This document shows, one piece after another, positions 1-64,000 of a stretch of 64,000 nt of DNA. The notes below the pieces were generated by a model. The model did not search any database. It was not told the origin of the DNA and saw nothing but the letters and a program-made list of their open reading frames with translations. Made by a program: the position numbers and the translations under genes. The stretch comes from Agarophyton chilense (Eukaryota > Rhodophyta > Florideophyceae > Gracilariales > Gracilariaceae): positions 1,550,001 through 1,614,000 of the forward strand of contig JARGXX010000068.1 in the NCBI GenBank assembly GCA_030374765.1, written 5' to 3'. Positions within the stretch are counted from its first letter, which is position 1. The number at the start of each line of letters is the position of its first letter.

Positions 1-193
1 GTACTACAGGAAATGAAAACTGGTCAAGAGCATTTCAACATTCTAGAGAGCACTGTAAATTAAATTATCTGTGCAACAGTTTCATCGAGGCATCAATGTT
101 GCCTGATTTTTGGAAGGTGGCAATTGCCAACATGGTAATTGCCAGCCTAACATAACAACATGCTCAGGGCGAAGCTATGAAATAAATATATAC

Positions 194-1387
194 AGTGCGT
201 TTCAAAAACATATCCATTTACAAAAACTCCGCCAAAAAGACATTTCACATACTGTAGAGCACATTTATCAGCAAATAAAAACCACAAAGCCAATAACATT
301 GTTACAAAATTATATTCTTTATACAATCACTAGCTCAATTATGACTCGTGGCCCTATGACACGTTCTGAACAGCTGCAATTTATGGAATAAGTACTTCAA
401 GGTATGATTCCAACAGATATAGTGCGGAAACTCAAGCGCATCTCGAATACAATCAGCAACTTTATATAAAACCGGCTCATTATAAAACCAATCTTTCAAT
501 CGGCCGTCTTCGTTCAATATCTTCAGCATATAAGCGTAAAGTTAGCCAAAAACTATGCCTTAACACTTGATATTTCGAAAATTTTGTCAAATATCTAAAT
601 TTTATTCACCGTAACTTACTACATATTTTAGAACTAACGATCAAAATTTATTCAAGTACAAAAAAAGAGAAAAACTTTTTTTAAAAGATAATCAAAAGAA
701 AATTTTTGTAAAATGGTGTGATAAAAAGGCTTATCAAAAAAATTAATGGAATAATGTTACCTTTTCCGACGAGACAAATTTTAACCTTGACGTTGCAGAT
801 TGCAATTATTTTTATTAGAATGATCTACAAATAAAAAAACCGAATTTGTGACGATACATTCAGGAGGGCCATCAATATTGGTTCGGACTGAAATTTATAC
901 GAAAAAAGGAACAGGTATGGTTTTTGTCGAAAATACTTTAAACTCTGGTAAGAATACTGAGGTTCTAGAAAACTATCTTCTGACTTTTTCGAACTGTATG
1001 CACGGAGAATAATTCATTTTGCTGCAAGATAATGAACCTCTGTTAACGTCTTATTCTCTGAAACAGTGGTTGAATAATCTAACTATGTCGGGTATGGAAT
1101 AGCCTGCGCGCTCTTCTGACCTCAATCACCTATTGAATACATTTAAGGAATGTTGGGTTGAATGATGTATTGGCAAGTAAGCCAGTTTGATCCCGTTTTT
1201 GATTTAATAAATATATTAAAGATTGCTGGGTAAATATTGACAGTAATGTTATCAAATTTTCTATAGAATCAATGCAAAAGCATTGTATACGTTTTTTGCA
1301 GGCTTAAAGTACAAAAATAAACTTCTTAATTTGCGTTGGAATAAAAAAAAATACAATAAAGGTTATGTTTTTGGAAACGTATTTTTT
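194..1387 (+). mobile_element. Relic Tc1/mariner DNA transposon
   Basis: The left end reads TA then CAGTGCGTTTCAAAAACAT (193-212). The right end, read on the minus strand from about 1387, gives ACGTTTCCAAAAACAT followed by a similar tail, so degenerate terminal inverted repeats are still visible. Between them lies a decayed Tc1-type transposase on the plus strand. About 1.2 kb total length is normal for the family. The last bases of the right repeat have eroded into a T run. The 193 bp before it and the 49 bp after it (to the E1 insertion) show nothing I recognise. Confidence 0.75.
341..1320 (+). pseudogene. Tc1/mariner transposase relic (DDE, many stops)
   Basis: The N-terminal helix-turn-helix region begins at the ATG at 341 and runs to about 470, broken by a stop after 17 codons. 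The first catalytic Asp lies in VTFSDETNF near 750-780. The second lies in LLQDNEP near 1020, in the context the family usually writes as QQDNAP. The SPDLNP-type motif before the third acid survives as SSDLNH near 1118. Several stops and at least one frameshift make it non-functional. It is a different, much older lineage than the Tc1 copy at 52961-54526. Confidence 0.75.
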
Positions 1388-1436
1388 TTTAAGAATTATT
1401 CCAAACTGATTTTTTTAGATTTGCCGTAGCCAAAAC

Positions 1437-2298
1437 TGTAGGACAATGCCCCCAAGGGGGAAAACCTACGAAGACGTCCGGATCTTCCTCTCACGAGGTA
1501 ACCGGCGCGGTAGAACCCTCCCAGGGATCGGCGCGCAATGCCGGGTGTAAGCCGGAGCCGAACCGTCGCGACGGCGCAGGGAGGCTGAAAGAAGCCGAGA
1601 ATATCCGCTGGAGCGGTGCTTGCGTATCCTCTGAGGAGGCAAAACCCAGGAGAGTGGCGAGCACGACAGGTGTCAGTGCGAGCCGCAAGAGCGGGAATTG
1701 CCCAATGAAGGGGAGGAAATGGGAAGGAAAATGGGAACGGAGGCAAGAGGGCGAGGTTGACCACGAGTCGCAAGAGGAAACTCGGGAATAGCCGGCACTG
1801 CCGGGTGTAGCAAACCGTATACACGGGCGGAACCACGAAAGTGGGAATAGATACCCAACACACGAAGGCTGCTTGAACGTCCAAGGGGGTTGGGAAGCCG
1901 TGCACCACGGGAAATCCCTCCGTAAGGAGTTGTATATCCGCCCAGGCGGTTCGACCCGGAGCCAAGATCTGGAAGACCAAGATCACCCTTGTTGGGGAGA
2001 CTTTACTGGACCGGCGGACGCGAGGCCGGCGGTCTAAGTACTGTAGTCACAGTAGAATAGAATAAATAAAGTCTATTCTAAATAGCTAAATGTCCGTCTA
2101 ACAAAGGGGCCAATCTGGCGGCCACGTGTCGCGCGGACGCTGCGGCCACGTGTATGGCACCCGGTCCCGCCGGTGCATCACCGGCGTTCCGGCAACGCTG
2201 TGAAAACGGATTACTCCTACTCATAAGGAGGTTGCACGCCGGAGGCTCCCGAAAAAACTTAAGTCCCCAAAAACCTCCCTGGAGGACGTTGCTCTTCA
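1437..2298 (-). repeat. E1 3' LTR
   Basis: Direct repeat of 10702-11563, with ends TGTAGGACAATGCC and GTTGCTCTTCA on the plus strand. Read in the element's own direction it starts TGAAGAGCAACG. It carries the conserved TATA-like core at 1815-1830. On the minus strand a stretch of about 196 codons is open through most of the LTR, and the same is true of the other copy. I treat this as a GC-rich chance ORF because the promoter core lies inside it. Confidence 0.95.
1815..1830 (-). promoter_or_regulatory. LTR core promoter candidate, CCGCC..TGTATA motif
   Basis: On the minus strand the LTR reads CCGCCCGTGTATACGG. The same core recurs in the other E1 LTR (11080-11095) and in the diverged E1-type LTRs near 34558, 51031 and 60085, always about 290-390 bp before the LTR's far end. 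Conservation among otherwise diverged LTRs suggests a TATA box. This is an inference and no transcription start is known. Confidence 0.5.
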
Positions 2299-2313
2299 TA
2301 TCCCCCCCCTTAA
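2299..2313 (-). promoter_or_regulatory. E1 polypurine tract
   Basis: Immediately inside the 3' LTR, the minus strand reads CTTAAGGGGGGGATA and then the LTR begins. A purine run at this position primes plus-strand DNA synthesis in LTR elements. E3 has a similar tract ending GGGAGATA in the same place. Confidence 0.8.
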
Positions 2314-2345
2314 GACAGGGCGAACACCTCAAAGAGGGAGTCGGC

Positions 2346-4139
2346 ATGGCAGCTCGTCATGATAAGAGCGCGTCCGACACCGGGTCTCCGGAAACCAACA
2401 CACCTTCACCAAGAATCCCACGCACGCCCTCCGCCTCCGATTCCCACCACAGCACACCAACGCGCACCATGTCCAACCCCGACCGTCATAACACATCCGC
2501 GACTCCCGCCCTTGGCGGTTCCACCGGCTTCCGGTCCGCGCCCCACCCTGGGGATGTTACCAACCGAACTCCGGCCGTCAACCTCGCGTACGAAGACCGC
2601 CGTATTGGCGCCCGCTTTCGCGGACAGGCGGACCCACCGCAGTGGCCGACCTCCGACGCCCTTGTGGGTGCAAATCCGAGAACTCTGCATGGCTCGGCGA
2701 TGTTGCGGTATGCGCCTTGGTTTCACCCATTGGCTGTCCGCGACGAGAATTTGATCCAGTCCTACACCGATAATTCGGAGATGCTCCCGGGCGACCTGCC
2801 CGGCGTGGTGACCATGTCCTGAGATTGGCGTAATCGTATCGCCATCCCGGTACACCACATGCTCCGCCGACGCGGTGAATCCTCTGCGGAGGCTCAGGCC
2901 GCACTTCTGCGGATCGCGTATCTCAGGCACCATCGGGCGCCTTTCGAGTTCCCGATACCGCCAGAGGTCGAATTCGACGTCCACCTTTACCGCACTCGCG
3001 GGGAAATGTCGTACTGCGACCGTCTCAACGGATTGGAAACCCTCACCTGGAGGGGCACACCGATCGCTCGGCAAGAAGCCCTTTGCTGGGTACGACCGAT
3101 TCTTCGGGCAGAGTTTCGCTACCAACCGCGGCAGTCGCGCTCGAACTTCCTTCAGAACTTCATCCGCGATGAGCGGCGTTGGCGGGCCCGGACCGGGTAT
3201 TTCGTACCGTACCAGAACACGGAGATTGAGCGCATCGCGCCTGCTCACCGATGTGGTCGGTACGTCAGTCTCTCAGACTGGTGGTCCTCCTTGGAGGCGT
3301 GCTGGGGTTGCTTCATTGAGCTGCCCCCAGTCTTCACCTATGTAGGGTCGTCGTTCTTGAACGATCCCCAGTCGGGGTGGTGGTCCGTCGTGGTAAGCGA
3401 ATGGGCCGTCCGCACTGCGGCTTTTATCCTCGCTGAGGCGTACGGCCAATATCGATTGTGGTACGTGCCACCGCGTGTGCGGGCTGCGATCCGCCGTTTG
3501 GACATGCGCATCCCCCTCGGGGGCGAGGCGAACGAAGAAGAGATGCTGCGCCTCCTCGAATTTGTGGAGGGGGTCCAGTGGGATGAGGTCCCGCTGGAGA
3601 ACTCCCAACGCATTCAACCGCGTCGCGGGTCTGGCCCCGGACTCGGGAGGAATACCGCGCTAGCGGGGGATTTCATCTACTTCGACCCCTGGGATTACCA
3701 CAAGATCAGCCGCGAGGAAGCGGAAGCCAACCGGCATGCGCCGCGTGAAGTCCCGGCCGACCACCCGCGAGGGTATGTCGACTCGAGCGACTATTACCGC
3801 GACTATGCGGATGGTGACCCGATGGTCGACAACGAACCGGAGGATCCGGGTTACGTTCCGATGGAGGGTGACGAGTCCGGCGAGGCCGGTGAAGAGTCCG
3901 TTGAATACGATGGTGCGGCTCCATCCGGGGCTGCTGATGCCGTGCGAACGGATTCCTATCCGACTCCATCGGTGGCGGGCCCGCCCGCAACTGCCGCTGG
4001 CGCGGAGCGGGGCGAGGTCATCGCGCGCTTCCTTCGGGAGGTGGGGCTTCGCCCTTCCGAGATCTCGGGTGATGTGGCCGCCATGCGGGATGCCTTAGCC
4101 AACCGCCTGGGCGGGGGTCCACCTCGTGCGGAGGAATGA
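2346..4139 (+). CDS. E1 antisense ORF (unknown protein family), one in-frame TGA
   Basis: A reading frame runs opposite to gag-pol from ATG 2346 (or ATG 2469, context ACCATG) to the stop at 4139. A single TGA at 2820-2822 interrupts it, and the frame continues unchanged on both sides. Without that stop the product would be about 597 residues: a proline/serine-rich N-terminus, a central Trp/Arg-rich part, an acidic Tyr/Asp-rich stretch, and a short helical C-terminal segment. I recognise no domain. The segment APFEFPIPPEVEF matches TPFRYFIPPIYPS in E2's antisense ORF, and EEEMLRLLEFVEGVQWDE resembles EKTEALLEHVLQVEWGKT in E3's. The TGA aligns with an Arg in E2, so a CGA to TGA change is likely. 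The start lies only 48 bp from the LTR edge, so antisense transcription from the LTR is plausible. It converges with the chromodomain ORF. Confidence 0.65.
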
Positions 4140-4471
4140 CCGGAGCTTCCGGTAGAATGTAGGGCGGCGCCACTAGGGCGCCCTTGCCAGTAGTGAGAAA
4201 TAAAAGAAGTGGGTCGCCTTTCCGACGCCCTTTCCCAAGTCCGCTTCTTTCTTTCCGGGGTACCGGCCTTCTACCGGGGTTCCGGCGTTGCAGGGAACCA
4301 GCCTAGCTGGGAGTTCCGTGTTTAACGGTAGGCGCTTCGCGCGCGGACCAGGTAACTGGCACGACCACCAACGACGTTGGGATAGAGTGAGCGGTTGCTT
4401 CCTTCCCCGCGTTGAGGCATGGACGGAGATGGCGCGTGGCGCCATCAGCCATTCCATTCCGTGTTCACGGT
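4140..4471. other. Spacer between convergent ORFs in E1
   Basis: This 332-bp gap separates the end of the antisense ORF from the end of the chromodomain ORF. It holds several short GC-rich stems such as CCGGAGCTTCCGG near 4140. I see no coding evidence in it. It could hold transcript 3' ends for both strands. Confidence 0.5.
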
Positions 4472-5779
4472 TTATCCCTCTTGGGCGTTTACCAGCGTGG
4501 CTGGGAGTGCGGTCCCCGCAAGGCGGTGGTATCGCATTACCGCGGAGCGCGGGAGGTGCTCGATGGGCTCCGGGGTGTCCCACTCCGGCCCGTATCCGTA
4601 CCAGCGGGCCCGGTACTGGAGCACCCCGTGCTCATCGTAGCTATGTCCGACGATTCGGTCGAGGACGTACTCCTGCACGTAAACTTGCCGGCCTTGCCGG
4701 GTGGTGGTGGCCCGAGCCTCAGCGCCGCGTGGTGCTGGGCTCGTCGTCGCCTGTTCCGGGTCACCCGGTTTGTCATTCCGCTCTGCGGTTGTTGCCGGGT
4801 TGCCGGGGCTGCCGTACCGCTTCGCGGAAGTTGCCGGCGCGGCCGGGTTGTGTTTCCGCTGGGCGGTAGGGGCTTCCCTGAAGTCCGCCCTTACCGCGAG
4901 TTTGCGGGGGTCCTTCCGTCTTGGTGACGGTTCGCCGGAGGCCTCCGCTTGATTTGCGGCATGCAGAGTTCCCATTGGTGGGCAGTTTCCGCTGTGCGGT
5001 GCGCCATGGGTGGTGAGTGGGTCACCGTCCCGGCGATCCGCCTCCGCGGGGTGGCTGTCAGCCAATGACCGGGATGCCGGGTGCCCAATGGTCCGATCTC
5101 CCGCCCGGGTCACGTGACCTTGAGGACGGGTGGTCGGGCCGTTGCGGACGGTTGGCTTCGATTGTTCGGCAAGGGAGGCCGTTTTCGACTTGTCGTCGCG
5201 CCCCTTTTCCCCCATGGGGTTCGTACCGTTCTCAACGGAGTGGCTCGCTAGACCTGCTTGCGCAGCGCCCGCTGGAGTACCGGTATCGACCAAAACGCTC
5301 GGTGTGCGACCGCGAATGTGCGGGGAGCCCTTAGTTGCTTCCACGCGATGCGGAGCGTCCGTAGGGTCTCGCTTCCCGGCTTCGGGTCTTCGAGCGCCTC
5401 GGTTCCCCTTGCGGGGTTGCGTGGCGGTCGGATTGACCGCCGCGTCCCGCGCGAGCGGAGTAACGTCCGGCGACGATGCCAGTTGCCTGCTCGTGGGCCT
5501 TGCCCGGGGTGTCCGGTTAATCTTCCGTTGCGACGGCGATGCTTTCGCGATTGAGCGGGTCCCCTCCCCCTCCTTAGACGGAGCGAGGGGTGATGGTGGG
5601 CTAACCGCATGGCGGGTATAAATACCGCTGCGCGGCGCCCGTAAGGGTAGCTGGCCGCGAGGGCCAGGTGTTTCCGGCATTGCCGGTGGTTCCGATAAAG
5701 TCGGTATATCGGAGAGACCCTGTGAGGGGTGCGGTACCACGGCGGGGCTTCTAAGCCATGGTGCCACGGGTACGGGTGT
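4472..5779 (-). CDS. E1 pol tail: basic low-complexity chain plus C-terminal chromodomain
   Basis: This frame is continuous with pol: one TAA (5780-5782) ends the RNase H ORF and the same frame stays open to 4472. The first in-frame alternative start is GTG at 5767 and there is no early ATG. About 360 residues are Pro/Arg/Ala/Thr-rich with no recognisable fold. The last 70 residues form a chromodomain, from EYVLDRIVGH through YRARWYGYGPEWDTPEP. In chromoviruses this module sits at the integrase C-terminus and directs insertion to chromatin marks. Here no HHCC finger and no DDE core precede it. The ORF may be reached by stop readthrough or from its own message, or it may be a remnant. Confidence 0.75.
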   Translation of the reverse strand, partial: TPVPVAPWLRSPAVVPHPSQGLSDIPTLSEPPAMPETPGPRGQLPLRAPRSGIYTRHAVSPPSPLAPSKEGEGTRSIAKASPSQRKINRTPRARPTSRQLASSPDVTPLARDAAVNPTATQPRKGNRGARRPEAGKRDPTDAPHRVEATKGSPHIRGRTPSVLVDTGTPAGAAQAGLASHSVENGTNPMGEKGRDDKSKTASLAEQSKPTVRNGPTTRPQGHVTRAGDRTIGHPASRSLADSHPAEADRRDGDPLTTHGAPHSGNCPPMGTLHAANQAEASGEPSPRRKDPRKLAVRADFREAPTAQRKHNPAAPATSAKRYGSPGNPATTAERNDKPGDPEQATTSPAPRGAEARATTTRQGRQVYVQEYVLDRIVGHSYDEHGVLQYRARWYGYGPEWDTPEPIEHLPRSAVMRYHRLAGTALPATLVNAQEG

Positions 5780-8473
5780 TTAATTCTCGCGCGCTGCGAG
5801 TAGCTCATCCATTTCCATGGTGTCTTCCCCGGTTTCGGGCCAATCCGACTCCGTCGGTGTTTCCCCTTCCAAGGTAAAGCACGGGATCTCGTCGACCTTC
5901 GGGTCGGCAAGTGCTTCACCTATCGTAGGTAATCGAGAGAGGGCGTCTGCTTGGGTGTTCTGGACACCCTTTTTGTAGACGACCTCGAAGTCGAATTCCG
6001 CTAAGCGGAGGCGCCAGCGCATTAAGCGGCCAGAAGGATCTGCGATGTTCAGCAGCCACCTCAACGAGGCATGGTCCGTGTACACGGTGAAATGAACGCC
6101 CATGAGGTATGGGCGCAGAGTGGATAGCGCCCAGACCACTGCGAGGCACTCCTTCACGGAGAACGAGTAGTTGCGCTCGTGGACGTTCAGCGTGCGGGAC
6201 CAATAGCCAATTGGTTTGCGTTCCCCCTCGGGGGTGGTTTGGAACAGTGCGCAGCCCACCTGGTGGTCGCTGGCGTCGGTGTCGATGGAGTATGGAAGCC
6301 CAGGTTTGGGCAAGGATAGGATGGGAGCTGTCGTAACTGCCTTAATCAAGGAGCGAAAAGATTCCAACTGATCGGTGGTAAATGGCGCAAGCTTCGGTGG
6401 CTGGCCCTTCCGCAGTAGCGCGTTTAGCGGAGCGGCGATATTGGAGAACCTCGGTATAAACCGTCGATAGACGTTGACCAGACCTAAAAAGGATCGGAGC
6501 TCCGTTTGAGTACGGGGCTCCTTCGCCTCACAGAGGGACTTGATACGAACTTGTTCGATCATTAACCGTCCTGGACGGATGACGTCCCCGAGATACTTCA
6601 CCGTGTCGGGGAAGAACTCGCACTTCCTCAACTTGAGGGTTATTCCTGCGTCTCGCAGTACGGTCATCACGTCCCGCACATGGGTCAGGTGATCGTCCAG
6701 GTTTCTGGAAAAGACAATGATGTCGTCCAAGTAGACAAGGCACGTGCGCCACTTGAAACGCGACATCAGTATGTCTATTGCCCTTTGAAAGGTGGCCGGT
6801 GCATTGGTTAAACCAAACGGCATCCGCTTGAAGCGGTAGGAACCCGAGTGGCAAACAAACGCGGTTTTGTCTCGGTCCTCTTCCCGGACTGGGACTTGCA
6901 AGTAGCCCCAGTTAGCATCCAGAGCCGTAAACACGGTAGCGTCCCCGAGCGAGTCTATACACTCGTCCATGCGCGGAATCGGGTAGGTGTCCCTCACGGT
7001 GACGACATTGAGGCGGCGGTAGTCAACGCAAAACCGCCACGTGCCGTCAGCCTTGAGGGCCAGCACCACCGGTGAAGCCCAAGGAGATTGGGCGGGCTCG
7101 ATGACTCCAGCACGGAGCATCTTATCCACCTGAAATTCTTCCTCCTCCCGAGCTTTCGGTCCCGCCCTGTAAGGGGGTTGTGCAACCGGACGTGCGTCCG
7201 GTAGCAGGTCTATCCGATGTTCGGTTGTATTGATCTCACCCAGTGAGCCGTCCCACATTGTGGTTAACTCGCGTAGCATTCCGCGTAAGCGGTCCCGGTG
7301 TGAGACCGGTACATGACTCAGGTCCAGGTCCTCGAGGGCCTTGATCGGGTCTATCTTATCGTAGCTCGTAGGCTGTGCCCTGGTGTCAGGTGTGGGAACC
7401 GGCGAGGTCGGAAATGCATCCGTCTTGACGGTTTTATCGAGCGCCAACTGCTGTGCCTCCCCGGGGGTTTCTGCACCGGATACCGGGAGACCATCCTCGG
7501 TAGAGGGAGTTATTCCGAGTACTTCGGCAGCCGTCACCTTTGTAGGGAGCATCGCGAGCGGGTGCGGCGTCACAGACCCAATGACTTGGTTCTTTGACAG
7601 CGTCTGGGGAGCCTTTCCCAGATTGGCAACCAGCACCCTGAAAGGGGAATTCGGCGTGACTTGCACGATTCCGTTCGCAACGGTTAACTGAAATTTCTCG
7701 TACAACGAGGGCAAGGGCTGAACAACCCGAAGACCTTGTTGACGGGAATTGACTGAAACCATAACCTGGCTCTCCGGGGGTATGGTTACTGACGAGGCAA
7801 CGCGTAGCTTCGTAGAATCCCGGTTCGCCGGTGTGGGTTTCTGCGCAGCAGGTAGAGAAACGTGTTTCCTCGATGCCCGCTTCAGCGGTTGACGAACAAT
7901 GGGGACGGTCGATCCGTCCTCAAGTTCCACCTGCTTAAGACGTGGGCGGATGGCGTCGACAAACCTGTCGCAGTAGTCACATCCCAGTATAACTGGCGCG
8001 GCCAGCGAGCGGCACACAATAAAAGTTAGTTTAACCACCATCCGCCCTAGCCTGACGACCAGGTCGATCACACCAGCCGTTTTCAACGGGTTGTTATTGG
8101 CGTCCGACACGTCGGGTACCGTTTCAGAACGGATGAGTGACCGCAATGGCGGGGGTAAAACCGATTCCACAATAAAGTTCGGCCCAGCACCTGTATCCAG
8201 GACAGTGAGATGTCTCACCATAAACTGCGTGTGCAGACCAAGGTCAGCGTAAACCTTGTAGTTACGCTTGGCCAATACCAAGACTCTATCCGGGATCCGG
8301 TTATTTCTAATCCGTAGCCACGGTCGACGCAAAACACCGAGGTGTTTAGAGTCCGCGTCTGCAGTGTCCTTCCTTGTCAGGATTTTCACCGGGGAGCGAG
8401 GCATCGGCGCCTCGGGCGTCGTCAGCCTCAACTCTGAGGACGCCTCTCCCGAAGGGGAGACTCCCTCTATTCT
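5780..8473 (-). CDS. pol: E1 Pol: protease, reverse transcriptase, RNase H
   Basis: The ORF has no ATG near its start and is open upstream into the preceding frame, so entry by -1 frameshift at 8473-8479 is likely. Numbering from TTG at 8431: aspartic protease motif DTGAG at 79-83; RT from about 400 with PIPRMDE, ALDANWGY (Asp 505), MPFGLTNAPATFQR and YLDD at 567-570; tether; RNase H with DTDASD (Asp 718), KECLAV (Glu 761), YTDHASL (Asp 786) and QADALSR (Asp 829). It ends about 55 residues past RNase H at TAA. All catalytic residues I expect for these three enzymes are present. Integrase, which normally follows, is absent. The E5 relic aligns over the same span and continues into an integrase. 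Confidence 0.93.
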   Translation of the reverse strand, partial: RIEGVSPSGEASSELRLTTPEAPMPRSPVKILTRKDTADADSKHLGVLRRPWLRIRNNRIPDRVLVLAKRNYKVYADLGLHTQFMVRHLTVLDTGAGPNFIVESVLPPPLRSLIRSETVPDVSDANNNPLKTAGVIDLVVRLGRMVVKLTFIVCRSLAAPVILGCDYCDRFVDAIRPRLKQVELEDGSTVPIVRQPLKRASRKHVSLPAAQKPTPANRDSTKLRVASSVTIPPESQVMVSVNSRQQGLRVVQPLPSLYEKFQLTVANGIVQVTPNSPFRVLVANLGKAPQTLSKNQVIGSVTPHPLAMLPTKVTAAEVLGITPSTEDGLPVSGAETPGEAQQLALDKTVKTDAFPTSPVPTPDTRAQPTSYDKIDPIKALEDLDLSHVPVSHRDRLRGMLRELTTMWDGSLGEINTTEHRIDLLPDARPVAQPPYRAGPKAREEEEFQVDKMLRAGVIEPAQSPWASPVVLALKADGTWRFCVDYRRLNVVTVRDTYPIPRMDECIDSLGDATVFTALDANWGYLQVPVREEDRDKTAFVCHSGSYRFKRMPFGLTNAPATFQRAIDILMSRFKWRTCLVYLDDIIVFSRNLDDHLTHVRDVMTVLRDAGITLKLRKCEFFPDTVKYLGDVIRPGRLMIEQVRIKSLCEAKEPRTQTELRSFLGLVNVYRRFIPRFSNIAAPLNALLRKGQPPKLAPFTTDQLESFRSLIKAVTTAPILSLPKPGLPYSIDTDASDHQVGCALFQTTPEGERKPIGYWSRTLNVHERNYSFSVKECLAVVWALSTLRPYLMGVHFTVYTDHASLRWLLNIADPSGRLMRWRLRLAEFDFEVVYKKGVQNTQADALSRLPTIGEALADPKVDEIPCFTLEGETPTESDWPETGEDTMEMDELLAAREN

Positions 8474-9147
8474 TTTCCCTGTACAGGGTCCTGGTCGGGC
8501 GAAGGCCCGACTTCCTCGGCAACGAGTGCATGATTCCGTTGCACGATAGCTACCGCAGGAGCAGGTTGAGATCCACCAGCGTGGTTTGGCGCTGGTGCGG
8601 CGCGTGCCGGCTGAGCTGGTTTGTACCGAGAATTCGGAGTGTGAGCCAATGCGTTGGGGAAGTCCGTCTTCGCGCGGAGATATGACGTGAGTGGCACGGA
8701 GCCCTTCTCTTGCGGGGAGAGGGCTTCGTAATTATCCACCACTCGCGCCATATCGCGTAGCGATAAAAGGCATTGCGGGGAGGTGTGCCCGCGCTCGTAG
8801 CACAAGTGGCACACCAACGTCACTCCCGCGTTTCGCGGTACGGCATTCCGATTATCTGTGTATCTTCCGGGTTCCCGGTTTCCAACCCATCCAGAGCGCT
8901 GAATTCGTGTCATTTCGTTCGAGTACGGCATACGGGGGGCCGGAGTGCGGCGGTCATAAAGATAAAAGACCTGCCCGTTCTCCGTGTCCCTGGCGGTTGA
9001 GTCAACCGAGCCATCCGTCGTAGACGGTAATTCCGTTGTCGGAATAGATAAACCATCGTGATGGATGACATTCATATTGTCACAACCCTGTTTGGGGATG
9101 CCATCCGTCGCAAATGACGGTGAAGAAGAGTCCGACTCAAGCAGCAA
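8467..9147 (-). CDS. E1 nucleocapsid-like ORF with CCHC zinc knuckle
   Basis: A 226-residue frame lies directly downstream of gag and in the same frame, separated only by the TAA at 9151-9153. It begins without an ATG (TTG at 9147). The motif CHLCYERGHTSPQC is a CX2CX4HX4C zinc knuckle, which in gypsy elements binds the genomic RNA and lies at the end of Gag. The C-terminal third is Pro/Ala-rich. It is either made by readthrough of the gag stop, or the stop is a recent mutation in a formerly continuous gag. It ends one codon after the slippery heptamer leading into pol. Confidence 0.85.
   Translation of the reverse strand: MLLESDSSSPSFATDGIPKQGCDNMNVIHHDGLSIPTTELPSTTDGSVDSTARDTENGQVFYLYDRRTPAPRMPYSNEMTRIQRSGWVGNREPGRYTDNRNAVPRNAGVTLVCHLCYERGHTSPQCLLSLRDMARVVDNYEALSPQEKGSVPLTSYLRAKTDFPNALAHTPNSRYKPAQPARAAPAPNHAGGSQPAPAVAIVQRNHALVAEEVGPSPDQDPVQGKE
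8473..8479 (-). promoter_or_regulatory. -1 ribosomal frameshift heptamer G GGA AAA
   Basis: In the zinc-knuckle frame the codons read CAG GGA AAA GAA TAG. The heptamer GGGAAAA fits the X XXY YYZ rule, and slipping back one base gives GGG AAA AGA ATA, which is exactly the pol frame. The stop of the upstream ORF (8467-8469) comes one codon later. Pol has no ATG near this junction. Both facts support programmed frameshifting. A downstream stem or pseudoknot was not modelled. Confidence 0.7.
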
Positions 9148-9150
9148 TGC

Positions 9151-10557
9151 TTAAGCGGCCTTCGACCGGGTTCCCGGATTGCGTGCACGTAGTGCATCTC
9201 CCTCTGCGCGGGCAAACTGTACGAGTTCAAGGTAGGTCACTTTCGGCTCTTGTTCCCTGTAACGAGCGACAAGAGTCTTGATGGCTGGATCCAAGCCATC
9301 AATGAACATCGTACAGCGTTCCCCAGCGGGGTATACATTACCACAACGGTGGAAAGCCTTATTCAGGCGTACCGAGTAATCGGTCTCGAGCTCGCCGGAG
9401 CGTTGTCGAGTGTCTCGCAAAGCGAGTATCGCCGCTTGTATCGCGGAGTTGGTTGCGTAGGAACGCAGGGGGTACTGCACGGCCTCGGGCCAGTAGGTCA
9501 CACCTCCTTCGGAGGCTCGCGACGAGCCCCGAACAGACAAAAACTGATCTTCAGCGACACCCCTTAGAAAGTAGGGTAGCGCCACGTAGGCTTGCCCTTC
9601 GTTCATTACGAGTATATCGGCTTCCGCTACAAAGCAGTGTAGGAAATCCAAGACCAGAATTGGATCATCCCCAGTAAACGACTGGTTACGAAGTGAAAGC
9701 TGCATCCGCTTGATGCAGTCTTTCACTTTACCCGTGTCACGCGGTGTCCGACCTAAAGAGGAATCTTCTAGCCGGTAATACCGGTAGGACAGGAGTGTCC
9801 TGTACAGAGGGTTGGTGGGCTTCAAGGGTTTGAGGCCCGGATCTCGCCGACCCTTGGGGCGCCACCGGATGGCCCCGTAGGTGGCAGAGGGCCGCTTTGA
9901 GCGGGAAGAGCGCCCATAACGATCCTGTGGGTCATCGCTCACCGACGAATCGGAACTCTCCGAGTCACTCGGTTTACCGTCCGACTCAGATGATGAGTCG
10001 GAAGGGTGTCCGTGCTTACGGTTAGAATCCCAGTTCTTCCGGCTCTTCCGGTTCCGCGACTGGGTCTCTCGATGAGAGACAACCGGTCTAGCCACGTTCG
10101 CGGGCGAGGTTAACGTCCTCTCGACCGACTCAAGTCGGCTTCGGAGACGCTCGAAGCGATTCTCCATACCTTGTGCGGAGGAAGACGGAGCGCAAAAACA
10201 CTCGAGTAGTGTATTGACGTCCGACCGCAATACGCGGATATCCTCGGCTAACTCACTTGTAGGGGGGTTAGCGAGGCTTCCTCGTAAAGAGGTGAACTCC
10301 CTCGAGAGGGTATTGTGAGCAGCCCGCAGGGAGCGGAGCTGCTCTTCCAAGCGTACAATCCGCGCTTGGTCGACCAACCGCGGAGGCGGAGAAACCACCG
10401 TTGCGACGGTCGTTAACCCGGAATCGGGCTGCGGGTCTTCAGTGCCGGTGACCGGTATCTCCCGGGAATCCGGTGTTGGAGCCAGGGCCTGTGGAACATC
10501 AGTGCCCCTGGCATCACCGCTTTGGCGGGAACGGCTGCGTGTTGCAGGAGGCTCCAT
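9151..10557 (-). CDS. gag: E1 Gag (matrix/capsid)
   Basis: I chose the ATG at 10557 (MEPPATRS); an upstream GTG start at 10587 is less likely. The roughly 468-residue product has a disordered Pro/Thr N-terminus, predicted coiled coil at about 61-150 (leucine heptads in RIVRLEEQLRSL), an Arg/Ser then acidic Ser-rich stretch at about 160-225, and a capsid-type region at 250-460. The capsid region is recognisably shared with E3 and the E5 relic: YRYYRLEDSS against YRNYRLADRS, and HRCGNVYPAGE against YRCGNVFSEG. It ends at TAA 9151-9153 with the zinc-knuckle frame continuing in phase. It forms the particle core in retrotransposons. Confidence 0.9.
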   Translation of the reverse strand: MEPPATRSRSRQSGDARGTDVPQALAPTPDSREIPVTGTEDPQPDSGLTTVATVVSPPPRLVDQARIVRLEEQLRSLRAAHNTLSREFTSLRGSLANPPTSELAEDIRVLRSDVNTLLECFCAPSSSAQGMENRFERLRSRLESVERTLTSPANVARPVVSHRETQSRNRKSRKNWDSNRKHGHPSDSSSESDGKPSDSESSDSSVSDDPQDRYGRSSRSKRPSATYGAIRWRPKGRRDPGLKPLKPTNPLYRTLLSYRYYRLEDSSLGRTPRDTGKVKDCIKRMQLSLRNQSFTGDDPILVLDFLHCFVAEADILVMNEGQAYVALPYFLRGVAEDQFLSVRGSSRASEGGVTYWPEAVQYPLRSYATNSAIQAAILALRDTRQRSGELETDYSVRLNKAFHRCGNVYPAGERCTMFIDGLDPAIKTLVARYREQEPKVTYLELVQFARAEGDALRARNPGTRSKAA

Positions 10558-10680
10558 GCTAGGCGGTTTCCTTGGCACTGGCCACACCGTCTCGACGGAA
10601 GAATAGAAAGCAAACCGGTGAGACCGGAGAAAACCCGTTATACGGAAAACAACCTCAGAGAGGACACAAGCGGTCTTGAC

Positions 10681-10698
10681 TTCTAAGTCGGGAGACCA
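10681..10698 (-). promoter_or_regulatory. E1 primer binding site
   Basis: The minus strand reads TGGTCTCCCGACTTAGAA, starting 3 bp inside the 5' LTR. It begins with TGG, as expected for pairing with a tRNA CCA end. E3 has the identical 18 bases, and E2 and E5 have mutated versions. The tRNA itself cannot be named from this window. Confidence 0.85.
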
Positions 10699-10701
10699 AT
10701 T

Positions 10702-11563
10702 TGTAGGACAATGCCCCCAAGGGGGAAAACCTACGAAGACGTCCAGATCTTCCTCTCACCAGGTAACCGGCGCGGTAGAGCCCTCCCAGGGATCGGCGCG
10801 CAATGCCGGGTGTAAGCCGGAGCCGAACCGTCGCGACGGCGCAGGGAGGCTGAAAGAAGCCGAGAATATCCGCTGGAGCGGTGCTTGCGTATCCTCTGAG
10901 GAGGCAAAACCCAGGAGAGTGGCGAGCACGACAAGTGTCAGTGCGAGCCGCAAGAGCGGGAATTGCCCAATGAAGGGGAGGAAAAGGGAAGGAAAATGGG
11001 AACGGAGGCAAGAGGGCGAGGTTGACCACGAGTCGCAAGAGGAAACTCGGGAATAGCCGGCACTGCCGGGTGTAGCAAACCGTATACACGGGCGGAACCA
11101 CGAAAGTGGGAATAGATACCCAACACACGAAGGCTGCTTGAACGTCCAAGGGGGTTGGGAAGCCGTGCACCACGGGAAATCCCTCCGTAAGGAGTTGTAT
11201 ATCCGCGCAGGCGGTTCGACCCAGAGCCAAGATCTGGAAGACCAAGATCACCCTTGTTGGGGAGACTTTACTGGACCGGCGGCCGCGAGGCCGGCGGCCT
11301 AAGTACTGTAGTCACCGTAGAATAGAATAAATAAAGTCTATCCTAAATAGCTAAATGTCCGTCTAACAAAGGGGCCAATCTGGCGGCCACGTGTCGCGCG
11401 GGCGCTGCGGCCACGTGTATGGCACCCGGTCCCGCCGGTGCATCACCGGCGTTCCGGTAACGCCGTGAAAACGGATTACTCCTACTCATAACGAGGTTGC
11501 ACGCCGGAGGCTCCGGAAAAAACTTAAGTCCCCAAAAACCTCCCTGGAGGACGTTGCTCTTCA
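10702..11563 (-). repeat. E1 5' LTR
   Basis: 862 bp, about 98 percent identical to 1437-2298 by my count. It drives the sense transcript leftward. The TATA-like core is at 11080-11095 on the minus strand. The right edge CTTCA is followed by the target duplication AAAAC and then immediately by the left LTR of E2 (TGTCG). Confidence 0.95.
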
Positions 11564-11568
11564 AAAAC

Positions 11569-12192
11569 TGTCGAACACCTCTCGGGTCTGCTACTGTCTT
11601 GTCTCTGGATCGTGGTGACGCTCAACCTTATGGAGCGTGGTGACGCTCCATATTAGAAGGTAAACGTAATAAACCTCGATGGTAACAGGGCACCTTGAAA
11701 ACCCGCAAGGGCAAACGGCAGGGCAATTAGCCTGTAACGTGTAGGTGAACGATGGTAGGCGTCGACGCGCGGTAAAACCTATGTAGTAGTTGAGAAACAA
11801 TGAACAAAAAGGTATAGTTGTGACCCAAGTGGTGCCTGCCTTTATCAGACTAGGGTGGAGGAGGTGCAGTTCCCTATATGCAGTGGACTGCACTCTCCAG
11901 ATCACCCCGGAGGTGCCAGCAAGGCACGGTCTCTGACCTAGTGTCAGAGACCTGGCCAGCACTGGCTACAGTGCCCGGTGGCCACTCCACTACTGTACTA
12001 AAATAATTACAATTACAATTACTAACAATCACTCAACCAGAAGGTACATGTCCACACTACACGTGGCTGACAACACCTAGGTGGTAGCTCGCCTGGAGCT
12101 GCGTGTCCGATGGTCCCTCGGATCCATCACCTACAAGATCAGTGTAGTATATCGACAACCTCAAAGGTCAAACCTTCTGCAACTATACGACA
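11569..12192 (-). repeat. E2 left LTR
   Basis: 624 bp, TGTCG...CGACA. It shares long collinear stretches with the right LTR, for example GGAGGTGCAGTTCCC, TAGTGTCA and CTATACGACAG. A short direct repeat CGTGGTGACGCTC occurs twice near 11613-11645. The bases just to its right (12193-12206) are pyrimidine-rich, giving the purine tract GCAGGAAAGGGATC on the minus strand as expected beside a 3' LTR. Confidence 0.75.
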
Positions 12193-13353
12193 GATCCCTT
12201 TCCTGCCCGTGAGGCACGCCCCGTGTCTCCTTTCATCAACCCATAGAGGTGTTGCGAGCGACAGCGGCGCGGGCATCGGGGTGGTGTCTGCGCGCGGCGC
12301 GCCATCTCTTGAGGTTCAGAACTCGGCGCCAGAATCGGTTGAGGACGGCGCGCGGCGACGTCGGCGCACAAATTGAGCGACAACCATTCAGGAAGGGACT
12401 ATCATGAGGGCGATGCAGTGTAACTAGCGCGCTCGCGGTCACCGTTTCGGTAATGGCCCTGCTTGCTTGCGATTTTGCTTCCGCATAGCCGCCCAGCCTA
12501 ACCAAGTTGGTGTCTCACCTTTTCCTGGTTACTCAAACCTCAATTCCTTCCTAGGTCCCTGCGCAGCGCCATCCCACCTTGTCGTTCCTACGGCTCGACA
12601 ACCCTTAACGTAGTGCTGCCCTTAATTGGCGGCGTCGCGACCGTAACCGTGCTGTCCCGCTTTTCCCTGAAGATTCCCTGGCTTCCCGACCTTTCATGTT
12701 TCGTCTACCTTGTAAGGATTGATTCGTGGTGCCGGTGGGGTCTGACCCTGCGTCGATACAACCATTGAGGTGTAGGCCTGGGTCCTTGGTGGAAGCTTCC
12801 GGTTGTGAGACCTTATTGGTGTTGAGCGGCTCCGTCAGTAAATACGCGACCTTTTTCCGGTTTTGCATTCCGGTTTACCCTCAAGGCACTGAGAGGATCG
12901 CGCCGCCTCCGCGCACGCGTTCGAACCCATTCGGTACCACGTCGGTGCACCTCGCGCCGCATCGTGGATTCGTCACCGATACCTCGGAGGGGTGGGTCTT
13001 CCCCACAAGCAGCACCAGCGCTCGAGAGACGTGAGATTCCGGTTACCATTGAGGTTGAAGAAGTCGGAGATTCCGAGGGGATTGATACCCCTGCAGTTAG
13101 GCCTTTAAGGTCGGATTGGTGCAGTTCCACGATACGTCAAAAGTCTGGACCCGCTCGCGACCGCACGCTGGCCACTGTTGTACCCGAAATGTCAGTGTCG
13201 GTACTATTGGAAAGTTTGGATCCGTTGGCCGTCTCCTCAGAGCGGACAGAGGAGGCTCTACTTCAGAACGATGAATACCCGCTGGTGTTCACCGCGGCGG
13301 TGGAGGTCGATTTATCACCTCGTTCGTCGGGTCGAGCTACGGCCTTCCCAACC
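12193..13353. other. E2 region between LTR and antisense ORF
   Basis: About 1.16 kb of GC-rich DNA. The reading frame of the antisense ORF is already open from 12964 (GTG), but no ATG occurs before about 13189. The rest shows no recognised coding sequence and may serve as leader or promoter for the antisense gene. Confidence 0.4.
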
Positions 13354-14049
13354 ATGTCAGGTAGCGGCCCATCTCGTGGCCGTGGACGCGATGGTATTAC
13401 CAAGAGGGTGACTCGCTCGACTTCTCGAACGCCTACCAACATTGGGTTTCGCAGCATGCCTGTCCCTGGGACTCAGTTCTCCCCTGGGACTACGGCTGAC
13501 CCGCACCAACGGAGTCGTGGACTTCCTTCAACGACCCAAACCAATTGGGCTTATAATCTCGCGTTCGGTGCGGCGAACCGGACGACGAGTCAGTATGGAC
13601 CTTTTGGTATTACCTTCGACCAGGTGACGAACAATGACCTGTTGAAGCACGATTGGCCTGTGGTGGTGGTGAATTCGTCACTGCCGGCAGCTCTTACCAG
13701 ACCACAATTGGATACCTACTTGGGTTTGTCCCGTTGGGACTGCGAGCGCCTTCGCTCCGTTCCATTGCTTTTGAAGAAACGGGACCAAGAGTCTCAACCT
13801 CGTCAGGGTCAACTGAAATGTTACCAGAGTCGGCAGCGTCATACACCTTTCAGGTATTTCATCCCGCCGATATATCCGAGCGACCTACCGTATGTGCGCA
13901 TCGAACCGGAGCTGGATTATTACCGTCGATTGGTGGTGCAAGTGTGCCAGTACCCGTCTATTCTGGAGACTTACCTTCCGGTTTCACCTGACTTGGTTTA
14001 TTTTGTCGACCAGTTTGATTGGGTATCATCCCCTCTTTCACAAAGTTAA
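13354..14049 (+). pseudogene. E2 antisense ORF, homologue of the E1 antisense ORF
   Basis: The start at ATG 13354 (context ACCATGTC) matches the second ATG of the E1 ORF. IGFRSMPVPG here resembles TGFRSAPHPG there. Further matches are RWDCERLRSVPLLLKKR to DWRNRIAIPVHHMLRRR, and PELDYYRRL to GEMSYCDRL. The frame ends at 14049 after about 231 residues (361 codons if counted from 12964). A later piece, FIYFNSWEG, occurs near 14115 in another frame and corresponds to FIYFDPWDY of E1, so the gene once ran further and is now truncated. It lies on the strand opposite E2 gag-pol. Function unknown. Confidence 0.6.
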
Positions 14050-14140
14050 CGTGACACCGGTGGCCAAGCCCAAGACCTGTTAGCAGGGCGTCGAACTCCG
14101 CTCGCGAGTAACTTCATATACTTCAACTCTTGGGAGGGGA

Positions 14141-15874
14141 ATGTAGTATTCTACTACTTCGGCGTTCCGATGGGTTCTTTGTCGCAAAGTTGCGTTTGGA
14201 ACTCATTACTGAGTGGCCTGGTCAGTGCTGGGATAAAAAGCGACACACCGCGTAGGATGCCAGGAGGCAAGGTACATTGTTGGGACACGTGGTATCACGA
14301 GTGGAGTGGCTTGCAACGGCGCATGTAGTGGAGATCCACGTGGCTGGTTTTACTACCCTTTGTAGATGTAAGTCCATTAGGGACCATACCCATACAGTGG
14401 TTTGGCTAAGTGGCTGACCACTGGGTATTATTTATATATTTATTTGGGCATTCACCCTGGTACACAGTATATAGTGTACCAGAGGTGAGCGCCGACTCCA
14501 AGTAAAAGAGACAACATGGGCATCATGATTATTCTGTTCCTCGCTTAGGATTCCTTAACCGGAGATCCGGACGAGCTATAATAGATAGTCCGCCCCCAAC
14601 CAATTCACGATCCGTCGCGTACCTACGTTCCATCAATGTTTTACAGTTGCACTGTTCACCCTCGCTGGCGAGTAGTGGCCTTACACCCCAATTCCAGCTC
14701 GCTGGTGTTGTAGCTCTACCACCCCTTTTACTTCGCCGCAAGCGGCCCATCGGCAGTCCGAACGCTGTCGCAGGTGTCTACTCTCTCCGTTAGAGCGGAT
14801 ACTACAGGGAATGAGGTTTCTTCAGAGAAAGCTAATGAACTGTGGTTTGCTGCCAGGTGTATCCCTGAGGAAGATTCGTCCCGTTTCATTGATGCATAGT
14901 ATTATTTTAACGTCTACAGTGACGACCAGATGTTGAAAAATGAACCCAACTATGCGATGGTGTTCGCTGAGGCAATTTAATCCCACGTTATGGATCAGCA
15001 ACCCAAGAGAGGGAACGATGTGGTGTCATATAGGTACGTCGATAAACTTGTGGGGCTGCTTCTGGCGTGACTGATGGTACTGATCTTGCAGCTCTACCAG
15101 TAGGCCTCCCGGATTGGGGTGCAACAGTTCCATGCGTTGCAAGTGCCAGTCCGTTGTTGTAGTATCCGCTCTAACGGAGAGAGCAGACACCTGCGACAGC
15201 GTTCGGACTGCCGATGGGTCGCTTGCAGCGAAGTAAAAGGGGTGGTAGAGCTACAACACCAGCGAGCTGGAATTGGGGTGTAAGGCCACTACTCTCCAGC
15301 GAGGGTGAACAGTGCAACTGTAAAACGTTGATGGAACGTAGGTACGAGACGGCTCGTGAAAGGGTTGGGGGCTGACTATCTACTATAGCTCGTCCGGATC
15401 TCCGGTTAAGGAATCCTAGGCGAGGAACAGAATAGTCATGATGCCCATGTTGTCTCCTTTACTTGGAGTCGGCGCTCACCTCTGGTACACTATATGCTTT
15501 GTACCAGGGTGAGTGCCCAAATAAATATATAAATAATACCCAGTGGTGAGCCACTTAGCCAAACCACTGTATGGGTATGGTCCCTAATGGACGTCTAGCT
15601 ACAAAGAGTAGTAAAGCCCTCCACGTGGATCGCCACTACATGCGCAGTTGCCAATATGGTATTCCCCTAGGAAGGGTCGCAACTATGCGCGCGCCGTGGT
15701 AAGCCACTCGACCCATGACGCCACGTATTCCACTAAGACAATCTGCCTCTATGCATCCTATGCGGGATGCCGTTTCATATCACAATGCTAATGATAACAC
15801 TCACTCATGAGTTCCAACTGCGACTTCGCGAAAACCAAACCTATCGGATTCCCCGACGTAGTAGAATACTACAT
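14141..15874. repeat. Large imperfect inverted repeat (arms about 670 and 715 bp)
   Basis: Left arm 14141-14806 is repeated in reverse complement as 15158-15874, with a loop of about 350 bp. Examples are GTTAGAGCGGATACTACA against TGTAGTATCCGCTCTAAC, and matching ATGGGCATCATGA blocks. The right arm has an extra segment near 15655-15690. The arms differ at scattered sites only. A nested palindrome lies at about 14459-14482 around GTATAC. A transcript would fold into a very long hairpin. Confidence 0.85.
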
Positions 15875-16688
15875 TTGTGTCCGACGAGCGTTGTCTCCCA
15901 TTTTCTTTGCGAAGTGGGTCTGGGTACTAGGGTTGCTACTGATATCGTTGCGGACATGCGCTCGGCTTTGATTTCCGACCTCCCCGGAAGCCATTCAGAT
16001 TGTGGCCATCTCATTCCGTAATGAAGTCATAGTGCCCAAAAGGTTATAAAGCTTTCTGATGTATGGTAGTTTTCGAATTCTATAAACAATATCGATATAC
16101 TCAAGTAAATTACGATTGGCTTGTGCATTCTTCTTTCTTCTTATTTCAAAAATTATAAAATAAATCTATCTTCTGTCTTCTTCACTCTTTTACTACTCTT
16201 TCACCACGATAGTTGAACTATCTCACCTGGGCGTGAACGGTCGTCACAGGAATCCCAGTCCGTGTTCGGCGGTGATATAAAACAACTCTTCCATTTGAGA
16301 GAGGCTGAATAGGTGCATCCGAGTCGGCATCGGGACTATAGCTGTATCAATGGATAAGGTACTTTTCTTAATCATCCGGATGGTATGATTGTATCATTAT
16401 GTTGTCGATAACGAATTCCTGCCCGTAACTCTTCTGGATGGGCCGTGTGTGTGCTGCAAACCCATTTCCAGGATACGGCTCTGAGTCGCGCTTGATGGGT
16501 TAACTTGCTAATCTCCGTCCGAACGAACTGGAAGTCAAAAGAATAGGCTTTTGAGCAAGTTTGCGTCGTGCACCCGGGAGTTGATTGTCTTGGACGCTGA
16601 TTTGTCTATCTCCCGAGGTCGGAAATATATGACGTGCGCTATCCAAGTGATGGCTGAGAGCGCTCTGTGCATTGGAATGTTCCGATTC
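15875..16688. other. E2 interior, no gene recognised
   Basis: Between the inverted repeat and the solo LTR. The only ORFs are short and overlap on both strands. I see no conserved motif. It is probably decayed retroelement sequence. Confidence 0.4.
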
Positions 16689-16693
16689 CTCAC

Positions 16694-17127
16694 TGTAAAG
16701 GAGCAACGATAACGGTTGAGCCCTGTATGCCGCCGGGGCTTGAGGTATATGACAGACGAAACGTGGACGGGCAGACCTCAGCTGGACTCATTTAGATTTA
16801 ATTAGTGTAATAGATTAGCAATACAGAGCCAGGGAGATCCCAGCGCCTTGCTATTGTTGTTTACGTGGCTCGAGAGACGCTTCTCTCTTAGAGTTAGGTA
16901 GGCACCGTTAGGATACTAATTTAACCCCTTGAATACATTAGTTCTACCAATTGGTCTTCAAGCCGTCTTTTCCATAGCTCCAACCTGTAGGACTACGCAG
17001 TAAACACCAGCCCGTTGCACAAAGTACTCTGGGAGTGCCGCCGACAAGGATTCGAACCTTAGGACCCGCTCTACTATGCTCCCACCGATTGAGACCAGTA
17101 CGCTGACCTACTAGTCATTGCGTTACA
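16694..17127 (+). mobile_element. Solo LTR of the E3 family
   Basis: 434 bp matching the E3 LTRs in the same orientation: start TGTAAAGGAGC against TGTGAAGGAGC, end CGTTACA. A perfect 5-bp target duplication CTCAC flanks it (16689-16693, 17128-17132). No internal sequence remains, so the full element was lost by LTR-LTR recombination. It contains the antisense tRNA-like fragment with B box at 17048-17058. Confidence 0.92.
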
Positions 17128-17132
17128 CTCAC

Positions 17133-17819
17133 ATGAAATCTTTCGCGGCAGCGATGTCCGTGAGTTCGACCGCTTCTGCCAAAAAGTACCGTTCCCAACG
17201 TTTTTCGGAAGTCTGGATGTCTTTTCAATAAAGGGCCGAGACTGTCGGTAAATTGTTTGTTCATTCTTATTATTAGCGCGGTGGGGTACTTCTTTGATGG
17301 CTTTCAAGTCACTTGTCAGTGAATACATTCCGCTTACAGCGTGTGACTAGCCCGCCACTGGACTTTCCTTAGCGATGTTTTCAAGGTCTATGTTAATATC
17401 TTCCTCTGTAGAGATACCAGATCTCAGAAGGAACAGGAAAAGAGAACTGTGGTTTTTTGAGTGATGACCGACAAAGTCGAGCAGCAAGTAGAATTTACAG
17501 TTCTTTTGACGCTTGCTGGGACCAGCAGAACAAGCCATAAGCTTCAGCTTCTGGTCATCTGTGTAGTTGGAGGATGAAAAATGACAACAGAAAGAAACCA
17601 CTTTGGTCTCTACGTCTGTAATCGGTTCACTTGCGATTACTCCGGGTTCATTCCCCTGAAATAACGCGGCGTACTATTCTAGTGCTGATTTCTCTGGATA
17701 TGATCCTGAAATAACAATCTCAGATGGAGCATGCGACGAGTACTACGAGTCGCCAGCTCTGACCTAACGAACACCTACTCTACAAATCTCTTCTAGCTTC
17801 CTCGACATCCTCCGAATCC
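17133..17819. other. No gene recognised (possible E5 3' region)
   Basis: About 690 bp with only short unsupported ORFs. The left LTR of the E5 relic should lie in or near this stretch, but I could not find a copy of the sequence that follows the E5 primer site. Confidence 0.35.
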
Positions 17820-18099
17820 TCAGGGGAGGCGGCGGGGGGCGGTTAGGACCATCAACCGGCTACGGTAGAAACCACGTGGCGGCGTGAGAAAGGGATCCAT
17901 CTGGAAAGCTTTCAACGAAAGCGGTAAATCAGAGAGTCCTCTTGTAGAGTGTGACAGGAGTGAAGGTCTTGTAGCCACTGAAGTGGGCTCGAAGCCAATG
18001 AGGTACGCCGCGGAACAATATCCACTGCAGTGAGATATGCACAACTGGCGGGAACCCTTTTAAGAGCGATGTTGAGGCTATAAGAACGCGTTCACGGTA

Positions 18100-19500
18100 G
18101 ATGAGCTCTTTAGCGTCGTCCGTCTCTACCATAATGGCATAGTCGCTAACAGACATAATCTATAAGGTCCCTATGCGATAGGCGAGAGCTGGCGGCTCTT
18201 CTTCTTATCAGGGTTCTGATACTTCTTACGGATGAAGACGTAGTCACCCGACTTGAACGTTTGCGCTGTGTACCGCAAGAGACTGTCCAAATCACGCTTG
18301 TATGATTGCGCATGAGCCATTGAGCTGAAAGCCAATAGAATCAATTCTGTCAGCCACTAATTCTACTTGTGGCGGTAATATTTCTGAGAAGGTCTTCTTT
18401 AGCATAGGCTAGAATGCCACCGCGATAGTGGGAAAAGGGCGGGACAAAACTAATCTGAATGGATTCAATTCAATTGTACGGCGCACTGGCGTATTGTAGG
18501 CGATTGTGAACGTGTCAGTAAACACATTCCAACGTTTTGGGCGATCTTCTACGTACGAAAGGATAGATGCGAGTAGCACTAGATTAAACACTTTGTTTTT
18601 GCTATTTCCCTGCGAATGGTTGGTAGTTATGAAGGGATTACTGATATCGAGAATCTGAAACCAGTTCTCCAAGATTCTCGATGCCAAGGGTTTTCCACTT
18701 TAGGACAGAAGATAAACGAGTGGGCCCTACATAAATAATCAGTAGGTTACAAAAGCCTTTGCAACCGTGAAAGCGGGTATCTACTTTCAAGATACAGTCC
18801 AAACTATCTTTGAAAAACGATCCGTAATAACGAGTACTAATTTTTTCCCACGTCCAGTTTTTTGTAGCGGGCTGAGAGTGTTGATTTTCAAAGACTCTAA
18901 AGGAGCTCTGGCAGGGTAAAGATTCTACTTCGTTTAATTTTTACGTAGTTTCACTCGATTCTTACCACATTCCGTGCAACACCGCACTGTTGCGTAGCAA
19001 TCCACAGCCATTGCTGGCCAAACATCTTTCGTAAAGTGAGGTAGAGCTTCCGTGTACCAGCGCATCTACCTTTTTTCGCTGAACGCGACAAATGCAAACC
19101 TTTTAGACTGTAGAGTAAACGAATCCACTACTTTTTGGCATGACCGCATCGTTTTTCCGATGTCCTCATTGCCGTTTATCTCGAGAAGAAGTGGTGCGCC
19201 AACGTTAAGACGGGTGCGTATCTTGGTACAAAAAGACTCGCCTGATTGTTCTCTAACCATCTTCTTCCGAGGTTTCGGAACGAAATTTCTTCGGGAGGGC
19301 TTTTCAGTTTCGTCAGTGACCAGTAATGTGTCCCATTCAGCATCTAATTTACGATCTTCAGACCATTTATCATGTATCCAATCGCGTTTATACGGTGCTT
19401 GGTCACCTTGGCTGAAGGAACTTGTATTCTGGTCACCGGCAACCAGAGCTTCTCCATTCGTGGGTACACGTGATAGAGCGCCCACTTGCACGTTTCGCAT
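18100..19500 (-). pseudogene. E5 RNase H end and integrase relic
   Basis: VGALSRVPTNGEAL near 19.45 kb corresponds to QADALSRLPTIGEAL of E1, fixing the RNase H terminus. Downstream come the integrase finger cysteines in CCTECGKNR (about 18.97 kb), the core strand LVLVITDRFSKIV, the AYNTPVRRT stretch (18.5 kb), and the C-terminal GDYVFIRKKY with an ERVLIAS-type tail (18.25-18.06 kb). This shows that E1's close relatives carried integrase at exactly the point where E1 stops. Numerous stops exclude function. Confidence 0.75.
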
Positions 19501-20159
19501 GCTTTTCTTGTAGATCGCTTCGAAGTCCTATTCAGCTACGCGGAGTCTTCAGCGCATTAAGTGGCCTGAATTATCAGAGACGGTTCAAAGCCATCTTAAA
19601 GAAAAGTGATCTTTATAAACAACAAAATGCATGTCTATGAAAAAGAGGCGAAGAATAGAGAGGGCCCACACGATGGCGACATTATTTCTCCGACAGGGAG
19701 TAGTTATGATTGTGGACATTCAGCGAACCTGACCAATACCCAGAGGGTTTCCGTTCAGCTTCGGTATTTGTTTATAATAGAGCACAGCTTAGTTGGTAGT
19801 CACTCGCATGTGTGCCAATTTCAAATGGTATTCCGGGTTTCGGCAACGATAAGGTTACAGTTTACGTGATGGCATCACTTAGATAATTTAATTCCTACGT
19901 CCGGGCAGACGTTAAGGGTTCAAACTTCGGTTGTTAACCTTTCCGGAAAGGCCCTTTTAAAGGCTCGGCGATGTCTGCACAGTTCGGTATAACTCGTCGG
20001 TTCACGCTGATCGATTCTATAAAGGAGCGTTTTCGTTTCTGAGTGGGAGGATCTTTCGATGGACGAAACTATTTCGCTCCCGTTTTTTCGATCATTACCT
20101 GTCCAAGAAGGATAATGTAACCAAGATACTGTTCATTTTCTGTGAAGAAGTTACATTTA

Positions 20160-21918
20160 CCGAACCTGAGGATAATTACAGCTTCATATATCGGTCAAAA
20201 TGTCCATGACATGGTTCAGGTGGTCATTCATATTATCTGAGTAAACTATGATTTCGTCCAGATTGACAAGGAAGATACTCCACTTTAAAGAGACGAGTAG
20301 GATATCCAGAGCACGCTGAAAAGTAGCGGGGGCATTTTTCAGACCGAACAGCCACCATTTGAAGCAGTATAGTCTATAATGACAGACAAAATAAGTATTG
20401 TCTTGGTCTTCTTTCCTGGCGCGAACTTGTTAGCATCTGCAATTGTTGTGCAAAACCAAAAAAACGGTAGTAGTGCCGAATGAATCGATAAACGCATCCA
20501 TGCTTTGTATCGGATACATGTCTTTGACGGATACGTTGATAAAGAGACTGTAGCCGATACAAAATCGCCAAAATCCATCGGGCTTCGGAGCCATTACAAC
20601 TCGAGATGGCCACGGCAACTGAACCGGTTTGATTTCTCTAGCTCGGAGCATTTTTATGACTTTTAAGAGTTCCTTCTTACGAGCCTTGAAGCCTACCATT
20701 TAAGGGTGTTGAGAAAGTGGTCTAGCGTTAGGCAGCAAGCCTATTATATGTTCCGTTGTAATAATATCACCAAAAGAGCCATCCAACGTTGATGTAAACT
20801 CCCGGAACATGTCACAAAGGCGTTCATAGTGCGATTCCTTCATATGTCGGAGGTTGAGTTCGTCGAGTTCTTTCACGCGGTCTATCGGGTCATAGCTGGT
20901 TTGAACGGGTTATTTGTTTACTTTGGCAGGTTCTCGGACCAGACTGCTGGGTGATTGAGTAACCGGGTTCTCCCTCTTCTCTGATTGAACGATTCTAAAT
21001 ACACCAGCAGCGTTAAACTTGGTAGGGACCATGGCGGTGAAGTGAGGCATGACCAAACCGATAACTTGGGTTTTCAGCAGTAATTTCGGTGTGGCGCTCA
21101 GATTGGCAACCTAAACCGTGAGAGGGTTGTATGGATCATTCTGCTTATATCCATTTGCTATGGCTCGTTGATAATTATCGTATAAAGGGTTGAATTGCGT
21201 GTAATATGTGTCGGTGGAAGATACCATGCACCCAGACCTGCAACTCGGATGGAATTCGTATCGACACGGCCAGGCGGAGCATAGTAGATTTATGCGAAGC
21301 GGGTAGAGCCTCCAGCGCTACAGGTAAGCGTATGAACTTCTTCGAGGGACGTTTTAACGGAGGACGAACAATTGGAACCAAGTAACCGTATTCCAGGTAC
21401 ACACGTATTATGTGGGTTCTTATCGCATCAATTTTTTTTAATAATAGTCAAATCCCACAATTAAGAAGGGCGGCCAATTATCGGCATACCATGAAATGAA
21501 TCTTCATCATGAATGAGCCCAAGCAGACGACAAGGTCGATAATTCCCAGAGTTGACAACAGATTGGTATACGCGTTTGCGACGTCTGTACTTGCACCAAG
21601 CCGAATCTGGGACCGCGAGAAAGGAGGCTAAGGCTATTTTACGATAAAGTTACGGCCAGAACCTGTGTCCAAATCAGTTAAAACTCGCATTATAAATTGG
21701 GTAGATAATCCAAGATCAGCACACACCTCGTAATTGCGCTTGATCATTACTATGGTTCTATCCTGGAATCGTTTAGATTTATTTCGTTTCCACGGTCGAC
21801 GCAGAATACCAAATATTTTAGAGTTCACGTATGAGACGGCCTGTTTCATTGTTAGGATTTTGACCGGAGATCGAGGCGGAGACGTCTCGTACGTCGATAG
21901 CCACACTGTCGGAAACAC
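20160..21918 (-). pseudogene. E5 protease and reverse transcriptase relic
   Basis: The protease part (21918-21634) keeps DTGSG. The RT part has PSRVVMAPKPDGFWRF, MYPIQSMDAFIDS and LKNAPATFQRALDIL. The polymerase motif reads NLDE instead of YLDD. Several stops and frameshifts break it. It aligns in order with E1 Pol. Confidence 0.8.
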
Positions 21919-22522
21919 CTCTCCAAAATGAGAGACTCGTTCCGTATTCAGTTTTTCTGTGTCTCTATCGCCAAAGACGGGGCCTCATAATCCTGAACCA
22001 TTAACAAAGGAGTGCCAGTGGCGTTGTCCTTATGAGTAGTTCGCGGTTGGGTTGTTAGAGGTACCGGGTTGAGCAACGCATTCTGCGAGTACGTATCCAG
22101 TATAATTCGTGGAGTGCGTTTTTGCAATGATTTAGAACACCATGGGAACGATATTTTTCTAGTGAAGGGTCAATGCTTCAAAAAAACCGATCATTCTGGC
22201 GTTTTTTTCAACTTGAGAATTGCTTCTGGTTCAATATGACCGTGTTAGTAACATAGAAGGCATATGAGTCCATTGATTGGCAGGGACAAACCAAAGAAAG
22301 AATTAATGAACTTCAGCGCCGGACCGGTATCCATCCTGGACGACTTTTCCGAATACTTGAGATCCCATTGGGCATAAAAAGCCCTTGGACACGGGGTGGA
22401 GCTGCGTAAAGGAGAGGGTGTTTCTGAGAGGTGTCGTAAGTGACATCTGTAGTGGACGGGAGTTCTGTTGTCGGAATAGACAGGATATCACTGCCAGGCG
22501 ATTGGAAATGGGCGAAATGTCT

Positions 22523-24088
22523 TTAGGGGAGCCCTCTATCGTCCAGCGATAATGATGTCAAAATAGTTTGCATCACTAATGTTTTGGTGAAATAGAACTT
22601 CTGAACATGGATGCAAGCTCGGAGGGCATCTCTTTTCGCTTGAGCCACCCGTTTTGACTCCAAATACGCGATTTCTTTTCTTTCTTCTCGGTAACGGGCT
22701 ACCAGGGTAGGAATTGTGTGATCCAATCGACCGATATACATGTTGTCGTGCTCTTATGCGGATTCAACATTACCAAAACGGTCGAAAGCCTTGTTAAGTC
22801 GTACTTAGGCCTCTGTTTTTGTTCCTCCAGGCTTCTGGTGGGTGTCGCGAAGAGCAAGAATAGCCAATTGAATCGCTTTTTTAGTTGCATAGGGACTCAA
22901 GAGGTATTGCATGGCTTCGGCCAAACAAATGAGGCTTCTTTTGTAGGCTTGGAATGAACCTCTTACGGACTTGTACTGATCTTCAGCAAAGCCACGGAGA
23001 AATTACGGTAGCCCAATGTAGACTTGACCTTCATTCATCCAAAGACTTTCGGCTTCCACAACAAAAAGTGCAAGAAAATACAACACAAAGATGGGGTCGT
23101 CTCCAGAAATTGAATGGTTAGGGGGGGAAAGCTGCATACGCTTTAGGCAGTCCTTCAGCTTACGGGTGCCTCGAAATGTGTGACTCAATGAAGACTTTTC
23201 CAGCCGATAATATCGATATGATACCAGTTACCTCAGCACGAGGTTGGTGCACTCCGGGTCCTTTAAACCGGTGTGCTTCCTTCCCTTAGTAAGGGTACAA
23301 ACTACATCTTTGATGGCAGAACACAGTTTAAAACGACACGAATGCCCTCGATGAGCATCATCAGATGTGGAATCTGATTAAATCGACCCATTCAAATGGT
23401 GATAGTTCCGTAAAGCCCGGGAGGATTCCAAGATATCGGATTCGTAGTTGTTTTTCTTCTTACCATTTCGGCGACTGTAACCGTTTTTCTGGGGCGTTGC
23501 GTTTTCCGAGACAGCAGACGGCTACGATAGGACGATTTCGGCCATCGAGATGGTTTACTCAGACGTCTGCAGACGGAATCTCACATGATGGCATCGGGTG
23601 TCAACCTTTCCCATGTAAATGACAGCACCACCGAGACATTTCAACAGTGTGCTCCCATTCACCCGTAAGAGACAGAGGTCTTCGGAATAAGCCTTCACAC
23701 AATAGGTATCAAACCTGACACGTAGTACTTCTAACTCCTCTACGAGCGCATTGCGGGCTGCGCGCACCTCAAAGAGCTTCTTTCGAATGCCGGCATCATT
23801 TTCAAAATGGGATTTTCCCTCCTGGAACGTTGTGGAATCTCTGGAAACATGGGTGTTCACAGCAAGATTCGGTCGCTCTCCAGAAATGATTGCTTCATTC
23901 GAAGACTTCGCCAGTTGATTTCGCCTTTTCGAAAAGCCCTGGACCCTACCTTTAGGGTTAACGTTAGCCTCAGAAGGGAGGCCAGTGAAGAACCTCATCG
24001 AGGAACGGAAACCTGCGGTGAAAGTCCAGTCGGGGAAGAAACGGCTCCGCGTGTGGGTGTAGTCTGTATCCGATGGCCTTCGTGTCAT
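22523..24088 (-). pseudogene. E5 gag relic
   Basis: Capsid-like blocks match E1 Gag: GTRKLKDCLKRMQLS against TGKVKDCIKRMQLS, SGDDPIFVLYFLALFVVEAE against GDDPILVLDFLHCFVAEAD, and HTIPTLVARYREE against AIKTLVARYREQ. Split over at least three frames. The coiled-coil part is at about 23.6-23.8 kb. Confidence 0.75.
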
Positions 24089-24261
24089 CCTAAACCATTA
24101 CACCGGTATATGGGGAACCAAATACTTTTACAAACGGTTAACAATCGACAAAATCGGAAACCAATCTCACAGAGAACTGACACACGAGTGTTATGAAAAC
24201 CTTATGGCCCAAAACCCAAGGATGGGCTGGACCCCTTCTTAGCCAGGGGACAACTTTGTGC

Positions 24262-24279
24262 TGCAAAGTCTGGAGACCA
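24262..24279 (-). promoter_or_regulatory. E5 primer binding site and LTR edge
   Basis: The minus strand reads TGGTCTCCAGACTTTGCA, four changes from the E1/E3 site. The following LTR starts TGAATTGACGTC at about 24282. Its first 50 bases resemble the E1 LTR with a short deletion. Confidence 0.65.
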
Positions 24280-24800
24280 AATGAATTGACGTCTTTCAGC
24301 ATCTTTCCCCGTAGAGGTATAGCAATAACAACGGAGTATCTCCGGGAATGCAGGACGAAGTTGTAGTATAGTCTCTAGACAAACCTGTTTGATAAACGCA
24401 TAACTTGTGGTATCAGGATGGGTGGAACGGCAGTGGTAACCATCCTGACCGTCGAGGCCGGCCGTTAAGGTATCGACTGAGATTACCGCAGTTCTGACTG
24501 AGGCATCTACCAAAATGGTGTTTAGTCTGGTCTGTTGGTAGCATCCTCTGCATACCTTCAATGTTTGTCGAGGACACTCGCCGATTTTGTAGCGAAAAAA
24601 AAAGTCAAGGATCTGATTATTCTTTTAAGGAATTAGTCTCCTACTTCGTTCAGAGCGATAATTACCATTTAGATTCCCGTTGAGGTTTGGAGGCATTAGA
24701 TCCCTCAACTTGAAAGATTTTGCTTCACCACTCTACATACTATCCCTGAAAGCCTCCTGTTCACGGAGCTTCTTAGAGCCTCGAACCTTATAAAAGCATT

Positions 24801-25719
24801 ATGAAGAGAACCGTAGGTTGTTAAAATTGTCCTTCCGGTCCGAGCTGCTACCTCAAGGTCGTAATTAGCCTACTTCTACTTGTCTGAATCCTACTCATCG
24901 AGATCTTCGAGGGGTTCTGGTCTAGTGCGACCTCTATTGGCGGAGAATTGTTCGTCCCCCGCCTAAACCTATGATGAGTTTTCCCGCCGTAATCAAAGTA
25001 CTGGCTCAACTTCTCCAGATCTGCTTCACCCACTTCCAGCGGGCTGGATTTACCTCCGCAGTTGCTGCTTTACTAGTCCTCCAAAGTTTGCTGTCGCGCC
25101 AAGCGCAACATATGAAGGGGCTGAACAAACTTGGGGAGTTCCAGAATCAGTACAAGATGAATATATACTGGTAAACCAATCGTTAGGTTGCAAACCTTGC
25201 AAGTGTCACTGCTGTTGTGCCTTCTGCTCCTCTCATGTATCTAATCCTTGGCGCAGACTTCAATCTTGTGGATTGCCAAACCACTTCGACGTTATTTCCG
25301 ATTCAACCTCTATTTGTTTTGAATATCTTTTCTAGTGAAAGGGTAAACGCTCTTCTGCATCTGCTTATGTCTAAAGAGCTTCTAGTTCCGCTTTTCACCT
25401 TTCGTGGGTAGTGAATAACACGAATTTTCTGGATTTAAACGATTATGATCATACAGATCATTGCACTCCGTGAGTCGGGAGCTTGTCTTTCTTTCGCCAA
25501 ATCACTGTGGTTCTTGCGGCGGCTCTCAGATATTTGAATTTGTCAGTGTTTCCATATTCAAGGATAATGTTGTCTTTCCTTTTTTTTCCACTTGTTTGCT
25601 CTGTCGCTCTCCTCCTTTTATTGATACATAGACACGGCTGTACGTTGAACCTCTGCGAAAAAATCGCTATTTCTCCCCCTTCCGTAGGCATGCGTACTGC
25701 GAAGGTCTGAGACAAATCG
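24801..25719. other. E2 interior, no gene recognised
   Basis: AT-leaning decayed sequence between E5 and the E2 chromodomain. The right limit of the E5 LTR probably falls near 25.1 kb. No domain is recognisable. Confidence 0.35.
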
Positions 25720-26028
25720 TCAGGAGGAACAGACTTCTTGCGATGGCGCCAATTTTTGATGCGGAATTGTGGTGGTATTGAGGACGGAGGGCTCGAGCTT
25801 GTCTCTTTCAGGCCACCCGCCGTACCTGCATACAGTGTACTTCAGACCATTGTAGGTTCGCGTATGTGCCATTAAGAGGTCCACCGGAAACTTCTGTAAG
25901 GATTGCTGTTTTTGTATCGAGGAAAGGCTACCTCGAGGGTTTTCATGTTGAGAGTGTGATGCTTTGTTTGTGCGGTTCGGCTCAGGGGCTTTCGACTTCG
26001 TCGTTTGAAGTCTGCTTTCCCTCTCCAT
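25720..26028 (-). pseudogene. E2 chromodomain relic
   Basis: The segment VDLLMAHTRTYNGLKYT then YGGWPERDKLEPSVL aligns with the chromodomains of E1 (IVGHSYDEHGVLQYRARW) and E3 (ISAGMGEDGTMRYRVRW). It sits downstream of the E2 integrase, as expected in a chromovirus. Key aromatic positions are partly lost. Confidence 0.55.
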
Positions 26029-26379
26029 TGGAAGGAGGTAACCAGGATCATCTCCTTAAAGGTTATCATTCAACGCAATTGAGGTGGGGTCACCCAAGCG
26101 CCAAATGCAGAGAGTTACGGCTCTGTGATCTTGATCTGATGCACCCGCATCCGTGCGATGTTGAACCGTTTCAGGTGCTTCCGTTAAACGGTTACTTGAA
26201 AAATTATTCTGTATCTCACAATGTCCAACAGTAACGGTGTGGTCTGATTTTTTCAGTATCTTCTAGGATCCCTCTGATATATATCTGATATATATGGAAG
26301 CTTGGAATTGATATCTCTATCAATTCTTTAATCGCCAGCTTCGTCATCTGGACGTGGTCTTGTACCTAAAGATCGCTTG

Positions 26380-26817
26380 TCAACCTAAAAAGAATTGTCC
26401 TCTAGATAGAGAGACCAATTTGGCTACCCGGCGGTCGTAATCAGCCTTGTACCGCTTTCGGAAAGCAGAGAGTTCACATTTTGTATGTTTGGAAGCCGTC
26501 TTCAACCTCACACGGGTATTTCTTTTGACTTGTGCGTGGCTCATTATGTCTGCGGCAGTGCTGATTGCGTGAATCCCCTGCACGAGAATATCTGGTGCTT
26601 TTCGAGAAAGAACCATGTCAAGTACGGTGGTGGTCTGCATGAACGGGCGTGCCCCAATGGTGCAAGAGCCATTGAGCGCTATCAACAGCACATCTTTACA
26701 AGTTTCATGCTCTTCCGAATAATGCCGAAACGTAGATACATATTTGTGCTTAAATCGTGTAATATGTCCCTTTGTCTGTGGGTGGTTGGCGGTGGTTAGA
26801 ATGTGCTTAGTACTCAA
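26380..26817 (-). pseudogene. E2 integrase relic (C-terminal half of core)
   Basis: ANHPQTKGHITRFKHKY corresponds to the usual YHPQTNGQAERSNRT around the catalytic Glu, with Glu changed. It is followed by an LNGSCTIGARPF stretch in the place of the AYN-type motif and a Lys-rich helix. The first part of the core, to the right, is not readable. Confidence 0.75.
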
Positions 26818-27845
26818 GAGGATTCAGTCTGCTCCCAAGATCTTCGATGTCCACTTCGAAATATTATAAGTGACTACGTACAGAGGGGACCCATATAAGT
26901 ATACGCAATTGTTGAGGATTTCTATCTCGAGCGTTGTTAGTTTGGTTTTAGGGCTCAGGAGAGCTTCTAGAACCTGTTAATGATCACTAGCATGGTCTGT
27001 ACCTATGTTTGGTTTTTAGAAGTGGTCCTATAATGTATCTCTCCACGAACTTTGGCGAACCCGATGCTCAAAACAACTTAGATTATTTCCGAGGCTTTCG
27101 AATATCATCGCAGATATGAACACATTATTTGCATTACCCTACAAAGTTGCAAACATAAGGGCCCGTATGAGGCCAGTAGATGTTAATAGTAACGGGTAGT
27201 AGGAAAGAGACAGGACTCTCGGACAAGGCGACTTCTCATCTACTTTCTAATGGTTACAATCCAAGATCGATTTCCTCATGAAGAAACTATTGTGGCCCAC
27301 AACGAATTGAAAGCGTGCAAAAACTATTTAGTCAGTCAGAGTTTTGGAATACGTATCTTAGACTTTTTCTAGCATGAACACTTTTTCAGGTACGTGGAGG
27401 ACGTTAGTTTCCTCGAGGGTCAGTATCTCCGTTAACATATCGGTTTTCTGTAAGGTAATTTCTTTAGGTATGTCTCAGTACCCTTCTGGGTGTTTGCCGG
27501 TACCAAAATTAGTTTGATGACACCATAAAGTAAGGGATTTAATAGTCGATGTGTTCTGGCCCTAACCCTAAGCTGTTCAAGCGCGACATGGCATCAAGTA
27601 CGTTGTGATTGAATCCTGGAGGGTACCCTACGTCGTATTTGAACTCTGGCAGTCTACACCCCAAAAGAAAAGTTTACAAGACGCAAAGACAAGTGCGAAT
27701 CTTCAACTCATGGAATCGTAGTCCGTTTGTAGAGAACGAGCTCACCATAAAGGTAAGGACGGAGCATCAACATGCCCCACACTACACCCAAACATTCCTT
27801 TTCGGATAGCGTATATTTCTACTTGTCCTCATTTAGAGAATGGGT

Positions 27846-28760
27846 TCAGTACTCTCTATGTAGCTTGTCTCTATTTTGTGGCTTCTGCTGAAGAAAACCA
27901 CTATTTTGGGCATGCAATATGTTCATATCCACCGTATACACAAAACCTGTTTTTGGTAAGTCCAATATGGGTGGTGACAGAAGCCCTCGCTTCGAATTCT
28001 CGAAGGCCTCCATCCCCTCATTCGAGAAATTAAAAAACCGTTCTAGTTCATATTGTTGGAGCTTTTCGCTAGGGGGCCCACTATTTTCCTGAATCCGTTG
28101 ACGAAACGAGGATATACATTGCATAAACCTACGATGTATCGCATGTATCTCTGATATTGTGGCATTTTAACCACCAGTATGGCTCAAAATTTTCTAGACG
28201 CAACCTCTAGGATACCAGGGCCTATGATGTAGGTAAACAATTTAACAGTATTGGGGATGAAAAAACGTTTGTGCAACTTTGGCGTGACTTTCGTCTCTAC
28301 CAGGAGGGTCAGTAAGTTGCGAATGTAGGCGAAGTGCGTTTCTACCGATCTGGAGTAGATGATTACATCATCGATGTATACAAGTGCCATTATTTACTTA
28401 AATTTCGAATGGGTCACATGCATCGCTCTTTGAAAGGTAGCTGGGGCATTGCGAAAACCCAATGGCATTCGCATAAAGCGAAACAATCCTGTACGGTACG
28501 TAAGAGTCGTTTTGGCTCCATAATCATCAGTTACAGGTATTTGATAGTAACCACAATTGGCGTCAAACGTGTTTAATATCTAGGCATCTCCCAACGAGTC
28601 GAAGCACTCATCCATTTCAGGTATTGGATAGGACTTCCTGACGGTCACGCTACTGAGCCTTCTGTAGTCTACACAGACTCTCTTACGGTTATCTTCTTTT
28701 TTTTAGTTAGAATAACGAAACTAGCCCAGTATGAGTTGATTGGTTCTATTACGACTTCTT
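27846..28760 (-). pseudogene. E2 reverse transcriptase and RNase H relic
   Basis: Reading leftward from 28.7 kb: VDYRRLSSVTVRKSYPIP, MDECFDSLGDA, FDANCGYYQIP, FMRMPLGFRNAPATFQRA, VYIDDVIIYS, then the tether (GPPSEK, ILDLPKTGF) and a damaged RNase H start (YTVDMNI). The RT is closer to the common gypsy pattern than E1's. Stops occur at about 28580 and 28390. Confidence 0.85.
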
Positions 28761-29560
28761 AGAGAAATTGCTCCAGTTCGTCGAGTTCTACTTTTCTTGC
28801 TTCGGATCTGCTTGGAATCAATGATGATATATCGGCTTAGAGTAAGATAAGAGACCGATGACATATATGTGGCCATAGATTTGCAAAGATATACCAACGG
28901 TATGGTTTCGAGTTCCCCCAGGAGGTCAAGAATATTGCTCCAGAGATCGGCGTCTCTTTGCTGATATAGACTTTTTCGAGCCATTTTCTGGCAAGGTCAG
29001 GTTTCAGTTTCTCTTGTGTGTCAACCGTTACCTTCGCGGTTTCTTTTTGTTCTAAGTTGTTGTTTATCGATACATTTGTGGTTGTAGACTCATTTGCGCA
29101 TCCTTCTTCCCTACCAAAGGCGCCCTCGCCGAGATTAGTGTGAACTACGGTGCAGACCACTTGTGATGCTGATAGGGCTATTCCCACATTTTTTTTCGGA
29201 GATTTTACATTGTGACTGCAGAACCTGCTTAGGCACACCTCAAAGGGCTCATTCGGAATTCTATCGAAAACCCATCTTGCAACCAATGTGTGGTACTAAT
29301 GTGCAAACCTCGGAGAATTTTTCCATATGACGAGTCCGGTGGTTGCACACGACACAGATACTGGTATCTGGTGCATTGTTGGGATGAGAACCTATTTGGT
29401 AAGCCGTATTTTGTTGGAGACCGTTTGGGTGGCTATTTATTAGTAGGGTTTTCGAGCCATTCCTGTTTGGTTTTTGAGTCATCTAAAATGGCACTTCGTT
29501 CTCCATGACACGAGAAGACGATATGGGAACCTCCAAAGGGCTGTTTTAACATTCTTGCAG

Positions 29561-29959
29561 TTAAAGATCGTCCAAAATAGGCAGTCTGCTGGTAAAGTCT
29601 ACAATGAAGAATTGAAGCATTACATAGCAGTATCTCAGCTCAACCAAATTGGTTAACATACCATGAAGGATTATTGTTCTCTCGCTTGCATCCAATAATG
29701 GGTTGTTTTCCAGAGATCGGCTCAGGTTCCAAAGGATCGAATCAGATATAATTTGGGAGTTAAAAACATTTATGCTGGCCCTTGTATCCAACAAACATTT
29801 GACAAATAAATCCCATACGATCAAGAAGCACATCGAAGCCTTCATTTTGCAGTTGCTGTACTTCATGAGACAGAAGAGTCCAGGTTGTGACGTGTTCTCT
29901 TCCATCTTTTTAGTCCTGGTTAAGAATCGGCCTTCCAATTCTTGGCGGGGTTCGGCCAT
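29561..29959 (-). pseudogene. E2 protease relic
   Basis: The motif CLLDTRASINVFN corresponds to the retropepsin LLDTGASxNxI with the catalytic Gly changed to Arg. The surrounding residues fit the usual length before RT. Its neighbours are gag to the right and RT to the left. Confidence 0.65.
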
Positions 29960-29999
29960 TACGCTAACCGTTTGGTGTCTTCATCCTCTATGGGAAGGT

Positions 30000-32885
30000 T
30001 TAATTCCATGTTTGATGAATTGACCAGTTTTGGGTAACGAGAGTGGAATCAACGAGATGCTAGCTCTGAAGATCCATAGAGGAATTGGTGATTCTGTAAG
30101 GGGGGCTGAATTAACCGCTCCAGCATCATTGGAGATATGTCAGCGCAATTATTTCCCGGGTGTTCTGTCGCAGGACAGAACCAGCAAGCAAGGCCTACAG
30201 TTTGGGGTCTCGCAAAACTATTAAGTGGGGCTTCGAAATAGGATTAATAGGAGCAGTAGCATAGGATATACTGGGATATTAATGAGAAATTGCTCCCTGC
30301 AATCCTTGTTAGATCACCGCATTTGGCAGCGATTGTACCGAGTGTGGTGTACGTGTTGAGAACAAAATCCCTATCGTTGAAGGTTTTCAGAACTGCTATT
30401 TCGTCTCCACTAGTTGGATAGCTGTCCCTGTATGTGATTCTATGCGCAAGGAACTTTCTGAGATTAAGGTATCATCAATCTCAGATACAGTCCTTTTTGG
30501 TTTTTCCTTCGAAGTCGGAGGCCTGATGGGTTCTTCACCAATCAAAGTGTGTCTCCAAGGCCCTGGGGATATAGGGCCAGCCCATTGTATTCTACTTTTC
30601 GGTTGGTTGCTAGATACTTATGTACTTGAGACCAGATCGCTCAGTCGACTCTGTCGGCAAATAGCGACATTAATCCAGACGTAGTTAGCACATTAGCATA
30701 GCAGGATGACAAGATCCACTATGGGAGCGAAAAATCTCATCCGGTTTGACCCAACCTTTGATGAAAAGCGAGGCGTTCAGAGTATATTTCTTGGAAAACA
30801 TCATCGGTTGCTTAGGTTTCCAAAAAAAGAGCACTTCTGGGTACAACTCCAACATCTCGGTCTCATTGTCATCAACCGCCAGGGTCTTTCCTCTGAGCCT
30901 ACCCTGGTTGGGCTACTAGGATTCTCCCTTATGGTAAAACTGTAAATAATAATTCAAAGCGTTGCCCTCGGAAAACCCATTCTTATCAAACGCAATTTTG
31001 AACTTCTGTACAGACTGAAATACCGCCATTAAATCTGTACCTGTGAGGGTTACGTCACTTATTTGGAAATTTAGCTCTTTGTGGTTCTTTGCGATGTTGT
31101 GAGCAACCTCTATGTTGTATTAGGAAAACTTATTTATCAACCGATGGGTTCTATAATAAACTGTTTTGATGCATGGAGGATTTTTGAAAACATAAACTAA
31201 TCCACGCGAAATGGTACGCACATTTTACTTTAGTAGGCATAAAGACCACGGACATGATATATAGATTTCTGCGAGTAGCCGTTTCAAACACTTTCCAACC
31301 TTGGAACAAGTTCTACGCGGAACAACTCGAGGCAGTGAAGACATGAGGGTCAGGTCCTCCGCAGCCTGCCGACGGTGCTACTGAAGCTGCGCCGTTGGCT
31401 GACGCGGCGTGGTCGCAAGATCAGTTGTCTGAATCGGCATGGCTTGCAGTCGCCATGGTTCCTACGACCCCATTCGAGAGAGTTTACGCTAGAAATTGCG
31501 GTAGCGCAAGGCGTTTTCGAAGTGTGCGCGCGGGTGGAAACTGAATGAAAGAGTGGTACGTGAGGGTTGGCGCGCGCAGTTGCGAAGGGGCGGTTTGGGA
31601 AAGAGTAGAGGTAGTGGCAACGGTGCGCGTCTTTGCGGAGCTCTCGACGCGCGACTTGTAGCGTAAGCGTGCGGGCGGAGGAGTTATAGATGGATTTGAG
31701 GGAGTTCTGCTGATAGCGAGTGGACAAGCCGGGGTTGCCGTTGGGGACGACTAATAAGCAAAAGAGAGATGCGAAATACTACAACCTAGCACGTTCAATG
31801 GGATGGTCTGAAACAGGGATTTGTGCATACACAAAATTGCACGAACTGTGTACGCAAAATTTGCGTTTTTATGTTTTCAGAAGTCCTCCAATATCTCGTT
31901 ATAGGGTCGGCGCACATCCAGGGTCAATTTAAAGTCCGTCTTGGAGTCATACGACTCATGGCATCTTTTCGTAGATTTACGGGTCTTTTTTGACGACTTC
32001 CATCGTCAAACTGTTCGATCTTTCCTTTTTCTTACATTCACTATTCTCATTCAATGATGAAATCTTATCTGAACTGGAAAAGAACAAGTCCGGTTCTTCA
32101 TCCTCGAATTTATTATTTTTTCTCTTCTTCCTTCGCTTCTAACCTTTGCTTTTTATCCGTTGCTCTTCCAACGAGTCAGGCGAGTCGTTTTTACTACCAC
32201 ATCCATGGATATTATTTGATGGCAGATATATTTCTTTAGTATCGACATTCCGCCGGACCACCTGGCACTGTCTCTAATCTGTTTTGTACTTACTACTAGT
32301 CGGTAAAAGCTTGAAATAAGTGGAGTAACCCATTTGGAACCCTTTTGATATGACAGGCACTATGTAACCATTTCAAGTATTCTGTCTCATAGCCCTTAAA
32401 CTGTTCTGTCCATCAAAATAAGGTTGAATGCATCCAACTCCATATAGGAAGACATAATCCTGGTGTTCGGTTTCTCCTTCAAGGTTATTGCATCCTTGAC
32501 CGCAACGGTTGTGATAAGCGCTTGCGCTCGCTCTTCAATCTGAAGCCATCGATCCTCCGCTGCAACCCCGAGTGGTAATTTCGTTTCGAGTTCCGTTTCC
32601 AAAGACTATACCAAGCCATGTAAATTCTTTCTTTTTTCCAACGATACAGAACCATTTTCTCGGGATCATCAAGACTCATTTAAGCAAAAGAGGCTCCTCT
32701 GGACTGTCTGCGACTCTGCGAGGCGTCTGTGTCACAAATATTTCTTTTAGGTCGTTCCATCTTTGACCAATAATGGTATTTTGACATGTTTCGCGAAAGT
32801 TTCTAAAACCAGATAGGTTGGAAAACGCCAAGTTCTTCTTTTTATATAATTAGAGGTCTGAAAATATAGCAAAAATTAAAAGCCT
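30000..32885 (-). pseudogene. E2 gag/leader region, mostly unreadable
   Basis: By position this is the gag of E2. Short open pieces occur (32602-32396, 31727-31350), but no zinc knuckle or capsid block can be aligned with confidence. A GC-rich island at 31328-31735 contrasts with the AT-rich surroundings and has a minus-strand ATG at 31456 in good context, followed by a stop after 11 codons. Confidence 0.35.
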
Positions 32886-32903
32886 TTCAAAGTTAGGAGA
32901 CAA
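32886..32903 (-). promoter_or_regulatory. E2 primer binding site (degenerate)
   Basis: The minus strand reads TTGTCTCCTAACTTTGAA, recognisable against TGGTCTCCCGACTTAGAA of E1 and E3. It lies 3 bp inside the right LTR and fixes that LTR as the 5' one. Confidence 0.6.
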
Positions 32904-32906
32904 AAC

Positions 32907-35198
32907 TGTCGTACAATCGTTTGGACGGTCTGATCTGGTTTTCTTTTGGGAACACGGTAAAGCTGAGCCGTCGAACATATACGTATTGATTCTGGATAGA
33001 ATCAGGGCACCGTTAAAACCCGCAGTGATCCACGGTGGAGCAACTACCTATACCCTGTAGGTAACCAGTGGTAGGTGTCGCCAAGTGGTCGAACATATAT
33101 ATGGTAGTTTGGAAATAATTGACAAAAACATGTAGTTTAAGCCCAAGTAGTGCCTGTATTTACCAAACTAGATTGCAGGAGGTGCAGTTCCCAATAGCAT
33201 TTTTTCATGAAGTTAAAATAATGCTTATTTTTTAAGCAAGGGTAGTTTTCCCAAAATCACTGCTTTCATTAGCAAGAGCTATACTCTTATATTTCGAGAT
33301 CGTTTCATAATAACCAATATTTCAAGAGCACGTTTCGCGGAATTCCACCAATTCCTTACTTTTGTTCCTGATCTATGCCGACCAGGACTAGCTATACTTT
33401 ACTTCTCTCAAGACCACTAGCCACAAAGATGGAAGAGAGTAGAACTGATTTCTTTGGAGTCCAAATTTCCCTTTGTCGATGATACTTTTTTGCTCCGCAC
33501 TCTGTTTCCCTCTGATATCCATTGCCTTGACTATCTCGTCATGGGTTATTGAATGAAGTAAATTGAAATCATTATGCGAGACGTTAGTGGTCTTCTGAAT
33601 TAAGATAAAGTCAGGATATTGCTCTCGTAGTTCGTGATACACATGTCGTTCTGAGGATCGAGCGTACATTGCTTTTTTTCCTACGCAAGAGTTTCCTTTT
33701 CCGGGACCATCTTGGTCGCTGTCGCTGCTACTTTCGTCATCCAAATTATCCAAACCAGATTTAGACGACAGAAGGGCCCCCTGTTGTGCAAGTATGTCTA
33801 TGTGTAGGGAGGTCTGAGAGATTTGTTTTGATATCAGTGTCGCAAACGAGAGATCCATCTTTGAACGTCTTCTTTCCAGCTTGCGCCTTGTTCCACATAT
33901 GTATACCCCTCCCATATATCTAAGTTGATGTAAGGGATATGCTTATACGTGTCACATAAAAAAGAGTTGGTCTGTAGTCCTTTTCTCATTTCAAAACAAA
34001 AAATGAGCTGGAAATGAGGTTCTAAACCGTAAGGAAGAAATCTTTAATTAAAAAGGACAAATATAAAGTAGACTGTCTAGAGCAACGCGTGCGCGTATAA
34101 GCGGTCGGGTCAACATTCATATGGCATCCGTTATATCGGGGACCACGTCATCCGATGTTATGAGTAATATTAGTTTTTAGTATTTTAGACACCTAAGAAG
34201 GTATTTTAGTAAAGTCTCTACAGTAGCACCGTAGTGGACGGATGGTCGTGCAAGGCTGATATCACACGTATGATACGTGTATGTAACAGGATTGGTTTGC
34301 ACTACTACAGTCTACACGTGAGTTCACTGTCTAGTTTAGACTTAAGGGATGGCTTCACCGCCATCACTACCACCCAGCAAAGGGCACCCGAGTGCTTGGC
34401 TCTAGATTATGTATCCTCCGAGAGTCTCCATGTCTTAACCGGAGAATCCGCAACCGGTTTGGCTAATCTATCCCCTCTCGAAGCTCAGGCGTCACTGTAC
34501 AATTGTTATTGGTGTGTTTCTTTCTTTTGTTGGTTTTTCTGTGGTTCGGACATTACACCGCCCATGTATAGGATTGTTTCTACCCGTCCTTTTCATGATT
34601 ATCCAGTGTGGACACCCCTTTCATAGGTCTGTACGCTTGGTCGTGCGTTCTATTTCGCCCTACATTTCGCCCTACATTTTGCTTTTGTCAACGGAATCTC
34701 CTAGTCCTTGGATCCCCCTTTGATTCTTTCACTTTTCCTAGGTTCATCACCTTCGTAGGTATTGCCTGAACGACCGAGTATTATACCCACACATTTGTGG
34801 CACGAAGGCTCGTTCTCTGAGTTGCCCCTCTTCGCGAGAGCGGGACTCGAACACCCGAGAGGTATTTCCCCATGTGGGATTGCTCTACAACCTGAACTTT
34901 CCAGATGAACCAGGAGGTGCAAGAAACGCAGGTTTATGACATAGTGTCACAGATCTGACCATCATCAGCTACAGTTCTAAATAGCCACTTGACTGCTCCA
35001 TATAATTTTTTCATTATTACAAACATTTAAGATTACTAAACCAGAACGTATACGTCAAGACTACCAAGTAGCTGTCAACACCTAGAAAGTAGCTTTACCG
35101 AAGCTCCGTGGCTGATTGATCTCTCGCATACATCCCTCTAAAGCTTGCCTCCATAGGTCGACACCTTAAAAGATAAAAATTCGTGCCGCTATACGACA
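32907..35198 (-). repeat. E2 right (5') LTR, split by an insertion
   Basis: 32907-33207 and 34890-35198 together give about 610 bp, collinear with 11569-12192. The break falls in the segment after GGAGGTGCAGTTCCC. Removing the insert restores the order CTTTCCAGAT, GGAGGTGC, TAGTGTCA seen in the left LTR. Confidence 0.75.
33208..34889 (+). mobile_element. E1-type LTR inserted in the E2 LTR, itself enlarged
   Basis: The insert starts TGAAGTTAAAATAATGC, like the TGAAGGACAATGC start at 50510. It ends GAGGTATTTCCCC...GGGATTGCTCTACA, like the E1 LTR end GTAGGTTTTCCCCC...GGGCATTGTCCTACA. The shared CCGCC..TGTATA core is at 34558-34567. At 1.68 kb it is about twice the normal length, so something else (roughly 33.3-34.2 kb, with a 175-codon minus-strand ORF at 33388-33915 of no recognised family) is probably nested within. 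No clean target duplication remains. Confidence 0.55.
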
Positions 35199-35542
35199 GA
35201 AGGCCGATCACGGTTTCAAATCCAACTTCGTTTTGTTATCGCTACAAGGGCTCTCGCCTTGGGTTCACCTCGTTTGAATAAGATCACGAACGTCTTCATG
35301 GATTAATTCATCTTTTGGAACTGGACTACACTGCCCATATTACCCTTTCTCGGTTTAACTCCTTTCCTCTTTTACCCGCGTCTTAAACAATAGAGAAATC
35401 TCATTTGTGGTCTCTCTAGACTGCTACACGATTCCTTTCCCTTTATATTTGCTAAATCGCTATGCAAGCACTCTTATAAAAACTGCAAGGATCTGTAAGC
35501 TGTTCTTTCCGAGGCATTTGTTGCCACGCCATTTCACAACAT
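35199..35542. other. Gap between E2 and E3, nothing recognised
   Basis: 344 bp without supported ORFs. The last five bases, AACAT, are the left copy of the E3 target duplication. Confidence 0.5.
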
Positions 35543-35989
35543 TGTGAAGGAGCGGTGATAGCGGTTGAGCCCTGTAAGCCGCCGGGCCCCGAAGGATCTG
35601 GCAGAAGGCACGTGTCCAGGTCAACCTCAGGTGGAGTCATGTAGATTATTTATGTTGTTTTATTAGTGTAATAGATTAGCATTACAGAGACATGGAGATC
35701 CAAGCGCCTCGCCAGTACTATTTGCTTGGCTCTAGTGACGCTTCTCCCTTAGAGTGAAGTAGGCACCGTTAGGATACTAAATGACCCCCTTTGATATATT
35801 AGTTCCACCATTCGGTCTTCAAGCCATCGTTTCCGTAGCTCCAACCTGTAGGACTACGCAATAATCGCCAGCCCATTGCACCAAGTACTCTGAGAGTGCC
35901 GCCGTCAAGGATTCGAACCTTAGGACCCGCTCTACCACGCTACCACCGGTCGAGACCCGTCCGCTGACTTAACCCGTCATTGCGTTACA
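35543..35989 (+). repeat. E3 5' LTR
   Basis: 447 bp, paired with 45361-45802. It contains the antisense tRNA-like fragment near its 3' end and is followed 3 bp later by the primer site. Confidence 0.93.
35897..35942 (-). other. tRNA-derived fragment with perfect B box in E3 LTR (antisense)
   Basis: The minus strand reads TAGCGTGGTAGAGCGGGTCC, then TAAGGTTCGAATCCTTG, then ACGGCGGCA. These resemble a tRNA D arm (TAGC..GTGGTAGAGCG), a T arm with the exact Pol III B box GGTTCGAATCC (35909-35919), and an acceptor 3' strand. The anticodon arm is missing. Copies are at 17036-17080 (solo LTR) and 45710-45755 (3' LTR), all with an intact B box. It is not a functional tRNA. It may act as a Pol III or TFIIIC-binding element, or be a relic of tRNA capture. 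Confidence 0.6.
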
Positions 35990-35992
35990 TTT

Positions 35993-36010
35993 TGGTCTCC
36001 CGACTTAGAA
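35993..36010 (+). promoter_or_regulatory. E3 primer binding site
   Basis: TGGTCTCCCGACTTAGAA, identical over 18 bases to the E1 site although the LTRs of E1 and E3 are unrelated by eye. Confidence 0.9.
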
Positions 36011-36048
36011 ACCTCAAGGAATAATGAAACGGACAACTGGAACGAAGA

Positions 36049-38316
36049 ATGATCCGGATTCTAGCCTTTGGTTTCATTCCCCAACGGACCAGAAGTACAA
36101 AAGCAACCCCCCTTATGGATGCAGGAAACACACACAACCAACCCGACCATAGGACTCCTACGGCAGGACGAAGTGCAACTACAACGCTGGCGATGTCGCC
36201 TGACCCTCAGGTTGATACCGCTAGCGACCGCAGGAGGACGAGGAGCCATCTACAAGAAGTACTGACCCCACTGGATAATCCTGAAAGGATTCGCCGAGAA
36301 CCCACGGTGGCAGCGTGTTTACGAGAACGCCTCACCAGGGCCACCTCTAGGCCAGGGATACATTACGAAGAAATCCCCCAGACCGAAGGATTTCAAGAAA
36401 ACCTGCCCGCAGGTCTTGCTAACCTTCTCTGGCCCCGTCTCCGTGAGCTCTGCTCAACCCACATGGAATCCATTATAGACGTGCGACTCGCTACGGCGAT
36501 CGCTGACCATACGGATTACCTCATCGCGCGAATCGTCCCTAAGGTGTTGGAGTCTGGTTTATTCATAGACTCCCTCCTACAGGCCGTCCAAGGAACAGTC
36601 AACAGCCAGTCAGACAACAAGGTCCCTAGAACCACCCCACCACAATTAACCATCCGGTCTCCATATGGCAACCCGCGACCGAACCCCCAGGAGGGGCGGA
36701 ATTATTCGCCCCTCGCCGGGAACACCATCAGGAAAACCGCATGGTGGTCTAATCTAGGAGCAGAAGAAAAGCTCCGCGTCTAGATGAGAGAGAGTTTGTC
36801 CATCAGAAGAATCCAAGAGAGGGAGAAGCGAGGAGAAGAAGAGAAGCTCCGCGTCTAGAAGAGAGACTGCTGGCCCCATCCGACGGATTATATGAGATAC
36901 AGCGATCTCAGGGCTCCATCCGATCAGAGAGAGAGATCGATCCTTTAGTTCCCTACTCCGCTGGAAAGAAAAGAAGCACCCGTAGGAGAAAGAAGAACAG
37001 AAAAAGCAAAAGAAGAGACCATTTGGACACGAATGATTCCGAATCGGCCTCAACCGAAACGACCGACTCGGAAGTAAATGAGACTGCCGTTCGAGGCCTC
37101 AGACCACTGACAACCACAAACGAAGTTTTCTTTAAGGTTCTAGATTACCGGAATTACCGATTGGCTGACAGGTCCGGGAAATATTCTGGTTCGGTGGCTC
37201 GCAGAGTCGCGAAATGGGCCAAACAGGTGCAATTAACCACTACGGGCAAGTTCTCGGGTTCCGATCCCATTGCTGTTCTTAGGTTTCTCAGTTCGTTCCG
37301 TACGGCTTGCGATCGGAACGGTGTCCACGAGGGCGCCGCTCTGTATCTTTTCCAATTCTTCCTTACAAGGACAGGCACGTGACCGAGTGGTTTCGAAGAT
37401 ATCTGGCACAACTGACCGTGTGGATGCCCAAGACTGTGAGCTCCTCAGGTCATACTCTCAGGTTGTTCATTACCTCTTGGAAGCTTACGACACGGATGTC
37501 GTTATAATGGATGCTCACAAGGACGTAATATCCTCTAGGCAGAGCTCCGACATGACGGAATCGGTTTTTGCAGACGACCTATCGAAGAAGGCTTACCGAT
37601 GCGGAAATGTGTTCTCCGAAGGACGCCTTAAATCTCACTTCATGACGGGATTGCTCCCTGCCACTCGGACACATGTGCGCCATTACCACACGAGAAACCC
37701 GCAAGACTCCTTCCGAATGCTCGTTACCTACGCCGAGGGTTATGGAAAACCCTATAGGACTTCCAGGCGCAACGCTGATAAAACCAGAGGACATGCAATT
37801 CCATTGCGTAAACCCAACCAAGCCCATTTGGTTAGCTCCACGGAGTCAGACATGGATGCTTTACTCATTCACGCCGATTTGGGAGATGTCCTCGCGGTCA
37901 ATTTCAGTGCTCCTCCGTCCGGGCCCCCATCATACACTTCCCAAAGAACTTCAGCGACCATTGGAACACCCACACCTAAGTGTTCTCCCTTTCCGCTCGG
38001 CAAGGACGTTTTTGTTTGCTCTCCAAGGGCCTGCTTCCTCTGCCTGTTACTGACCCAAACTGGTGACTGTACGAGGTATCTGGCTGAGGACGCAAGAAAT
38101 CCCCTCCTAGCCCTAAGGGAAGAGAATTACCGGGTGCGGAGATCCAAAGTAATGTATAACAGGGCACAGCAACGAGCCACAGGGACCCCTGAAAGCTCAC
38201 GATATGCCACGCCTCCGGACACTCCGATCAAAGCCCCACAGGTCCACGCCATTGTAGATCCTACGGACGACCCCGTGGAAGAAGCCTATTCTCAGGAAGA
38301 AACGGAAACCCCATAG
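36049..38316 (+). pseudogene. gag: E3 gag, frameshifted
   Basis: Starts at ATG 36049. Frame breaks lie near 36781 (stop TAG) and between 37270 and 37380. The N-terminal 240 residues are Pro/Thr-rich. A basic/Ser-rich patch lies at about 36960-37070. The capsid region (DYRNYRLADRS, SGSDPIAVLRFLSSF, AYRCGNVFSEG) matches E1 Gag. The zinc knuckle survives as CFLC...TQTGDC with His replaced by Gln. A 75-bp partial duplication (GCTCCGCGTCTAGA at 36771 and 36846) sits at the first break. Confidence 0.85.
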
Positions 38317-38546
38317 GAAAACTCCTTGATGGAGGAATCCAGGCAAATCCTCCCTCTTTAAGCCCCTGCCTCCACCAATTGGACGGTCATGAGCCAAAGA
38401 GCTCCTCACCTCCCAATATAAACCACCCACAATGGACCACTCAGGATGAACCACAATTGGAACACAGTAACGACCCCGTCTGTATCCTCAGGAAAGAGAA
38501 CTATAAAGTTTGAGTAACCGTAGGACTTCGTTCCAACAACTCTCGA

Positions 38547-40988
38547 GTGACCACAGCTGTATTGGACACAGACGCTGGTCCCAACTTCGTCCATCCTAAG
38601 CTGCTCTCACTGGGTTGGCAAGATGTCGTTCAGGCAAAAAAGAACCCGAGAATTACCGATGCGTCTCGTAGAGCAAGGGAAATTAAAGGAATAGTACCAC
38701 TTTACCTCCAGGCAGGACAATTCAAAGTCCGCACGTGGTTTCTTGTATGTCCTAACTTGAGCTCCGAGGCAATCCTAGGGATCTCCTTTATCGACCGATA
38801 CATTAAGGAAATTTATCCAGGCCTTAGAAAAGTCGCGTTTTAACGCGCACCTTCCATCCCCATAACTGGTTCAACCCCAGGGCCAGAGGCTAACTGCAAA
38901 CGAGCGGTTGTCTCCGATAACACGAATTCCAATAAGGTTCGCCTGTTAAAGGCCATAACGATACCCCCGATGACCCAGATGGCTGTATCGGTCCATTCTC
39001 AGTCCTAAAGTCTCGTAACGATTCAGAACCACCCGAAAACGGTCCTGAAGCACCTTAACTTGATGGCCAATTGAGTATTGGACATCCACCCCACCAGGCC
39101 CTTTTTGGTCACAATGAGCAACTTCCGAGATAAACCCGTGCGGATACCTAAAGGTACAATGATTGGTATCACTCTACCTGCGCTCGTTGCCATTATGGAG
39201 GCCCAAATGGATAATCGTGCGACGCCAACTCCCGACGAGGACGTCGACTCTTGGGAGGGGACGGTCGCCATGGGCGAAGAATTTGAATCCTTAAGGCCCC
39301 AGGTACTTGATCTCCTCAGTGAATAACAGGCCCTATGTTCAGGTAGATTGCGCACAATCAGAGCCAATACACACCGCATTGACCTTCAGGATGATGCTAG
39401 ACCACAGTTCCAGAACCCATACCGTACCGGCCTTAACGGTAGGAAAAATGTCGCCGACCGGATGGAAAAGATGCGCAAAGCTCAATTCATAGAGCCAGCG
39501 CCTCCAAACAAATCCGAATGGGCAAGTCTTCTTGTTCTTGTGGCGAAGAAAGATGGCTCCATCAGGTTCTGTGTCGACTACAGGAGGCTGAATGCAGTAA
39601 CCATGAGGGACTCATACCCGATACCCCGCATGGACTGCTGTCTGGATTTCTTTGGCGAAGATGTCGTATTTACCACAATGAACGCTAATTAGGGATATCG
39701 GCAAATCCCTTTGGCCGAAGACGCAAGAGCGCTGACAACCTTGACCACCCCTAAAGGTCTGTTCAGATTTACTCGCATGCCCTTTGGTTTGAAGAATGCA
39801 CCAGCCACGTTCCAACGGGTAATGGACAGTATACTTTCCAGAGTCAAATGGAAGTTCGCCCTGGTCTATTTGGATGACGTCATAATCTTCTCACGGACCG
39901 TAAAGAATCACTTTCGCCACGTGAAAAAGGTGCTCACAATCCTACAGGACGCTGGAGTAACACTGGAACTCCGAAAATGCGCTTTCTTCCAGGCCTCAGT
40001 GGACTATCTCGGTCACGTAGTCCTCATACGAAAGCTAAAGGTGGCCACACGGACAACTAATGCGACTTGACAGGCTAAGCCTCCTCGGACCCACACGGAA
40101 CTACGATCCTTCGTGGGCTTGTGCAACGCTTGCCGACGGTTAGTCCAAGAGTTTGCCAAGATTTCGGCCCCTTTCAACGCAATGCTGAAGAAGAGAACAC
40201 CTCTGGAGTTCGGAACCCTTACGGACGACCAGTACGAAGCATTTCAGACCCTAAAGGAGAAATTGCTGAACTCACCCATATTGGCCTTACCGAATTCCAT
40301 TAGGCCTCTCGTCCTGGACACAGATGCGTCTGATGTCCGAGTGGATTGCGCACTGCTACAAGAACAGGAGTCACCGAAGGACTATCGACCTACTGGCTAC
40401 TGGAGCAGAACGCTCACCAGCGCGGAGCGAAAGTACAGTACAACCGAAAAGGAATGTCTAGCCATCGTATGGTCCGTATTGACTCTCCGTCCGTACCTCG
40501 AGGAAACCATGTTTACCATTTGGACAGACCATGACTCACTCCGCTGGCTACTCAATATGACCGAGGCATCGAGTCGCCTCGCTAGTTGGCGCCTCAGGCT
40601 GTTAGAATATGACTACGAGATAACCTATAGGCCAGGCATCAAGCATCAGGCAGCAGATGCCCTGTCGCGAATCATTACCGACGGAACTGAGGACACTCCT
40701 TTGGACGACCTAATTCCTAACCCCTTTACAGATGATGGACCACAGAACTATACGGAAATGGATGACCTTATGGGTAAGGTGCAATCGGAGGATCCTGAGG
40801 TAAAGGAGAACGAAGTATATCTATCGGACTGGGAGACAGTACCGCCAAATTTGACACCACCTCAGGTTAATGCGATAGCCCCGGAGGAGAAAGAGCTCCT
40901 CCCTTTAACTATTGAGGAACTCCTACACGCGCATGTCGAAGACCAGTACTGCAAGGAAACAGCCCAATTGGTACGAACCCCAGGATAG
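38547..40988 (+). pseudogene. pol: E3 protease, reverse transcriptase, RNase H
   Basis: One frame carries all three domains with several stops, for example TAG at 39690-39692 (replacing the Trp of NWGY) and TGA at 40068-40070. The protease motif reads DTDAG, so the catalytic Gly is lost. RT has VDYRRLNAVTMRDSYPIP, a first catalytic Asp changed to Asn (MNAN), MPFGLKNAPATFQR and an intact YLDD. RNase H has DTDASD, KECLAIVW, WTDHDSL and AADALSR. The lesions show it is inactive. The ORF ends about 100 residues past RNase H. Confidence 0.9.
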
Positions 40989-41017
40989 CTGTTCGAATAT
41001 GACCGGTTTCGGCTACT

Positions 41018-42695
41018 ATGTCGCCGCTCAACGCTGGATGGCGCACTCCAACGGGTAATACCAACTTCGCTGGGGGCGATTCCTATACCTCGCCTATTTC
41101 ACCCGCTTGGCTGGTCACAGGAGGCCGACGAATGTACCAGACCCTAAGGAAGTTCTTCTACTGGCCCCTAATGACGCAGGACCTATGGCAAACCGCACCG
41201 AACTGTGCATCATGCGCACGGACCCGAGGGTCTCGCTCCAACCATCAGGCCAAACTGAAGCTCTTCCCCGCCGCAGGTCCAACGGAATTTGTCGCAATGG
41301 ATATACTTGGGCCTTTTTATAAGTATTCCCATGGGAAACGGTTTGTTTTGGTTTTAACCGATAGGTTTACCAAACTTACCCGAGCCCTTCCCCTAGGAAA
41401 CACAACGGCCTTGGATGTCGCCACGGCGTTCTAGTCCCACTGGGTATATCCATATGGCATGCGACTCTACCTCCTTACGGATAACGGCAGCCAGTTTGTA
41501 TCCAAATTCTTTTCGCATGTCTGTGCTACCTTTGGTATAAAAAATGTGACGACCACGACGTACCACCCGCAAACAAATGGCCAAGCCGAACGCTCTAATC
41601 GCACCCTTCTGAATCGATAGGCACACTACATATCGGAGCACCAAATGGACTGGGACGACTACGGCGAGCCACTGGTTTATGCCTACAACACGCTGCTGCA
41701 CGATTACGCGGGGGACAACTACTTTCGACTTAATGCTAACGAAAGCGCCGCCGCCGATAGTTGTGGACCTTCAAGAGTATATCATACCCCAGGACATAAG
41801 CGAAGGAATGAATCCGATCCAGGCGAAGCTCTACTCGCACCGACGTATTGACCGCATTCTCCAATCGGCCAAAACTGTACTAACTAAAGCCAAAAGGCGC
41901 TACAAGTGCAATTTCGACAAAGCCGTTTGGAACACACCGACCTTTGGGAAAGGAGATCTGGTTTACCTGGACCTGCCCCCGAAGGACAGTGAGGAACTCG
42001 AGGACACTACGCGGAAGCTCATACCCCACTCTACGGGACCATACAAAGTCCTGAAGGCCAATGGACACACCATCACGTTGCTCATTGAGGGCCTACAGGA
42101 CGCCGTGTCTCTTGACCGCGGGACACGAGCTCCCAGTTCCTCCGGACCACCAAAGTTTCAGCCCCCTGACCCAACGGAAGCACCACGACCTCAGGTCGAC
42201 ACTCAAGTCTCCACACCCCCTAAGGCAGCTCCCGAGGACTCGACTAGCCCCACGGACACGATGGTCCATGCCAACTACTATGACCCATCGCTCCGAACCG
42301 AATCCGATGGATTCGGCCCTCTGGACCACACTCTCCTTCCGGAGGATGAACACCAACCAGAACATGTGATTGAGCGCATCATCTCCGCCGGTATGGGAGA
42401 AGATGGAACTATGCGCTATCGCGTCCGTTGGTTCGGCTACACACCTGAGGAAGATACTTGGCAAGAGCCTCAAACCATTCCGGCTAATTTTATCGCCCTC
42501 TATTGGCGCAGAATCAGCCACTCGGAGCGCAGCCTTCAGGAGAGGGCATCCATTGGTCTGGATAATCCAACCATTCTCCCGAATAATCCCCAAACGCCTC
42601 CCAAACCGCCTCCTGACACGACTCTTCGCCGGAGCATGACGGTTCGTCGTAGCTCCCGCATCAGAAAACAAAGTCGGTCCTTCGGAGACACCTGA
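41018..42695 (+). pseudogene. E3 integrase with C-terminal chromodomain
   Basis: The damaged finger ends in CASCARTRG. The core has AMDILGPF (first Asp), LLTDNGSQF (second Asp) and NGQAERSNRT (Glu). Stops lie at 41432-41434 and about 41618, and a frameshift near 41680 moves the rest into another frame. The C-terminal domain has GKGDLVYLDLPP and GPYKVLKANGHTI, then a Pro/Ser linker of about 100 residues and the chromodomain (HVIERIISAGMGED through YRVRWFGYTPEEDTW). This is the full tail that E1 lacks. It converges on the antisense ORF 170 bp further right. Confidence 0.9.
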
Positions 42696-42867
42696 AAAAG
42701 ACCCGAAACGCTCTCAAGATGCGACGCAGTCCCGGGGCACGAATATGGGATATGCAAGAACGACGTTGGGAAAGCACAAGCATTAATTTATTTTAGAACC
42801 GACAGAGGCCTACCAGCCTTCAGTGTGACCTCCTGGTTCGTGGAAGCGCTCCGAACACCAACAGGAC

Positions 42868-44835
42868 TCACCGGGGCGGCGCAGGAGTAGCTCCGCCGTC
42901 CTCATTGGCACCTGCAGGAGCTAAACCGGGACCAGGGTTACCCGAGGAGCCAACTGGACAACCCGAACCAGCCCCAGCGAGCCGAGCACGCTTCGTCGGC
43001 GGGGAATCTCTTGAGGAACTATTGTCACCATCGAAAACCTCCCGGTCACTCAAATTGAGACCATGTCGGACATCAATGTCGGCAGTAACCCTCTGAGACA
43101 TCGTCTGCGCATTCGGCTGCAGGATATTGACCATGGCGGTCTTCAGGTCCTGAATCTGTTGGACAACTGTAGCGTAGCGATCCGAGCGACGCGCCCAAGA
43201 GCAGGCTTCCCGCAGGACTGTCGCAATGTCCATCGAGGCCATGATACCAACGGTACGGCAGACATGACGGAGATCTGCGGCGGCCGCCGTGATCGAAACA
43301 GGAAAGTGGACCAACGGAGAGGACGGAGCGATGTCGACGCCCCCGGTAGACGTCTGAGCAAGTGCCTCGCCTACAGGTCTTTCGGTTTCGACAGTAACCT
43401 CGCCAGGAGGAATAGTCACTTGGGCGACGGGAGGTTCATACGAGAGTTCATCCTGAGGAGCAGCGCCCGGAGGAGTTGAAGGAGGAGAACCGGTTGGCAA
43501 TACAACGGCGGACTCAACCGGAGGATGAACGCCCTCCACGGGTAAGACGAAGGGATCTTCACCAAAGGATTCTCCGTCGGACATACCAGCAGGAACTAAC
43601 GGCGCGGCTTCCACATCAGGCTAGAAGCAAAGAGGACCGAAACCAATGGCATTCGGATAATATTCGGGCACATGACGCCTCGGAATGTCCGATAGTTGAT
43701 TCCTCAAGGGCTTGGCGGGATAGGCTCGGGCGTCGTCCCGACCCTGCGGATGCAGCGGAATCGGCGTGAATGAGTCGGTATTCCAGTCATACCAAAGGAA
43801 GCTGGCAGTCTTGCCCCACTCCACCTGTAGGACATGTTCCAAAAGGGCCTCGGTCTTCTCGACGTCGAACTGGGTCTCAAAGACGATATGCTGGATGCCC
43901 AGGTTCCTTAGGAAGCGGATCATGATGTCCGTGAGCGGCATTACGCAACCTCGAGGACCGGATATGTTCTCATCATACCACACCCTCCAATCCTCCGAAC
44001 GGACATTACCCCGGATTCCGTATTTCGCGGTATCCAGAAAGGCCATAAAGGACATCACGGCGAACTTGACGAAGAGCACCTGCCAGGACAGCCAGGACCT
44101 TCGGTCATGGTCAGCGCCCATGAGTTGGGACGAGTGATACGCCACCACGGACGGCGTGGGAACCAGAAGGAGCGGCGAGACACGCCAATACACGACCCAC
44201 TGATTCTCATCCTCGTGGGGTAGGGAAAGGTACAATGGAAGGCGTTTTTCGGCGCTCATGTCGTGGAACTCCACTTGGTGCCAACCAAAGAAGAACCCCA
44301 AGGATTGACGCAGACTACCATCGGGCTCGTGCATCTCGTTCCAATAGACCCGGTTGGACATCCAGAATAAGTGGTGGTACGGTGGCCGGAAGCACATAAG
44401 CGCCAAGAGGTTGTGACCGGCCGGAGGAAAGCTCACATGAGGTGAGATGAAGTGAGTGTATAGGTCCTAAAGGAGTTTGTCCACCCTGAACTGGTAGTCG
44501 GCTTCTTCCTCGCAGCAGACGTACGGCATGTTTGCTTGGACGAGTGTGCGACATCGCGTCGCCGAACGCGGATCCAAAGGACAATGCAACCATCGGTTAT
44601 AACACGAGACGCTGCGCGCGTTCTTGCTGCACTTCCGGAAGTCAGCTATCTTTGCAAACCTTCTGGCGTTGAGATACATGTGGCAAAACCTTTGGTATTC
44701 TTCCACTGAAAACGGAAGAACGGCATGACGCACTGCCCGCGGGTTTCTTCCGATGGTGTGGTCATAGCGGTCCCCCGGAAGCTCTTAGGCGACTTGGTAC
44801 CCCGAGGAGCTCCCCGCTGGGTTGTTTGAGGTCAT
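42868..44835 (-). pseudogene. E3 antisense ORF, third member of the family
   Basis: A single minus-strand frame starts at ATG 44835 and runs to 42868 (about 655 codons), broken only by three stops: TAA 44785-44787, TAG 44467-44469 and TAG 43621-43623. The middle is Trp/Phe/His-rich (FFFGWHQVEFHDMS, WLSWQVLFVKFAVMSF). The part VEKTEALLEHVLQVEW then FLWYDWNTDSF matches E1's EEEMLRLLEFVEGVQW then FIYFDPWDYHK. The C-terminal 250 residues are acidic/Pro-rich, then helical, as in E1. No known domain is recognised. It lies between the integrase/chromodomain gene and the 3' LTR on the opposite strand, as in E1. Confidence 0.65.
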
Positions 44836-45347
44836 GGTACCGCTGGCCCAAGGGTGATCCGCCGGGAAGTGGATGGGAGAGCCGGTGGAGGCGACCTAGT
44901 TCGAAGGAAGTACGGCGTATCCGGCGGGCTTATAAGCTGATTTCGCCATTGCGCGCAACCAATGGAAAGGTACCACGAGGAAAAGACGAAGTAACGGAGT
45001 TGACCCGAACGGACTGACAGGCGTGAACCACGGTGGACGAAGCGCGGAGGGTCTCCAAGGGAAGAACGGAGACGAAGGAAGAACCCAATGGACCGTCTCG
45101 GCAATGCGAGGCGAGGAATACGCCGGCGATGAACCTATGGCCAGCGCTCATGACGCGTGACAGTTACAATCCCTAGGCAAATTAATTGCCCTTGGGCGCA
45201 AATGGTCAGCTCACGCATCCCCGCATTCCCACAGGCGGTGATGACGCGACGTATCGCCGCACCGAATGGTACCGGGAACAATGAAGTGCACTCATCCCCT
45301 GGAGCAGTTATGAAACCATGTGTACTTCGCCGTGACGGTCGAATCCT
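44836..45347. other. E3 leader of the antisense ORF
   Basis: 512 bp between the antisense ATG and the polypurine tract. Overlapping short ORFs on both strands and no recognised motif. It would be the 5' leader of an antisense transcript started in or near the 3' LTR. Confidence 0.4.
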
Positions 45348-45360
45348 AAGAAGGGAGATA
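45348..45360 (+). promoter_or_regulatory. E3 polypurine tract
   Basis: AAGAAGGGAGATA lies directly before the 3' LTR, the usual plus-strand primer position. Its end resembles the E1 tract GGGGGGGATA. Confidence 0.8.
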
Positions 45361-45802
45361 TGTGAAGGAGCGGTGATAGCGGTTGAGTCCTGTAAGCCGC
45401 CGGGCCCCGAAGGAAATTGCAGGTTACACGTGTACGGGTCGACCTCAGGTGAACTCATGTAGATAATTAATTTAATTAGTGTAATATATTAACACTATAG
45501 TGCCAGGGAGATCTTAGCGCATCGCCAGTACTATTTACTTGGCTCGAGTGACGCTTCTCTCTTAGAGTACGGTAGGCACCGTTAGGATTCTAAATAACCC
45601 CCTTTGGTATATTAGTGCCACCCTTTGGTCTTCAAGCCATCGTTCCCGTAGCTCCAACCTGTAGGACTACGCAGTAAACGCCAGCCCATTGCACCAAGTA
45701 CTCTGGGAGTGCCGCCGTCAAGGATTCGAACCTCAGGACCCGCTCTACCACGCTACCACCGGTCGTGACACGTGCGCTGACTTAATCCGTCATTTCGTTA
45801 CA
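45361..45802 (+). repeat. E3 3' LTR
   Basis: 442 bp, with scattered substitutions and small indels relative to 35543-35989, so E3 is clearly older than E1. The antisense tRNA-like fragment is at 45710-45755. It is followed by AACAT. Confidence 0.93.
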
Positions 45803-45807
45803 AACAT

Positions 45808-46782
45808 CCGTCATGTTGCCACGAATCTCAGCCGGCCTTATGTGCTTCCAAATATGTCTGGACTAAATGCACGGTTTCTTATCGGAAAGAATCTCCTGAC
45901 TACATGACTGCAAAACGGTGATTTATTTGTCCTGTACCGATACCACAGGGTCTTCTGGATTGGTTTTTTACGGACATATACATCTTCACAGTGCGGAAAA
46001 AGTCTCTAATTCACGAAAAATTGTCTCCGTTTAGCTTCAAGCTATGTTTTTTATGAACAAACTCTTAGAATGCGTTTCTGTAACATGGTCATTAGATTCC
46101 GCTCTTTTTCACTCCGCTATTGTCATATCATTTGGAACGATTCTTAACTCAGAGCTTTATAAAAAGTGAGGGTAACTTTAATACTTGGTTCAAGCGTTAT
46201 TTCATACCATCTGTTTCTCGTACAGTTTTTATTTCTCTTTAACACAATGAAGTCTTTGATTGTCCCTTCTTAAATCCACAAAGCTTATATGTCGGTGAAA
46301 ATTCTCTAGGCAATAAGGCCATCGTTAGCAGGATTACCATTGTCCTTTGTTGTGATACGAATTTGATCGTGGTCCGTTTCGAAACAGTAATTACTGTGGC
46401 AACTCAGGTTCCGACGTTTACGATGGCGACACAACACGCTTGCAATCTTGGAGATGTGTAATCTGCAACATAGTCCTCACAAGAGGTTAACGAAAGTTGG
46501 TGTTTGAATTTGTTTAAAGTAAAGGAGAATACATTAGGTATTGATATGGTGTCTGTAATTTGGATGGGAGCTCCTTGTAGAATTTGCTACTATGTCCTGC
46601 GGAGGCTTTTAGCAGGGGTTTTCCACGGATTGAATTCGTATAAAGAGGGCCACCACTCTCCTAGAGCGAGAGAGAGAATGAGGGCAGCTGTGATTCCAAC
46701 ATGCCCACGATGGCATTGGCGAGGATGATCCCTCGAAATCGTTACCTTTGTTCAAAGCGCTCTTCATTTATGCTCAATTTAA
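45808..46782. other. Gap between E3 and the copia element
   Basis: About 975 bp, AT-leaning. The ORFs are short and show no family resemblance. Nothing supportable. Confidence 0.45.
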
Positions 46783-46943
46783 TGTAGAGACCTGCCTCTC
46801 CTTCCCTTTCCGAGAGGCACCATCACCGTCGCTCGTTTCTTTGTACCCAAAAACGGGTCTCTGTGTCGACCCGCCACATTAAAGTGGCCCAGGGATTTTA
46901 ATTGATACTTGCACCTAGTGTGTGCGTGTCATATTCCGTCACA
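46783..46943 (-). repeat. Copia 3' LTR
   Basis: 161 bp. TGTAGAGACCTGCC to CCGTCACA. Matches the right LTR once the Tc1 insertion is removed. Confidence 0.75.
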
Positions 46944-47344
46944 CCATCCCTCGAGGAGATCGTTGATGTTATTGACTCTCTTCGCATCACCTCCAAGAAA
47001 GTACATTGCTTGGTCTAGCTCGTCATCTGTGCGCACAGAAATTTGTTTTCAACAACATGAGCATCTTCGACACGACAGATAGCTAATATCAATAAACGCA
47101 ACAGCGGCTTAGAACTAGAGAAATACGAAAACGTTTGCTACGGTTAAAAACCTTCGATAGAAGTAAAAATAATATAAAAGAAAGAACTTCACACAAGGAA
47201 AACTTAAAGCCTCACGTATAATATCAATACATATGAATTTGTAACATAATAGGATAGAAATTCACAAAACACATATCAGAAACACAAAGACAAAGAGAAC
47301 ATAGTAAGCATAAGAAAAGTCAGTGAAGGTTAGTGATCGAAACA
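46944..47344. other. Copia 3' untranslated region
   Basis: 400 bp between LTR and RNase H with no ORF. The minus strand next to the LTR is purine-rich (GAGGGATGG), a weak polypurine tract. AT-rich beyond 47050. Confidence 0.5.
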
Positions 47345-48760
47345 CTAACTCAAGATTCCAAACAAAGAAAGAAGCTTTTGTAAGTGTTGGTACGAAAGTA
47401 ACTTAGTCAAAAGGTCTGCAGGTTGCTGAGAAGATTCTACTTGAATGAGTTCAACCACTCCAGAATCAACGAGATCCTTCACATGGTGGAACCGAATAGA
47501 AATGTGCTCATTTGTATCCGTTCGCTTGTCGTTGTTAACCATGGATCCGGCGGCTGAGCTATCAGTATGCATCTTCACCGGATACAGTTTGGTTTCCGAG
47601 CTTAAGCATTCATTATGAAAAAGCTCCCAGAACACACTGCGAAGCCATAAAAAGTTCCGTGCACTCTGTAAGAGAGAGAGATTTTCAGCTCCTCCAGACG
47701 AGAGTGCAATGATACTCTGTCTCTTTGATCTTCACATAGTCGGAGTATTGTTTACTTGAACCAGATACCATTTCGTTGACTTTCAAGTCTCTTTGCATCC
47801 AGCCCGATTGGAGTCGCAAAAGGCTTCAAGGGCCCCTTCCTCGTCGACAGAAATGCAAGTCAATAATGTTTCGTTCTTAGTAAATACTTAACCATTGGCT
47901 TCAAAAGTATCAAGTGACGTTGGGTGTGCTCGTGCCCTTGTCTTGATAGATGGGAAGTGGTGTAGGATATGTCAGCGCGGGTGAATACTGCTATATACAT
48001 GATTTGTCCGATGAGAGAGCGGTATAAGTTGTGTTCCCTCCGACCAAGTACGGGTCCATCCTCGTACCTATTCTTCAAGTCATACGTTGTAGGTACTAGA
48101 GTACAGACCGACTTCGTGGGTCGCTGTCCGTGTTCTGTAGCAATTCATTCGATATACTTGGATTAATCCAGAAATGTTCCATCCCTTGAACGAGTAATAC
48201 TCGGCCCAAGGAAGAGTTTTGCAGGTCCATGGCAGTTCAATTTGAACGTTGACATCATTTGTTCATTGAAGACAGCCGTAAGAGACTTTGTAGACGAACC
48301 AAACATGATGTCCTCAACTACAAAGACCAAGTTTTGAAATGATCCATCGTCCAAGTTGTAGAGGTTAAGTCTGTGATCGCTCTTCGAGTATTTGAAACCC
48401 ATCTGGAGAAGAACCTCATGAAAAAAAGAGCCCCAGATCTTACTTGCTTGTACCGACCCGTACATTGACTTGGGAAGAAAGCAGACCTTTTTGGGTTGAT
48501 ACGATGTTCCACTGAAGTTAGTAGGTTGTTCGAAAATCAATGGCTTTTCCATATCACCGTAAAGGTATGAGTTGCTAATATCCATTGTTTCCAGATGCAA
48601 ATCCTTTGCAGCAGCCTTTGCAATGTGTAGGCGAATAGTTTCATGACGGGTTACTGGTGCGTAGGTGTCATCAGGATTGTAGTCGAGGAAAGGGAGTTGC
48701 TTCTCTCCTCGAACGACACAGCGAGCTTTGTGAAGCTACTGTTGAATATCAGCTGTATTC
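47345..48760 (-). pseudogene. Copia reverse transcriptase and RNase H relic
   Basis: RT: METMDISNSYLYGDM-type start (LETMDISNSYLYGD), KSMYGSVQASKIW, and a polymerase motif changed to VVEDI where copia has YVDDI. RNase H: PVKMHTDSSAAGSMV, HISIRFHHVKDLVDSG and ADLLTKLLS, the typical copia C-terminus. Interrupted at about 48.16 and 47.86 kb. Confidence 0.88.
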
Positions 48761-49001
48761 TTGCGAATGAATGTCCACAACTGTGATATGGGCTTCATTT
48801 CCAGGGTTCGGTCTACATATTCCGGTGTGCCACGATCTATTAAGTGGTCAAATTCTCTATCGATTGCTTCGGCTCATTACTTGACCTTGCGAGCCTCCCC
48901 GAACGATTTGAGGAGGCCCATACTTGTAGTAGACCTTGCTTTCGTGGCCATACAATGTAAGAGAGAAGTCTCCATGTGATATTCACCCTCACCGTCCCCT
49001 T

Positions 49002-50096
49002 TTAGTTCAGCTTCTTGGCTGCTACGAGAAGAAAATCGAATAAGTCAGGTAGGGAAGGTAATCGATCCAGTGTGAATGCCCGAAAATCGGTGAGGCGGGT
49101 GTTGATGATTTTATCCCACTCCGGCCCATAAATGCGCACTAGGGTTCTCGGACTCTCCATTCCTACGAAGTGTCCAAGCACAGTGCTTGGTAGAAACTTA
49201 TTTTGCCGAGCAGTGTTGGACCGATATATGTTGGCGTGACCTTGCTGTCCAAAGCGTCGGAAATGCTCCAAGCTCGGTTGATAACCAGACCAAACAGTGT
49301 GGAGTGTACATATTAACTCTTGCACAGGTGAGACGGTTCCGTAAACATTTTGCGTGGTGAATTGCTTCCTCTTAAAGGAGCTCAGGGGTTTTATAAGCGA
49401 ATGGAAAGGTAAGGATTGTTGTCTAGAGATCCTGGATGAGCTTGTCAGCTACGCCATTCGATTGATGTGCATTAGGCGGTGAGTAATCCAGGAGCATTTC
49501 GTTGTCTTCACAAAACATGATAAGTTCGTCAGAGCTATTATCAGCCGCTCAATCCAATCAAGCACGATACATGCGGCAGTTGATCAGCTCGTTCTCGGCA
49601 AGTTCTTTGTAGAGCTTGATGCACGAGAAGATCTATGATTTGTAAGAGAAGAAGTTCACAGTTGATCGACTCCTGTTTTCGTCAGGATTGGCCTGTAAGA
49701 ATGATGATCCATTAGATGACACGGTACTGATTGGACCAGACATGTCAATGTGATTCAATTCGAGAGTTTTTTGAGTAAAAGACTGCTTCTCGTACACTGG
49801 AGCCCGACGAGTTGCGGCTTACTTGCAAGGAGTACGGTTGATCTTCTCAATGTTCTCGTCTGTAAAGTTGGGAATGCCGTACGTGGAGTGGCATGCCGTG
49901 ATCATTTGGTTTTGCCAGGATGTCCGAGCTTTTCATGCCAAAGCTTGGAGTCGTCTTTGAAACCGGCGCGAGCTGCAGTGAGATTGATCCTTCTCACTGG
50001 ATTGGGTAAGGGATACAAACTGTCGTTGGATCGAAACTTGTAGAGACAAGTCTTATGATCCTGGTCCCAGATCTTCACACCATCAAAGAAGTTCAT
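49002..50096 (-). pseudogene. Copia integrase relic
   Basis: The GAG-pre-integrase segment with LWHEKLGHPGK (50096-49902) carries the integrase finger His. The C-terminal part (49325-49002) has LEHFRRFGQQGHANIYR and VLGHFVGMESPRTLVRIY, matching the copia pattern FGCxAYxH...GxFLGY. The core between them is badly broken. Confidence 0.8.
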
Positions 50097-50099
50097 GTG

Positions 50100-50509
50100 T
50101 TACAAGTCGATCTTCACCAAATTCGCAAGTTCGTTGGGTGAGACGGGGTTGTCGGTGAAGTTTGGTGTGTGCTTTTCTTGAAGCAACAAACCATCACTTA
50201 TGGAGAGTTTGATTGTCCTGGTTCTGACGATAGAAGATAGACAGTCCCATATCTCGACCAGTCCAGTTCTCTTCTTTTGGAAATACCAGAAGAAATATTT
50301 GTCGAAGACAAAGACTGTGTTTGCACCAGAGTCCAGCAAAGTCTGCATCTATTTGTAGTCGGAAACAAGAGAAGAGGTTTTTTGCGGACAAAAAATCCCA
50401 CACGTTCGTTAGAGGTGTTGTCATTCTAGTAGTAGCTCGTTCCAGGGCTGTGATTGTCCCAGTTGTTCCAGATTTTTCTAATATCATTTGTGTTTCTATT
50501 GATCGATAG
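50100..50509 (-). pseudogene. Copia protease relic
   Basis: LLDSGANTVFVFDKYFF holds the aspartic protease DSGA motif, in the DSGAxxHM position of copia elements. It overlaps other frames through frameshifts. The nested solo LTR truncates its right side. Confidence 0.7.
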
Positions 50510-51397
50510 TGAAGGACAATGCCCTTCAAGGGGGTTTCTTCCAAGGACTTCGAGATTTCGCTCGCTTGAGGAATAGCTTGGGCTATGACAAGCTATACCG
50601 CTATTGCGTGCTGACGGCCGGTTAGGACCGGAAGTGCACACTGGTGGAACACGTGGACTGCACGGATGCCGACGCTCGAGTGCGAGGCCTGCCACACGTG
50701 GCCCGGATTGTACCTAATGGTTAGTATTATTTAGTAATTTTTAGTATTTATTTAGCTACGCTATCGCTATTTAGTGTCTATTTTTCGGGCGCGCGCCCAC
50801 TGTCAGGGGCCGCGCGCCACACTATTTAGGAGGTTTAGCACTGCTCTCTAGTAAACACCCTCTTGGGAAAGACCAAGAAGGGAGTCTTGGCTCTGAACTT
50901 TTCACCTTCCGCGCGTCTTAACCGCATACTGCGTGAGCGCCCGTTGCACGTTAGTTCATCCACCCCTCTGTCGACCAGAGTGCTACCACCACCGTGGGTT
51001 CATATTTAATCGCCGACACTTGTCGTAGTCTCGCCTCTGTATAGAGTTTCGCCCCCGTTTTCTTCTTGTTCTCCTTTTTGGCTCTCGTGAGTGGCCGCCC
51101 CACTCACCCCGCTCGTCCACCTCATACGAGTGTTTCCGCGCTCCTTTTCCGACAATCGCCGTGGTACTGCTCCGCCTAGAATTGATCACACCCCAGACTG
51201 TGCCGTGCTCACCTAAACACTCTAGGTATATCCCGCCGGATTGGCCCCGATCTTACACCCGACTTCGTCGTGCCTTTCCAGAGTGGCTCTGTTTCTGTGC
51301 TCCGCTGGGACGCTTCTCCTCCGCCTGAGGCGCGTTTCTCAAGAGAGAAAGATCCCGAACATCTTCGTGGTGTCTCCGCTCCAAGCGTTGTCCTACA
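50510..51397 (+). mobile_element. Solo E1-type LTR inserted in the copia element
   Basis: 888 bp starting TGAAGGACAATGCCC and ending GCGTTGTCCTACA, flanked by a perfect GATAG duplication (50505-50509, 51398-51402). Ends and the CCGCC-type TATA core (TCGCCTCTGTATAGAG at 51030-51045) match the E1 LTR in its transcription direction, here the plus strand. No internal element sequence is left, so it arose by LTR-LTR recombination. It is a related subfamily, not the same sequence as E1. Confidence 0.9.
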
Positions 51398-51402
51398 GAT
51401 AG

Positions 51403-52370
51403 ATCACAGCGTTTGTTCTTATAGTTGTTATTTGAGTTGTTGTTCGTGGGTCGCGATCGGCAGTATCTGCTGATTTGGCCATTCTTGCTACAAGACCAAC
51501 ATTCTACTGCCAAGTTCTCTCTGGAGTCCGTCTGTTGACGAGCCTTTCGTGCTCCACGCCGGGATTTAGACTTCTTAGTGTTATCTGAAAAGGTGACGGT
51601 TGTGTGGTTTGAATCTGATTCTTTTTTCGCCTGCAATCTAGCTACGTTTTCACGAGTGACATAAACTGGTCTTACGTAATGGTTTTCGCATCTTCGAAGG
51701 GATTGATGGCTATGATTGAGTTGGGCAGAGATCGTAGAAACACAATAGTATTTTTCGTGTCGAGGATACGATGGTGTAGTCGTTTAAGCTCGAGGAATGT
51801 GTTTTCTGTTTTCGTTATATATTTTGTTAAGTCATCAATGTCATTTAATAAAATGGTTGGTAATCGGTAACGAAGGTTCACCTTGGAATGAAGATTATCC
51901 TTCTGATAAGTGCTCCCTAGCTTCTGCTATACTTTCCTTGCTGTAGATGAAGCCTGTTAAATAATGGAGCTGATTGTCAAACTTAGTTCCAGTCCGAAAA
52001 CATTTGCGATTGTAGGCCAGGCTTTGCGATTATTTTAATCCCAATTTCGTTGTGCTTGTTGACTTTCAATTTGGTCTGGACGATCTTCATTCATCACATG
52101 CAAAGCTGCGGCAGAATTCACAAGACTGTGCATGTGAATACGACATGTGTAAAATTCGTGAGGTCTCGTAAGTCCTGAGAACCTTCGACTTTCTCTGTTC
52201 TTCGTAAACTCCATGCTTTTTAGCGTTCTTCTTTCTTCGTCTTCTTCTTCGTATGCATGTTTCTCGTAACTTGTCCAGTACAGGGAAAGCAATGTTCTAC
52301 CTTGAGGAGCCTCGACCAACATTAGGTAGACAAGCTCAACGACGGAGGCAGAGGTTTTCAGTTTTGGCAT
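51403..52370 (-). pseudogene. Copia gag relic with damaged zinc knuckle
   Basis: The minus strand shows a gag start region (52370-52035), a helical block (LLNDIDDLTKYITKTENTF, 51881-51672) typical of copia Gag, and CWSCSKNGQISRYC, a CX2CX4HX4C knuckle in which the His is now Gln. Lys/Arg-rich flanks follow. Broken by frameshifts and then by the solo LTR. Confidence 0.8.
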
Positions 52371-52960
52371 CTAACCCTATGATTAGGCAGAGACCTGCAC
52401 GGGACTTCAAACGCAGAGATACAGTGAGCTGACCGTGTATAACGAATAAAGAGAAGTAGTCTGGGTAATGTCACTACTTGTTTGGAAATACAAGCTGAGC
52501 AAGCTGGAAACATATAGGCTGACTTTGCGCTAGTAACGAAAAATTATAGCTCTGAGCGTAACTAATATGCGCTGCCAATGATGAGAAAGAGAGTTGGCAT
52601 TTTCGGTTCCACATCAAGCATCAAGCGGCAAACTTGTGCAGCGTTTGAATAGGAAAACGGGTACGCGTTGGAGTACTGCCGCTGCCGTAGTTGCTGAAGT
52701 GGAGAGGGTTTGCAACGGATCTGTTGAGGTAAGGCGCACCAGGGAAAAGTCGATCAAAAAGCGGAGGTAGAAATGCGCGCGGATTAGAACAGTCGTTTCC
52801 CATGCGATTGCTACCGGGTAACCTGGAGATCTGCCTCCACGTCCCTTTCCGGGAGGCACCGCCGCCGTTGCTCGTTCATTTGTACCCTGAAACGGGTTGC
52901 TGTGTCGACCCGCCACTGTAAAGTGGCCCGGTGATTGTCACTGATATTTGAACATACGTA

Positions 52961-54526
52961 CAGTCCTATTCGTAAGTATACGCACACCCCCGAAACGTCC
53001 ACCGAACCGTTTAAAAAGACAAAAGCATGTCTTTTGTGACGTGTGGTCGTGTATATTCTCTTTGTTAAATCACTAAAAGCTCGTTTCCTCTCACTGTATA
53101 TCTATTTTCTGCAGCACATCACATCAACTGTTTTCCACCCTCGTCATAAATAAAAGCACGATTTAATATTTTACTTACTGTAGAACTCCTAGGCCGTATC
53201 AATACTTTGTTTTACGTCCATTAGATCTCAAAACAGCCATGCAACGCTTTGGCATGCCTCTGCGGAGCTTGTAAAGAACTTGGAGGTCTAGTTTCTTCCA
53301 TTCTTTCAATGAAGCTTCTTTTAAAGCATTTTTCTGCTCATATTGTCGATTATCTGCGTAAACCCTGTAAGCAAGAATACTCCATAGATTTTCAATAGGA
53401 TTCAAGTCAGGAGAATGGGCCGGCCACTCCAAAAGCTCAATAGCTTCTTCATTAAACCACGATTTAGAATATCTTGAAACGTGTATCGGTGCATTGTCTT
53501 GCTGAAAAAAGAGCTCTTCTGAGTGATACATGTCAATAAATGGTACCAAATGTTCCTTTAAAATCTTCACATATATCTCTGAGTTCATATTTCCTTCAAT
53601 GAAAACCAAAGGTCTTTTACCAAACATAGAGAAGCAAGCCCATATCATAACCGAAAAACCTCCATTTTTGTGCTTCGAAAAATCTTTTCATCATGTCGTA
53701 GATCATGCTAGTAGTAGCTCAGCTCCAGCCATCGGGACCATCACCATGAAACTTTTTTCGTCGTTCCAAACAACCATATCCTACTCTTTAGCATAAAATC
53801 GATTGTATTGCATGGCCCATTTCAAGAGAGAAATTCTGTGAGATTCAGTGATTAGGGGTGCTGATTTTTTCTTCTTATACTCAAACGTGTCCAGTCTATG
53901 GATTGCTCTTGTGACTGTTGAAATCGATACTTCAAGTTGTAAGTCATTTTTTAGACGTTTTGCCGAAGAACTTTGTTTTGAAAGTGTTCTTTTCAGTTGT
54001 CTTTCATCGTTTTTGGATAATTTTCGTGGCTTCCCGGGTCTTTTCTTTTGAATATTAGATGCATTTTGTTTCAGATATCCGTGGATACTAGATTTCGATC
54101 TTCCCAGCTGGTTTGCAATTTTTCGCAATGACAAATTAGCGTTGTGAAGCGCTATAATTTGTGCTTTCTCTTCGCTGGTTAGTTCCTTGCCTCTAGGCAT
54201 TTTTGTGATGGTATATGTTGTTCAGTGTGAAATGCAGAGCAACGTTCTGTTTTATTCTAACAAACTCATGAACATTTGTATTTCATTGAGCGCAGTACTA
54301 AGAAGTGCGCGCTTTTTTTTGTAATCGTGCGTATATTTTTGCACTACGTGTGAAATTGTATTTTGTGTAATGCAAGAGATTTTATAGGAATATAACCAAT
54401 ACAGAAGTACATTTAGTGATACAACTTCCTACGGAAACTTGCTACATCGTCTATGTCTTTGAGAGTGTCTTGGAACCTTTACATATGTGCTAAACACGCC
54501 CGTGCGTATATTTTTGAATAGGACTG
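52961..54526 (-). mobile_element. Tc1/mariner transposon
   Basis: Terminal inverted repeats CAGTCCTATTCGTAAGTATA and, from the other end, CAGTCCTATTCAAAAATATA, both continuing CGCAC, are flanked by TA on both sides (52959-52960, 54527-54528). 1566 bp. A second copy of GTGCGTATATTTTTG at 54328 suggests subterminal repeats. It inserted into the copia 5' LTR and is one of the later events here. Confidence 0.95.
53199..54200 (-). pseudogene. Tc1 transposase, recently inactivated
   Basis: ATG at 54200 starts a helix-turn-helix region (LTSEEKAQIIALHNANLSLR, then RSKSSIHGYL) and a GRPR-like KRPGKPRKLS linker. A TAG at 53781-53783, which reads like a mutated Trp codon, is followed by WNDEKSF (first catalytic Asp) and a one-base shift before DGPDGWS. 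The second ORF (53648-53199) holds FFQQDNAPIHVSR (second Asp) and SPDLNPIENLW (third acid, Glu), the DD34E layout. Two lesions only, so it is far younger than the relic at 194-1387. Confidence 0.9.
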
Positions 54527-54566
54527 TACAGTAGTGTGCGTGTCATAATGCGTCACACTCATTCTT

Positions 54567-55070
54567 TTAAAGTTGTGGTTTCATCCTGCTTCTTTTAATT
54601 AGAGGCTGAAAATACTGACTAACAGCTAGTGACCTTTCGGCTTCACGCTCTTCAAGGCCCAGCAGTGTCATTTGTTGTGTCAGTTTAATGTTATAGTGCT
54701 TTCTTTTTCGACTAGTAACGGTCGAGAGTTGCGTTAGTTCATTACGGTAGCCTTTTTCCGAAGTGAGTGCAATCAGCATAGCTTTCACAAATGAAATACG
54801 CCGCTTTTGATTCATTTCACGACAATCAAAGGCTAACTGCATTGTTGCCATCGCTTTGCACGTTGCATGATCACACATGTTGCCATGGTTTTGCTCGAGG
54901 ACGAATTGAGAAAAATTGAATGCATGTGTGGGACCATTTTGTTCATCGGTTGGCAGAAACGACGAGCTTTTTGAATAATGTGGAATAAGAGAATCTGTTT
55001 GAACCGTGATGTGCGGGAGCAGGTTCGTGGCGTCAAGTTCAAAGTCATGGTCCCGTAACTTTGGTTCCAA
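54567..55070 (-). CDS. Hypothetical ORF ending beside the copia LTR
   Basis: A 167-codon frame, open further upstream to a TAA near 55162 but without an ATG start (TTG at 55070). The C-terminal half is Lys/Arg/Gln-rich and helical, with a possible nuclear-type RKRKH patch. The upstream sequence CTCTAAC followed by CAAAG could be an intron branch point and 3' splice site, making this a last exon. The stop lies 10 bp outside the copia LTR, so the true 3' end may have been altered by the insertion. No family recognised. Confidence 0.35.
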   Translation of the reverse strand: MEPKLRDHDFELDATNLLPHITVQTDSLIPHYSKSSSFLPTDEQNGPTHAFNFSQFVLEQNHGNMCDHATCKAMATMQLAFDCREMNQKRRISFVKAMLIALTSEKGYRNELTQLSTVTSRKRKHYNIKLTQQMTLLGLEEREAERSLAVSQYFQPLIKRSRMKPQL

Positions 55071-55556
55071 TTCGTTGAGAGTTGTTAAAGAAATGAAGAG
55101 GTCTGGTGATTTACAATGAACGTTTATAAACTCGGCGTTAATGATTTGCTTTGCTCGGGGTTAGAGAAAACTGTATGTATCCGAAGGGTAAAGTTGTTTG
55201 GCCGTTATCTCGGTACAGGTTTAATTTGTGTCTTTTACCTCTTTAAGATCTTGTGTACTTTGGGCGTCAATTGAATGTTATTGGTCCATTTAATCTACAA
55301 ATCTGACGGTTTGATTCAGCTCAAGGTCAGGTTTTCAGCTGTGTACATATCAACCGTTCGGCAAAAATGACCGTAAGCAGTTTTTGTTCTTGAAAGGAAC
55401 TCATGTGAGTAAAGAAATGATGCGGTGGTAAATGAATAAATTGCGGCAATATAAGCAAAACACAGCAACTTTTTAATTATGCAATATCCTCTCCATTAGG
55501 CCTGTGCCAGTTTTTGACACAAGTATTCGTTCTACTTCATCCAACAAATGGTTTTC
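55071..55556. other. Intergenic, nothing firm
   Basis: 486 bp. The left part continues the open frame described at 54567-55070. The right part lies downstream of the cysteine-rich gene. Confidence 0.4.
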
Positions 55557-56432
55557 TTAGCGATGATAAAAGTATTTCCTGAAGCACTTCGCAATCGCAT
55601 GTTTGTTGCCCCACCACACACATTTGTGACGGAAGCACTTGTAGCTCTCACATTCGTAGTCATAGTAGCACGGTTCACAATCTTTCTTCTTGAAACATTT
55701 CTTGCGGGAAGCATCGGTGTCGAACACGCACTTGTGTTTCCAACACTTCTTGGTTGCGCAATCAAAGTCGGATGTGCATGACTCACACTCATCTTTGAAT
55801 CCACACCTCTTGAGAGAGGAGAAGTCGTCCTTCACACATTTTCCTGCCCAGCATTTATGAGTTTTGCACTCCGAATCTCGATGGCAAGCTTCACATTCTT
55901 CTTTCTTGAAACACTTCTGGCGGGAAGCATCGGTGTCGAACACGCACTTGTGTTTCCAACACTTCTTGGTTGCGCAATCAAAGTCGGATGTGCATGACGC
56001 ACACTCATCTTTGAATCCACACCTCTTGAGAGAGGAGAAGTCGTCTTTCACACATTTTCCTGCCCAGCATTTATGCGTTTTGCACTCCGAATCTCGATGG
56101 CAAGCTTCACATTCTTCTTTCTTAAAGCATTTATCCTTGTCGTTCCTTAACACACATTTGTGATTCCAACACTTCTTTGTTGCACATTCAGAATCAGAGG
56201 TACAACTTTCACACTCACCCAGGAATCCACATCGCTTCAATGAATTGTAGTCATCGGTGACACATTTCCCACCCCAACATTTGTAGGTGCGACATTGGTT
56301 GTCAGAATAACAATGATCGCATTCATCGAGAAGGTATCTTCCACTGTGTACCGAAAGATTCTCGATATGATTTTCAGCCGCAGAACACAGGGCATATGAG
56401 ATGAGAATGATGGAGAGTGCTACCACTTTCAT
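55557..56432 (-). CDS. Secreted cysteine-rich protein with tandem 72-residue repeats
   Basis: 291 residues from the ATG at 56432. The signal peptide (MKVVALSIILISYALCSAAE) predicts secretion. The mature part is seven half-modules of the pattern C-x5-C-x2-C-x5-C-x4-C-x4-C (the first lacks its leading Cys). They alternate between a KCFKKEECEAC type and an RCGFKDECxSC type, so the true unit is 72 residues. Two units (about 55.68-56.11 kb) are nearly identical at DNA level with a 216-bp period, a sign of recent duplication or gene conversion. The six Cys per half-module suggest three disulfides in small extracellular domains. A TATA box lies about 85 bp upstream. The ligand and role are unknown. 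I do not assign a toxin or enzyme function. Confidence 0.85.
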   Translation of the reverse strand: MKVVALSIILISYALCSAAENHIENLSVHSGRYLLDECDHCYSDNQCRTYKCWGGKCVTDDYNSLKRCGFLGECESCTSDSECATKKCWNHKCVLRNDKDKCFKKEECEACHRDSECKTHKCWAGKCVKDDFSSLKRCGFKDECASCTSDFDCATKKCWKHKCVFDTDASRQKCFKKEECEACHRDSECKTHKCWAGKCVKDDFSSLKRCGFKDECESCTSDFDCATKKCWKHKCVFDTDASRKKCFKKKDCEPCYYDYECESYKCFRHKCVWWGNKHAIAKCFRKYFYHR

Positions 56433-56513
56433 GTTTGCTCAGTGAATGTGATGGTGGATATCCGATAGGGAGGACGACTGAGCAACAAGTAAATCAAACG
56501 ATGGCAGGTCTTG

Positions 56514-56523
56514 CTTTTTATAA
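56514..56523 (-). promoter_or_regulatory. TATA box of the cysteine-rich gene
   Basis: The minus strand reads TTATAAAAAG, 82-91 bp upstream of the ATG at 56432, at a spacing typical of a core promoter with a short leader. Confidence 0.55.
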
Positions 56524-58585
56524 GTAAACTAGTAGACTCATGCATGCCGTCGAAGCTCCCTTTCGACACGCAATAATTAATCTCTCTCATCCCAAAACAA
56601 ATGCCAATAGACTGTGGTGCTTCTCAGTGTTTTGAATTTGGGTTTGTCAATCCCAAGATATTAGTCGACCTGTATCTGTCTTGGTAAGTCGCGCAACAGA
56701 AGTAACGAAATTCAAACGTTTCTTAGTTCTGCCCAATGAATTTGAATAGAGATTAGAGTCGAGATATTTCTGTTGGCAGATATGGACGTCGGAAAGAAAA
56801 ACTAAAGAATCACATTTACTCCTCACAACAGTAGAATCTGCGTGCTCGGCAAATGTGTAGTCATTGACGTGTAGACCCCCCAAAAAACGTTTTTTGACGC
56901 CTTGGGCTTGTAGGTCATAGAAACAACAGCGCTACACGTCACCACGAATAGAACATGAGCACCTTTTTAGAACTAACACGGAGCGAGGGTCAGCTCGCTA
57001 CCGGTCGAAGTCAATCAGCGCTGATCTTATCTTCAGCTCACAAGCACTTCAAGCACGCAAACAAATGTGAAAACCTAATACATTCAGTACCACCTCCAAA
57101 TGCAACTACTTGTCATGATGACCAGTCATGGAAGGGAATTGTGGACACGTAAGTTAAATTCGATGCCTTCAAGGCTTGCTGCACAGCGGAGCGTTGTGAA
57201 TGATGAGAAAGGTGTTACGAACGAGATGTGTCTGGAGCTTGTGCTAATTTGCTTTGAGTCTCGAACGTTAAGACTAGCATTCCAATTGCATCAAAGGTGG
57301 GGGAAATAGAGAGGCCAGAAACACATTGCATGGTTGCATGGTGAGCATATCAACAATAAAACACGAATTTGCTTGTCAAAACCCTCCCAAGGTGTTGAAC
57401 AAAGGTTGACCGAGGCAACATTTCTCCTTCCGTGAGATATCAGTGGACCGATATCATTCCCTTGCCAAGGAATGAGATATCAACAGTCGATAAATGAAAA
57501 AAAAATCTAACATGAGCACGATAAGCTACGACTGAAATGCAAGCAAGAATTTGACTGCGCCTTTCCTTTTGATTTGCAAATCATTTGGAATCACTTTTAT
57601 ATCATCAGTAATCAAAGCATGTCCTATTAACGTATCGGTGGAAGATGCCTTGCATTTAAGGACAAGACGTAAGTATACACACTGCTCGCATCGTGGCTGA
57701 CAAGATTCTAGGCACCTAGCCTGCATTGCATGTGGAAATTTCTACAAAATGTTCCACACGTTACGAGGGTACAGCGGGGATATAAAACTTAGATAAAATA
57801 TCCTGGAGGTTCGCAGGTTTTAGGGTTCAAGATAATGTCAAATCAAAACAAATTCAAATTTTGATTGAAGGTGTACAAGGACACGGATTTCCTTCTCACT
57901 TACTCTCGAGGACACACGAATTACATGAGGTTACCACCAATGATTCGAAACTCATACATGTAGAGAAATCTTCAAGAGAAGTTGCGCATGAATTTCCAGC
58001 ATGTTTATGCTTGGAAAATATTCTTGAAAAACGGGACAACAAATTCAGAATTCCGAGGCAAGTGGAAGCGGCAGAGCTCAAGAAATGGACCAAAACAGAT
58101 TGTCTGACGTGATGGGCTGCGATCAATATGTCATTGTTTTTCTAATCGATGTAAGCATTTCAACAAAATAATAATAAAAAAGACAAATTTTGAGCAGCAT
58201 TCCACTTTAAAAGTACGCAATGGCCAAAGATTTTCGAGGAACCGCAGAAGTGTATTTCTTTGAGCTATTTGGAAGCGATTGGGCGCAAGTTGCTCTCGAC
58301 CAACTTAAAATTCATTGCACAACTTGATATTTATGGAGTCGAGATCGGTTTTTTCGTCGGCTACAATCGCACTCTGGGTTCTTGCGCCCCGATCGCCAAT
58401 CAGACACCCACCATCCCTTGGAACAGCATATCTTCTGGAGAGATTGCTGAGTGCCGTAGACAATCATCTCTCATCACGATTGGCATGGCAGCCATCGCGA
58501 ATCTCTACCCCAAACAATAAAGATCTAACCCCCTAAAGACCTTGCGGTCAATAAATAACCTGGAACAGAAAACTCACGCTATCAT
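56524..58585. other. Intergenic, no gene supported
   Basis: About 2 kb of AT-leaning DNA with short ORFs only. A hairpin built on GATATCATTCC and GGAATGAGATATC lies at 57452-57483. Nothing else stands out. Confidence 0.45.
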
Positions 58586-58846
58586 CTACACAACGTGTTT
58601 TGGATGTAAAAGCAAAAGTCTTAGATCTTTACCTATGCTTCGTACCTCTAAGCAAGCCAAGTCATCTACAACAAGTTCCTCGAATTCTACGCATTCAGTA
58701 CTCATGAGATAAAGGCACTGCCAGATGGTCAGGGAACATATTGGCTGACGTTTGGGGTGTTTCAAAAAGAGATCGGTCCGTATCTCCGTTCTCTTGAGAG
58801 TTTTGAAAAATGACTTGCGTTTGTTCTCAGGCACTGCGTCGCCCAT
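58586..58846 (-). CDS. Small hypothetical ORF
   Basis: 86 codons with a true ATG at 58846, a Lys-rich N-terminus (KRKSFFKTLKR) and an acidic/Leu-rich middle (CVEFEELVVDDLACLEV). The composition is protein-like, but no family, promoter or neighbour supports it. It could be chance. Confidence 0.2.
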   Translation of the reverse strand: MGDAVPENKRKSFFKTLKRTEIRTDLFLKHPKRQPICSLTIWQCLYLMSTECVEFEELVVDDLACLEVRSIGKDLRLLLLHPKHVV

Positions 58847-59919
58847 ATCTTAATCGATTCTAACGGAGCCCAAAGCCGGTGTCAACAACCTCTACTGGAG
58901 GTGCCTAGCAACCGAAGCAATGAATAAAATGAATCAAAAAGAACAACAACAACCAATAGTAATCAACGTAGATCCAGGGTTCACAAGAATAAACAATTTG
59001 AAAAAATGTACCGAAGAAAAGGTGTCTGAAGAAAAAAAGAAGTAAAAGAAGCCACCTGATAGAAGAACAGTACTATTCACACTTGAATAGTATGTAAAGA
59101 TAAAATAGTCGAATACATGTAGTTTTCATAATGCTTCGTTCATGGTTTTCCCTTTTTTGAGACTCGAACACCGGATTTGGCATTTAAAGTGTTTAGTACA
59201 GACTTCCAAAGCGACCAGAAGAAACATCCTACGCATAAAAAGATCAATAACTCTACAATATTCTTCATATTTCTATAAACGCTTTCATTTTATGCTCAAA
59301 GGTCAGCACACTGCAAAAATATTCCAAGTGTGAGAATAGTGCCTGCAAAAAGCATCTTATGCATGCATTGCGTAGTGTGAATGCCAACTTCAACACATTT
59401 ATTTCCTAACCATGCTATTTCATCCACCTCACAATGTTGCATAATGTAGAATGCAATTTTTTATACAAATTGGTATAATAATTTCTGTGACGTTTTTTCC
59501 CGCATCAACTTGACTTTTATTTAATCTGTTTATTATGCTTACAAAGCAATTTAGAATTTAAGGTTCAACCAATTGAGATGTGGAACTGAGTGGCAGAAAT
59601 TGGTTCGCCTGCGCAGTTGCTCTTCGCAAAAGCTCTGGAAAAAGAGACAGAGTGCAAGCGATAGGTCTCCGTCCTCTTCCTCGCTACCCCTGCCCTGTCC
59701 TGACAGCTAGCGCGTTGTATATTGTAGGTTTTTAACGGTCATAGTGAGCTCACGGCGCTCCTAAGTTCATGTGGGATAGCGCTCTATTACATACCCCCTT
59801 GTTTACGGTTAAGACTAAAAACTTCAAGTATTACTGATAAAAACTGAAGATATCAGCAATATATAAACTATCCATATGAAAGCCATGATAAAATGTAGCT
59901 AATAAAAAGGCTTTGATAC
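58847..59919. other. Intergenic, AT-rich
   Basis: No supported ORF. The stretch at about 59.58-59.80 kb is less AT-rich and may already belong to the decayed LTR that ends at 60385. Confidence 0.4.
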
Positions 59920-60385
59920 ATGAAACGATTGAATGTATTCCAAGCCCAACTATACTGGAACGCGTGCAAAGAAGAAGCAGTACAAATAGCTTTTTCCGTG
60001 GTATCTACGGTAGCCTTACCCACTCCGCGTCTCCAAGATATGTACCACCGCTGTTGGTGTATGGTTATTACTACTTATGAATTCCCGCCTCTGTATAGGG
60101 TATCTCTATTTTGTTTACTTTGGATCCCGTGCCCTTTTGCACCGCTAGCCGTACTACGTGACCCCTTTTCTCTTTTTTCCACGCTTGTTTCTGACTACCC
60201 CTGTTACACCAGTAGCATTGGACTTAACACTTTGATTCCACTCTCTGCGCTTGTCGTGCTGGTTTGCCTTGGGCTTACGCTCCGACTTTTTCGTGCATTC
60301 CCGAAGAGGCTCGTTTGCTGTGGTCCCCCCGGAGGAGAATATACCAAGTGTCTTCGTGTTGTCATTCTCTAGACGTTGCATCACA
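59920..60385 (+). repeat. Decayed E1-type LTR (3' part)
   Basis: The shared core CCCGCCTCTGTATAGGGTAT is at 60083-60102. The end TCTTCGTGTTGTCATTC, then AGACGTTGCATCACA, parallels TCTTCGTGGTGTCTCCG, then AAGCGTTGTCCTACA of the 50510 LTR. The distance from core to end (about 290 bp) fits. The left limit is uncertain and no target duplication was found. Confidence 0.45.
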
Positions 60386-62129
60386 TCAAGATCGCAATTT
60401 TTACTTATGTAGAGTTAAAGTACTCGTTTAGAAAAGGAGGACTGCAGTTGAAACAGGAAATGGTTCGATCTTCGTTCACCATACAAATCCTGATGTTCCC
60501 AAGCCAGGTGGAAGAACTGTACGAAATTAAAATTGACCAGTTACGCACTCGAATTTTGAGAACACCCAAACTGCTTTACATATTTGTATCTTCTATCCAA
60601 AGCATCACTTACAGCGCCCATTGCCCTTTTCTATACTTTCTGCATAGTTATTGCCCCCATTCTGCCGATTAAAACTTGTAACAAAGGCTTCAACACGTTA
60701 TCTTCGTATGCGTATAATTAAAACTGTGTACAGTTTTGTAGAAGGACGTTCAACAACGAAGTCTTTTCGCACGCTCTCTATACAGTGCCATGCCCTGGCG
60801 AAGTCTTATTTTTAGGGTCATACATATATAAAACATCAGACCGTCTGTGGTATAAAATTATTGGTATATATGGAAGCGGAAACGTGTATGGCCAAAATAA
60901 CATGCGCGTATGTATACTACGACACCTTAATTGAATATTTTTACATTCAATAAAGTCTACAAGGCTAGACAGAGGCACGTTTTTCTTCTTAGTAGCTTGC
61001 TAATGGTTACCTGGTTTCTGTTGCAACAAACCAGCTCAAAACATTTCGACCAAATGCTTTTTTGCGTTAAAGAACTGTGTTCTTTCTACTTAAATACTTC
61101 ACGCGGAGCAAAAGTGCGCATTCTTAACATGTTTAATGTCATTCTATCGTACTGCGTTTAAAAGGGGATATAGTAAAATGAACGCAGCTGTAAATGAGTT
61201 AGAAAGGTAAACGTTTTTTATGTTGTTTTCCTTCCATCCAGATTGTTAAAGAACAAGCGCGATGAAGTTTAGGCGATCAAAACAGAAATGGGCACAAGCA
61301 TTTTTATTTGGTAATAGATTTGATTTTGAAGCTTGTAAAGGATATGCTTTGCGAATGTATAAATATGCAATAAATGTTTTCCTGACGCATCTACATTGAC
61401 GATGGTTGTGATCGAGCAAGTCTTTGTCTGCTTCGAGAAGCAGAGCTTTGTTCATGAGGCGCTTGCGTTGCCGTTTGCGCCAGATTGCTTCGCCGATGGC
61501 GTAGTCTTTTTGCCGCATAGCTGTTGCGGCCACCGAGGAGTACGAGGTGAGCCACTCGTACCTACGGATGACTCATGCTGGCCTAGCGTAATTGGCTATT
61601 ACAGTGGGGTTGTGAGTCGGCGAGTGCCTTTACACGTGTAGCTCGATCAGTCACATTCGCTTGTCATGCGAAAAAGAATTGCGCTTGCGTGAGCCCTCTA
61701 TTCTAAGAATACGGTACACTTCTCAATCTTCAACTCATTACCAATATACGCACCGTTGTGGTCCATTGCGGTCAAGGGAAAGCCGGAACGGACTGTGTGG
61801 TGTTTATTTTTTGGTGTTCAATGATCGATGCCAGTGGGGGGCTTAACCTTCTACGGGCTTATATACCTACGAGCTTCGGCCGCCGGCGACGGCGGGGGAA
61901 TGTCCTTGCTGGAAATCTCCGGTGTTACGAACCGTACGGAACTTGGTTAGCTCACGGCGCCTGTGGCTACAACCGTGTACCCAACGCTTGTAGCACCAAG
62001 CGCCAATTTGACAAACCTGCATTCGCCCATTCCTTAACACCTTTCATCAAGTCCATTGTGCAGCTTTAGTAATGGCTTCGGCTTGCGTTATTCGCATTTT
62101 TGTTCATCGACTCAAAGACCCACCCCCCT
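60386..62129. other. Intergenic, no gene supported
   Basis: Short ORFs on both strands. GC rises from about 61.4 to 62.1 kb. The minus strand has TATATAAG at about 61857-61864 and, downstream, scattered ATGs with short frames, so a small intron-containing minus-strand gene is possible but not demonstrable. Confidence 0.35.
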
Positions 62130-63466
62130 TCACATTTTCCCTGTATTCAAAATCGCAAACGAACAATAGTAGAGCCCTCTCGTGTTAGAAGCCACAACCA
62201 GCCCCTGCCGGTATCGCGGACTGTTCACCAGCATTACGCGCTCCTCACAAGCTGTCTCTTCGCAATGCAACTTCATCATCATCGCCCTGCCCTCGAACAG
62301 CACCATGTGTCCCAGCGTCGCACAACTTCCGTTGCTATCGCACACAACTCTTGCTCGCCGGTGCCTACCAAACACCGGCTCTTCCTTGCCAAACCCGTGC
62401 AGAGCGCCTGCATCAATGCATACCTCATCGCCCACCGACTCATCTGAGAACGATGGTAAAGGAATTGAGTCGGCATCGGAAACCCCATCCTCACTGCCCC
62501 CCACTGATGGCTCTGTGCTTGGTGATGAGCCCGCATTCGTGCCTGAGGGCGTCTCTGCGGCAGTGCTTGAAGATGCCGAATCTGTTGCAGAGCCTGAGGA
62601 TGGCGCTTCTGCCGATTGTGTGCCCGAAGATGCCGCTTCGGCTGTTGTGCCAGGGGGCGCCTCTGCTACTGTGCCTGAAGACGGCGCTTCCGCAACAGAG
62701 CCAGTCGACGACGGAGGAGACAGCGCCTCCTCGTCCTCAACTCTAACGTCGTCGTACTTCTGTATTCCCATCCTTGACGCGCGAAAAGGCTCTTCAGACG
62801 ATCTTCTTCCAAAAAGCTCAACACAAACCTCACCATCTACACAATTCTCACTTTTCTTGCACCGCGTATGTCTCCTAGGAGTACAGATACACCCTGATCT
62901 GCTTAAGCAGTATGTATATTTACCGTCGCTGTTGATTGTCTTGCACTCTCTCGGCTTCTCACAATCTTTGCCGGTCAGACAGGGATCAAGCGTTAACATT
63001 CCCGCTACAGGCACCAGCCTAGATGAGTTGGAGACAATGAGCTCAGAGAGGCAAACATGCACTTCAGCGCTATGATCAGTGGCGCACACTTCTCCAAATA
63101 CACAATCTCGGTTTAGAGTACACTTCTGCGGTCTTTCTGGTAAACATAAACATCCACTTGGACCGTTGCACTGTTCGCGATAATCGCCGTCAAATAAAAA
63201 CTGACACCTTCTGGGGGGCTCGCAGTCATTCATGTCTTCACAGATGTCCAAAGTGAATCCTTCTCGTGCAGGCCCTAAACGCACATCATCTGCCCAAGAT
63301 TCCGATCTACAAGTCTTACCAATACCAAGTGATGGGCACACTTCTCCAGATTTGCAGTCCGCTGTCCTGGAACAGTGTGTCTGTGAAGACGGCGGCATGC
63401 ACTGACATTCAGCATGACCTCTACAAAGCGCCCCATCGTCCAAAATAATAGCTTGACTCACAACGC
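62130..63466 (-). CDS. Modular secreted-type cysteine protein, probably a downstream exon
   Basis: About 443 residues. Three related cysteine modules (about residues 10-215) share the pattern CxCxPxx...C..xxxCxxGEVC, as in CLCLPERPQKC then CVFGEVC, and CICTPRRHTRC then CVDGEVC. A low-complexity Ala/Ser/Pro/Glu/Thr linker (about 245-345) is made of degenerate AEAPSSGT-like repeats. The C-terminal domain has VCDSNGSCATLGHMVLFEG and CEERVMLVNSPR. There is no ATG at the start (first alternative codon GTG 63461), and an upstream TGA is in frame near 63491. ACTGAC followed by AAACAG at 63467 looks like a branch point and 3' splice site, so the signal peptide is probably in an upstream exon. Extracellular role inferred only. 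Confidence 0.75.
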
Positions 63467-63760
63467 CTGTTTCCTTTTCAGTCAGTGTTCAATTGACAAA
63501 AGTCATAAGTCATACCACCACCAGACGGAACTCGCACTGTACGGCCAGTGATATCATACCGGCCCGATATGAGTTTAAGAAGACACCATGCATGACGAAG
63601 TCATTGCGAGGGAAAGAATACTTCAACCGCCCTAAAAGCTGCATATTTTGTGTAAGGTTTTTGCGGTAGCTCGATTGTTGTTTGGGAACGTGAAAGATAC
63701 GAGCCTAGAAAGTTGTAAGTCGACACTTGCGCAACATGTTGGCAACTAAAATACCTATTT

Positions 63761-63806
63761 GAAGCGAAACGAAGCGAAACGAAGCGAAACGAAGCGAAAC
63801 GAAACG
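63761..63806. repeat. Microsatellite, unit GAAGCGAAAC
   Basis: Four perfect 10-bp units and a partial fifth (GAAACG). It lies upstream of the modular cysteine gene and inside a short ORF on the minus strand, where it would encode a Phe/Arg-rich repeat. Confidence 0.95.
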
Positions 63807-63808
63807 AT

Positions 63809-63885
63809 CCATTTACAACCGCAAATGACAACAATGCTTTCAATGCCTTTGGTTTTCCAACTCTAATAGCATCTCTAGCGGGCAT
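63809..63885 (-). other. Possible first exon of the modular cysteine gene
   Basis: ATG at 63885 opens MPARDAIRVGKPKALKALL, followed by a short hydrophobic run (SFAVV), then the microsatellite. A GTAAAT sequence just after could be a 5' splice site. It would give the missing N-terminus of the gene at 62130-63466, but the hydrophobic run is short and the splice site weak. Confidence 0.2.
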
Positions 63886-64000
63886 GAAGATAGATGTTCA
63901 TTTTTTGGCGCTTGACCCCGCTCAGCCGAGACATCGACAGAGAAAGTCCTACAGCGCAATAGGCAGCTATCGGTACTACAGTAAACATAAACAACCCCAG

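Follow-up and report, generated by a model that had tools for sequence, protein, structure and literature searches.

Several red algal Ty3/gypsy elements with chromodomains very probably carry a true accessory gene on the strand opposite to gag-pol, judging from the sequences of many copies in the genome of Agarophyton chilense. By sequence this is a separate gene that converges on pol and does not overlap it. We refer to its frame as the antisense ORF (aORF). Open aORF frames are present in five lineages of this one genome (E1, E2, E3, E5 and E6), and there are relics in two more (E4 and E7). Our high confidence applies to the gene and not to a regulatory role for it.

The window is the whole 64,000-nt stretch of DNA that was analysed, C68:1550001-1614000, and the genome that we searched has 79.8 Mb in 135 contigs. 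A first-pass annotation of the window had proposed that three different Ty3/gypsy elements (E1, E2 and E3) share a family of antisense genes that is kept by selection.

Elements in the window

E1 has a 5-bp target duplication (AAAAC) and the following parts:

1437-11563, minus strand: E1, Ty3/gypsy element
1437..2298, minus: E1 3' LTR, 98.1% identical to the 5' LTR
2346..4139, plus: E1 aORF frame of 597 codons, not counting the final stop; one of the 597 is itself a stop
4199..4204, plus (the aORF strand): AATAAA, about 60 nt past the E1 aORF stop
4472..5767, minus: E1 pol C-terminal ORF with a chromodomain-like end, convergent with the aORF
5780..8431, minus: E1 pol, reverse transcriptase and RNase H
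9151..10587, minus: ORF in the gag position of E1, without a Pfam match
10681..10698, minus: E1 primer-binding site, 18 nt, identical to that of E3
10702..11563, minus: E1 5' LTR

In E1 the aORF start codon and the inner edge of the 3' LTR are 47 bp apart. The window copy has an in-frame stop at 2820-2822, and many other copies in the genome are open across 591 codons. The Pfam Chromo match of E1 has an E-value of 1.2e-4 and 22.4 bits, which is below the cut-off of 25.1.

E3 lies on the other strand:

35543-45802, plus strand: E3, Ty3/gypsy element
35543..35989, plus: E3 5' LTR, with a 5-bp target duplication (AACAT)
35993..36010, plus: E3 primer-binding site
37095..42695, plus: E3 gag-pol, ending in a chromodomain with a Pfam score above the cut-off
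42787..42792, minus (the aORF strand): AATAAA, about 75 nt past the E3 aORF stop
42868..44835, minus: E3 aORF frame, with three in-frame stops in the window copy
45361..45802, plus: E3 3' LTR, 89.1% identical to the 5' LTR

Here the aORF start codon is 525 bp from the 3' LTR, and the Chromo match reaches 28.8 bits (cut-off 25.1). E1 and E3 have an identical 18-nt primer-binding site although their LTRs align no better than shuffles. The LTRs of E1, E2 and E3 are indeed dissimilar, as had been claimed, with local scores below the 95th percentile of 100 shuffles.

The element described earlier as E2 (13354-14049) is not one element. We found an E2-type fragment joined at about 13993 to a separate E1/E5-like element, E7, and beyond that a further element, E4:

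11577-13999: end of an E2-type element, LTR and aORF N-terminus, 90.7% nucleotide identity to genome copy L063
11577..12200, minus: E2-type 3' LTR region, right edge approximate
12769..13999, plus: E2-type aORF, truncated to the N-terminal ~410 residues
13993..14148, plus: E7, first piece of an E1/E5-type aORF remnant, containing FIYFNSWEG (14113-14139)
14807..14974, plus: E7, second piece of the aORF remnant, past one foldback arm
16224..16460, minus: E7 chromodomain remnant
18361..23788, minus: E7 degenerate gag-pol
24262..24279, minus: E7 primer-binding site with 3 mismatches
24434..25351, plus: E4, C-terminal half of an E2-like aORF remnant, overlooked in the first reading
25734..29418, minus: E4 degenerate pol, convergent with its aORF

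E7 is a degenerate element that starts at about 13993 and resembles E1 and E5. After its aORF remnants come, in this order, the chromodomain, integrase, reverse transcriptase and gag regions and finally a primer site that has decayed. We rejected the neighbouring pol as the partner of the window E2 aORF because that gag-pol belongs to E7. E4 is a degenerate E2-like element. Of the seven peptides quoted earlier as partial matches, six are within the ORFs named for them and one, FIYFNSWEG, is outside the E2 ORF. We do not take this peptide as a chance match, since it falls in the E7 aORF remnant.

Five window elements (E1, the E2-type fragment, E3, E4 and E7) thus carry the aORF family, and every window copy is broken. 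We confirmed the position, strand and start codons given for the three original ORFs, with the E1 and E3 frames lying between the pol end and the 3' LTR. Their description as long open frames has to be given up for the window: E1 has one in-frame stop, E3 has three and the E2 ORF is truncated.

Several other features lie in and around these elements. Within E7 there is a foldback of two 494-nt arms (14313-14806 and 15158-15651) that are 94% complementary with 351 nt between them, and its left arm separates the two aORF remnant pieces. E7 also contains a lone E3-type LTR (16691-17127, about 81% identical to the E3 LTRs). Two segments, 32962-33196 and 34892-35200, are about 68-71% identical to the E2-type LTR and are perhaps an interrupted E4 LTR. 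Upstream of the E2 aORF, an open stretch at 12071-12373 matches the E2/E3-type profile at 1.7e-9 and may belong to the upstream portion of a gene model like P0006. Elsewhere in the window are a fragment of a Copia-type reverse transcriptase (RVT_2, 48163-48600), two adjoining minus-strand ORFs with parts of a Tc1/mariner-type transposase (DDE_3 and a Tc3-like HTH, 53199-54200), a 291-aa cysteine-rich repeat protein with a 216-nt tandem repeat of 95% identity (55557-56432), a 443-aa cysteine-rich ORF without a Pfam match (62130-63461) and a short tandem array of GAAGCGAAAC (63761-63807).

Copies and lineages in the genome

Searching the genome gave at least 98 aORF matches for E1, at least 113 for E2 and at least 142 for E3. 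Among the matches listed for E1, 71 of 98 have no stop in the matched stretch. The longest open ATG frames have 591 codons in E1 (L003), 836 in E2 (L063), 655 in E3 (L032) and 644 in E5 (L073), and the longest ATG-ORF in 300 dinucleotide shuffles of each of those four regions was 317 codons.

E5 (L073) is 47-51% identical to E1 in the aORF, and a chromodomain pol end converges on it; that chromodomain has 48% identity to the one in E1 over 134 aa. E6 (L074) is 41-42% identical to E1 in local alignment. Pfam gave no match to the E2 chromodomain at E<=0.001, and it shows up only when E2 is aligned with E1 (E about 2e-4 to 6e-4). When the distant protein P0004 was used as the query, at least 98 further places were found, none of them within 2 kb of the 98 listed E1 places.

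Two copies have unusual arrangements. In L072, which is a mixed and apparently rearranged copy, an E1-like aORF fragment has a same-strand pol fragment close behind it; the copy also includes a stretch 83% identical to window positions 34078-34890. In L032 there is an inverted E3-type LTR (L032:544-993) just upstream of the open aORF of that copy.

Placement opposite pol

The proposal that the aORF sits antisense beside a gypsy 3' LTR was borne out across the genome copies. A listed pol of the same type is within 8 kb of 128 of the 353 listed aORFs, and among these matches 126 of 128 are convergent on pol, 124 by script and two more (C113:836458 and C117:1503177) by hand, since the same lists put their own pol at the usual position. 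The remaining two have a same-strand pol about 7.3 kb off that probably belongs to another element. We treat the 225 listed aORFs without a listed pol as uninformative, again among the matches listed. Counted from the other side, and with the same scope, 33/51 E1, 58/127 E2 and 39/119 E3 pol copies have a listed aORF within 8 kb.

We also looked at fetched loci with flanks. An opposite-strand pol end is downstream of the aORF in 30/30 E1 and 18/20 E3 loci. For E2 the count is 0/20, with pol starting past the 1.5 kb flank; in L063 and L071 the E2 pol does follow its aORF. The 3' LTR is upstream of the aORF in 30/30 E1, 19/20 E2 and 19/20 E3 loci, and the one E5 locus examined is convergent. The aORF copies are related by descent, so these copy counts are not independent.

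One protein family

Using the longest open genome copies, BLASTP gave 2e-18 for E2-E3, 9e-12 for E1-E2 and 1e-6 for E1-E3, and the best values in 39 residue shuffles per pair were 3.7e-4, 0.008 and 0.009, respectively. The window ORFs by themselves give weak BLASTP values (E1-E2 4e-4, E1-E3 7e-4, E2-E3 1.4). Across the lineages, protein similarity persists at about 25% identity.

Profile-profile comparison was named in the first-pass annotation as the place where a single family could fail, and similarity was found there. The hhalign probability is 97.8 for E2 vs E3. When the E1 profile includes four outside relatives it is 97.1 vs E2 and 84.3 vs E3; without them it is 94.9 vs E2 and only 17.1 vs E3. 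The E1-type and E2/E3-type profiles match each other at 97.3. We ran the E1-type profile on a decoy set of 3,156 sequences (17 natural proteins, 139 six-frame ORFs and 3,000 shuffles), in which it matched E1-type sequences, the L072 pieces and two E2 ORFs (about 1e-9) and no decoy; in the same set it missed E3 and the window E2 ORF. The E2/E3 profile matches P0001 at 2.8e-4. Chance similarity is ruled out by the shuffles and decoys. A common origin with gag or pol is unsupported, as the aORF has no match to the gag or pol ORFs. From these sequence comparisons we hold that the E1, E2 and E3 aORFs are homologous, with the E1-E3 link resting mainly on E2 as an intermediate.

Homologues are not confined to the three original elements, which was a further point raised about the family. 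Besides the many genome copies and two further lineages (E5 and E6), we found proteins in three named species: in Gracilariopsis chorda and Gracilaria domingensis, with 56-59% and 43% identity to E1, respectively, and in Agarophyton chilense, with 71% identity to E2 and 59-79% to E3. Agarophyton and Gracilariopsis are red algae of the Gracilariaceae. The search returned nine relatives in total, seven of them from these species. It scored only exact-word candidates (the best 8,000 twice and 5,156 once), and absence elsewhere is therefore weak evidence.

We built a tree of 17 proteins; alignment A4 has 22 rows, of which 5 were dropped. The E1-type proteins are split from the E2/E3-type with support of 100/100. 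E1 joins P0001 and the Gracilariopsis chorda protein P0002, not the E5 or E6 sequences from its own genome (84/89); E6 joins P0004 (98/100). Because E1 groups with P0001/P0002 and E6 with P0004, the tree, with moderate support, suggests that the aORF lineages predate the genera.

Purifying selection and origin

For pN/pS we used 29 E1, 20 E2 and 20 E3 copies, having dropped one near-identical E1 copy. Variants present in at least three copies gave 0.34 (95% interval 0.20-0.64) for E1, 0.39 (0.28-0.52) for E2 and 0.33 (0.26-0.42) for E3. Singletons, which should be mostly post-insertion variants, gave 0.58 (0.48-0.71) for E1, where the interval overlaps that of the shared variants, 0.95 (0.87-1.05) for E2 and 0.85 (0.76-0.94) for E3. 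The central third of the aORF has the lowest values (E1 0.14, E2 0.27, E3 0.19). As a control we used a C-terminal stretch of pol, which is perhaps a weakly constrained tail. Its shared variants gave 0.63 (0.37-1.13) in E1, an interval that overlaps that of the E1 aORF, and 0.89 (0.59-1.54) in E3. On these figures the aORF is conserved as other proteins of the element are. Between lineages, E1 vs E5 gave dN 0.47 and a near-saturated dS of 2.2, and E1 vs E6 was saturated. A dN/dS near 1 had been named beforehand as evidence against the family, and shared-variant pN/pS is 0.33-0.39. The E1, E2 and E3 aORFs were under purifying selection while their elements spread.

This result bears on the possibility that the functional product is an antisense RNA by which the element limits itself, with the ORF being incidental. 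Some LTR elements are reported to be regulated by antisense RNAs (PMC7264820; PMC12786077). However, the codon-position pattern fits the aORF frame: shared-variant pN/pS is 0.33-0.39 there vs 0.84-1.64 in four other frames (the frame with the same third positions gives 0.51-0.57). Similarity also persists in the protein at about 25% identity, and the ORFs are far longer than those in shuffles. We consider an RNA-only product highly improbable.

Another possibility is that the aORF is a passenger, derived from a host gene or another mobile element by a single capture. We found no Pfam family in 20 aligned aORF members (E<=1) or in five proteins (E<=10), no homologue in PHROGs or PDB sequences, and no relative in four viral-contig scans and one prokaryote-genome scan, which used short peptide patterns from one protein each. 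Weak Pfam matches to the window ORFs (E 0.16 and 0.34) were taken as noise, as were PDB matches at E 0.65 and 0.84; the other PDB searches gave none. This lack of a homologue counts against capture, as do the constant position and orientation across four lineages and the selection in three. On the other hand, a capture may be too ancient to be recognised, which would also explain why no relatives were found outside the elements, and our genome searches score the many element copies first, ahead of any single-copy host homologue. We find a passenger gene quite improbable, while an old capture that has since been put to use is possible.

Expression signals and possible function

A polyadenylation-like motif, A[A/T]TAAA, lies about 60 nt past the aORF stop in 29/30 E1 copies and about 75-85 nt past it in 16/20 E3 copies, with none on the pol strand. 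We found none within 200 nt of the stop in 19 E2 copies (0/19). The E5 stop is followed by a readable AATAAA and the E6 stop is not. No TATA[A/T]A was found upstream of the aORF in E1, E2, E3 or E5. We would expect the aORF to have an antisense mRNA of its own, with its promoter within the 3' LTR or immediately inward of it. The transcript would end in the gap of about 130-330 bp ahead of the pol stop. Its predicted product, of about 590-840 residues, is conserved in the core and variable in the tails, and would act in trans.

One view of such a protein is that it works in the particle or between cells, as an env-like, second structural or movement protein. The aORF is at the env position and is env-sized. 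The usual guide value for a membrane segment is a 19-residue hydropathy of 1.6, and the peaks are 1.75 and 1.94 in the E2 proteins and 1.82 in one E3 protein (1.36 in the other), so these hydrophobic stretches of E2 and of one E3 protein could be membrane segments. However, the hydrophobic peaks contain charged residues, the E1 proteins reach only 1.17 and 1.15, and the frame is antisense, not sense as an env-like gene would be. A structural role is further opposed by the lack of any match to the gag or pol ORFs. We regard this view as unlikely, and go no lower because the E2 proteins and one E3 protein exceed the guide value.

The function that we favour, tentatively and by analogy, would be a trans-acting regulator of the element's transcription, silencing or nuclear entry. 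Three points make us prefer a regulator to an envelope or structural protein: the antisense orientation of the gene, its lack of likeness to gag, and the precedents of Grande gene23 and HTLV. The E3 tails have a basic PPKKRARL-like stretch, altered in the Agarophyton protein P0009, that may be a nuclear signal. We found no nuclear-signal-like pattern in E1, and in E2 one weak pattern in one of two proteins. A fuller scenario, which we think possible but doubtful, is that the aORF was ancestral to the red algal chromodomain Ty3/gypsy elements and was inherited with pol through splits before the Gracilaria-Gracilariopsis divergence, and that it has a new fold and acts in trans on the silencing or integration of its own element, like HBZ but independently evolved.

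Comparison with known systems

Antisense aORFs as such are already known in plants and fungi. We found no report of the red algal family among the top-ranked open-licence literature matches. The protein family itself looks new, as do its occurrence in red algal chromodomain elements and its distribution across five lineages with open frames and two known from relics.

The closest likeness in arrangement is described for the aORF-3R of the plant Tat lineage, as in maize Grande (gene23), rice RIRE2 and Silene Retand (ORF4) (PMC7264820; PMC11963269). These are also antisense, lie between pol and the 3' LTR, and are common to related families. Gene23 of Grande is reported to be nuclear and to have a promoter of its own upstream (PMC7264820). 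Retand is described as a non-chromovirus with Transposase_28 in 97% of its clusters (PMC11963269), whereas E1 (below the Pfam cut-off) and E3 have chromodomains and the host is of another phylum. The earlier suggestion that the red algal family is separate from these plant genes stands, as the aORF has no Pfam match and is not recognisably Transposase_28 (PF04195) or a plant mobile domain (PF10536). In fungi, the Boty/BcGypsy1 element of Botrytis cinerea is described with an antisense gene, brtn (PMC8365987; PMC7264820); it is likewise an antisense extra gene in a gypsy element, and we compared it by description alone.

Other elements share less. Sunflower Tekay and Athila elements are described with extra proteins, mostly without known domains, from a Tekay 5' aORF, conserved in hundreds of copies, and from Athila aORFs; the Tekay aORF, however, is sense and 5', and the Athila antisense ORF has 70 residues (PMC11728184). 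In the mussel Steamer-like element MchSLE-1, an antisense transcript is described and ascribed to the 3' LTR, both strands have polyadenylation signals, and there is an ORF in antisense, but this ORF has only 67 residues and the passages on it report no cross-lineage family (PMC10974842). Bdelloid rotifer retroelements are described as sharing extra ORF3s of GDSL, DEDDy, coiled-coil or transmembrane types (PMC5408684). As in the red algae, one type of extra gene occurs there in diverse retroelements, although the red algal aORF matched nothing that we searched.

HTLV-1 has an antisense gene, HBZ, which encodes a bZIP protein. Like the aORF, HBZ is antisense to gag-pol; it starts from the 3' LTR and offers a model for how the aORF could work. 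In contrast to HBZ, the red algal aORF matched no bZIP or other Pfam domain, and a domain unknown to Pfam is possible. In HTLV the antisense promoter is described as lying within the 3' LTR (PMC7264820).

With many open copies in one compact genome, measurable selection and several species, the red algal family is a natural series in which structure, selection and expression could be tested to learn what antisense genes by the 3' LTR do. If the family predates the split of the lineages, antisense accessory genes are long-lived in red algae, as they are in plants and fungi.
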